From IMG/VR virus record IMGVR_UViG_3300037189_010556, positions 1 through 36,825 of that record: a stretch of DNA of 36,825 nucleotides; one strand, given 5' to 3'. The position numbers were made by a program, and so were the translations under genes. Below the pieces are notes generated by a model. That model was not told the DNA's origin, did no database searches, and saw only the letters and a list, made by a program, of their open reading frames with translations. Shown piece by piece: positions 1 through 36,825 of this stretch (its first letter is position 1; every line of letters starts with the position of its first letter). The DNA is from a virus.

Positions 1-153
1 AGCGGATTTAACCAGTTGAAACTGTACAGCAAGAGTGACGGCAATGAGTGCGCGGCCGGCAATATTGGCATGGTCAAAGTTTGGACCGGGGTGTTAAGCA
101 CTGCGCAAATGCAGGCACAATACGCGGCTTACAAGGCAAGATTTGGATACTAA
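1..153 (+). CDS. LamG-like tail/structural protein, C-terminal fragment
   Basis: Open from the first base to TAA at 151-153 in frame 1, so only the last 50 residues are present. The end reads like the last strands of a LamG/concanavalin A-like jelly roll: a G-x-I-x-x-V-x-V-W segment followed by a 'gvLs.aQmqaqY' helix, the pattern with which many phage tail or fibre lectin domains finish. The family role is carbohydrate or receptor binding on the virion surface. It is 11 bp upstream of a membrane protein gene and probably co-transcribed with it. The fold call rests on pattern only, and the rest of the protein lies outside the window. Confidence 0.6.
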   Translation, partial: SGFNQLKLYSKSDGNECAAGNIGMVKVWTGVLSTAQMQAQYAAYKARFGY

Positions 154-164
154 AGAGGTAACAC

Positions 165-737
165 ATGGCTGAAAAAATGAGTGAATCAGAAAAGAAAAAA
201 GAAGATTGGATGAACAGCAAATGGCGTCCAATGATGGGTTGGATGTACATGGGCGTGTGTATATTTGACTTTGTGGTTGCACCGGTGTTGTGGAGTTTGA
301 CACAAGCATTGTTCCACGGTGGAGTAAATGTGCAATGGCAACCTCTAACACTGCAAGGCGCAGGACTGTTCCATATCAGTATGGGCGCGGTTCTTGGATT
401 GGCTGCATATGGCCGTACACAAGAAAAACTAGCAGGAGCAAATAATGGCGGAATCAACTTACCACCAAATGTCGGTACAACATATACGCCGCCGGGCGCA
501 GTCCAACAGCCCGGAGCCGGTGGCTTTGGTTCACCAACAGGCTTCGGGACAACAAGTCCAGGATACGGAGCAGTACCGCCAGCAACAGGCTTTGGTAGCA
601 ATACAGGATTTGGAGCGCCAACGTCTGGGCCATACAATGCAGGACCAAGCTGGGGCACAACACCAACAACAGTAACAGTAACTACTGGCTGGGGCGGCAA
701 AAAAGTTGTGCCACAACAAGAAGATCCATTAATTTAA
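165..737 (+). CDS. putative holin, two membrane segments with Gly/Pro-rich tail
   Basis: 190 residues with ATG preceded by AGAGGT at good spacing. The N-terminus is highly charged (about residues 1-20), then a K-W-R-P-M-M motif leads into a hydrophobic helix at about 24-44. A second helix lies at about 66-83. The remainder (90-190) is low-complexity Gly, Pro, Thr and Ala and ends in charged residues. The charged head, the W-R-P entry and the paired helices recall the 'holin of 3TMs' group and other phage holins, which permeabilise the inner membrane at lysis. The long GF/GFG-rich tail is atypical and looks cytoplasmic or periplasmic. Neighbours are a tail protein and a small secreted protein, compatible with a lysis locus, but no endolysin is visible. 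A structural membrane protein is the alternative. Confidence 0.5.
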   Translation: MAEKMSESEKKKEDWMNSKWRPMMGWMYMGVCIFDFVVAPVLWSLTQALFHGGVNVQWQPLTLQGAGLFHISMGAVLGLAAYGRTQEKLAGANNGGINLPPNVGTTYTPPGAVQQPGAGGFGSPTGFGTTSPGYGAVPPATGFGSNTGFGAPTSGPYNAGPSWGTTPTTVTVTTGWGGKKVVPQQEDPLI

Positions 738-748
738 AGGAAAATAAT

Positions 749-967
749 ATGAAAACGATTATATTTGTAGCAGGACTATGTTTGACACTGGCACAACCAG
801 TGTTAGCCGACGAAGCCAAACCTGAAAAAGTCAAAGTATGTGTTGACGTGCAAGGCAAAGACGGCAAGCCTGTGATGGATGCCAAAACTGGCAAGCCCAA
901 ACAAGACTGCAAAGAAATGAAAAAGCATAAAAAACACGAAGGTACTGCTATTCCTGAAAAGAAATAA
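749..967 (+). CDS. small secreted protein of unknown function
   Basis: 72 residues, ATG with AAAGGA upstream. The first 20 residues form a clear Sec signal peptide (K2, hydrophobic core, V-L-A cleavage before D21). The mature part is about 50 residues, very Lys-rich, with two cysteines (in V-C-V-D and D-C-K-E) and a G-K-D-G-K-P segment that is nearly repeated as T-G-K-P-K. There is no lipobox, so it is not an outer-membrane lipoprotein spanin of the usual kind. It should be periplasmic, and the two cysteines could form a disulfide. It follows the holin candidate by 11 bp and is the last gene before a terminator hairpin. A lysis-accessory role is possible by position only. I do not recognise a family. 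Confidence 0.6.
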   Translation: MKTIIFVAGLCLTLAQPVLADEAKPEKVKVCVDVQGKDGKPVMDAKTGKPKQDCKEMKKHKKHEGTAIPEKK

Positions 968-968
968 C

Positions 969-997
969 TTTACACCTGACCCAGGGTCCAGTATAAT
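969..997 (+). promoter_or_regulatory. sigma70-type promoter for dnaJ-like gene
   Basis: TTTACA at 969-974, a 17-bp spacer, and a perfect TATAAT at 992-997 (11 of 12 consensus bases). The predicted start is near 1004, about 15 nt before the ATG at 1019. The -10 box lies inside the loop side of the upstream terminator hairpin (984-1012). Confidence 0.65.
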
Positions 998-1018
998 TAC
1001 TGTATTGGACCCTTTTCT
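984..1018 (+). terminator. rho-independent terminator, overlapping a promoter
   Basis: GGGTCCAGTA at 984-993 pairs with TATTGGACCC at 1003-1012 (10 bp with one G-T wobble, 9-nt loop) and is followed by TTTTCT. It closes the transcript of the holin region directly before the dnaJ-like ATG. The loop contains most of the downstream -10 box, so termination and initiation signals share the same bases. Confidence 0.65.
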
Positions 1019-1804
1019 ATGACTGATTATTACGCTACATTGGGTGTGCAACGTACTGCAACAGCCGACGAGATTAAACGAGCCTATCGTCGGCTAGCCA
1101 GCCAACATCACCCCGACAAAGGTGGGGATACAAAAAAGTTTCAAGAAATTGAAGAAGCGTATCGTACACTCAGTGACGTCAACAAAAAACAACAATATGA
1201 TAATCCCAGTGCGCATGTAAATGTAAACAACTTTGGATTTGGAAATTCACCTTTTAACTTTGATGAAATATTTGCACAATTCGGTACAAGATTTAATCAA
1301 CAACACCGACCACAGACGCAGGCTAGATTAACGCTGTGGATTAATCTAATAGATGTTGCCCGCAGTGGCCCGAAAACAATCACAGTTAGTACACCACATG
1401 GTAGTAATGCCTTGGAAATCAATATACCACAGGGCATCGAGGATGGTGATTCTGTGCAATATGCGGGCATCGCACCAGGTGGTGTTGATTTAATTATTAC
1501 ATTTAGAATTACGCCAGACCCATTATGGCAACGCCAAGGGCCTAATTTAATTACTAAAAAAGATGTCAGCATCTGGGATTTAATTTTGGGCGGCGCAATT
1601 GAAATTCGAGACCTCCAAGGAACAACTCTACAGTTGACTATACCACAACGATCAAATCCAGGAACAATACTACGTGTTCGTGGTCGTGGTCTATTGGGCA
1701 GAGCCGGTAATGCCGGTGATTTGTTAATACAACTAAATGCCCAGATTCCGGTTAACATTGATTCAAACATATTAGATGCGATTCGGCTGCATCGAGACAG
1801 CTAA
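1019..1804 (+). CDS. dnaJ: DnaJ-like co-chaperone (type II, no zinc finger)
   Basis: 261 residues. An N-terminal J domain occupies about 1-65 with the HPD motif at 31-33 in R-L-A-S-Q-H-H-P-D-K-G-G, the surface that stimulates the DnaK ATPase. A short G/F segment (N-F-G-F-G, then F-D-E-I-F-A-Q-F-G) follows. Two C-terminal substrate-binding beta domains run from about 103 to 255 ('IPQGIEDGDSVQYAG', 'VRGRGL'). The four CxxCxGxG zinc motifs of classical DnaJ are absent and the dimerisation tail is short, so it resembles CbpA/DnaJB-type proteins but is smaller (about 300 in CbpA). The start has only a weak GGA upstream. It probably acts with host DnaK in the cytoplasm. The neighbouring ClpA-like gene suggests a proteostasis pair, each with its own sigma70-type promoter. 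Confidence 0.9.
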   Translation: MTDYYATLGVQRTATADEIKRAYRRLASQHHPDKGGDTKKFQEIEEAYRTLSDVNKKQQYDNPSAHVNVNNFGFGNSPFNFDEIFAQFGTRFNQQHRPQTQARLTLWINLIDVARSGPKTITVSTPHGSNALEINIPQGIEDGDSVQYAGIAPGGVDLIITFRITPDPLWQRQGPNLITKKDVSIWDLILGGAIEIRDLQGTTLQLTIPQRSNPGTILRVRGRGLLGRAGNAGDLLIQLNAQIPVNIDSNILDAIRLHRDS

Positions 1805-1829
1805 GTATTCTAAATTGATTAAATTACAC

Positions 1830-1858
1830 TTGATGACTTGAAAAAATTCATGTATAAT
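1830..1858 (+). promoter_or_regulatory. sigma70-type promoter for clpA-like gene
   Basis: TTGATG at 1830-1835, a 17-bp spacer and a perfect TATAAT at 1853-1858 in the 83-bp gap before the ATG at 1888. The expected start near 1865 leaves a leader of about 23 nt containing an AGATAGG ribosome-binding sequence. Confidence 0.6.
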
Positions 1859-1887
1859 TGTATATCCAAATAAGATAGGTAATTGTT

Positions 1888-4146
1888 ATGCAAAATAATC
1901 CAGAAATTGAATTTATTGTCGAATCGGCAGTTAAGATTGCAGTGGGACATAAACATGAATATGTTATCACTGAACATTTATTGTTGGCTCTAATCCGACA
2001 TGATCCATTTAATAAACTTTTACAAAAATTTGGTACAAATGTAGATTTATTTGATCACGAAGTTAATGCCTACTTGTCAACACTGACATCATTGATTAAA
2101 GATGATCCAAACCTACAGCCTAAAAAGACCAATGCGCTTGAGAGGATGTTTAATCGTGCGCTAACGCAAGTGATGTTCACTGGCAGACGAACAGTTACTA
2201 CCATTGACCTTTATCTAAGCATGATGGCAGAGGCAAACAGTCATGCTCATTACTTTTTACTCAAACACGGACTTACCAAACAAGAGTTTGCTGATTTCTG
2301 GCAGAAACACTATGGGCACTCTGACGTTAAGCTGTCTGAAAATCAAGCCAACGAAATTCTAGAAGAGCACTGCGTAAATCTAAGCCAACTGGCCAAAGAC
2401 GATAGACTTGAACCAGTTATCGGTCGTGCTACAGAATTGCAGGAAATGATCACAGTATTGGCTAAAAAGTTCAAGGCCAATGTGCTAATGGTTGGCGACC
2501 CCGGTGTTGGTAAAACTGCAATTGTAGAGGGTCTTGCTCAAGAGATTGCCGCGGGGCGTGTTCCTGAATTCCTTAAAGGTCACGAAGTATGGAGTTTAGA
2601 AGTTGGAAGTCTGCTAGCAGGATCTAAATATCGAGGTGAGTTTGAAGAAAAGTTCAAACATGTAATCATGGCACTTGAAGCCAAGAAAAAGTGTGTGTTG
2701 TTTATTGACGAGGCACACACTATCAAGGGCGCAGGATCTAGCAGTAACGGCAGCCTAGATCTAGCAAATATGTTAAAGCCAGCAATTACAAAAGGTAATT
2801 TAAAAGTTGTTGCCGGCACTACCTGGGAAGAATATTACGAAAGCTTCGAAAAAGATCGTGCATTGATGCGCAGATTCTATCGACTTGGCATTGACGAACC
2901 AGATCGTGAAAGCACTGAACGTATCCTTATTGGTGTTGCATCTAGACTGGAAAAATTCCACGGTGTTCAAATTGACACCGATGCTATCATGTCTGCTGTG
3001 GATCTTGCTGGGCGTTACATTCATGATAAAAAGAATCCCGATAAAAGCATCGACCTGCTGGACTCGGCATGTGCTAAAGAAAAAATCAAAGATCAGCCTA
3101 ATGCAGTGATTACCAAAGAAATGATTACTGTACAAGTTTCCAAAGTTTCAGGTGTAAGTTTACAAAAACTTGAAAATAAAATTGATGACAAGATTGTAGA
3201 CCTAGAATCCAATATCAAGCAGAAACTGTACGGACAGACACAGGCCATAGACGATGTGCTTGAGAGAATTTATATTAGTTTCTCAGGTATCGGCAGCGAA
3301 CAACGCCCCATTGCCAGTTATCTATTCTTAGGTCCAACTGGTACTGGTAAAACTGAATTGGCAAAATTGTTGGCTACAAATCTTGATATGAAGTTGCTAA
3401 AATATGACATGAGCGAGTATCAAGAAAAACACACAGTTTCAAGTCTGATTGGAGCCCCACCAGGATATGTGGGATTTGAAGATGGTAACATCGGCGGCGG
3501 CAAACTTATTTCAGATCTTAGTAAAAATCCCTACTCTATTTTGTTGTTTGACGAGATTGAAAAGGCGCATCCGGATGTCAGTAACATCCTATTACAGATT
3601 CTCGATGAAGGTAAAATTACTTCCAGCAATGGCAAAACAGCCAATGTTAAAAATTGCATTGTGATTATGACATCAAATCTAGGAGCAAGAGACAATGAAA
3701 ATAACAACATCGGTTTTGCAGTAGATCTTGAAAAGACTGGCAGTGAGGACAAAGCAGTCAAGGACTTTTTCAAACCCGAGCTTCGAAATCGTATTGATAA
3801 GATCTGTAAATTTGTCAAACTAGATGATTTGGCTATTAAAAAGGTAGTGATTAAATTTGTTGATGAACTTAAACAGAGTCTTAAAAATAAAAATATTCAA
3901 CTAAATCTCAGCGAGTCTGCAATTAATACATTGGCTAAAAAAGGCTACGATAATAAAATGGGTGCCAGACCGTTGTCACGCAAGATTGATGAAATGATCA
4001 AAATCCCACTTAGTAAGAAAATTTTGTTTGAGAAGATTTCAAGCTGTGAGATTTTTGTTGACTATGTCGACGATGCTATGGTATTTGATGTTAAAACAAC
4101 TGCTACTGCATTAGTTGACGATCAAGGGGTTATACAAATTGTTTAA
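1888..4146 (+). CDS. clpA: ClpA-like AAA+ unfoldase
   Basis: 752 residues, almost the length of E. coli ClpA (758). A Clp N-domain covers about 1-140. AAA domain 1 has Walker A G-D-P-G-V-G-K-T at 203-210 and Walker B F-I-D-E-A-H at 272-277. AAA domain 2 has G-P-T-G-T-G-K-T at 482-489 and L-L-F-D-E at 552-556, then a D2-small domain with the M-G-A-R-P motif. There is no ClpB-type middle coiled coil, so it is an unfoldase rather than a disaggregase. I608-G609-F610 occupies the place of the ClpA IGL loop that docks on ClpP. This suggests it engages host ClpP to unfold and degrade selected proteins. No ClpP is encoded in the window. It has its own sigma70-type promoter and SD. The next gene overlaps its stop. 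Confidence 0.93.
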   Translation: MQNNPEIEFIVESAVKIAVGHKHEYVITEHLLLALIRHDPFNKLLQKFGTNVDLFDHEVNAYLSTLTSLIKDDPNLQPKKTNALERMFNRALTQVMFTGRRTVTTIDLYLSMMAEANSHAHYFLLKHGLTKQEFADFWQKHYGHSDVKLSENQANEILEEHCVNLSQLAKDDRLEPVIGRATELQEMITVLAKKFKANVLMVGDPGVGKTAIVEGLAQEIAAGRVPEFLKGHEVWSLEVGSLLAGSKYRGEFEEKFKHVIMALEAKKKCVLFIDEAHTIKGAGSSSNGSLDLANMLKPAITKGNLKVVAGTTWEEYYESFEKDRALMRRFYRLGIDEPDRESTERILIGVASRLEKFHGVQIDTDAIMSAVDLAGRYIHDKKNPDKSIDLLDSACAKEKIKDQPNAVITKEMITVQVSKVSGVSLQKLENKIDDKIVDLESNIKQKLYGQTQAIDDVLERIYISFSGIGSEQRPIASYLFLGPTGTGKTELAKLLATNLDMKLLKYDMSEYQEKHTVSSLIGAPPGYVGFEDGNIGGGKLISDLSKNPYSILLFDEIEKAHPDVSNILLQILDEGKITSSNGKTANVKNCIVIMTSNLGARDNENNNIGFAVDLEKTGSEDKAVKDFFKPELRNRIDKICKFVKLDDLAIKKVVIKFVDELKQSLKNKNIQLNLSESAINTLAKKGYDNKMGARPLSRKIDEMIKIPLSKKILFEKISSCEIFVDYVDDAMVFDVKTTATALVDDQGVIQIV

Positions 4147-4822
4147 CTTAGTTCCAGTTAAAAAATTCAGCGATAGATTATATTACAACGAGTTTAAATA
4201 TTCGTTGTCAATTAATCTAATAGAAGCTAGTGTTTTCCGTGGAATGACCTGCTATGATGCCGAAGATATAGATCAAAAAATACATGTAAGACGAGTGTGG
4301 CAGAGCACATACGGAACAATTAGGGAGCGACTGCATGCTTTTACCGCTAAGGTTGTGCGAGATCTGCACACAGTCGGAGAAAAATTACTGGTTGATAAAA
4401 AATCGAGACTTGTATGCTGGCACAACGGGTTTACTCTGTACACCAACAATCTAGAACATATCAAGTCCATTGTCGAGCTCGATTGCGTTAGGAACCCATC
4501 ATTGACATCAATGACTGTAAATCGCCCGGCTAACAGCATTGAACTAAAAAATAGTAAATTTAGTCATCGAACTTATTTAAAAACGTATCAAATTGATCTA
4601 GAAGAAAAGCAGAAAATTATAAATTTATTAAAGAATCACAGTGCTAACATAAGATTAAGCCCAAGTCTTCAAAAATACATCGATACCAAATCAAAGTTAA
4701 CTAAAATGTACTGGTATGATAATTTTTTCATTGATCATAACGGCAAAGACATATTATTGTTGCTAAGTTTGGTTCGCCCCGGTGCTGTAAGGAAGACTTT
4801 CGACATTATATCGAATAAATAA
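4139..4822 (+). CDS. phage protein of unknown function
   Basis: Reads from TTG at 4139 (227 residues), overlapping the clpA stop by 8 bp. AAGGGG lies about 10 nt upstream of this TTG, which is why I prefer it to the TTG at 4115 that gives eight more residues. The protein is basic, mixed alpha/beta and aromatic-rich: F-N-L-V-P-V-K-K-F-S-D-R-L-Y-Y at the start, a W-H-N-G-F-T-L-Y-T segment mid-protein, and M-Y-W-Y-D-N-F-F-I near the end. There is no signal peptide or membrane helix. I recognise no family. It is translationally coupled to clpA, so an adaptor or substrate role is a positional guess only. Its stop codon overlaps a late-promoter octamer for the next gene. Confidence 0.65.
   Translation: MFNLVPVKKFSDRLYYNEFKYSLSINLIEASVFRGMTCYDAEDIDQKIHVRRVWQSTYGTIRERLHAFTAKVVRDLHTVGEKLLVDKKSRLVCWHNGFTLYTNNLEHIKSIVELDCVRNPSLTSMTVNRPANSIELKNSKFSHRTYLKTYQIDLEEKQKIINLLKNHSANIRLSPSLQKYIDTKSKLTKMYWYDNFFIDHNGKDILLLLSLVRPGAVRKTFDIISNK
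4814..4821 (+). promoter_or_regulatory. T4-type late promoter
   Basis: AATAAATA, one mismatch from the T4 late consensus TATAAATA, ending 8 nt before the ATG at 4829. By T4 geometry the start would be near 4827, leaving a leader of about 2 nt. It overlaps the stop codon of the previous gene. Confidence 0.5.
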
Positions 4823-4828
4823 TATACT

Positions 4829-4996
4829 ATGGCAAAAATACACGAAGAAGTAGTTGTGATCAAACTCTCAAAATTGGTCAAAGACAGCGACACAGTTGGC
4901 GTTCTAGCCGACACTGATGTTGTGACTGCACTGCAATCAGTGGCGGAAGAACTCTTGGGCGCTGGTGTTATTGTAGAAGCAGAACGGGCAGAATGA
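4829..4996 (+). CDS. small phage protein, unknown function
   Basis: 55 residues beginning M-A-K-I-H-E-E-V-V-V and ending A-E-R-A-E. The sequence alternates beta-prone (V-V-V-I-K-L) and helical (D-V-V-T-A-L-Q-S-V-A-E-E-L-L) segments and is acidic. It is supported as a gene by the late-promoter octamer just before the ATG and by the ATGA overlap of its stop (4993-4996) with the next start. There is no SD. No function is recognised. Position next to beta-rich candidate structural proteins suggests a late, virion-related role. Confidence 0.65.
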   Translation: MAKIHEEVVVIKLSKLVKDSDTVGVLADTDVVTALQSVAEELLGAGVIVEAERAE

Positions 4997-5358
4997 GTCT
5001 CACCACTTATACATTGATACCTCGAACAGTTTGTGGTACTCCATCGGGCAACTACGACGGTAGTAGCCAGGATTTTGATGGAGATCCGCAACGAGCTGCC
5101 AACTATTATAATGGTCAGGGTATCAGTCAAACCATAGATTTTTCAGTAACTGATTTTCAAGGTGTTTTTATAGTGCAGGCTACTCTAGATACATCAGCGG
5201 AAAATACCAACTGGGTAGACATTTATGAATGGGGCGACATGTCTACTACAATGACTGATCATTTCCCGGCAGTGATTCCTGGTAAGTTTACTTGGATTCG
5301 AGTTAAAGTACTGTATTTTAACTTTGGCACAATCAACGCTGTAAACATCAATTATTAA
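4993..5358 (+). CDS. probable beta-sandwich structural protein
   Basis: 121 residues starting at the ATG that overlaps the previous stop. The sequence is almost entirely short beta strands and loops rich in Thr, Asn, Asp and aromatics ('WVDIYEWGD', 'FTWIRVKVLYFNFGTINAV'), the composition of small phage decoration, fibre or head-tail proteins with a single beta-sandwich domain. The 'GKFTWIRVKV' edge is common in carbohydrate-binding-like sandwiches. There is no signal peptide. It follows a late promoter in a three-gene unit (4829-5795). No specific family is recognised. A virion component is inferred from composition and expression class. Confidence 0.6.
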   Translation: MSLTTYTLIPRTVCGTPSGNYDGSSQDFDGDPQRAANYYNGQGISQTIDFSVTDFQGVFIVQATLDTSAENTNWVDIYEWGDMSTTMTDHFPAVIPGKFTWIRVKVLYFNFGTINAVNINY

Positions 5359-5795
5359 TGAGCGCAGTTTCGTTTAATTGTACTGTTAGCAGTACAGACC
5401 CATCTTGCCCTTTGGGATTACTGATTTTATTAAATGATACTCCGGTATCTAATATAAATCATGTTGACCGGGTATATCAAATCAATCAAGAGTTTGAAGA
5501 CATTGATAACGGCGAATACGAACTACAGTTTGTTATGACCGGCAAATTATCCGAGCATACAACACTTGATCAGCAGGGAACAATCTTGCATAGTCCAATG
5601 CTTACCATTGATAACTTTAAATTTGAAGACATTTCATTGGGGACAAAGTTCCTAGAAAAATCAGTGTACAGACATGATTTTAATGGCACAGGTCCAACTA
5701 CAGTTGAACCATTCTTTGGTAATATGGGTTGTAACGGAACTGTTAGTTTTAAATTTAACACACCGTTGTTTCTGTGGTTATTAGAAAATGTTTAA
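5358..5795 (+). CDS. probable beta-rich structural protein
   Basis: 145 residues; its ATG shares one base with the preceding TAA (TAATG), so it is translationally coupled. It is beta-rich with three cysteines and a long hydrophilic middle. The pattern N-G-E-Y-E-L-Q-F-V-M-T-G-K in the first half and F-E-D-I-S-L-G-T-K-F then H-D-F-N-G-T-G resembles small phage accessory structural domains. It ends in N-T-P-L-F-L-W-L-L-E-N-V, which could be a packing helix. There are no enzymatic motifs, signal peptide or transmembrane helix. Function unknown; a virion role is inferred from late expression and neighbours. Confidence 0.6.
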   Translation: MSAVSFNCTVSSTDPSCPLGLLILLNDTPVSNINHVDRVYQINQEFEDIDNGEYELQFVMTGKLSEHTTLDQQGTILHSPMLTIDNFKFEDISLGTKFLEKSVYRHDFNGTGPTTVEPFFGNMGCNGTVSFKFNTPLFLWLLENV

Positions 5796-5797
5796 CA

Positions 5798-5805
5798 AAT
5801 AAATA
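5798..5805 (+). promoter_or_regulatory. T4-type late promoter
   Basis: AATAAATA ending 7 nt before the ATG at 5812, in the 16-bp gap between genes. There is no SD between octamer and ATG. The predicted start falls at about the base before the ATG. Confidence 0.5.
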
Positions 5806-5811
5806 CATAGT

Positions 5812-6435
5812 ATGAAAAAACTAGTTATTATGCCCGGAGGTTTCCACCCATTTCATGCTGGACACATGGCACTTTACAACAGCGCATTGAAAGCATTTCC
5901 TGACGCTGACGTTTATGTGGCAGCCACCAATGATACTAGTCAACGACCATTTCCGTTTTCTATTAAAGAAAAATTAGCAAAGTTAGCCGGGGTACAACCA
6001 GGACATTTTGTGCAGGTAAAAAGTCCTTTCCGATGCGAAGAGATTACTCAGCATTATGATCCAAATAATACTGCTTTGATTTTTGTTCGCAGTGAAAAAG
6101 ATCGTACCAAACCCCCACAGCCCGGTGGCAACAAAAAAGATGGTAGCCCAGCATATTTACAGCCATATACTACTGCACTAGAACCAATGACCAAACATGC
6201 TTACATGGATTATTTGCCTACAGTAGAATTTGGACCGGGACTTACATCAGCCACTGAAATCCGCACTGCTTGGCCTTCATTGAATGACCGACGTAAAACT
6301 GCGCTGGTAATGAGCATGTATCCAAAAACTCAGACTAATCCAAAATTAGCTCAAAATGTTATAAAAATGTTAGATATTGCAATCAGTGACACAGCCAACG
6401 AATCTGCAGATTATCTAAACGAAAAACGATATTAA
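5812..6435 (+). CDS. cytidylyltransferase-fold nucleotidylyltransferase
   Basis: 207 residues. The first strand and loop G-G-F-H-P-F-H-A-G-H (9-18) carry the H-x-G-H signature of the nucleotidylyltransferase superfamily (NMNAT, PPAT, glycerol-3-phosphate cytidylyltransferase). T-S-A-T-E-I-R at 145-151 matches the second signature, I-S-S-T-x-x-R. These bind the triphosphate of ATP or CTP while the enzyme transfers NMP to a phosphorylated acceptor. A phage role could be NAD salvage or making an activated sugar or polyol, and the glycosyltransferase gene downstream fits the latter. The acceptor cannot be told from sequence. The start is secure, since the first strand begins at residue 2. No SD; an adjacent late octamer precedes it. 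Confidence 0.82.
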   Translation: MKKLVIMPGGFHPFHAGHMALYNSALKAFPDADVYVAATNDTSQRPFPFSIKEKLAKLAGVQPGHFVQVKSPFRCEEITQHYDPNNTALIFVRSEKDRTKPPQPGGNKKDGSPAYLQPYTTALEPMTKHAYMDYLPTVEFGPGLTSATEIRTAWPSLNDRRKTALVMSMYPKTQTNPKLAQNVIKMLDIAISDTANESADYLNEKRY

Positions 6436-6442
6436 TTCGACC

Positions 6443-6470
6443 TGCATCTAAAAATTTTTAGTGTGCATCT
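6443..6470 (+). repeat. AT-rich palindrome with flanking direct repeat
   Basis: A perfect 14-bp palindrome CTAAAAATTTTTAG (6448-6461) is flanked by TGCATCT at 6443-6449 and again at 6464-6470, in the 62-bp gap between the nucleotidylyltransferase and glycosyltransferase genes. It could be a weak terminator or a protein-binding site; neither is shown. Confidence 0.3.
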
Positions 6471-6476
6471 TTAGCA

Positions 6477-6484
6477 AGTAAATA
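6477..6484 (+). promoter_or_regulatory. T4-type late promoter
   Basis: AGTAAATA. The predicted start near 6490 gives a 20-nt leader containing GGAG (6500-6503) before the GTG at 6510. Together these favour the GTG over the upstream ATG at 6498 as the translation start. Confidence 0.42.
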
Positions 6485-6509
6485 AAACATAATTTTAATG
6501 GAGAACTCA

Positions 6510-7397
6510 GTGTCCGAACCTACTCAAAACCCTACAGAGGGTCAACAAATCCAAGTTAACGTCGACTATCTAAGAACCACCCGTGTACATATTTGTATGC
6601 CTTGTTATGGTGGACAGCTTACTGAATCTACGTTTATGAGCTTTATTAAATGGTCTAATGTTTGCCGTCAATTAGGCATCGATTGGACCGTTGAAACTAT
6701 GACTAACGAATCCTTGATTAGTCGTGCTCGCAATACGTTAACCGCTAAATTCTTACATAACAAAGAATCTACACACTTGATGTTCATCGATGCTGACATC
6801 GGTTGGGAACCTTGGCACTTGCTGGCCATGTTAAATCACAACGTTGATGTAGTCGGTGGTTTATATCCAATGAAGAGTCTGCCAATTAAATGGTGTGTTA
6901 ATGGCTTACCCGGCGTTGATGCCGATGAAGCAACTGGTTTGCAAGAAGTAAGCAAAACTGGTACTGGCTTCTTGTTAATCAAGCGTCACGTGTTTGAAAA
7001 ATTAGATGCTCATCCAGCAGTCAAGCCTTTCATGAATGACATTGGATTGCCTGCAGAACTCAATCCTTACATGAAAACCTATTTTGATACCGCTGTGCGC
7101 GAAAACCGTTACTACAGCGAGGACTGGACTTTCTGTGAAAACTGGCGTGATTTAGGCGGCCAAGTTTTTATTGATAAACGTGTGTTACTGCGCCACACTG
7201 GAACTTACACCTATGACTTTGCGGCACAAGAACAAGTATACAAAGACTTACACGCACTGGCATTGACTAATCAATTACCAGCGAATCAACCCACGCAGAT
7301 AACAGCTACTACTAGTCAAATACCAGATCCAGCACCAGCACCAACTGTTGAAACCAAGGTAATTGCTAAAAACAAACGCAAAGAAAAGGCAGCTTAA
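6510..7397 (+). CDS. GT-A type glycosyltransferase
   Basis: 295 residues from GTG 6510, chosen because GGAG sits 6 nt upstream; an in-frame ATG at 6498 adds four residues but has no SD. The Rossmann-like start R-V-H-I-C-M-P-C-Y-G-G and the H-L-M-F-I-D-A-D-I-G-W strand with a D-A-D metal/nucleotide-sugar motif are characteristic of GT2-like or ANP1-like glycosyltransferases. Between them lies E-S-L-I-S-R-A-R-N-T, a helix usual in this phage group. The tail is Pro/Ala/Thr- and Lys-rich and probably disordered. It should transfer a sugar from a nucleotide-sugar donor, on phage DNA, a virion protein or a host glycan. The upstream nucleotidylyltransferase might supply an activated precursor. The unit ends at a strong hairpin. 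Confidence 0.78.
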   Translation: MSEPTQNPTEGQQIQVNVDYLRTTRVHICMPCYGGQLTESTFMSFIKWSNVCRQLGIDWTVETMTNESLISRARNTLTAKFLHNKESTHLMFIDADIGWEPWHLLAMLNHNVDVVGGLYPMKSLPIKWCVNGLPGVDADEATGLQEVSKTGTGFLLIKRHVFEKLDAHPAVKPFMNDIGLPAELNPYMKTYFDTAVRENRYYSEDWTFCENWRDLGGQVFIDKRVLLRHTGTYTYDFAAQEQVYKDLHALALTNQLPANQPTQITATTSQIPDPAPAPTVETKVIAKNKRKEKAA

Positions 7398-7415
7398 TCT
7401 GCTTTATTGCTAGAA

Positions 7416-7446
7416 ATACAGGGACTACGGTCCCTGTATCCTTATT
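7416..7446 (+). terminator. hairpin terminator with UNCG-type tetraloop
   Basis: ATACAGGGAC (7416-7425), loop TACG, GTCCCTGTAT (7430-7439): a perfect 10-bp stem with a cUACGg loop, an exceptionally stable tetraloop class. The following CCTTATT is only a moderate U tract, so processing or pausing is an alternative. Confidence 0.6.
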
Positions 7447-7475
7447 GTGCTAGATTTCAGTGCCTGCGTTTTTTA

Positions 7476-7483
7476 ACTAAATA
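7476..7483 (+). promoter_or_regulatory. T4-type late promoter
   Basis: ACTAAATA preceded by TTTTTTA, ending 7 nt before the ATG at 7490. No SD lies between them. The predicted start is the base before the ATG. Confidence 0.5.
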
Positions 7484-7489
7484 CCTATT

Positions 7490-9541
7490 ATGAATATTAC
7501 TGAGTTAGATTCCTATAACCTTGACGATGCAGTTAAGTTTAATCAAGATTTAAACCCCATTCTCTGGGATCATGGTGAACACCTTCGCCCTGAAGTCCGA
7601 AACGCACTGTTAGATATAGCCGAAGATTTTAAAGAATTTTTAGGTGTACCCGATTTAGCCGTTAAAGATATTACCGTTTCTGGTAGTAATGCTGCCTATA
7701 CATACACCCCACACTCAGATATTGATCTACATTTGCTAGTTGATATTCCTGAATTAAATGATGAAGTTTATCGTGAACTGTTTAATGCTAAGAAATACCA
7801 ATACAACGATGAACACGATATTACCATTGGTGGGTATGATGTTGAATTGTATGTTCAAGATGCTAATCAACCAGTGGTCAGCCAAGGCGAGTACAGTGTA
7901 TTAAACAACAAATGGATACAAGTTCCAAAACGTGCCAAGGCACACATAGACGATGTTAGCACACGCAGTAAGTATGAAGATTTAGTAGCCAGGATTGACC
8001 AAGCTATTATGTCCGGGGAATACATTCGCATGAGCAAGTTGTTGGAAAAAATTCGTGCTATGCGCAAAACTGGCCTAGCTGAGCATGGCGAATTCGGTAC
8101 TGAGAATTTAGCTTTTAAAATATTGCGCACACAAGGTTATATTAAAAAATTGTCAGACGCTGCCACTGCGGCACGTGACGAAGAACTTAGTCTAACTGAG
8201 CAAGTAAAAATTCACAAACCAGTGAAATATGGATTCCGCAGTTACACCATTGAGGATGTTACTTCTACTCCCGATGGTGTTGGACCAAGCACACGCATGT
8301 TCCTAAGTGAAGAGCCAAAAGACCTATTAGAAATTATCAAAGAGTTTGTTGCGTTTTCCCAAGAATATCTAGAACTAGAAAAAGTTCCAAAAATAGTAAT
8401 TAAAAAAGATCCAGCTTGGAGTGAGCGAAATAAAAGTTTTGGTTCTTTTGATCTAGAAACTGGCGTGCTAACAATCAGTGCTGCCAATCGTCATCCCATG
8501 GACATACTGCGAACACTGGCACATGAATTAGTGCATCGCAAACAAGCAGAAGAAAACGATCTGCCGCCCGAAGCTGGGGAGACTGGTTCTCCAGAAGAAA
8601 ATGATGCAAATGCAACAGCTGGCATAATCATGAGAGAGTTTGCTCAGTTACATCCTGATTATTTTGAAGATGATCCTATCACCGAAAATGCCTCTGGGTA
8701 TATTCCAACTAAGAAACAGGCACGCGACCCTAGATATTCCATGGCATTGACTGTGGACATTAAGCCAGGTGAAGTGGGTAGACAGGCTAACAAACTTGGG
8801 TTAAAAACAAATAAGCAAGGGCTTCCACAGATTGCTAATCCCAACGGATTAGCCGAAGCGTTGACATTAGAGTTAGCAAGACATAAAAAGAATAACGAAG
8901 ATTATTCTGCTGACGATCCGCCAGGCCTTAAAGGTGATGTTGATGAAAGTGCAGAAAAGGTAATTAGAAAAATGAAATCAAACGATTTAGTTAAAAACAC
9001 AACCTTGGGTGGATTCCCTGTTAAAGTATTGAATATACAAGACTCGGGGGACCAGCTCGACGAACTATCTAATGAAAAGTTACGTCAGTATAAAACTGCG
9101 GCTGCCGCAGATGCTGGGGCATCTGATTTAGCTGGCAATACTAAACGTGCCGACAAAAGATTTAGTGGTATTATTCAAGCAACTAAAAAACAATTTGCCA
9201 ATGATGTTAAAAAACCCAGCGTTGGTGAAGAAGCAAGCCCAATGATCAAACCACCTGCTAATAGATTTGACAGCAAACAACAAGCATTTGCTCATGTTAA
9301 ACAACATGGCGGTCGGGTATTTAAAAGCACATACATTGATCCTAACACCGGAATGAAGACTACAACATTTGTTGTTAAAAAAGATCCAGGAAGTCTAAAA
9401 GAAAATACAAAAGTTGTGCCAGTTGCACCCACTTTAAAGATACAAGGTACAAGAACACAGCCAAAACAGACTGTGCATGTTCCTCAAGAAAAGAAAGCAT
9501 CTCCGGCAGTAGTTAATCACATCAAACGTGATGTAAAATGA
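7490..9541 (+). CDS. nucleotidyltransferase/metallopeptidase fusion, probable virion protein
   Basis: 683 residues. A pol-beta-type nucleotidyltransferase domain comes first: G65-S66, then S-D-I-D-L with D77 and D79, and a third acidic strand D-V-E at 117-119. A helical linker follows, then a gluzincin-like peptidase domain with H-E-L-V-H at 345-349 and a downstream E-E-N-D-A-N (about 369-374) that can supply the third zinc ligand. From about 480 the protein is a string of short basic modules, including L-D-E-L-S at 523-527 that recurs in the protein at 14370. All catalytic residues of both domains appear intact. Substrates are unknown; nucleotide transfer to RNA or protein and proteolysis of host or phage proteins are possible. 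Late promoter and shared module suggest it is virion-associated. Confidence 0.75.
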   Translation: MNITELDSYNLDDAVKFNQDLNPILWDHGEHLRPEVRNALLDIAEDFKEFLGVPDLAVKDITVSGSNAAYTYTPHSDIDLHLLVDIPELNDEVYRELFNAKKYQYNDEHDITIGGYDVELYVQDANQPVVSQGEYSVLNNKWIQVPKRAKAHIDDVSTRSKYEDLVARIDQAIMSGEYIRMSKLLEKIRAMRKTGLAEHGEFGTENLAFKILRTQGYIKKLSDAATAARDEELSLTEQVKIHKPVKYGFRSYTIEDVTSTPDGVGPSTRMFLSEEPKDLLEIIKEFVAFSQEYLELEKVPKIVIKKDPAWSERNKSFGSFDLETGVLTISAANRHPMDILRTLAHELVHRKQAEENDLPPEAGETGSPEENDANATAGIIMREFAQLHPDYFEDDPITENASGYIPTKKQARDPRYSMALTVDIKPGEVGRQANKLGLKTNKQGLPQIANPNGLAEALTLELARHKKNNEDYSADDPPGLKGDVDESAEKVIRKMKSNDLVKNTTLGGFPVKVLNIQDSGDQLDELSNEKLRQYKTAAAADAGASDLAGNTKRADKRFSGIIQATKKQFANDVKKPSVGEEASPMIKPPANRFDSKQQAFAHVKQHGGRVFKSTYIDPNTGMKTTTFVVKKDPGSLKENTKVVPVAPTLKIQGTRTQPKQTVHVPQEKKASPAVVNHIKRDVK

Positions 9542-9545
9542 ACAG

Positions 9546-9553
9546 TATAAATA
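9546..9553 (+). promoter_or_regulatory. T4 late promoter, perfect consensus
   Basis: TATAAATA matches the T4 late consensus exactly. It ends 8 nt before the ATG at 9561, putting the predicted start near 9559. It drives the overlapping gene series 9561-15502, in which I find no other promoter or terminator. Confidence 0.65.
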
Positions 9554-9560
9554 TTATATC

Positions 9561-10703
9561 ATGAAAATAAACGACGTTACTAAAATCTTTGAAGCTTACG
9601 GTGCTCCTGGGTCTAGAGCACTAGGCGCAGCCAATTTTGCATTACTAAGTCGCCATTATACTAGACCTGGCGCTAGATTTAGTCGCAATTTAAAATTAGA
9701 TTTTGGTAATGGCAATGTAATGGAGTTAGATGATGAAGATGTAGAAGCCATAGCCAAATACTATGATTCTCTACCAGCAGATGCAGATCGCTATAGTTTT
9801 GTATATGACACTATGAGTCGTATAGATAAGTTTACATCATTATTACGCAAAGTTGGTCGCAGGGAAGAAGCAGATGCGCAAGCACAATTGTGGGAAGACG
9901 ATTCTAAAAAAAAGTCTCAGACAGGAATAGATCGAACTAGTGTTCGTAGTGCCGCACTAAACACTGCATTAAAACAAGCGTTTGCCAAATATCCAAGTGC
10001 TAGCAGTGACATTGAAGCACTAATCATGCATGACCTAGACTATCAAAAAGACACTGATAAAGATTTACAGAATCAAACAAAAACAAATCGTAGACAAGAT
10101 AAAATTGACACTCAAATTAAAGATATTGTGCGCAAACAAAGTGCTAAAATCTCTACATTAGATCAAGAAAACGACGACTTAACTTCTGAATTAGACAGAC
10201 TCAGTCAAGAAGTAGGTGCTGGCAAATTAAATGTTACACCACCAACACAAGATGACCGTGCTGAGAAACGCAGCCAAAGCAAGGAAAAACGCAAAGCTGA
10301 TGCCGACAATACAAATCAAAGTATTATCGGGCAGTGGCCTAAGCCTACTGCAAGTATGCCACCATTGGCTAATCCCGTAACCAAGCCAAATCTCCCTACA
10401 ATTGATATACTTGACCAGCCAAAACCTGCGGCAGAAAAGCCAGCGGATGCTGTGACTAAAATATCTATTCCTAAGTTACCTGCTAGCATTGACACAGTTG
10501 AACCAGTTGCTGAGCCAACGCCTGCACCTGCTAATAATGTTTTCCAGTTTCCTGGAAAGGGTGCAAGTACAGCACAGGAGCCACCACAAGACGAACCAGA
10601 TCCAAGACAGCCCGATTTGCCCGGAATAGAGAAACGTACAGGCACTAACAATGAATCAAAAGTATTGGGTCGAATGAAAGAATTAGCAGGATTAGATAAA
10701 TGA
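9561..10703 (+). CDS. unknown protein with capsid-targeting-like N-terminus
   Basis: 380 residues, first gene of the late operon. The N-terminus M-K-I-N-D-V-T-K-I-F-E-A ends in I-F-E, matching the [IL]-x-E site of T4-type prohead proteases and the layout of T4 internal-protein targeting peptides. A globular region of about 110 residues follows. A long charged helical stretch at about 125-225, with a coiled-coil segment S-T-L-D-Q-E-N-D-D-L, comes next. Then there is a Pro/Ala-rich disordered region (about 255-350) and a short C-terminal helix M-K-E-L-A-G-L. There are no cysteines or catalytic motifs. It could be an internal head or scaffold-like protein. Its stop overlaps the next ATG. No family is recognised, and the packaging role is inferred. 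Confidence 0.65.
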   Translation: MKINDVTKIFEAYGAPGSRALGAANFALLSRHYTRPGARFSRNLKLDFGNGNVMELDDEDVEAIAKYYDSLPADADRYSFVYDTMSRIDKFTSLLRKVGRREEADAQAQLWEDDSKKKSQTGIDRTSVRSAALNTALKQAFAKYPSASSDIEALIMHDLDYQKDTDKDLQNQTKTNRRQDKIDTQIKDIVRKQSAKISTLDQENDDLTSELDRLSQEVGAGKLNVTPPTQDDRAEKRSQSKEKRKADADNTNQSIIGQWPKPTASMPPLANPVTKPNLPTIDILDQPKPAAEKPADAVTKISIPKLPASIDTVEPVAEPTPAPANNVFQFPGKGASTAQEPPQDEPDPRQPDLPGIEKRTGTNNESKVLGRMKELAGLDK

Positions 10704-12232
10704 GATTATTTCACATTCTTAAAGAACAAAATTCATTGAACGACACCTCAATGGCTGCATTGTTACAGGCTAAACAAAGCATTGAACAAAAACAGGCGGC
10801 AGAGATAGAAGCTTGGAAGCAAGACTTTCAGAGAAACACTGCACAGCGGGCTGGGCAACAATTAAAGAGAGCGTTTGAGCCTGCTCCGGTGGCAGCTCCT
10901 GGAGAAAAACACTCAGTACTCAAAAGCAGGCTGGCTAACTTAAATCTTGCTATACGAAAACAACAAGTACTAGACACTTTAAGTGACCGTGCAGAAAAAA
11001 TGGGATTGCTTAATGCTGGGCTTAGAGCAGACGTAGATACATCAATGTATGTGCGTGATGCGGCCAGAGACAATTATCAAACACTAAATCAGCATCTCGA
11101 TACTGCTATTAGTCGTATCAACAATAGAATAAACACACATCGTGCAGCCTATGCTAAACCCAAGCATGTTGACGAGGAATTAAAACTTAATGCTCCGGGA
11201 CGCACAATGCCACGGGACGAATTGCAAGGCTATGCTGACCGCATTAAAACCGGTACCAAAACCAAGCGTGATAAGTTTAGTCCTATTATACACGGTAGCA
11301 ACATCAAAGCTATTACCAAAGACGATGAGAATACTGAGTGGGATTTAGACGACTTAGCTCGCCAAATTACAACTAGACCCCGTGCCATCCTTGGCACAAA
11401 TGCCAAAATGGAAAAGAGTAAGACCGAGGGAGAAATTATATATGATCTAACATTGCCTGCACTCAGTGGCATTGTAGTTGACGAAGGTACCGGCGACTTT
11501 GTGGAAATTGCCACTTGTCCAGGTGCAGGTGCTTGCCAACTATTTTGCTATGCTAGAAAAGGCGGCTATGTTATGTTCCCGGCCAGTAGTATGTCAGCGG
11601 CGCAGGCATTAAACTTTTTAGTTAACGATCCTGTAGGATATAGTGCTCGTGTTAATCAAGAAATTAAAGCCATTAAAAGCAAAACAGATAAAATTGGAGT
11701 ACAGTTAGTTGTTCGTTGGCACGATGCCGGTGACTTCTTCTCTAAAGATTATTTAAACTTAGCCTATGATGTTGCTAGATCCAATCCTGATGTGCAGTTT
11801 TATGCTTACACAAAAATGGGAGATGTAGCAACAGGGTCAGCGCCACCAAACTTTATAATAAACTTCTCTTCGGGCAGTAAGCGTGGTGAAGAAAAGAAAG
11901 TTGAATTCCACAAGAGTCAAGGCAACGTGGTTAAGCAGGGTGTTACTGTGCCCAAGGATATGTTCTTTGATTTGATTGCACGTAAAGGCAACAGTTTAAT
12001 TAAAGATGCAAAAGGGCGTACACAATTTACCAGTCCAGCTGCCTTAGAAATGTTCAAAGATAGATTAGCAAAAGCATATAAAGTTAATCCTGATACTATC
12101 ATTACCTATGACCAGATGTTAGATACGCCAATAGGTACCAAACCACACTGGAATGTTATTGTACAACCGGGTGCTGGTGATCGTGCAGCCAATCGCAAGG
12201 ATGTGATTGATAGTTACTTGATGTTCCACTAA
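10700..12232 (+). CDS. Gp88-like protein with capsid-targeting-like N-terminus
   Basis: 510 residues, ATGA overlap with the preceding gene, AGGA about 8 nt upstream. The start M-R-L-F-H-I-L-K-E ends in L-K-E, a possible prohead-protease site. Residues about 10-150 are helical. The C-terminal two-thirds resemble the mycobacteriophage 'gene product 88' family: 'LTLPALSG', then C-P-G-A-G-A-C-Q-L-F-C-Y-A, a three-cysteine cluster that probably binds metal or an iron-sulfur centre, and further on R-W-H-D-A-G-D-F-F. The biochemical function of that family is not established to my knowledge. Finding it in a late operon with targeting-like peptides suggests the protein may enter the host with the DNA. 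The family call rests on the cysteine motif. Confidence 0.68.
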   Translation: MRLFHILKEQNSLNDTSMAALLQAKQSIEQKQAAEIEAWKQDFQRNTAQRAGQQLKRAFEPAPVAAPGEKHSVLKSRLANLNLAIRKQQVLDTLSDRAEKMGLLNAGLRADVDTSMYVRDAARDNYQTLNQHLDTAISRINNRINTHRAAYAKPKHVDEELKLNAPGRTMPRDELQGYADRIKTGTKTKRDKFSPIIHGSNIKAITKDDENTEWDLDDLARQITTRPRAILGTNAKMEKSKTEGEIIYDLTLPALSGIVVDEGTGDFVEIATCPGAGACQLFCYARKGGYVMFPASSMSAAQALNFLVNDPVGYSARVNQEIKAIKSKTDKIGVQLVVRWHDAGDFFSKDYLNLAYDVARSNPDVQFYAYTKMGDVATGSAPPNFIINFSSGSKRGEEKKVEFHKSQGNVVKQGVTVPKDMFFDLIARKGNSLIKDAKGRTQFTSPAALEMFKDRLAKAYKVNPDTIITYDQMLDTPIGTKPHWNVIVQPGAGDRAANRKDVIDSYLMFH

Positions 12233-12233
12233 A

Positions 12234-12719
12234 ATGCGAGCACAAGAATTTATCATCGAAGGCAAGTTAAGCGTAGATGTGCCCAACGAAGAATGGTTGC
12301 AGGACAAGATTGACTATGCTAAAAGCAAAGGCCGCAACAGATACGGAGTTCCATTCATGGGAAGTACCACTGCGTATGTTGTTGGGACTCCTCCCCGAGT
12401 GCGTGTAATGAGATTGGCTTCTCTCCCAGGCGAGAAGAACGAGCAAATGAATGTACGCAAAGATGATCTCAAGTGGTTAATGGACTACATGGAACGCACT
12501 GGTAAATTGCCACCCATGAGAAGCGATCCCAACGAAGAATACTTGCCCTACATCGAGGTTGCTTACAATGGTGAAGCATGGGTCAACGAAGGCAATCATC
12601 GCATCATGGCCGCATATAGATTAAACTGGCAGGATATGCCCATTGAAATTCGTTACTTTGATGGTGGCGAAAGAATTGCAACCGGACCAATGGCACCGGG
12701 TAAGATTGGACTAGCATGA
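12234..12719 (+). CDS. ParB/sulfiredoxin-fold-like protein with capsid-targeting-like N-terminus
   Basis: 161 residues, starting one base after the previous stop. The N-terminus M-R-A-Q-E-F-I-I-E-G is the closest match here to the T4 internal-protein targeting peptide (M-K-T-Y-Q-E-F-I-A-E), with the cleavage pattern I-I-E. The C-terminal half holds Y-I-E-V-A-Y-N-G-E-A-W then V-N-E-G-N-H-R-I-M-A-A-Y-R-L, which resembles the G-x-H-R-x-x-A-A motif of ParB/Srx-like domains. These bind or hydrolyse nucleotides (CTP in ParB) or act as nucleases. Length fits a single domain plus the peptide. It could be an injected DNA-binding or nuclease factor; the fold call is moderate. The next gene's ATG overlaps its TGA. 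Confidence 0.65.
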   Translation: MRAQEFIIEGKLSVDVPNEEWLQDKIDYAKSKGRNRYGVPFMGSTTAYVVGTPPRVRVMRLASLPGEKNEQMNVRKDDLKWLMDYMERTGKLPPMRSDPNEEYLPYIEVAYNGEAWVNEGNHRIMAAYRLNWQDMPIEIRYFDGGERIATGPMAPGKIGLA

Positions 12720-13351
12720 GAGCTCAAGATTTTATAAAAGAAGCATTTGATAAACCGTATAAACTACTTCGGTGGGAAAAGGGTGACTACGGTGATGTAG
12801 ACGCAATAGCACGATTAGATGACAACACCTTTCTAAGTATTATGTTCAACAAGGGATTTGATCAAGAGACAAAAGAAGAAGCATGGAGTGTTGAGTTTTA
12901 TAGAAACAACAGTCAAGAAGTCACAGGCGAAGGTGATGCACAACGTGTATTTGCCACTGTGTTAAGTGCTATTCAAACATTTATTAAAAAGTACAAGCCC
13001 AATAAAGTATACTTTGCGGCAAACAAAGTAGATGACACTGGACACGACTCACCGAGCAGAGCAAGACTATACGACAGTTTAGTTCAGCGTTATGCCCGGG
13101 CCTGGGGCTTTAGAGCGTTTCGTGCAGATACCGGTAATAAAGTTATGTATGAATTGAGTAGAATAAACAAGAATGTGGCGGAAAACTTTGCAGATGGCAA
13201 GAAGCCAGGTCGCAAAGGTCTAGCCAAACGTGTGGGCGTCAACTGTAAACAACCTGTGGCCAAACTACGCAGTATTGCCGCCAACAGCTCGGGCGAAAAG
13301 CAACGCATGGCACACTGGTGTGCCAATATGAAAAGTGGTAAAAAGAAATGA
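12716..13351 (+). CDS. modular phage protein with capsid-targeting-like N-terminus
   Basis: 211 residues, ATGA overlap. It starts M-R-A-Q-D-F-I-K-E-A, nearly identical in its first seven positions to the neighbouring 12234 protein. A central alpha/beta domain (about 15-145) follows, with 'YKPNKVYFAANKVD' and 'RARLYDSLVQRYA'. A basic tail after about 155 ('KKPGRKGLAKRVGVNCKQ' through 'GEKQRMAHWCANMKSGKK') recalls a short C-terminal module I have seen on several marine and freshwater phage proteins. The basic tail suggests nucleic-acid contact. No catalytic motif is evident, though the central fold could be acetyltransferase-like. Predicted late, and cleaved after I-K-E if the targeting model holds. 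Confidence 0.68.
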   Translation: MRAQDFIKEAFDKPYKLLRWEKGDYGDVDAIARLDDNTFLSIMFNKGFDQETKEEAWSVEFYRNNSQEVTGEGDAQRVFATVLSAIQTFIKKYKPNKVYFAANKVDDTGHDSPSRARLYDSLVQRYARAWGFRAFRADTGNKVMYELSRINKNVAENFADGKKPGRKGLAKRVGVNCKQPVAKLRSIAANSSGEKQRMAHWCANMKSGKKK

Positions 13352-14373
13352 AGGCCAGCGAGTTTCAAATACACAGCACTGATAAGTTAGACAGCATACT
13401 CACTGAGTTGTGCCAAATGATTATCAATGGCAAAAAGAAAAACCCTGATTACTATGGCATGGTGGCTGCCGCAGTACTAGATCCCAACAACAATCTAGTA
13501 ATGTCTATCAATCATTATGATGATGCCACAGACAAACGTGTGCATGCAGAACGTGCGGCTGTAGAAAAATACAATAAAAAATTTGGAGATGTGCCCGGTG
13601 GCAGTATTGTTATTACCACATTAAGTCCGTGTAGCGAAGATATGGTCGAACGTTACGGTGAAAGTTGCACTGATTTTATTAACAGCTTGGGTATACACAA
13701 AGTCTATTGCGGATACGATGATCCAACACAACATCCAGAACATAAAAAGTTTCACACACAAGAAACACGCAATGAAAAATTAAAAACATTGTGCAAACAA
13801 TTTGCAGATACATTTTTAAAAAAATTAAATGAAGCTACTAACCCTGTAGAAGAAAAACCCATGCCACATTTATATCTAGACATGGATGGTGTGCAAGCAG
13901 ACTTCTTTGGCGCATGGGCAGACATGCACAAAGTTCCAAGTTACAAGCATATACATAATCCAGAGAATGCCATAGAAGAATTGGCAGCCAGTGGCGAACA
14001 AAATGTTTATGATTTCTTTAGAAAGTTAAAGCCATTAAATGGCGGGCAACGTATTATTAAATGGCTACATCAGCATAATATTCCTTTTACAGTGTTGAGT
14101 GCGCCGTTGCGTGGTAACTCTGCACACGCTAGTATTGCTGCCAAAAAAGATTGGTTAGATATTTTTAATCCTGGCACTAGTGGCAATGCTATTTTTACTT
14201 CGGCCAAATACAAGCATGCAAAAACCAATGGACAGCCTAATGTATTAGTTGATGATTTTGGTAAGTATTTAAATGCCTGGCACGATGCAGGGGGTATTGC
14301 AGTTAAGCATGAAGATGAAAACACTGACAGAACTCTGCAACAGTTAGCTAAAATTTACGGGATTACACAATGA
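13348..14373 (+). CDS. cytidine-deaminase-like / HAD 5'-nucleotidase-like fusion
   Basis: 341 residues, ATGA overlap at both ends. Residues about 30-130 form a zinc deaminase domain: H66-A-E68, then P94-C95 with a second cysteine at C107, a longer spacing than the usual PCxxC. After a linker, residues 172-341 form a HAD phosphatase of the 5'(3')-deoxyribonucleotidase type: motif I L-D178-M-D180-G, and motif IV V-L-V-D-D-F-G-K-Y. A plausible joint reaction is deamination of a (deoxy)cytidine compound and dephosphorylation of a nucleotide, removing dCMP or a modified nucleotide from the pool. The N-terminus M-K-A-S-E-F resembles its neighbours but lacks a clear cleavage site. Substrates are inferred; both catalytic sets look intact. 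Confidence 0.8.
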   Translation: MKASEFQIHSTDKLDSILTELCQMIINGKKKNPDYYGMVAAAVLDPNNNLVMSINHYDDATDKRVHAERAAVEKYNKKFGDVPGGSIVITTLSPCSEDMVERYGESCTDFINSLGIHKVYCGYDDPTQHPEHKKFHTQETRNEKLKTLCKQFADTFLKKLNEATNPVEEKPMPHLYLDMDGVQADFFGAWADMHKVPSYKHIHNPENAIEELAASGEQNVYDFFRKLKPLNGGQRIIKWLHQHNIPFTVLSAPLRGNSAHASIAAKKDWLDIFNPGTSGNAIFTSAKYKHAKTNGQPNVLVDDFGKYLNAWHDAGGIAVKHEDENTDRTLQQLAKIYGITQ

Positions 14374-15311
14374 GACTAAAAGAATTTATATTAGAAAACA
14401 AAATAAAAGGCGCCGATGGCAAGGCCTGCTGGGACGGCTATCGTTACAACGGCACAACAAATGGTAAAGATAGCTGTGTTAAAGTTGGCGAAAACTTTAA
14501 TGGTGAATACGACGATGAAGCAGGTATGGCACATACTAACCTACATACTATCGCTAGAGCTGCTCAGGGTCTTTTAGACACTATAGATGATCAAGAAAAC
14601 TTGCCAGAATGGGTACAAGAAAAAATTGCCAAAGTAGAAGGCATGATGGTCACGGCTTGGAACTATTTAAAAAGCCAAGAAGAACAAGGCATTGATCCTA
14701 GACAAGAGTTAGATGAATTGTCACCTCAAACACTAGCAAGTTATGTTAGAAAATCCAATGCCGATGCTAGGGATAGACTTCGCCAAGATCCAAAAAAACA
14801 ACTTAACAAAGCTCAAAAAAGAGCCGCTGGTATGAGTCAAGCAATTGGCAAGATTCGTGCCACAATGGAACCCAGCACTAACCAACAAGGGTCGTTAAAA
14901 GAATTTGCCCCTGTTGGTGGAGATGACCGTGAGCCTGATGAAGAAGAAATTTTAAAGCAGTTAGCCGCACATTGGTGGCTGGGCACAGAACAACAAATGG
15001 CTAAAGCTCAAAAAACACTGGCTGCAATGGGTTGGGAAATTGGGCAGGATGAATCCGGTGACGATGATGCTGGAGTGTTTGTTATACGTGCCGGTGATGT
15101 TAACGGTGATAGTTATATTGCTTTTAATCACAGTGACTTAGAGTTAAACGAAGACCGACTAGACGAATTAAGTTTTTTAGGATCTCAATGCACCAAAGAT
15201 TGTTCGGGACATAGAGCAGGGTACGACTGGTATAAACGAAAGGGGCGAGATCCGTTTTCACATAGCCAAAGTTTTAACAATGGCGCAGGATTGGCCAAGG
15301 CAGGAAAATGA
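14370..15311 (+). CDS. modular virion-type protein with capsid-targeting-like N-terminus
   Basis: 313 residues, ATGA overlap. The peptide M-R-L-K-E-F-I-L-E-N ends in I-L-E. Modules follow in order. First is a Cys-containing G-K-A-C-W-D-G-Y-R-Y-N-G segment (17-28). Second is a helical module (about 50-105) with L-P-E-W-V-Q-E-K-I. Third is an L-D-E-L-S module (114-162), also found in the protein at 7490. Fourth, after S-L-K-E-F-A-P-V-G-G (175-184), comes an alpha/beta domain. Last is a C-terminal C-T-K-D-C-S-G-H-R-A-G-Y motif with two cysteines. It reads as a bead-string of small domains typical of packaged or structural proteins in large aquatic phages. The internal L-K-E could be a further protease site. 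No catalysis is recognised. Confidence 0.68.
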   Translation: MRLKEFILENKIKGADGKACWDGYRYNGTTNGKDSCVKVGENFNGEYDDEAGMAHTNLHTIARAAQGLLDTIDDQENLPEWVQEKIAKVEGMMVTAWNYLKSQEEQGIDPRQELDELSPQTLASYVRKSNADARDRLRQDPKKQLNKAQKRAAGMSQAIGKIRATMEPSTNQQGSLKEFAPVGGDDREPDEEEILKQLAAHWWLGTEQQMAKAQKTLAAMGWEIGQDESGDDDAGVFVIRAGDVNGDSYIAFNHSDLELNEDRLDELSFLGSQCTKDCSGHRAGYDWYKRKGRDPFSHSQSFNNGAGLAKAGK

Positions 15312-15502
15312 GGGTCAAGGACATAGTCAAACCTTTTAAATTATACTCTGCTCGAGTATATGTTAAACAGACAACCTACACCGGTAACATCGATGTTACA
15401 GTTTCTGCACAAAATCCACAACTGGCAAGACAGCTATTAAAAAGCATGTATGGTGTTGAAGACCACCGTATTGGCAGCATCAAAGAAATTAAATTTAACT
15501 GA
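15308..15502 (+). CDS. small protein, last gene of the late operon
   Basis: 64 residues, ATGA overlap with the upstream gene. The N-terminus M-R-V-K-D-I-V-K-P-F resembles the leader peptides of the operon but has no [IL]-x-E. A compact alpha/beta body follows: Y-S-A-R-V-Y-V-K-Q-T, I-D-V-T-V-S-A-Q-N, a helix Q-L-A-R-Q-L-L-K, and a final strand I-K-E-I-K-F. The body looks like a small ferredoxin-like or OB-type domain with paired strands. It is basic. No function is recognised. The operon appears to end here, though I see no hairpin after it. Confidence 0.62.
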   Translation: MRVKDIVKPFKLYSARVYVKQTTYTGNIDVTVSAQNPQLARQLLKSMYGVEDHRIGSIKEIKFN

Positions 15503-15512
15503 GTGTTTTTAG

Positions 15513-15519
15513 CTAATTA
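15513..15519 (+). promoter_or_regulatory. weak late-promoter-like motif
   Basis: CTAATTA, ending 6 nt before the ATG at 15525: the same geometry as the other late promoters but one mismatch from the TAAATA core. GCTA (15512-15515) and TAGC (15521-15524) form a short inverted repeat around it. Confidence 0.25.
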
Positions 15520-15524
15520 CTAGC

Positions 15525-16655
15525 ATGAAAAACACGTTTTATTGCGCCGCTCCTTGGCGTGGTCTACATATAAATCCCCGTGGCGATGTTAAAACTTGCT
15601 GTGCCGGTGACCCTAATATGTTAGGTAATCTGAATACAAGCACAATTGAAGAAATACTTCACGGCCCGGTACTACAAGAAATACGACAAACTATACGATC
15701 CGGAGAGCCACATGCTTATTGTTACAACTGTGTACAGGCCGAACGTTATGGACGCAGTGAACGAAATTGGCACAATGACGTAAGCCCTGAGTTTAATTGT
15801 TCCACTGCTGTTGATGACGATCATACACCAGTGCTAATAGATGTTAGGTGGAATACCACTTGTAATTTAAGTTGTAACTATTGTGGTGAGGCATGCAGTT
15901 CTAAATGGGCCAGTATTAAACAAATACCAGTTAAATCTGGCGCACGACCTTACTACAATGATGTCTGTGATTATCTTGCCAAGCACCGAGACAGTATACG
16001 AGAAGTAGCACTAGTTGGTGGTGAGCCGTTGTTATTGCCAGAAAACGAACGACTACTGGATGTTATTCCTGATGGTTGCATAGTAACCTTAATAACCAAT
16101 GTCAGTGTTGATTTAGCCAATAATAAAATATTTCAAAAGTTGTCTAAAAGAAAACGTGTAGGTTGGAGTTTGAGTTTTGACAATGTATATGATCGTTTTG
16201 AGTATGTAAGGCACGGCGGCAAATGGGAATTGTTATTAAAAAATTTAACACTAATACAAGACTTGATGCAGACACAGGGCCACTGGGGTGGCATACACGC
16301 TGTTTACAATCTGTATAATGCAACTAGATTATTTGAACTTACTAGATTTGCTCGAGAGCGCGGGTTACAAATCACTTGGCAAACATTATATCAACCCGAT
16401 TATCTTGACCCACAAAGACTTGGGAATGAAATTAAAACTTTAGCAGCCAACGAGATTCATCGACTGTTTAATAGTGGTCTTTGTTTTCCCAGTGAACGTG
16501 CTTTTTTTGAAAACGTATTGCAAGCACTGGGCAATAACAGTGATAATTTAATTGTAGACCTGCAACAACACATAAACAAAATTGAAAAGAAATTTCATAT
16601 TAACCAACAAGGTGCCTTTGAAAAACTCTGGCCTGAAATACATGAACTCTTTTGA
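15525..16655 (+). CDS. radical SAM protein with N-terminal Twitch domain
   Basis: 376 residues. The N-terminus has C-A-A-P-W-R-G-L-H-I-N-P-R-G-D-V-K then T-C-C-A-G, the cysteine pattern of a Twitch/SPASM-type auxiliary iron-sulfur domain placed before the core, as in the N-Twitch radical SAM group. A C-Y-N-C pair follows near residue 66. The radical SAM core has C113-N-L-S-C117-N-Y-C120 and the V-G-G-E-P-L motif that binds SAM. Enzymes of this layout act on peptides or sugars, but the substrate here is unknown. Neighbours are a DUF6492-type transferase, a PIG-L deacetylase and an SGNH hydrolase, so modification of a glycan or glycopeptide is the favoured context. It overlaps the next gene by 14 bp. 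Confidence 0.85.
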   Translation: MKNTFYCAAPWRGLHINPRGDVKTCCAGDPNMLGNLNTSTIEEILHGPVLQEIRQTIRSGEPHAYCYNCVQAERYGRSERNWHNDVSPEFNCSTAVDDDHTPVLIDVRWNTTCNLSCNYCGEACSSKWASIKQIPVKSGARPYYNDVCDYLAKHRDSIREVALVGGEPLLLPENERLLDVIPDGCIVTLITNVSVDLANNKIFQKLSKRKRVGWSLSFDNVYDRFEYVRHGGKWELLLKNLTLIQDLMQTQGHWGGIHAVYNLYNATRLFELTRFARERGLQITWQTLYQPDYLDPQRLGNEIKTLAANEIHRLFNSGLCFPSERAFFENVLQALGNNSDNLIVDLQQHINKIEKKFHINQQGAFEKLWPEIHELF

Positions 16656-17475
16656 TCTAGTAACTGTGGTATTTGCCGAGGAATTACCTGTACTAAAAGT
16701 GCAGGCACAGTCTATAGAAAAATACTGCGGTAAGTTAAACATTGGAAAAATTATTGTTGTTGTAAATGACAACGAAGATGTGCAGGTTGATACAAATTGG
16801 TACGGAAAACACAAAGACCGTGTGGTTGTGATTAATCGAAGCAAGTATGGTAATTTTAACTGTGATGGTTGGGTAAGTCAGCAAATTTTAAAAATATTCG
16901 GCAGTGCTGAAGGTAGTAGCAAATGGTCAATTGTGTTAGATGCTAAGACAATATTTGTTAGCACAATTGATCCGACTGTGATATTTGATGTTGGTGGCAG
17001 AATACGATCTGGATCTATTCCAATATATCCAGTGTTTTACCCATCAAAAAAGTTAGTCGAAGAGTTGTTTGATATAGAGATAAACGAAGTAATTGGTCCG
17101 TCTGGAGTTCCGTTCTTTTTTCATAATCAAACAGTCAGGGAAATGATAATAGACATTGAGTCTCGTAGTAATCAGACATTTAGTCAGTACTTCCAGGACA
17201 AAGGAATGATCACTGAATTTATGTTATATTCAGCGTATGTTAAACATCGGTATGGACCAGTTAATCATTTATATGGCGGATACTTCGACTACAAAGTAGT
17301 AAATGTCTGCCATAGCGAAGTTGCTGTTTTTGATGAAAAATTTAAAGACATGCACCATGACAATGTGCTAACAGTATCGGTACATCGTAATGCCTGGAAA
17401 CATCTATCTCAGCAACAACAGCAAGATTATCGAAATTTATTATTAGAAAAGAAATTAGAAAGCAGTCATTTATGA
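16642..17475 (+). CDS. DUF6492-like putative glycosyltransferase
   Basis: 277 residues from ATG 16642 (M-N-S-F-D-L-V-T-V-V-F), overlapping the radical SAM gene. An in-frame ATG 60 bp upstream lies deep in that gene and adds a non-family extension. The start 'FDLVTVVFAEELPVLKVQAQSIEKY' (quoted in parts: F-D-L-V-T-V-V-F, L-K-V-Q-A-Q-S) matches the opening strand and helix of DUF6492 proteins, GT-A-like enzymes. W-S-I-V-L-D-A-K-T strand with D-A-K stands where a DxD metal motif is expected. A later P-S-G-V-P-F-F-F-H segment resembles the acceptor side of the family. A cytoplasmic sugar transfer reaction is likely; donor and acceptor are unknown. Its stop overlaps the next start (ATGA). Confidence 0.68.
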   Translation: MNSFDLVTVVFAEELPVLKVQAQSIEKYCGKLNIGKIIVVVNDNEDVQVDTNWYGKHKDRVVVINRSKYGNFNCDGWVSQQILKIFGSAEGSSKWSIVLDAKTIFVSTIDPTVIFDVGGRIRSGSIPIYPVFYPSKKLVEELFDIEINEVIGPSGVPFFFHNQTVREMIIDIESRSNQTFSQYFQDKGMITEFMLYSAYVKHRYGPVNHLYGGYFDYKVVNVCHSEVAVFDEKFKDMHHDNVLTVSVHRNAWKHLSQQQQQDYRNLLLEKKLESSHL

Positions 17476-17975
17476 AATGTTTAGCAATGGTGGCCCACCC
17501 CGACGATTGTATTATATTTGCCTGGCATTATATAATGACCAACAAAGAAAATGACTGGCATATCTGTTATCTTACATACAAAGAACCAGATGCCAGGGCA
17601 ACAGAAATTAAAAAGTTTTGGCAGCATCACGGAATCACTACTAGTTTTTTAGGATTTGTTGATAACTTTCAAGATTTAGTTACCGGACAGATTAGTTTTG
17701 ATCAGAATCAGGCTCGCAGACTTATAGAAGAAAAATGCCAGGGGTATGATTTAATATTAACGCACAACGAAAGAGGCGACTACGGTCACTTGCATCATTG
17801 TTTTGTACACGATAGTGTGATTAAAGAAAACAAACAAGTAGTATACTTTGGCACTGAACAAGAACACAATCATAAATGCACTACACACAAGCAATATGAT
17901 TTAAATTTGTTGCCGTTGCATCGTGAAGTAATTGCAAACTTTGGTTTTAGAAAAACCAATTATTATACAGTGTAA
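17472..17975 (+). CDS. PIG-L/LmbE-family deacetylase
   Basis: 167 residues. M-V-A-H9-P-D-D12 at the N-terminus is the zinc/catalytic AHPDD motif of PIG-L/LmbE N-acetylglucosaminyl deacetylases. H-N-E-R-G-D-Y-G-H-L-H-H in the second half carries the remaining histidine ligand in the usual G-x-Y-x-H-x-x-H form. The family removes acetyl groups from GlcNAc in conjugates such as GlcNAc-PI, mycothiol precursors or antibiotics. The protein is shorter than typical members (about 230), lacking some C-terminal helices, but the active site seems complete. ATGA coupling to the transferase upstream implies they work on the same glycan. The acceptor is inferred only from context. Confidence 0.8.
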   Translation: MKCLAMVAHPDDCIIFAWHYIMTNKENDWHICYLTYKEPDARATEIKKFWQHHGITTSFLGFVDNFQDLVTGQISFDQNQARRLIEEKCQGYDLILTHNERGDYGHLHHCFVHDSVIKENKQVVYFGTEQEHNHKCTTHKQYDLNLLPLHREVIANFGFRKTNYYTV

Positions 17976-17978
17976 ATA
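17971..17978 (+). promoter_or_regulatory. T4-type late promoter
   Basis: TGTAAATA, overlapping the stop of the deacetylase gene. The predicted start near 17984 leaves a 10-nt leader with AAAGG (17984-17988) before the ATG at 17994. Confidence 0.4.
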
Positions 17979-17993
17979 AAATAAAGGATTGAT

Positions 17994-18794
17994 ATGAAAT
18001 TAATGGTAGCTGGATGTAGTTTTTCTGCGGTAAGCAAGTCCTTGCCCGGTACATCATGGAGCGAAGTATTGGCAGAAAAACTAGGCTGGGAATTAGTCAA
18101 CCTAGCACGTCAAGGATGTAGCAATGGTGGTATCAGGCTGCAGATTGAAGAAATAAGACGTCAAAAGCCCGACTTTGCTATTATCACACCAACATTCTGG
18201 GACAGGATGGAAATACCGGCTCGTGCCGCACCATACGATTGGAATCAAAAAGGCGGCGGTGTTAATCCACCACTTGAACGTCACCTGCAGGACAAAAACA
18301 AAAACAACGGATACAATCGTAATGATGGGATTGATAATGTTAACTACGGCAATAACAACTATAACATGATCTGTGAAACTATTTTTAGTCTAGCAGAAAA
18401 CTATCCCCATCCGTATCGCTCGGGGAAAATTGATAAACAAACACAGACAGCCATACGCCACTGGATTGACTGCATCTACGACACACACTGGAAAAAACAA
18501 CAAGACGAATGGATTATTCGAGAGGGAATTTTACAGCTATATCTTGATGGTATAAAATTTTTAGTACAGCCGGTTCTGTTATGGCCACACGAAGTTGATA
18601 ATCCTAAACTATGGCGCAGTGCATTTCCTTCGATTATACCCGATCATTATATCATGCAGAGCTCTGAAGAAAGTGTATTATCTGTATGCGGCAACAATCC
18701 TTTTACCGGAAGTGATCCTGGATATCACAGCGAGCCCCGGGGACAAGCGGCTATTGCTGAAAACTGGCATAGACGAATAGTTAATTTTAACTGA
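17994..18794 (+). CDS. SGNH/GDSL-type hydrolase
   Basis: 266 residues with AAAGG upstream. Block I is G-C-S9-F-S (nucleophile S9), block II N-L-A-R-Q-G-C-S-N-G-G-I, block III I-I-T-P-T-F-W-D-R, and block V D241-P-G-Y-H245-S-E-P-R-G-Q, giving a complete Ser/His/Asp arrangement for an esterase such as an O-acetyl-sugar esterase. A low-complexity insertion rich in Asn, Tyr and Gly lies at about 98-125. No signal peptide, so it acts in the cytoplasm or as a virion part. It closes the plus-strand cluster of glycan-like enzymes. The gene is convergent with the next one, only 16 bp apart and with no terminator hairpin between them. Confidence 0.7.
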   Translation: MKLMVAGCSFSAVSKSLPGTSWSEVLAEKLGWELVNLARQGCSNGGIRLQIEEIRRQKPDFAIITPTFWDRMEIPARAAPYDWNQKGGGVNPPLERHLQDKNKNNGYNRNDGIDNVNYGNNNYNMICETIFSLAENYPHPYRSGKIDKQTQTAIRHWIDCIYDTHWKKQQDEWIIREGILQLYLDGIKFLVQPVLLWPHEVDNPKLWRSAFPSIIPDHYIMQSSEESVLSVCGNNPFTGSDPGYHSEPRGQAAIAENWHRRIVNFN

Positions 18795-18810
18795 TATAAT
18801 ATTCTTGTGG

Positions 18811-19812
18811 TCATAGTTTGCCACAGGTAGATATGCACTGATATAACCTGCCATTTTTAATAGAGTCTTTTTCCCAGGACTCTTGTACTTTAGTAAACCA
18901 GTTTAAACAATGTTCAAGACTGTGTTCAAGTGCGTTATTTTCTTTGGCCAGTTGTTCAAGTTGTGTGTTTCCTGGATGAGTCATTTGTCCGGGGTAGAAA
19001 CCTAACCAACAACAAGGATAAACGGACCCATCGGCTGCAACATAAATGCTAGAAGTTCTTTTAGCATAGCAGTGTATTTTACAATCTAAGGTATCTTTTT
19101 CAAATTGAATTGTGTCTTTGTCAAACCAAGTTAAATGGCTGTTTAACAGATCCTGAATATTGGGCATATCGGGCTCGTTGCCAAACTTAGTTCCAATCCT
19201 ATGACTAAAAGATCCGTCACGGTTATATACCGGACCACGGTTTCTTCCTTCATCGATGTTTTCAAATTGTGTAAATCCCATTTCTTTTGCAGTACGTTTA
19301 CAAGCATTAATTTGATGTTGATTATGATCAAACGGAATAAATCTCCATACTGCATAGCCCCCGGCATCTATAAACGCCTGTGCATTTTTAATTACAGTGT
19401 GCCAGTCTGTGTCCTGCCTGTACAACGAATGTGTGTCCTCAAGCCCATCAAGCGCAAACCCAATTTGTACATTTGGCAAAGCCAATTGACTCCACCACTG
19501 CGGAGTACGCATACTACCATTGGTGTTAATTGTAATTTTTTTAGCATTGTGTTCTACTAGATATTGCACTATTTCTAATGCGTCTGACGCTAGACCAAAG
19601 TCGCCTAGATTACCGTTAAAATTTATAACATCCAGCTGTGCAATCAGTTCAGGTGTGCATATTTTTTTAAAATCTTGTAGTTTTAATTCAGTGATTGGGT
19701 ACCCACTGTTATAATTGTACCCTCGGTAATTCCGTGGACAAAGCGGGCACCGAGCCTGGCATCGAGTAGTTAATTCAAACTGAATACTTTTTACATCATT
19801 GATGGATATCAT
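18811..19812 (-). CDS. radical SAM/SPASM-type protein
   Basis: 333 residues from ATG at 19812; a longer in-frame start 45 bp upstream adds a hydrophobic extension and would overlap the divergent gene, while a late octamer sits just before 19812. The core motif is C18-Q-A-R-C22-P-L-C25, with N-F-N-G-N-L-G-D in the SAM-binding region and I-N-T-N-G-S on a later strand. The C-terminal part has C-K-I-H-C-Y-A-K-R and Y-P-C-C-W-L-G, then C-L and C-I-S-T-C, a SPASM-like set of cysteines for auxiliary clusters. Such enzymes modify peptides or act as anaerobic sulfatase maturases or sugar enzymes. Substrate is not evident. It is one of two minus-strand genes in the window. Confidence 0.85.
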   Translation of the reverse strand: MISINDVKSIQFELTTRCQARCPLCPRNYRGYNYNSGYPITELKLQDFKKICTPELIAQLDVINFNGNLGDFGLASDALEIVQYLVEHNAKKITINTNGSMRTPQWWSQLALPNVQIGFALDGLEDTHSLYRQDTDWHTVIKNAQAFIDAGGYAVWRFIPFDHNQHQINACKRTAKEMGFTQFENIDEGRNRGPVYNRDGSFSHRIGTKFGNEPDMPNIQDLLNSHLTWFDKDTIQFEKDTLDCKIHCYAKRTSSIYVAADGSVYPCCWLGFYPGQMTHPGNTQLEQLAKENNALEHSLEHCLNWFTKVQESWEKDSIKNGRLYQCISTCGKL

Positions 19813-19816
19813 AGTG

Positions 19817-19824
19817 TATTTAAG
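19817..19824 (-). promoter_or_regulatory. T4-type late promoter, minus strand
   Basis: CTTAAATA read on the minus strand, ending 5 nt before the minus-strand ATG at 19812. It is paired with a plus-strand octamer 20 bp away, forming a compact divergent late-promoter region. Confidence 0.45.
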
Positions 19825-19843
19825 TTTCCAAATAACTAAAGAT

Positions 19844-19851
19844 AATAAATA
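19844..19851 (+). promoter_or_regulatory. T4-type late promoter
   Basis: AATAAATA ending 5 nt before the ATG at 19856. It supports that ATG over an upstream in-frame ATG at 19799, which would lie inside the divergent gene. Confidence 0.5.
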
Positions 19852-19855
19852 TAGC

Positions 19856-20146
19856 ATGGATGCACGATTTGTTCAATTGGTATTTGATGTTGCTTGTACA
19901 CGTCCGGAATTGAACCCGGTGTATCGTGTTTTTATCGAAGACGAGATGTTAATTGAACGTAAATGGCGCTGGAATGATCCAGCAATTTACCTACAAGAAA
20001 TGTTACAATTGATGGTTCCACCGGGGAAGTATAATATACGCTTTGAAACTCCTGGGAACGAAGTTGGTGTAATAACCAATACAAACGGTCGTGTAATACA
20101 AGGCCCGGCTAAGTTAAAAAGCAATTATCTTTTAAAGGTTAGTTAA
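19856..20146 (+). CDS. phage protein of unknown function
   Basis: 96 residues from ATG 19856 (M-D-A-R-F-V-Q-L). Mostly beta strands: V-Y-R-V-F-I-E-D-E-M-L-I, a W-R-W motif, a short helix I-Y-L-Q-E-M-L-Q, then P-P-G-K-Y-N-I-R-F-E, as in small jelly-roll or Ig-like phage accessory domains. No cysteine-based or catalytic motif beyond a single Cys. It starts a late operon that runs into the second group of targeting-peptide genes, and its stop shares a base with the next ATG (TTAATG). A virion decoration or assembly role is inferred from position only. Confidence 0.6.
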   Translation: MDARFVQLVFDVACTRPELNPVYRVFIEDEMLIERKWRWNDPAIYLQEMLQLMVPPGKYNIRFETPGNEVGVITNTNGRVIQGPAKLKSNYLLKVS

Positions 20147-20346
20147 TGAGAATACGCGAAATTTTAGAAAGCGCAACTACTAGCAGTGGATCAATTGCTA
20201 CAGTAGCAAGTCCATTAATGGCTCAAAGTCGTGACGGCGGAAATTTATTATCAGGTAAATATACTAATACTCCCTTCACCGGGCAATTAAAGAAACAAAG
20301 GAAAAATCGTGCTCGCAGACAGTTTGAAAACTCTATTGGCAACTGA
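20146..20346 (+). CDS. small basic protein with capsid-targeting-like N-terminus
   Basis: 66 residues. The start M-R-I-R-E-I-L-E-S fits M-[RK]-x-x-[ED]-[FIL]-x-E, with I-L-E as the expected prohead-protease site. The rest is Ser/Thr/Gly-rich (T-T-S-S-G-S-I-A-T-V-A-S-P-L) followed by a strongly basic stretch K-K-Q-R-K-N-R-A-R-R, suitable for binding DNA in the head. No fold is recognised. Its end overlaps the Dps gene start by 38 bp in another frame. Internal head protein is the best guess. Confidence 0.6.
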   Translation: MRIREILESATTSSGSIATVASPLMAQSRDGGNLLSGKYTNTPFTGQLKKQRKNRARRQFENSIGN

Positions 20347-20752
20347 ATACGCATTCAGTATTAAAGCCCAACTATTCCACTGGAATGTGGAAGGTCCCGA
20401 CTTTGCGCAGTTACACGAATTCTTTGGGGATTTGTACGCAGAAGTATATGATAACAGCATTGATCGCACTGCCGAGTTTATACGAACTCTTGACGATTAT
20501 ACTCCTGGAAGTTTTGAACGATTTGCTGAGCTTTCAATTATCCCTGGACAGATAAAGATACCACGAGCAAGATTAATGATTGAAGAATTATTGGCCAACA
20601 ACGGTCAAATGATTGACTTATTAAATCAATGTTTTGCCGACGCTGAACAAGAAAACAAACAAGGTATCGCCAATTTTATTGCCGAGCGGTTAGATGCGCA
20701 CGGCAAACATAATTGGATGCTAAAGAGCTTTTTGAAGGACCAGCGGGCATGA
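20309..20752 (+). CDS. dps: Dps-like ferritin-fold DNA-protection protein
   Basis: 147 residues from GTG 20309, supported by AAAGGA six nt upstream, inside the end of the preceding gene. The motif F-H24-W-N-V-E-G-P-D-F-x-x-L-H36, then D52-x-x-x-E56, matches the intersubunit di-iron ferroxidase site of Dps; the His-Asp spacing is one residue longer than in E. coli Dps. Four helices of the expected length follow and there is no N-terminal Lys tail. Dps dodecamers oxidise and store iron with peroxide and shield DNA. In a phage it may protect replicating or packaged DNA or be delivered with it. Its TGA overlaps the ATG at 20749. Confidence 0.82.
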   Translation: MLADSLKTLLATEYAFSIKAQLFHWNVEGPDFAQLHEFFGDLYAEVYDNSIDRTAEFIRTLDDYTPGSFERFAELSIIPGQIKIPRARLMIEELLANNGQMIDLLNQCFADAEQENKQGIANFIAERLDAHGKHNWMLKSFLKDQRA

Positions 20753-21348
20753 GCAACGAGATTTACGACATTTTACAAAAACTTACTTTAATTGAAGGTA
20801 ATATTACCCCCACCGGCGTTAAGAAGGGGTTGAACCAGCAACAAAAGTCTGCGCCACAATTGCCAGCATTGTTTAAGCCCACACACATTAAAGCATTGGG
20901 CAACAAAACAGATCCTAAGCATCCAGCATCAAAATATTTTGTCGGCGCCGAAAGTGTGGAACTCAGTGAAGAACAGGATATTGATGAAGATGTTTTAAGT
21001 AAAGTTAAAAAAACATTAGGCGATTATTTAAAAAATATCGAAGATGAGATCGGGCATAAAGAAAAATCCGACACCAGCTTTAAAAATAAAAAACAAGAAA
21101 CAGATGAAGTGGCAATTGACCCACCAACTGCTAGCTTTCCAATTAAAACTATTGCACTAGAAAATGGGCGTGTCTGCGAAATTCACGGTGACACAGGTCG
21201 TGGATTTGAAATTCGACATAATGGAAAAATTTTACCTAGCCGATTTGATGACATCGATCACGCAGTAATGGCTGTAGATATGTATGCTGCCAAACGTAAA
21301 AAAAATAATAACAACGACATACAGTCGGACTACATGGAAGAAAAATAA
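20749..21348 (+). CDS. phage protein of unknown function, possible virion cargo
   Basis: 199 residues from ATG 20749, chosen for its ATGA overlap with the Dps stop and GAAGGA about 9 nt upstream. An in-frame TTG at 20713 would add M-D-A-K-E-L-F-E-G-P-A-G, which resembles the targeting peptides of the neighbours (L-F-E site), so this start is also worth testing. The N-terminal helix Y-D-I-L-Q-K-L-T-L-I-E-G and the 'VPQLPALFKP'-like segment (here A-P-Q-L-P-A-L-F-K-P) recall proteins I have seen in aquatic large phages. The middle is Lys/Glu-rich; the end has a small alpha/beta domain ('IEIHGDTGRGFEIRHNG' type). No catalytic motif. Confidence 0.6.
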   Translation: MSNEIYDILQKLTLIEGNITPTGVKKGLNQQQKSAPQLPALFKPTHIKALGNKTDPKHPASKYFVGAESVELSEEQDIDEDVLSKVKKTLGDYLKNIEDEIGHKEKSDTSFKNKKQETDEVAIDPPTASFPIKTIALENGRVCEIHGDTGRGFEIRHNGKILPSRFDDIDHAVMAVDMYAAKRKKNNNNDIQSDYMEEK

Positions 21349-22772
21349 TGCGCACATTAGACCTTTTTGAAAACTCAGACTACAACGAAGATGCTGGCCT
21401 TGAAGAAGGCGGCTATAGAAACTACGATGATAACCGCACAGGTTTTGGTCGCCCATCAAGAGATATGAGTGACGAAGCCAACATGATGTATCGTTACGAT
21501 ACTGCTGACGGTAAACTTAAACAACGCATGATTGCCAATCCGCAGAGACAACAGGCATTTAATGCAGGTTTCAAAGACACACATGAAGAAGCATTAAAAG
21601 CGCACAACATTATTCGCAGTAAGTTTGGTGCTAACAAGTATGTACAAAAACAAGGTGCCAAATGGGTACCGGTATACCCATATGGTGAGCAAGGTGTGGC
21701 GGAAGGCTCACAACAAGTTGATTCACTGGTCACTGACGCATTAAAAATAATGCAAGGCCCAAAATTAAATGATGCTGTACAAGCATTAAAGACTGTGCTG
21801 GGAGATAGAGAATACAATAGCCGTCGTGGCTTTTATAATTTCTATGTTAGACAAATCATCGACATGTATGGTCAACAAGGCGTAAATGAAGGTGTAGAAG
21901 ACAGTCCAGTGGCCGGTGCTATTACTCGCAGAATTCTAATGCAACGCACAGACTTATTATCTAAGTACGGTCCTGAAAAAGTAACAGCCGCAATTGATGA
22001 AGTCGCCGATTTTGTAGGCGATGTCGACGAAATCGGCAGTAGCGATGTTAGTGGCTGGGTCAAGCAAGTTGAACAATCTTTAGGCGGTGTAAATGAAACA
22101 AATAAACAAGGTACTCCGCAAAGTCATCAAGCTAAAACTACATTGAAGCATTTGAAGAAAGCTAGTTACGGTGACCGAGCAGATGCCGCAAACATTAAAT
22201 CTGGTATTTCGGGAGTTGCGGATAGAATTAAGTTCCTACAAAGAGCCAAAGATGAAGGCAATTTAGTAGATGAAGCAGAAATATCACAGAGCAGAATTAG
22301 TAAAATGAATACGCCTAATCAAGAATTTTATGGCAAGAATCCTCATTTTGCCAAAGGCGGCGAAGTAAAAAACATAGGCAAGACAGTTGATGCCACCGGC
22401 AAGCCTGTTAGTGCATTAGCCACAAAAGTTACACCACAGTTTAATAAACCAGCACCAGTTAAGAAATTACGAGCAACTCCATTTGAAGAAGATACAGGTG
22501 ATTTACAACAACGACTAGGCACCTTAGAATCTGCAATGGTCAAAGCTAGAAACATTACCAAGGCTATCAAGTACGATGGAACAGTTAGCGACATTCTAGT
22601 AAGCATACGTCAACTTGCTGAAAATGCTGGGATTGATGCTAGGGATTTATCTTACGCTGAAAACGAAGTGTTTGATGCAAAAAAACAACTTGAGTCAGCA
22701 ATATACGGATTGGACGAAGTTTTTGAAGATGCAATTCAGAATCTACGCTACCAGTTAGATTCTGAAGATTAA
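21348..22772 (+). CDS. modular virion-type protein with capsid-targeting-like N-terminus and protease-site-like linkers
   Basis: 474 residues. The start M-R-T-L-D-L-F-E-N ends in L-F-E. Modules are separated by near-identical linkers Q-G-V-A-E-G-S (nt about 21690-21710), Q-G-V-N-E-G-V (about 21877-21897) and G-G-V-N-E-T-N (about 22084-22104), each with a V-x-E that resembles a prohead-protease site. The first module includes 'KFGANKYVQKQGAKW', the second 'DREYNSRRGFYNFYVRQ', the third a helical domain, and the last (from about residue 380) a helical bundle. It looks like a polyprotein of small domains to be cut during head maturation. No enzymatic motif. The stop overlaps the convergent minus-strand gene by 4 bp. 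Confidence 0.65.
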   Translation: MRTLDLFENSDYNEDAGLEEGGYRNYDDNRTGFGRPSRDMSDEANMMYRYDTADGKLKQRMIANPQRQQAFNAGFKDTHEEALKAHNIIRSKFGANKYVQKQGAKWVPVYPYGEQGVAEGSQQVDSLVTDALKIMQGPKLNDAVQALKTVLGDREYNSRRGFYNFYVRQIIDMYGQQGVNEGVEDSPVAGAITRRILMQRTDLLSKYGPEKVTAAIDEVADFVGDVDEIGSSDVSGWVKQVEQSLGGVNETNKQGTPQSHQAKTTLKHLKKASYGDRADAANIKSGISGVADRIKFLQRAKDEGNLVDEAEISQSRISKMNTPNQEFYGKNPHFAKGGEVKNIGKTVDATGKPVSALATKVTPQFNKPAPVKKLRATPFEEDTGDLQQRLGTLESAMVKARNITKAIKYDGTVSDILVSIRQLAENAGIDARDLSYAENEVFDAKKQLESAIYGLDEVFEDAIQNLRYQLDSED

Positions 22773-23560
22773 TTTACAGTAACTGATTCTAGTTCTAGTA
22801 GGGGTTGTTTGCAAACTTCTGCTAGAACATCTAAGTTTACTACATTACCAATTATTGGATGTCCTGTAAATTCTAATATCTTTTCCATACCATGCTCCTT
22901 GACAAAATCGGGAGCATTCTTTTTAAACCATTGCATGTAATTGTGCAAGTTCAATGTCCCCGGTGCTGTCCATGGTTCTATTACAATATTGAATCCGGGT
23001 CGTGCAAGGTCGTGGAAGCGACAGGTCTGTCTAAAGTTAGAGTAATCGTTTTGTAAAAACATCATCATTGGTGAATGTCCAACGTAAGGGTTTTGCAATC
23101 GAATGTCACCAAAACCCAGGCCTAGTCTAAAATCAACCTCGCCGGGCATTATATCAAAGCCCTCATCATTAAACCACTCAACCTGCAACCATTGCCCACG
23201 CTTGCCTTCACCACCTTCAATTTTATGCAGGCAAAAGTGTAGCTCATGTACAAGGTTGTCGTACTCTGATGGAATATTAGAAAATCCTTGTGCAAGAAAT
23301 TCTTCAAGGTCCTTGTGCATACGCACAGTTTGTTCAATAGTATAGGTATCAGACAGCCAATCCCAGCCCAGCAATTCTTTGGCCTGGATGGCTAATTCTT
23401 GTAAATATGCATGTGTGTAACGATTTGGATCTCTAAAAATTGGCTGTTCTTTTAACAGACAATCGGCCACAAGTTGTTTATACTTGTCGGCAATTGCAGA
23501 ATTTCTTAATCTAATAAAAATCTCAGGTTGGTTTTGAAACTTAACTTTGATATCATGCAT
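22769..23560 (-). CDS. phage protein of unknown function
   Basis: 263 residues from the minus-strand ATG at 23560 (M-H-D-I-K-V-K-F), chosen because a late octamer precedes it by 6 nt and because the longer in-frame version would run through the dsbA promoter and gene. The mixed alpha/beta sequence carries H-E-L-H-F-C-L-H-K in the middle and D-F-R-L-G-L-G-F-G-D, H-D-L-A-R-P-G-F-N-I-V-I-E-P-W later. The His-rich segments could bind metal but match no motif I can name. It is convergent with the gene at 21348 and divergent from dsbA. Isolated orientation suggests separate acquisition or regulation. Confidence 0.65.
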   Translation of the reverse strand: MHDIKVKFQNQPEIFIRLRNSAIADKYKQLVADCLLKEQPIFRDPNRYTHAYLQELAIQAKELLGWDWLSDTYTIEQTVRMHKDLEEFLAQGFSNIPSEYDNLVHELHFCLHKIEGGEGKRGQWLQVEWFNDEGFDIMPGEVDFRLGLGFGDIRLQNPYVGHSPMMMFLQNDYSNFRQTCRFHDLARPGFNIVIEPWTAPGTLNLHNYMQWFKKNAPDFVKEHGMEKILEFTGHPIIGNVVNLDVLAEVCKQPLLELESVTVN

Positions 23561-23565
23561 GGAAA

Positions 23566-23573
23566 TATTTACC
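23566..23573 (-). promoter_or_regulatory. T4-type late promoter, minus strand
   Basis: GGTAAATA on the minus strand, ending 6 nt before the ATG at 23560. It is back-to-back with the plus-strand sigma70 promoter at 23583, so early and late promoters diverge from a 45-bp region. Confidence 0.42.
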
Positions 23574-23582
23574 AAACACTCA

Positions 23583-23611
23583 TTGACACAGCTAGTAAAA
23601 CTGTGTATACT
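23583..23611 (+). promoter_or_regulatory. strong sigma70 promoter for dsbA-like gene
   Basis: Perfect TTGACA at 23583-23588, a 17-bp spacer and TATACT at 23606-23611 (11 of 12 consensus bases). The predicted start near 23618 gives an 18-nt leader with AGAGGA (23625-23630) before the ATG at 23636. It is the best host-type promoter in the window together with that at 969. Confidence 0.72.
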
Positions 23612-23635
23612 TACATTTTTTAATAGAGGAATCTT

Positions 23636-23896
23636 ATGGATACCAAAACTTTTAGCGGCGAACAAAAACTCAAACTTACCCAACTTGTCAACGAAGGCAT
23701 GCAGGTCATGCACGAAGTTGAAACATTGAACGCCGGACTCAGTGACACAATCAAAGCCATTGCTGAAGAATTAGAAATTAAACCCAGCGTACTAAAGAAG
23801 GCAATCCGTGTGGCGCACAAGGCTGAATTTGGTAAGACACGCCAAGAACAAGAACTACTGGAAAGCATTTTAGAAACAGTTGGCAAGACTCTATGA
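23636..23896 (+). CDS. dsbA: DsbA-like late-transcription coactivator, dsDNA-binding
   Basis: 86 residues, ATG with AGAGGA upstream and a consensus sigma70 promoter. All-helical: a Lys-rich N-terminus, a long helix (about 12-34), then I-K-A-I-A-E-E-L-E-I-K-P-S-V-L-K-K-A-I, a helix-turn-helix-like segment, and an acidic C-terminal helix. Size (T4 DsbA is 89), helix order and the 'AEELxxKPSVLxKAI' pattern match phage DsbA, the double-stranded-DNA-binding protein that helps gp55/gp33-RNA polymerase at T4 late promoters. This is the phage protein DsbA, not the disulfide oxidoreductase. The late octamers throughout this window are its expected targets. Neither gp55 nor gp33 is in the window. Confidence 0.72.
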   Translation: MDTKTFSGEQKLKLTQLVNEGMQVMHEVETLNAGLSDTIKAIAEELEIKPSVLKKAIRVAHKAEFGKTRQEQELLESILETVGKTL

Positions 23897-24570
23897 TATT
23901 TGATGAGCTAACCGAAGTTAACAAAGACTTTAGTTTTTTATATGATATCGGCCGTCCTCTACGATTAATTGGTAATACCACACTTAATCTCCGACAGCTG
24001 GGATTTTTTAGAAACTTAAAGGATGTTGAAATTGTTAGTCTTGAAGATTTAATTGCAAACGGCAAAGAGTGGTCTGAGAAATACCAGTTCTTTGCTGGAA
24101 TATCCGATGTTAGTTTTAAACTAAAGGTGTTAGAAGAAACTAAAAAATTCAACCTGCACTTTATAAGCATAGTTAGTAACAATTCCAGTTTGCACCCTGA
24201 ATTAAAAATAGGAAAAGGAACATATATCGGTCCTTACTGCAATATATCTGGCATCGATATTGAAATTGGCAACCATAGCTATGTAACCTCCGGTTGCTGT
24301 ATCAGCGAATATTCACATATTGCAGACTACTGTTATTTGAGTGCATATTGTTATACTAAAAATTGCTACATTGGCGATGGATGTATGCTTGGTGCCAGGG
24401 CTTCAATCTTTAAACCATACTCTCCGGATCGCAATGAGATAATAAAGATAGCGCCGTATTCTAATTTTTTTATAAATTCCAATGTAACCAAGGACCTCGA
24501 TGTTTCAGGTACATATTATGGAAATAAACTAATGGAAAAAGCTACAAGTCTAACAAAACGGATACTGTAA
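23893..24570 (+). CDS. NeuD/PglD-like hexapeptide-repeat acyltransferase
   Basis: 225 residues, ATGA overlap with dsbA. An N-terminal alpha/beta part (about 1-90) carrying a 'G-I-S-D-V' type loop resembles the nucleotide-sugar-binding half of PglD/NeuD. Residues about 97-175 are left-handed beta-helix hexapeptide repeats: I-G-K-G-T-Y-I-G-P-Y, I-E-I-G-N-H-S-Y-V, I-A-D-Y-C-Y-L-S, I-G-D-G-C-M-L-G-A-R-A-S. Such trimeric enzymes use acetyl- or acyl-CoA to O- or N-acylate sugars such as sialic acid or UDP-4-amino sugars. The His base is not obvious. It is followed directly by an adenylate-forming enzyme, which might provide an unusual acyl donor. Substrate unknown. Confidence 0.75.
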   Translation: MIFDELTEVNKDFSFLYDIGRPLRLIGNTTLNLRQLGFFRNLKDVEIVSLEDLIANGKEWSEKYQFFAGISDVSFKLKVLEETKKFNLHFISIVSNNSSLHPELKIGKGTYIGPYCNISGIDIEIGNHSYVTSGCCISEYSHIADYCYLSAYCYTKNCYIGDGCMLGARASIFKPYSPDRNEIIKIAPYSNFFINSNVTKDLDVSGTYYGNKLMEKATSLTKRIL

Positions 24571-25535
24571 TGCTTGACGAAATAATCAAAACTTTAAAAG
24601 CACGTGCCTTTGACCATTTACAAAGCCGTGAATTTCTAGTAGATCAAAAACAACGTAATTTTGAACACATGTTATCTAGTCTGTCCGACTACCAAAAAGA
24701 CTTTTGGTTCAGTGGCAAAACTGTTAAAACACTTGACGACTTAAATAGTGTACCTCTTAAAACATCCAAGGACATCTTACAGACCCAGTTAGATAACCCT
24801 CCATTTGGTGCATTGCCAGCTGGGGAAATCATGTTTACCTCTAGTGGGTCTAGCGGTGGGCGTAAGCCGGTGTTTCATTACAGCTGGAATAATTATCTTA
24901 ATTTTTGGTGGGCCAATAGCCGATGGCTTGGTCTTTGGAATGTTGGTCCACATGATACAGTAATGACCCTTGACGTTGGTACTACTCAGGCCGGGTATCG
25001 TCGATTTGAAGACCTATCGTCGTTTGTATTTGGTGCTCGCATGATGAAGTCAGGTGGCACCAACTGGATTCAAAAACTAGAACGTATGCGAGATCACAAT
25101 ATCACAATTTTAATTGGTAACACAGAAAAACTAAAACGTTTAGCCGCACACAATCCTAAGAAATATCTGCGTCCCGGACAGTTGCGCATGATTGGTCAAA
25201 TGGGCATGGCTCTCACTGACGAAGAATATTTGTGTGATGCGTTTGGTGTTGATCGTATCACCGACTTATACGGATCAGCTGAAATGGGGTCTGTGCATTT
25301 TACATGCCCGCATGGTCATTTGCACTTTCATGACGACCTAGTGCATTCTGTGGATCACAGCGAAGGTACCCTACTATCCAATCTTTATTCAATTCCCATT
25401 TTTAACTATCTACAGGCACCTGGTGAGTATGTGAAGTATTCATATAAAGGTGTCTGTGAATGTGGCAGTTATTTGCCCACCGTGGACGATTTTGTCCCAA
25501 GAAAAGTGATTAACCCAAATTTTATCAAGGAGTAA
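24570..25535 (+). CDS. PaaK-like adenylate-forming enzyme, shortened
   Basis: 321 residues; start shares a base with the preceding TAA. F-T-S-S-G-S-S-G-G-R-K-P at 89-100 is the phosphate-binding P-loop (motif A3) of ANL acyl-adenylating enzymes. Y-G-S-A-E at 234-238 is motif A5. The C-terminal C-E-C-G and earlier C-P-H-G may be the zinc-like cysteines seen in PaaK-type ligases. Phenylacetate-CoA ligases are about 430 residues; here the C-terminal domain with the catalytic lysine is reduced or missing, so full CoA ligation is uncertain, whereas adenylation may persist. The tight link to a sugar acyltransferase suggests acyl decoration of a glycan. A phage gene of this class is unusual. Confidence 0.75.
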   Translation: MLDEIIKTLKARAFDHLQSREFLVDQKQRNFEHMLSSLSDYQKDFWFSGKTVKTLDDLNSVPLKTSKDILQTQLDNPPFGALPAGEIMFTSSGSSGGRKPVFHYSWNNYLNFWWANSRWLGLWNVGPHDTVMTLDVGTTQAGYRRFEDLSSFVFGARMMKSGGTNWIQKLERMRDHNITILIGNTEKLKRLAAHNPKKYLRPGQLRMIGQMGMALTDEEYLCDAFGVDRITDLYGSAEMGSVHFTCPHGHLHFHDDLVHSVDHSEGTLLSNLYSIPIFNYLQAPGEYVKYSYKGVCECGSYLPTVDDFVPRKVINPNFIKE

Positions 25536-25538
25536 CAA

Positions 25539-26444
25539 ATGAAAAAACTATTACTAGCATTACTATTTGCTGTATCCAATATTGTCTATGCACAACCGTC
25601 AATTGATGTTGAAGTGCTGTGGCCTTACAGCCTAGGTGTTGATCGTGTCAACTGGACACGGTTAATGTTGGACAAAGCCAATGCATCACAGACAAAATAT
25701 AACTTTGTATTGATGCAGGCGCAGGGTGCGGCTGGTGTGGTTGCCGCTCGAAAAACCTTAAATGCGGGCCGCCCAACATTGATGCTAACAACCACTGCAT
25801 TTTTCTTAAAACCCATCACCGACCCCGACAACAGCTATGCAATTAACGCATTCAAGCCAATGGTATTAATGGCTGAAGTTCCATTGGCTATTGGATATAA
25901 CACACAAGTTAATCCCACGCTTGAATCACTTATTAAAAAGCCACAAATTAATTTTGCAATCGGTTCAGGATTAGGTGGGACATTTCATGCGCTAAGTGAA
26001 CAGTTTAAATTCAAACATCCAAATACCATAATTATACCATTTAATGCATCACCGGAGACTGTAACACAGGTCAAAGGCGGACATCTTGACCTATTCATTG
26101 AGGAAATTAGAGGCATAACAATGCATCCAGAAATGGCCATTGTTGGTATTACTGGTTCCAAGCGTCAAGGCGGATTTAAAACATTGATTGAACAAGGTTA
26201 TCCAAACACCGATAAACTTAATAATATTAATATCATAGTCGGTCCAACAACTATGAACCCAGACTTGTTCAAAGAGCTACAGGATATACTGTTAACAGCT
26301 CGATCCAACACACCCAGAATCAACGAAAGTATTGTTGAACATTTCGGAACACCATTGAGCCCTATTAAACCCAGTGACTACGACAAGTGGATGACCTCTC
26401 AAGAAAAGTTTTATAGAGAGTTAATGAAAAATTTAAAATTCTAA
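25539..26444 (+). CDS. Bug/TctC-type periplasmic solute-binding protein
   Basis: 301 residues with an excellent SD (AAGGAG). Residues 1-18 form a type I signal peptide (K2, K3, hydrophobic core, V-Y-A cleavage), so the product is periplasmic. The body follows the tripartite tricarboxylate transporter receptor (TctC/Bug) layout: two alpha/beta lobes, 'FKPMVLMAEVPLAIGYN' in the first, 'FAIGSGLGGTFHALSEQF' in the linker region, and a 'GHLDLFIEEI' loop corresponding to the G-x-x-D segment near the ligand pocket. Members bind carboxylates for TctAB uptake or signalling. No TctA or TctB gene is present, so it would work with host membrane components. The family is most abundant in Burkholderiales, hinting at the host. 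Ligand unknown. Confidence 0.85.
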   Translation: MKKLLLALLFAVSNIVYAQPSIDVEVLWPYSLGVDRVNWTRLMLDKANASQTKYNFVLMQAQGAAGVVAARKTLNAGRPTLMLTTTAFFLKPITDPDNSYAINAFKPMVLMAEVPLAIGYNTQVNPTLESLIKKPQINFAIGSGLGGTFHALSEQFKFKHPNTIIIPFNASPETVTQVKGGHLDLFIEEIRGITMHPEMAIVGITGSKRQGGFKTLIEQGYPNTDKLNNINIIVGPTTMNPDLFKELQDILLTARSNTPRINESIVEHFGTPLSPIKPSDYDKWMTSQEKFYRELMKNLKF

Positions 26445-26447
26445 ATA
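26440..26447 (+). promoter_or_regulatory. possible late promoter before DNA polymerase
   Basis: TCTAAATA overlapping the stop of the solute-binding protein gene, 38 nt before the polymerase ATG. Since the T, A, A of the stop codon contributes half of the motif, chance is a real alternative. Confidence 0.25.
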
Positions 26448-26451
26448 AGTG

Positions 26452-26481
26452 TTGCATTTAACTTTTAAACCTGCTATAATA
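26452..26481 (+). promoter_or_regulatory. extended -10 promoter next to DNA polymerase start
   Basis: TTGCAT, a 17-bp spacer and TGC-TATAAT (26475-26480, extended -10). The predicted start is about 26487, i.e. on the ATG at 26486. The overlapping TATAATA also resembles the late octamer and has the same 5-nt distance to the ATG as the late genes. Which holoenzyme uses it is open. Confidence 0.45.
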
Positions 26482-26485
26482 ACAA

Positions 26486-29146
26486 ATGAGCTATGTTGAC
26501 GCATTATTTGATCGAGCACACGATCGCATCCATGTTGTAGAACGCAAAAACGGCGAGAGAATTTATCGTGAATATCCCGCAAATTATGTGTTCTATTACA
26601 AAGACCCACGTGGTAAGTTCCAGACCATATACGGTGATCCAGTTAGTCGAATTTCCAGTAGAAGCAACAAAGAGTTTCGCAAGGAACTTCGACTACACAG
26701 TAAAACAGATTTATACGAAAGCGATATCAACCCAGTCTTTAGATGTTTTGCCGACAACTACCTAGGGCAAGACGCTCCAAAGTTACAGACAGCGTTTTTT
26801 GATATTGAGGTGGACTTTGATCCACTAAAAGGATTTAGTCCACCCTCAGATCCGTTTAACCCAATTACAGCCATCAGTGTGTACCTGGGATGGATGGATC
26901 AGTTGGTTACTTTGGCCATACCGCCTAAGCATCTTTCCAAAGAAACTGCACTAGATCTAACACAAGATTTTACCAACTGCATGTTATTTGATAATGAAGC
27001 TGAAATGTTAAAGACATTCTTAGATCTCATTGATGATGCGGATGTGTTAAGCGGTTGGAACAGCGAGGGCTATGATATACCCTATGTGGTTAACCGTATC
27101 ACTCGTGTGCTTTCTAAAGACGATACTCGTAGGATGTGCCTTTGGGGACAGTATCCCAAGGAACGTATGTTTGAAAGGTTTGGAGCAGAAAATCAAACAT
27201 ACGATCTAATTGGCCGTGTACACATGGACTATATGCAACTGTATCGCAAGTACACATATGAAGAACGCCACAGTTATAGTTTAGATGCCATCGGCGAGCA
27301 CGAACTTAATGAACGTAAGACGGTGTTTGAAGGTACCCTGGATCAACTTTATAATCAAAATTTCAAGACGTTTATTGAATACAATCGACAAGATACAGCA
27401 TTGCTGGCCAAACTTGACAAGAAACTCAAGTTCTTAGACCTAGCCAATGAATTGGCGCATGCCAATACTGTATTGTTACAGACCACAATGGGTGCTGTAG
27501 CAGTGACTGAGCAAGCTATTATTAATGAAGCCCATGAACGTGGGCTAGTGGTTCCTAATCGAAAAGAAAGGTTGACAGATGATGACACGCAAGCCGCAGG
27601 TGCCTATGTTGCTACTCCCAAAAAAGGCATTCACGAATGGATCGGTTCAATCGACATTAACTCGTTGTACCCCTCAGCGATCCGCGCTCTTAACATGGCC
27701 CCAGAAACAATTGTCGGACAACTTAGACCGACAATGACCGAACGCTATATCCGAGATCGTATGAAATCGGGTTTAAGTTTTGCCGCTGCCTGGGAAGGAT
27801 TGTTTGGTAGCATTGAATACAATGCAGTCATGGAACAACAACGTGGCACCGAGCTTACTATTGACTGGCAGGACGGTAACGAAAGTGTTCACAGTGCAGC
27901 CGAAATCTGGGAGATTATCTTTAACAGCAATCGACCTTGGGTTCTTTCGGCTAATGGCACAATCTTTACCTATGAGAAGGAAGGCATTATTCCTGGTTTG
28001 TTGGCTCGTTGGTATCGAGAACGTAAAGAACTACAGGCCAAGCTAAAAGAAGCCACAGACAACGAACAACAAGAGTTCTGGGACAAGCGCCAGTTGGTTA
28101 AGAAGATTAACTTGAACAGCTTGTATGGTGCTATTCTTAACCCAGGCTGTCGTTTCTTTGACAAACGTATTGGACAGAGTACAACACTAACTGGTCGTAG
28201 TATTGCCAAGCACATGGACGGGCATTTAAATGAGCTATTAACTGGCCGTCGAGATCACACTGGTGAATGTATTATATACGGCGACACTGATAGTTGTTAC
28301 TTTAGTGCGTGGCCAGTGTTAAAGAAAGAAGTTGAAGAAGGACGCATGCCCTGGAGCAAAGAAATTTGTATTCAGTTGTACGATGGCTTGGCAGATCAAG
28401 TCAATGACAGTTTTCCAGGCTTTATGGAACAGGCATTTCATTGTCCGCGAGAAATGGGCGGCATTATCAAAGGCGGTCGAGAACTTGTGGCCAGTCAAGG
28501 TCTATTCATTACTAAGAAACGATATGCTGTAATGATTATTGACAAGGAAGGCAAGCGCCAGGACAAAGATGGTAAGCCGGGCAAGATTAAGGCCATGGGC
28601 CTAGACTTGAAACGCAGTGATACGCCCAAGATAATTCAAGACTTTTTAAGTGAAATCTTAGAAGATGTTCTAGTTGGAGTAGAACGTGCTCAAGTAATTG
28701 AAAAAATTAGAGAGTTCAAATATTCTTTTTCTGAAAGACCGGGTTGGGAAAAAGGCAGTCCTAAGCGTGTAAACAATTTGACTATGTATCAAAAGAAAGA
28801 AGAGCGCGAAGGCAAAGCCAACATGCCCGGGCATGTTAGAGCAGCCTTGAACTGGAACAACATGAGAAAAATAAATGGCGACAATTATTCATTGCAAATC
28901 GTTGATGGCATGAAAACAATTGTGTGCAAACTTAAATCTAATCCATTGGGCTGGACATCAATTGGATACCCCACAGATGAGTTGCACTTGCCACAGTGGT
29001 TTAAAGATATGCCGTTCGATGATAGTGAGATGGAAGCTACAGTTGTAGATCAAAAAATTGACAACTTATTAGGTGTGCTCGACTGGGACTTAAAATCTGC
29101 CACTAACACTGAAAACACATTTCAATTATTGTTTAAAGTAGTATGA
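26486..29146 (+). CDS. family B DNA polymerase (T4 gp43-like)
   Basis: 886 residues, close to T4 gp43 (898). Exonuclease motifs: D106-I-E108 (Exo I), G-W-N-S-E-G-Y-D (Exo II, near nt 27056-27079), Y-N-R-Q-D (Exo III). Polymerase motifs: D390-I-N-S-L-Y-P-S (A), K540 with Y547-G548 (B) and Y598-G-D-T-D-S603 (C, both catalytic aspartates). So both 3'-5' proofreading and polymerisation should work. The C-terminus T-F-Q-L-L-F resembles the hydrophobic clamp-binding peptide of T4-type polymerases, and a clamp gene lies one gene downstream. It replicates the phage genome. It has no recognisable SD; an unusual promoter ends 5 nt before the ATG. Its stop overlaps the next start. Confidence 0.95.
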   Translation: MSYVDALFDRAHDRIHVVERKNGERIYREYPANYVFYYKDPRGKFQTIYGDPVSRISSRSNKEFRKELRLHSKTDLYESDINPVFRCFADNYLGQDAPKLQTAFFDIEVDFDPLKGFSPPSDPFNPITAISVYLGWMDQLVTLAIPPKHLSKETALDLTQDFTNCMLFDNEAEMLKTFLDLIDDADVLSGWNSEGYDIPYVVNRITRVLSKDDTRRMCLWGQYPKERMFERFGAENQTYDLIGRVHMDYMQLYRKYTYEERHSYSLDAIGEHELNERKTVFEGTLDQLYNQNFKTFIEYNRQDTALLAKLDKKLKFLDLANELAHANTVLLQTTMGAVAVTEQAIINEAHERGLVVPNRKERLTDDDTQAAGAYVATPKKGIHEWIGSIDINSLYPSAIRALNMAPETIVGQLRPTMTERYIRDRMKSGLSFAAAWEGLFGSIEYNAVMEQQRGTELTIDWQDGNESVHSAAEIWEIIFNSNRPWVLSANGTIFTYEKEGIIPGLLARWYRERKELQAKLKEATDNEQQEFWDKRQLVKKINLNSLYGAILNPGCRFFDKRIGQSTTLTGRSIAKHMDGHLNELLTGRRDHTGECIIYGDTDSCYFSAWPVLKKEVEEGRMPWSKEICIQLYDGLADQVNDSFPGFMEQAFHCPREMGGIIKGGRELVASQGLFITKKRYAVMIIDKEGKRQDKDGKPGKIKAMGLDLKRSDTPKIIQDFLSEILEDVLVGVERAQVIEKIREFKYSFSERPGWEKGSPKRVNNLTMYQKKEEREGKANMPGHVRAALNWNNMRKINGDNYSLQIVDGMKTIVCKLKSNPLGWTSIGYPTDELHLPQWFKDMPFDDSEMEATVVDQKIDNLLGVLDWDLKSATNTENTFQLLFKVV

Positions 29147-30072
29147 AGTTAAGCAATCTAATCTCGGCAAGAAATATATTAGTTGAACAAAAGTCTCGGG
29201 ACGCATGTGAGGCCAGTTTAAAAAATATTTTAAACATTTATGATGTGATGCGGTCTTTGCCTATCTCACATAAAGATGTTATTTCTGAACTAGAACAAGT
29301 GTCAAAATCATTGATTGCATTTCACGAGGCCATTGCAGATCAGATTAATCAATATAATGCCATGATCAAGGAACGAGAGGCAGAGTATTTTGCCGCTAGT
29401 ACTAGGCTATACTCGGAAGAAATGTGTTATGAATCCACTGAATACATTTTAAACCGCAAGCTACCGGTCAATGACGAAATAAAGAAATTTATAAAAACTC
29501 GATTAAACAGATTAGTGCATTCGTTTTATCCAGGGGCTATCATTCGTCCAGCACGTGAAGAATTTGTCAAAGACATGGTAGGGTACTCACCTTTGTATGT
29601 GTTGGATCAAAACATGGATTTGTTAGTACCCAGCATTGAAAATTTTAACGAAGCATATCAAAATCGACTCTGTGCTTATACTTTTAAAGAAAGCACTGAT
29701 ACACCGATGTTAGATTCATTACCGGATACCCAATTTGGTGCATTTTTTGTGTATGGTTATTTTAACTTCCGTCCCATTGAAATAGTGCAGGCGTTTCTTA
29801 AAGAAATTTATCAAAAACTAAAGCCTGGCGGCTTTGTTGCATTTACCTACAATGACTGCAATTTTATGCATGGTATATTGTCAGTTGAGAAAAACTATAC
29901 ATGTTACATGAACGGTGATCATATTCGACAGTATGCAAGACATCTGGGATTCGAAATGCTGTATGAATTCCATGATGATGGTATTGATTGGCTAGAGCTC
30001 AAAAAACCCGGTGAACTACAGAGCATGCGAGGTGGACAATGTTATGCCCGTATTAGTAGACATGCCGATTAA
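29143..30072 (+). CDS. methyltransferase-like phage protein
   Basis: 309 residues, ATGA overlap with the polymerase gene. The first half (about 1-110) is helical with heptad-like leucines. The second half has class I methyltransferase features: Y-V-L-D-Q-N-M-D-L-L near the first strands (a V-L-D-x-N acidic end in place of the usual glycine loop) and L-K-P-G-G-F-V-A-F-T-Y-N-D-C, the 'LkPGG' turn before strand 5, followed by a helix and a D-D-G-I-D-W-L-E-L strand. The canonical E/D-x-G-x-G SAM loop is not visible, so catalysis is uncertain. Position between polymerase and clamp suggests a DNA-related role, for example modification of nucleic acid. Name given on fold pattern only. Confidence 0.6.
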   Translation: MKLSNLISARNILVEQKSRDACEASLKNILNIYDVMRSLPISHKDVISELEQVSKSLIAFHEAIADQINQYNAMIKEREAEYFAASTRLYSEEMCYESTEYILNRKLPVNDEIKKFIKTRLNRLVHSFYPGAIIRPAREEFVKDMVGYSPLYVLDQNMDLLVPSIENFNEAYQNRLCAYTFKESTDTPMLDSLPDTQFGAFFVYGYFNFRPIEIVQAFLKEIYQKLKPGGFVAFTYNDCNFMHGILSVEKNYTCYMNGDHIRQYARHLGFEMLYEFHDDGIDWLELKKPGELQSMRGGQCYARISRHAD

Positions 30073-30105
30073 AAACCTTTACAATTTAATTTAACAGGAG
30101 AAACT

Positions 30106-30828
30106 ATGAGAGATCATTTATTAGACTTAGTACAACATACATTTGACCTAGGATGTATTGACCTTATTAAGGTAACCGGTGATGCAGAGCACACTAAAAT
30201 TCACGGCTTAGCCGAGGACAAGAGTGTGGTCATTGAAGGTGAATTTGCCGCACCAGTTGCTGAATTTGTTGGCACATTTGGCATGCCTAACTTAGGCAAA
30301 CTAAAAATTCTTTTGAATTTGCCCGAGTACAAGGAAAATGCAAAAATTGCACTAACTCGCAAAGCCAACGGTAATGCAGATGGCGTACAATTTGAAAATG
30401 CAGTTGGCGACTTTAAAAATAACTATCGGTTTATGGCTGCAGAAATTGTTAATGCCAAACTTGAAAACCTTATGTTTAGCGGTGTAAACTGGCACGTTGA
30501 ATTTGAGCCCACAGTTGCAAGTATCATGCGATTAAAAATGCAGGCACAGGCCAACGCCGAAGAGCCGACATTCCAGGCACGCACCGAAAAAGGAGATTTA
30601 AAATTTAATTTTGGTGATCACTCAACACACGCTGGTGAATTTGTATTTCACTCTGATGTCAAGGGTCAACTTAAACGTGCTTGGTCTTGGCCTGTTCAAC
30701 AGATCATGTCAATTCTAAGTTTAACTGGCGACAAGACATTCAGAATTTCCGATGATGGTGCGGCGCAGATTACTGTAAATTCTGGATTAGCAACTTACAA
30801 TTATATTATCCCTGCACAAAGCAAGTAA
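30106..30828 (+). CDS. sliding clamp (T4 gp45-like)
   Basis: 240 residues (T4 gp45 is 228), ATG with AGGAG at ideal spacing. The sequence shows the repeated beta-alpha-beta layout of processivity clamps: 'IKVTGDAEHTKIHGLAED', 'FVGTFGMPNLGKLKILLNL' with the G-M-P-N-L-G-K-L motif typical of gp45-type clamps, 'FEPTVASIMRLKMQAQ' at the domain crossover, and a final 'AQITVNSGLATYNYIIPA' strand pair. Trimeric clamps encircle DNA, tether the polymerase and, in T4, also activate late transcription through gp33 and gp55. Here it would connect replication with the late promoters. No clamp-loader genes occur in the window. Confidence 0.85.
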   Translation: MRDHLLDLVQHTFDLGCIDLIKVTGDAEHTKIHGLAEDKSVVIEGEFAAPVAEFVGTFGMPNLGKLKILLNLPEYKENAKIALTRKANGNADGVQFENAVGDFKNNYRFMAAEIVNAKLENLMFSGVNWHVEFEPTVASIMRLKMQAQANAEEPTFQARTEKGDLKFNFGDHSTHAGEFVFHSDVKGQLKRAWSWPVQQIMSILSLTGDKTFRISDDGAAQITVNSGLATYNYIIPAQSK

Positions 30829-30831
30829 TCA

Positions 30832-31506
30832 ATGTCTGATAACGTATGGTTGTCAATGTATGGTGTTTTTTATCGGCACCGAAACTTAGTCTATGCTAAA
30901 AGTTTCGGTTCTGAGGACGTATACTGGACTAACTTACTAACTACGTTAGGCTGGCAACCAATATTGTTTGATCAAGTTAAGTGGGACAAGGATCATGTAT
31001 TTTCATTTATTATTGATCCCATTAAACGTAGAACACGCACTCTAGTAGATTATCTACTACAGAACAACTGTGTGTATCTATTAGATGATCAAAATTTTTG
31101 TAACTTTGTTAAGTGGTTGCCAATTGTGAATATTAACTCTATGAGTTACTATGACATTTGGCAGGAATACTGTGATCAAATAACATGGATACCCGCTGAC
31201 CAAGTTGGTATTGATGTCTTTAAGATGTTAGAAAAATTTGCACGGCAGTACGATATTGACAATTTGTCAACACCAAAACTGCTGTCAATCTATCGTTCAC
31301 CTTGGATCTTACAAGCCAGTTTAACTGACAACAGTTTAAAATGGAGTTTGGGGGATTACTTAGCCAATGAAAAAAGAGAGTTGTCTGCTAGAATAAACAA
31401 CTTGTTTGGTGATGGGGTACACTATGCCTGGCAATACCTTTCTAAAGACATTGACTTGTATACCCAAGCATGTGACAACTTTACTGACAAGAATGAACAT
31501 GGATAA
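30832..31506 (+). CDS. sulfotransferase-like phage protein
   Basis: 224 residues, starting four bases after the clamp stop without a clear SD. Early strands V-W-L-S-M-Y-G-V-F-Y are followed by V-F-S-F-I-I-D-P-I-K-R-R, which resembles the 'RDPxxR' PAPS-binding segment of sulfotransferases, though the first Arg is Ile here. W-I-P-A-D-Q and the C-terminal helices are consistent with that family's phage relatives, but the 5'-phosphosulfate loop is not convincing. It may be a degenerate or divergent sulfotransferase or an unrelated fold. The gene overlaps the next by 14 bp. It belongs to the run of small enzymes before the DpdA-like gene. Confidence 0.5.
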   Translation: MSDNVWLSMYGVFYRHRNLVYAKSFGSEDVYWTNLLTTLGWQPILFDQVKWDKDHVFSFIIDPIKRRTRTLVDYLLQNNCVYLLDDQNFCNFVKWLPIVNINSMSYYDIWQEYCDQITWIPADQVGIDVFKMLEKFARQYDIDNLSTPKLLSIYRSPWILQASLTDNSLKWSLGDYLANEKRELSARINNLFGDGVHYAWQYLSKDIDLYTQACDNFTDKNEHG

Positions 31507-32092
31507 TATTCAAGGCCTTATTTGTCTCGATTTATGGGAGTCCGGTCCGGATCCAGGCTATTTTACTGATTCGTATTCGGAGTGGTTAGATCGTTTACCT
31601 GATCATCTCAAACAGTTTAAGTTTGATAGCATAATCAATGCCAGCTATGGCACACGTATTGACTTTCAAGATCCCAGCGTGTATAATACATTTGTTACAT
31701 ACAATTGGTCAAAGTTTGATCAAGATGTTATGCTTGCAATGCTACAGAACTGTAACAATTTTATTATGTCTCAAAAAATCATTAATCAAGTGTTCGGTCT
31801 AAATACATTTGCATTATATGATGTTGAAAGTTTTGTCAAGCACTCTAATAATATTGTGCCGCATGTAAAAAATTGGTTAGTGGTAGGTGGAACGTGGAAC
31901 AAGTGTGTGCATTGGCGCAGACTAGGGCTAGCAAATCTAGCAAATCTAGCAAAATTGCATCAGTATAACTTTTTTGGTAGCACTTGGGGTTTTTATAAAA
32001 ATTCATCTGGTGTAACCGAGAATGATTTTAAAAGTAATAATTTAAAATGGAATCAAGTTGACAGTGATATATTTCAACTTGTTCACAGTTAA
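31493..32092 (+). CDS. isochorismatase-like phage protein
   Basis: 199 residues from ATG 31493 (M-N-M-D-N-I-Q-G); an in-frame start 87 bp upstream lies inside the preceding gene. L-I-C-L-D13-L-W at the first strand and W-L-V-V-G-G-T-W-N-K-C138-V-H near the fourth recall the cysteine-hydrolase (isochorismatase) layout, where Asp and Cys are catalytic and the Cys lies in a 'G-x-x-T-x-x-C-V' motif. The catalytic Lys is not identified and the Thr is followed by Trp, so this is a weak assignment. A 9-bp tandem repeat (CTAGCAAAT, 31928-31953) codes for L-A-N-L-A-N-L-A. No context clarifies the role. Confidence 0.45.
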   Translation: MNMDNIQGLICLDLWESGPDPGYFTDSYSEWLDRLPDHLKQFKFDSIINASYGTRIDFQDPSVYNTFVTYNWSKFDQDVMLAMLQNCNNFIMSQKIINQVFGLNTFALYDVESFVKHSNNIVPHVKNWLVVGGTWNKCVHWRRLGLANLANLAKLHQYNFFGSTWGFYKNSSGVTENDFKSNNLKWNQVDSDIFQLVHS

Positions 32093-32100
32093 GGAAAAAA

Positions 32101-33753
32101 ATGTCGTCTGAACAAGATAATTTAACAGCAAAACAAAAAGACTATGCAGTATTCCTGCCAGCTATCTCTAGCTTCTATAGCACATACATAGGTCGGCAAC
32201 GATATGAAAACTATGTTGATGTAACACGCATGCCTAAAAATATGCCGGACATGGAAATGATGAACTGGCTGAACCCACAAAAAGGACTGTTTCCTTATCG
32301 CTGGAGTTTGTATAGTGCAGGACATGCTGACTTAGATGTCTCTACATTTAATCCCAAAGAGGATATGACTCGCAATCGCGACCCTAACAGCATATTGTTA
32401 GGCGACTCGGGGGGTTTCCAGATTGCCAAGGGTGTATGGGAAGGCGAGTGGAAAGATCCAAATAGTGCCGCAGTACAAAAGACTCTCAAAGACTGTGCGG
32501 CCATGGGCAAACAAAAACGACTAAATGCCAAAGGCAAAGAAATTGAAGTTGATCTTTTAAAAGAGTATCAAAGTAAAATAACTGCGGCACAGAAGCGCAG
32601 AGAAACTGTGCTTAAATGGTTAGATGGCACTAGCAATTATGCAATGACATTGGATATTCCAACTTGGACTCCACAGGTTCCGGGTTCAAGTGAAAAAGTA
32701 GGAATTTACACTTACCAAGACGCAGTTGATGCTACCAAGTACAACAACGAATACTTTATTAATAATCGTAAAGGATATCAAGAAGGCGGTACTAAATTCT
32801 TAAACGTTCTTCAAGGTGCTAACCACGATGATGCAGATTCGTGGTATGAGGAAATGAAGGATTACTGTGATCCAGTCAAATATCCCGGAAGGCATTTTAA
32901 CGGATGGGGCATGGGTGGTCAGAATATGTGTGATGTACACCTTGTACTACGTCGAATTATTACCTTAATGCATGATGGATTATTACAGCCCGGTGTTCAC
33001 GATTGGATGCACTTCTTGGGCACAAGCAAGCTAGAATGGGCAGTGTTGCTCACTGACATTCAACGTGCAGTACGCAAATATCACAATCCACAATTTACCA
33101 TTAGCTTTGATTGTGCCAGTCCATTTTTAGCTACTGCAAATGGTCAAATTTATTACACAACACGTTGTGATCCGTTTGACAAGTGGACATACAAAATGGA
33201 GCCAACCGCAGATAACAAACAATACGCCACTGATCAACGCAGTTTCCGTGATGCAGTACTTCAAGACGGTGTTCACGATGTGTTTGATGATAGTCCAATA
33301 TCTAAACATCTTAAAGTGTCTAATATCTGTGTCTATGGTCCTGGTGATCTAAATAAACTCGGACTAGAAGGCAAAACCAGCTGGGATTCATTTAGTTATG
33401 CACTAATGATGGGACATAACGTCTGGCATCACATTAACGCAGTACAGTTAGCTAATCAAATGTACGATCAAGGCACACTGCCTAAAATGTTGGCCGGCGT
33501 CACTGATCCTGCATATAATTTTAAAAACATTGTTGAAGATATCTTTAGTCAGCAAGATCGAGATCGCAGTCTTGCAAAAATTGAATATTACTCTCGAGCA
33601 TTTGAATTAATTATTGGTACACGCGGATTCACTGGTAAGAAAACAACCAGTGCTCGAGGCATGTTTAATACCTTATTCAAACAGGCCGAAGTTGACGACA
33701 ACGACACTGGATTGAACTCTGATCTATTAGATAACTTAGAAAACTCTTTATGA
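32101..33753 (+). CDS. dpdA: DpdA-like transglycosylase (TGT superfamily), 7-deazaguanine DNA modification
   Basis: 550 residues, ATG with AAGGA upstream. G-D102-S-G-G-F-Q at 101-107 is the hallmark base-recognition loop of the tRNA-guanine transglycosylase fold. L-Q-G-A-N-H-D and G-W-G-M-G-G follow in the order expected (TGT 'QGG' and 'GGL'). F-D337-C-A-S-P matches the nucleophile strand 'DCVMPT'. H-N-V near residue 440 corresponds to the conserved helix H-N. The CxCxxC zinc site of tRNA enzymes is not visible, and the protein is much longer than bacterial TGT (about 375), as in phage DpdA proteins, which swap guanine in DNA for a deazaguanine and confer resistance to restriction. DNA rather than tRNA as substrate is inferred. 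Confidence 0.78.
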   Translation: MSSEQDNLTAKQKDYAVFLPAISSFYSTYIGRQRYENYVDVTRMPKNMPDMEMMNWLNPQKGLFPYRWSLYSAGHADLDVSTFNPKEDMTRNRDPNSILLGDSGGFQIAKGVWEGEWKDPNSAAVQKTLKDCAAMGKQKRLNAKGKEIEVDLLKEYQSKITAAQKRRETVLKWLDGTSNYAMTLDIPTWTPQVPGSSEKVGIYTYQDAVDATKYNNEYFINNRKGYQEGGTKFLNVLQGANHDDADSWYEEMKDYCDPVKYPGRHFNGWGMGGQNMCDVHLVLRRIITLMHDGLLQPGVHDWMHFLGTSKLEWAVLLTDIQRAVRKYHNPQFTISFDCASPFLATANGQIYYTTRCDPFDKWTYKMEPTADNKQYATDQRSFRDAVLQDGVHDVFDDSPISKHLKVSNICVYGPGDLNKLGLEGKTSWDSFSYALMMGHNVWHHINAVQLANQMYDQGTLPKMLAGVTDPAYNFKNIVEDIFSQQDRDRSLAKIEYYSRAFELIIGTRGFTGKKTTSARGMFNTLFKQAEVDDNDTGLNSDLLDNLENSL

Positions 33754-34418
33754 ATTTAGTCTGTTATCCGCACTATACCGGTGGCGGGTTACTCTGCAAT
33801 ATTTTAAATAAGACTCCTGAATTTCGAACAAAAATTGGAGAAACAGTTACCAGCATGGAACATTTTTTGTTTATTGGTGACAACTGGTCAGTGTACGATT
33901 CGTATGATGTTGCCGAGTTTGATCAAACTTATGAGAAGGTATTTAAACAAGGATTTAATCCAGATTGGCTGTCAAAGAGATTTTTAGGAACACACTGTCA
34001 TCCTATACTGTTAGATACTGCTAAATTTTCTAATGTAATTTCAATTACAACAGAATCGTTACAGAGTAAATTATATCGTTGGCTACGTGCATACAACTTA
34101 TTTTTTAAGCCGCAATGGGAACAATATACCGGCATGGGACGAATTGATCTAATGAGAGAAACTGCTAAAAGTTATCTAACACCATTTTACCAATGCGATA
34201 AACCAAATATACATCATATTGAATTTTCGGACATAGTTAACAAAACATCAAAGTTAACAACCCTGTGTCAACACTTGGTTGTAGATCCTGACTTGTCTCG
34301 TGTTGATACTTGGGTGGAAAAGAATCAATTTATTTTTAGTCGCGATACTCCCGAGTATAACAGTTTTATGGAAGCTGACTACGAAGTATCGACCAAGGAG
34401 CACTATGCTTACAACTAA
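33750..34418 (+). CDS. phage protein, possibly sulfotransferase-like
   Basis: 222 residues, ATGA overlap with the transglycosylase gene. The opening Y-P-H-Y-T-G-G-G-L-L-C-N-I-L resembles the phosphate-binding first loop of P-loop sulfotransferases (a G-G-G-L-L in place of T-x-x-G-T/K). I-S-I-T-T-E-S-L-Q-S-K-L-Y-R-W could be the second PAPS-contact region. There are no other catalytic signatures and no membrane segments. With the protein at 30832 this may form a pair of related small transferases around the DpdA-like gene. Assignment is weak; 'unknown function' is the safe description. Confidence 0.5.
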   Translation: MNLVCYPHYTGGGLLCNILNKTPEFRTKIGETVTSMEHFLFIGDNWSVYDSYDVAEFDQTYEKVFKQGFNPDWLSKRFLGTHCHPILLDTAKFSNVISITTESLQSKLYRWLRAYNLFFKPQWEQYTGMGRIDLMRETAKSYLTPFYQCDKPNIHHIEFSDIVNKTSKLTTLCQHLVVDPDLSRVDTWVEKNQFIFSRDTPEYNSFMEADYEVSTKEHYAYN

Positions 34419-35166
34419 CATTTATACATTTGGTGATGGGTTTGCAACCGGTCATTTGTGGCCCGAATGGCCACAAATATTACAAGCATTGTTACCCGAT
34501 TATAATGTTATTAATATTGCCGGCATTGGCGCCGGTAATGAGTTTATATACAGTAATGTCATTGACACAGTTAGGCATGATCCAGACGCTATATTTTTAG
34601 TCCAGTGGGCTATGCCAAAAAGATTTGATAAAATCATTGAAGATTCTTCCTGGGATGCCATAATAGGATCGGACTTAACGTATTCGGACAATCTAACTAT
34701 AGTCAACGATCAAACTTGGTGGTTAACCAGTGCTAGTACTGTGCCCGAAATTCAGCAATATCATCAATACATACAAACAAAGCAGTCTAATCTAAGATCT
34801 TTTAATTACATATGGAGTGCTGGGAAACTTTTAAAACATCACTGTTTTTTTGGCACATACAATTTTGATTACTTGACACCGGACCAAAAGAAAGATTGCA
34901 ATGAATTTAATTGGATGTGGCATCGCCCTTGGTTTGGCCTTGAATCATTCAGCAAGCTACCCGAGTTTTCTACTACTCGCCAAAATGAAATTCAACCTAG
35001 TCCCGTTGTGCATCTTGAATGGATCAAACAGGTGCTGTTACCTAATAGATTATTTAAAATTGATCAAAAAAGACTTGACTTGTTATCAAAAAACATATAC
35101 AATCAACAATGGATACCATACGATCCTGAACGCGACGAAATATGGAATAACCTAAGGAAAATATAA
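34405..35166 (+). CDS. SGNH-fold-like phage protein lacking the catalytic serine
   Basis: 253 residues from ATG 34405 (M-L-T-T-N-I-Y), supported by AAGGAG just upstream; a longer in-frame start lies inside the preceding gene. F-G-D-G-F-A-T-G (9-16) aligns with the SGNH block I G-D-S, but the nucleophile Ser is Gly. N-I-A-G-I-G-A-G-N-E-F (37-47) matches block II with Gly and Asn, F-L-V-Q-W resembles block III, and V-V-H-L-E-W near the end could be block V His. The fold may be retained for binding while catalysis is lost, or the residue set has moved. It overlaps the previous gene by 14 bp. Confidence 0.6.
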   Translation: MLTTNIYTFGDGFATGHLWPEWPQILQALLPDYNVINIAGIGAGNEFIYSNVIDTVRHDPDAIFLVQWAMPKRFDKIIEDSSWDAIIGSDLTYSDNLTIVNDQTWWLTSASTVPEIQQYHQYIQTKQSNLRSFNYIWSAGKLLKHHCFFGTYNFDYLTPDQKKDCNEFNWMWHRPWFGLESFSKLPEFSTTRQNEIQPSPVVHLEWIKQVLLPNRLFKIDQKRLDLLSKNIYNQQWIPYDPERDEIWNNLRKI

Positions 35167-35702
35167 TGAACCGAGATGGACACGAACAGGTTAACTTTTT
35201 TACCGGCATCGAAATTGAACAAACTCCAGCACTAGGCCTTCATACACTATTTGTAGTAGGGGTACAGCCAAAGCAAGACATTCAAGATTGGCTAGATGAT
35301 TTTAATGGTTACGAAGATAAATCAAAACATATCAAACATATCTATTTTGGTGCTAACCACAGTTTCCCGGGAATCCAGGTTAATAACGGTGCTGAATGGG
35401 CTAAATGGGAAAATATGATTTATCATTTTTTAGATCAGGGTTACCTGTGTACCCTGGATATAGATGTTTCCTGCGTTGAAGGGTTGCTAGAATCAGGTTT
35501 GACCGAACGTCACACCTTTATTCCAATGATTTCGGTGAAATTGCCCTATTTACAACAGCTGGGATATAATGCTACAATTAAGTTAGATGACAAAGACTTT
35601 TCAGCAACCAATCCTGGAGTATGGTGCCACAGTTTGCACAATCTATTAGATCGCAAATGCTTTACCAATTGGTCCGAATACAACAACGACAAAACACTTT
35701 AA
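35166..35702 (+). CDS. phage-conserved protein of unknown function
   Basis: 178 residues; its ATG shares one base with the previous TAA. Alpha/beta throughout: G-L-H-T-L-F-V-V-G-V-Q then an amphipathic helix, I-Y-F-G-A-N-H-S-F, Y-L-C-T-L-D-I-D-V-S-C-V-E-G-L-L, and F-I-P-M-I-S-V-K-L-P-Y. The last third has A-T-I-K-L-D-D-K-D-F and G-V-W-C-H-S-L. The order of strands recalls a TIM-barrel fragment or radical-SAM-like lyase, but there is no iron-sulfur motif. The D-I-D pair and H might bind metal. I have seen similar proteins in aquatic phages next to deazaguanine or DNA-modification genes, without known function. Confidence 0.6.
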   Translation: MNRDGHEQVNFFTGIEIEQTPALGLHTLFVVGVQPKQDIQDWLDDFNGYEDKSKHIKHIYFGANHSFPGIQVNNGAEWAKWENMIYHFLDQGYLCTLDIDVSCVEGLLESGLTERHTFIPMISVKLPYLQQLGYNATIKLDDKDFSATNPGVWCHSLHNLLDRKCFTNWSEYNNDKTL

Positions 35703-35722
35703 CTTTTATTAAGAGTAATACT

Positions 35723-36178
35723 ATGATTGAACAACAACTCCTTGCAAAAACAGAAAAACGTAACCGTATTAAAGATCATGCTAGGCGTATGATTTTTATT
35801 ACATTTCAAAAAGAAGGTATTCATAAATACCCGGCAGCGGCAACAGACCCAGCACTTGCTACAGGTGATGAGTATGATGTCAGCTTTTTAGGAACTCCAC
35901 ATCGACACATCTTTCACTTTAATGTGGCGATTCAAGTATTTCACAATGATAGGGATATTGAATTCATTCAATTTAAACGCTGGTTAGAAAATCTTTATAA
36001 AGGCGGAACACTTGAATTGAATTACAAGAGTTGTGAAATGATTAGCGATGACCTCTTTGAGCAAATTGCTACTCGCTATCCCGAACGTGACATTGAGATT
36101 ACTGTCTCCGAAGATGGTGAGAACGGTGCCACAATTTACTACAACACTACTCAACCTTCACACAATCTGGTAATTTAA
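35723..36178 (+). CDS. possible QueD/PTPS-like T-fold protein
   Basis: 151 residues from ATG 35723; an upstream in-frame ATG overlaps the previous gene. Order of motifs parallels 6-carboxy-tetrahydropterin synthase: F-Q-K-E-G-I-H34 (first zinc His), H60-R-H62-I-F-H-F-N-V (the HGH zinc pair and strand), E80-F (the 'DF' before the helix), then I-T-V-S-E130-D-G-E-N-G-A-T-I-Y-Y, like the C-terminal Glu strand ending in Tyr. The catalytic Cys before the HGH pair is missing and there is no D-H motif, so a classical QueD reaction is doubtful. If real, it would sit in the same block as a DpdA-like gene and might supply or bind a deazaguanine precursor. Confidence 0.55.
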   Translation: MIEQQLLAKTEKRNRIKDHARRMIFITFQKEGIHKYPAAATDPALATGDEYDVSFLGTPHRHIFHFNVAIQVFHNDRDIEFIQFKRWLENLYKGGTLELNYKSCEMISDDLFEQIATRYPERDIEITVSEDGENGATIYYNTTQPSHNLVI

Positions 36179-36190
36179 AAAGGTAATATA

Positions 36191-36415
36191 ATGGGCAAGA
36201 CAACATATAAACCCAATGCCATTGTTAACAAAATCTTTGACGACTTGGAAAAACTTCAAGACTTTTGTCAAACATATGGCTATCGTTATAACGAAGGTGA
36301 TTTGTATAACTTTAAAAGTTATGCATATCAACAATTTAATAAATTTTCTCAAGGAAAGAATGCAAAAGATATGTGGGATCAAGACCTGCAACGCTTTAGC
36401 ATTAGACGTTCATGA
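36191..36415 (+). CDS. small phage protein of unknown function
   Basis: 74 residues with AAAGG upstream. Predominantly helical: I-V-N-K-I-F-D-D-L-E-K-L-Q-D-F-C, Y-G-Y-R-Y-N-E-G-D-L-Y-N, S-Y-A-Y-Q-Q-F-N-K-F, M-W-D-Q-D-L. Aromatic and Lys/Gln residues alternate, as in small basic DNA- or protein-binding accessory proteins. No motif I can name. It follows the T-fold candidate by 12 bp, and its TGA overlaps the next ATG, so the three genes are probably one transcript. Confidence 0.6.
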   Translation: MGKTTYKPNAIVNKIFDDLEKLQDFCQTYGYRYNEGDLYNFKSYAYQQFNKFSQGKNAKDMWDQDLQRFSIRRS

Positions 36416-36825
36416 TAAGAAAACTATACTACATGGGCTTGGAAAGTTACGAAGCCCGTTACACACTACAATTAACAGAGTGGAACCGACGTGTTTTTAA
36501 TCAACGTGATCTAGACGTTGTTTATGTGCCAGGAACAACCATTGACAACACACAGGCAATCAGTGTTGGGCAAGTGTTAGATGCACATGGGCGCAGTTAT
36601 TTTGGCATGAGCCAAATGATGAACTTGGTTCAAATGATGAAGAATGGAGAAGTTACACATGAAGATGTTATCTACTTTGAAGACATGTTTCAACCGGGCA
36701 TCGAATCCCTTCCTTACATATTTGATCAAATCTCTGCTGATCAGCGTCCCCGTGTTTTTGTTAGGTGTCTTGCTCAGTCCATTGATCCTGATGATTTCGT
36801 ACATGTATGGGGTATGGCAAAATGG
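36412..36825 (+). CDS. putative GT-B-like glycosyltransferase, N-terminal part
   Basis: 138 residues, open to the end of the window; the ATG overlaps the previous TGA. Starts K-L-Y-Y-M-G-L-E-S-Y-E-A-R-Y-T, followed by D-V-V-Y-V-P-G-T-T, R-S-Y-F-G-M-S-Q-M-M-N-L, V-I-Y-F-E-D-M-F-Q-P-G-I-E and, near the edge, F-V-H-V-W-G-M-A-K-W. This pattern of strands and acidic loop belongs to a group in large phages that is usually described as family-1-like glycosyltransferases, with a GT-B N-terminal Rossmann lobe. The donor-binding lobe would be beyond the edge. Function by resemblance only. Confidence 0.55.
   Translation, partial: MIRKLYYMGLESYEARYTLQLTEWNRRVFNQRDLDVVYVPGTTIDNTQAISVGQVLDAHGRSYFGMSQMMNLVQMMKNGEVTHEDVIYFEDMFQPGIESLPYIFDQISADQRPRVFVRCLAQSIDPDDFVHVWGMAKW

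Follow-up and report, generated by a model that had tools for sequence, protein, structure and literature searches.

Why do successive genes in one phage operon begin with short peptides resembling those that direct T4 internal proteins into the prohead? We addressed this question in the window, meaning the whole stretch of DNA analysed, a 36.8-kb fragment of a viral record (IMGVR_UViG_3300037189_010556, positions 1-36,825). In T4, the gp21 protease cleaves behind L/I-x-E, and a stretch of 10 residues from IPIII is enough for targeting (PMC9026906). A first-pass annotation had proposed that a cassette in the window (9561-15502) encodes proteins with tags of this kind. All seven open reading frames that it named are present with the starts it gave; five junctions are 4-nt ATGA overlaps, and gene 12234 begins 1 base past the preceding stop codon. 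The features of the cassette are as follows, with a slash after the Glu that would end a tag:

9546-9553, plus strand: T4-type late promoter TATAAATA, 7 nt ahead of gene 9561; the sequence is enriched before genes in relatives.
9561-10703, plus strand: cassette gene 1, 380 aa, tag-like start MKINDVTKIFE/AYG.
10700-12232, plus strand: cassette gene 2, 510 aa, start MRLFHILKE/QNS.
12234-12719, plus strand: cassette gene 3, 161 aa, tag MRAQEFIIE/GKLSVDVP.
12716-13351, plus strand: cassette gene 4, 211 aa, pI 9.7, tag MRAQDFIKE/AFDKPY.
13348-14373, plus strand: cassette gene 5, 341 aa, untagged (MKASEFQIH).
14370-15311, plus strand: cassette gene 6, 313 aa, tag MRLKEFILE/NKIK.
15308-15502, plus strand: cassette gene 7, 64 aa, pI 9.9; its start, MRVKDIVKPFK, is degenerate.

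As the annotation had claimed, five of these seven N-termini end in [IL]-x-E with the Glu at residue 9-11, and those of genes 13348 and 15308 lack the Glu. The two untagged genes count against a capsid-targeting reading; certain orthologues of gene 15308 start MRAQEFIRLSE/RPLK.

Relatives were drawn from a viral collection by DNA polymerase search (best 80 of hundreds of matches), and the GP88 protein encoded by gene 10700, used as query, matched 41 loci in the collection. The long relatives are G001 (364 kb), G002 (355 kb), and G003 (342 kb). Given that the best polymerase matches among cultured phages were Sinorhizobium phage Phosso (51% identity) and Agrobacterium phage Atu_ph07 (45%), we place the group among the T4-related jumbo myoviruses. 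Tag statistics were computed on a small set, the window plus five large relatives (1,755 N-termini, 456,717 residues), and on a large set that adds 121 loci (3,208 proteins, 17,089 internal Mets).

Within the large set, [IL]xE with Glu at residue 9-11 is found at 229/3,208 N-termini (7.1%) and 459/17,089 internal Mets (2.7%); five of seven cassette genes corresponds to P = 2.8e-7 against internal Mets and 3.4e-5 against all N-termini. A strict tag pattern, M[KR]x1-3[DEQ][FIVL][ILVF]xE, matches 3 of the 45 window genes (0.01 expected) and 18 of the 1,755 N-termini in the small set (0.93 expected; a maximum of 5 in 500 column permutations). The large set yields 72 of 3,208 proteins, in about 20 protein clusters, compared to 5 of 17,089 internal Mets. 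A related pattern that does not include the start codon, [KR]x1-3[DEQ]F[ILV]xE, occurs 39 times in 456,717 residues, 15 times starting at residue 2. A DNA pattern for MRAxEFIxE found at least 120 stretches in the viral collection, compared to 7 for a scrambled residue order, and the tagged ORFs fall into at least 51 clusters of following sequence among the matches listed. Applied to T4 as a positive control, the strict pattern picked exactly IPII, IPIII, and gp61.1; a looser form also takes in gp21, gp22, gp24, and Alt, among others. The strict tag is scarce in the closest cultured phages, with one case in Atu_ph07 and three in Phosso, which counts against a capsid-targeting reading.

The tag is conserved as a peptide. 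Residue 9 is Glu in 59 of the 73 N-termini that fit the remainder of the tag, and the codons for F, I, and the first E show the synonymous variation normal for these genomes; this freedom indicates selection on the peptide rather than on the DNA. The feature by which T4 cargo would be recognized, a short candidate N-terminal propeptide with aromatic and hydrophobic residues that ends in [IL]xE, is present. Two more tag-like starts lie beyond the 9546-15502 interval:

20146-20346, plus strand: small protein, 66 aa, pI 11.3, start MRIREILE/SATTSSGSIATVA.
21348-22772, plus strand: multi-module protein, 474 aa, tag-like start MRTLDLFE/NS.

The first-pass annotation had also named the lack of any prohead protease gene as a refutation of its proposal, a refutation that fails in relatives. 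The window fragment alone is without such a gene, and no capsid or scaffold gene was found in its 36.8 kb either, which counts against the reading. A Peptidase_S77 gene, the family of the T4 gp21-type prohead protease, is present in four relatives (G001, G002, G003, and G007), including all three records above 340 kb, and also in Atu_ph07, Phosso, GAP32, Synechococcus phage B23, and T4. In G001-G003 it adjoins portal-, scaffold-, and gp23-like genes, the first two named from position and by eye and the third from alignment. Aligned with T4 gp23, the gp23-like proteins have a common L-x-E at one column; upstream of it they diverge, and downstream they conserve the run A[ST][AS]G.T. Small tagged proteins, for example MRAHEFIAE/NASAGATGSGSIAT, match this capsid flank in the run after their Glu, and relatives of the 20146 protein likewise have sequence after the predicted cut in common with the group's major capsid protein. 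The shared run would tie the tag Glu to the predicted capsid cut site. Counting against this, the predicted gp23-like site lies, in the alignment, some ten residues farther downstream than the T4 site.

The promoter evidence also comes from relatives. The single perfect TATAAATA reported for the window is indeed there, at 9546-9553, compared to 3 occurrences expected by chance; this count is not above chance, and the window occurrence is therefore uninformative by itself. Of the occurrences of the sequence, 12 of 15 in G002 (0.6 expected) and 21 of 32 in T4 (1.6 expected) lie 5-70 nt upstream of genes. A small head-cluster gene in one relative has the same TATAAATATTAT as the window, at 5 nt. 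The cassette may be expressed late.

The cultured relative Atu_ph07 has a tandem array. Ten proteins in a row begin M[KR]W.[QD]L[TNI]E, keeping M1, W3, L6, and E8 while the remaining identity drops to 17%. They have invariant R-G, S, and E residues resembling the R-S-E pattern of ADP-ribosyltransferases, an impression left unsupported by a search of the array profile against the PDB, where nothing was significant. One member (L200:39484-41820) has a zeta-toxin-like kinase domain after EVTE/ and ends in PITE/TSSAGSTGAGNVAT, resembling the capsid flank. Placed by gene number, the array lies within CDS 31-76, a region that as a whole contributes 29 proteins to the virion proteome (PMC6102473).

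Because the tag peptide is conserved, relatives encode an S77 protease, their gp23-like proteins carry L-x-E, and T4-type late promoters are found, a T4-like system is the best reading. The proposal of T4-like capsid targeting is well supported at the sequence level by the tag on some 20 unrelated clusters, the S77 genes of relatives, the capsid flank, and the late promoters; packaging, core binding, cleavage, and injection are steps that we infer. We consider it probable that the cassette encodes head cargo made late. Each tagged start would be a T4-type capsid-targeting sequence, a basic residue followed by [DE]-F-[IVL]-x-E, whose aromatic and hydrophobic part may attach to the core of the prohead. 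Cleavage after [ILV]-x-E by a gp21-like S77 protease of the phage would free the cargo within the head ahead of DNA packaging, and the cargo would be ejected together with the DNA at infection. The same cut-site rule would separate swappable domains in larger proteins of this phage group; many cargo genes probably encode polyproteins that are split into separate modules in the prohead.

Evidence for this last step comes from modules that follow tags and also occur inside larger proteins. Among 57 non-redundant internal copies, Glu stands at P1 in 47 (3.9 expected) and I, L, or V at P3 in 40 (9.5 expected); both occur jointly in 40 of the 57 compared to 0.65 expected, in the same register as the tag, and P2, P4, P5, and P1' are near or under background. 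The module of the 12234 protein is internal in relatives, directly after TVTE/, TVAE/, or NKVE/, and in the alignment the tag and these linkers interchange immediately ahead of an identical GKLSVDVP. A segment of the 9561 protein is also present in multi-module proteins of relatives. Local-homology ends in the tag network, taken with no motif assumed, have Glu at -1 (102 compared to 36) and Val at -3 (52 compared to 27), and over the full protein set [ILV]xE has its peak right at boundaries, and neither [ILV]xD nor [ILV]xK shows one there. The tag network as a whole is not enriched in [ILV]xE (1.03-fold), so density is no evidence and only boundary position counts. Not every [ILV]xE will be a site, since the motif is short and many such tripeptides lie within folded domains. 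Val, the commonest internal P3 residue, falls outside the L/I-x-E rule of T4, which counts against the reading.

Recurrent homology boundaries in the window fall on such sites in the proteins of 10700, 12716, 13348, 14370, 21348, and one gene upstream of the cassette:

7490-9541, plus strand: multi-domain protein with no tag of its own; NTP_transf_2 match (PF01909, E=1.3e-4).

The 7490 protein has a zincin-like HExxH motif (HELVH, read by eye) and further modules; [ILV]xE stands at its domain boundaries, mainly DPITE399/NASG and QLDE525/LSNE, and homology to relatives stops at residue 400 and begins at 401. In the 10700 protein, a helical N-terminal region is followed by the predicted linker KHVDE159/ELKLNAP and a Gene product 88 (GP88) domain; homology to relatives begins at 155-157, and the model has pLDDT < 50 at 151-159. 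The 12716 protein, a DUF6934 member (PF22028, E=1.6e-6), has KNVAE156/NFADGK ahead of a basic C-terminal module. The two domains of the 13348 protein meet at KKLNE162/ATNP, where homology stops at 162-164. Sites in the 14370 protein are GSLKE178/FAPV and LELNE261/DRLDE, and a FAPG stretch resembling its FAPV sits after QGVAE in the relative L081. The 21348 protein has the linkers QGVAE119/GS and QGVNE181/GV. These boundary sites, which the first-pass annotation had missed, suggest that the cargo includes polyproteins in addition to tagged single enzymes.

Alternatively, the tags might target single cargo proteins, with the internal [ILV]xE being uncut scars of recombination or linkers. The linker QGVAE bears on this alternative:

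21690-21706, plus strand: in-frame DNA linker CAAGGTGTGGCGGAAG(G) encoding QGVAE, from the group-wide consensus and a codon test.

QGVAE is the most frequent 5-mer in the tag network and, unlike the tag, is conserved as DNA (CAA GGT GTG GCG GAA): CAA is used in 79/81 cases, GGT in 76/81, and GCG, which makes up 7% of Ala codons, in 71/81. Such conservation fits a recombination junction better than peptide selection alone, and Iyer et al. (PMC5512222) proposed zincin self-processing for multi-domain proteins of this sort. Even so, when 2 mismatches are allowed, the window and the large relatives contain 24 occurrences of the element, all in sense frame 0; the viral collection has 103 exact matches, and sense frame 0 is the longest open frame in 101 of them. 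Moreover, of the 40 exact-register junctions 2 are QGVAE and 38 read otherwise, eleven P3 codons are in use, and constraint at P1 and P3 with freedom at P2 and P4 is a protease-like pattern. We therefore regard uncut scars as an unlikely account of the internal sites. QGVAE itself may be a recombination junction that doubles as a predicted V-x-E site, and its conservation suggests that it also marks module shuffling; a literature search found no mention of QGVAEG.

It is considerably less likely that the N-terminal peptide stays uncut and serves for retention or docking at a host protein or a phage-made compartment rather than at the prohead. Some tagged proteins are enzyme-like, as a docked protein might be, and cleavage is predicted from sequence; but docking does not predict that the Glu is retained at internal junctions where the remaining tag is replaced, nor the capsid cut-site flank on small tagged proteins, and the same genomes have the S77 protease and T4-type late promoters. 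A chance motif or a composition effect at translation starts is barely credible: AGA and CGA are favoured among the Arg codons of position 2, fitting A-rich start sites, but the internal-Met, column-permutation, and scrambled-pattern controls contradict it.

What the proposed head cargo would do is indicated for a few proteins. Pfam and PHROGs gave few functions across the cassette, and neither had a family match for the 9561 product. The Gp88-like assignment made earlier holds for the 10700 protein (PF17338, E=3e-33). Its predicted fold is confident in parts (mean pLDDT 75.8), has no significant match in the PDB, and resembles mainly other viral GP88 proteins; its sequence profile also matched nothing significant in the PDB. 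The ParB-like assignment of the 12234 protein stays weak (phrog_1033, E=0.007; poor predicted fold). The 13348 protein combines a cytidine deaminase (PF00383, E=3.2e-11) with an NT5C-like phosphatase (PF06941, slightly below the cut-off). The description of the cargo as basic applies to some proteins and not to the rest (pI range 5.0-9.9).

The closest known system is that of T4 IPI-III and Alt. Both have a tag some ten residues long, M[KR]..EF[IL]xE, predicted here to be cut after hydrophobic-x-Glu, as well as an S77 protease (here in relatives) and TATAAATA late promoters. In contrast to T4, the tag is usually one residue shorter (MRAxEFIxE compared to MKTYQEFIAE), Val is apparently permitted at P3, far more protein clusters are involved, multi-module proteins have the motif at internal boundaries, and many cargo proteins are large or acidic. 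The polyvalent proteins of Iyer et al. 2017 (PMC5512222), for which delivery with DNA was proposed, are likewise built of shuffled domains; their NTase, zincin-like, and ParB-like components have candidate counterparts here (PF01909, HELVH by eye, and a weak match at E=0.007). Built-in zincin processing was proposed there, whereas here the boundaries fit the prohead protease rule, many after a T4-type tag. The jumbo phages phiKZ and SPN3US process many head and ejected proteins after a short motif with x-E at its end (PMC9026906); the phiKZ rule is S/A-x-E, and the available part of PMC9026906 describes no common swappable tag and linker system there. In phage P1, an N-terminal peptide directs DarB into the head, but that signal is unrelated (residues 6-10 suggested, the first 30 sufficient) and a single case (PMC9024508).

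The system is thus probably a variant of the T4 capsid-targeting scheme combined with polyvalent-type cargo. The cargo activities (NTase, deaminase/NT5C, GP88, and ParB-like) point, speculatively, to early host takeover or counter-defence. We tentatively propose, as a possibility short of even odds, an injected-effector cassette of swappable modules joined at prohead-protease sites, with QGVAE partly both recombination junction and cut site, in which cargo is reshuffled and then cut to single effectors in the head. If the capsid-targeting reading is right, the tag and linker rule would yield a predicted list of injected proteins from the anonymous genes of giant phages by sequence alone, and would point to how phages mix and match their early effectors.

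The Glu after which we predict cutting (P1) is encoded by GAA in 47 of 50 N-terminal tags and in 39 of 40 internal junctions between modules, in both cases exceeding the 78% genome rate. The features considered here are:

Window 21690-21706, also L265-L343 (further viral loci): in-frame DNA element CAAGGTGTGGCGGAAGG, encoding QGVAE, at module junctions
L405 5639 and 76 similar ORFs; G001 218097-218854 and G003 265935-266695 (jumbo-phage relatives): conserved tagged family, about 125 aa
L200 39484-49507 (Agrobacterium phage Atu_ph07): ten divergent proteins in tandem, conserved start M[KR]W.[QD]L[TNI]E
Window 20309-20752: Ferritin/Dps-like gene (PF00210, E=1.1e-20)
Window 20146-20346, L019 1870-2073 (another viral locus) and others: small tagged protein
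NC_000866 18966-19130: T4 gp61.1, MKTFKEFIKE...NISIGTTSGAV

The QGVAE element is present across many viral contigs, is conserved at the nucleotide level and lies nearly always in sense frame 0. The 125-aa family, a tandem pair in both G001 and G003, forms the biggest cluster among the collection-wide tag matches listed. The Atu_ph07 array carries an R-S-E-like pattern and sits within the published virion-protein cluster (PMC6102473).

The small tagged protein is overlapped at its end by the Ferritin/Dps-like gene. Elsewhere in the window (1019-4146, 15525-19857, 32101-33753), putative genes, named by eye only, include DnaJ-like and Clp-like chaperones, proteins with a radical-SAM-like CxxxCxxC motif and one resembling a tRNA-guanine transglycosylase.

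By sequence comparison, the small tagged proteins are similar, after their Glu, to the N-terminus predicted for the mature form of this family's major capsid protein. In T4, gp61.1 looks like a counterpart (compare gp23, NIAAGQTSGAV).
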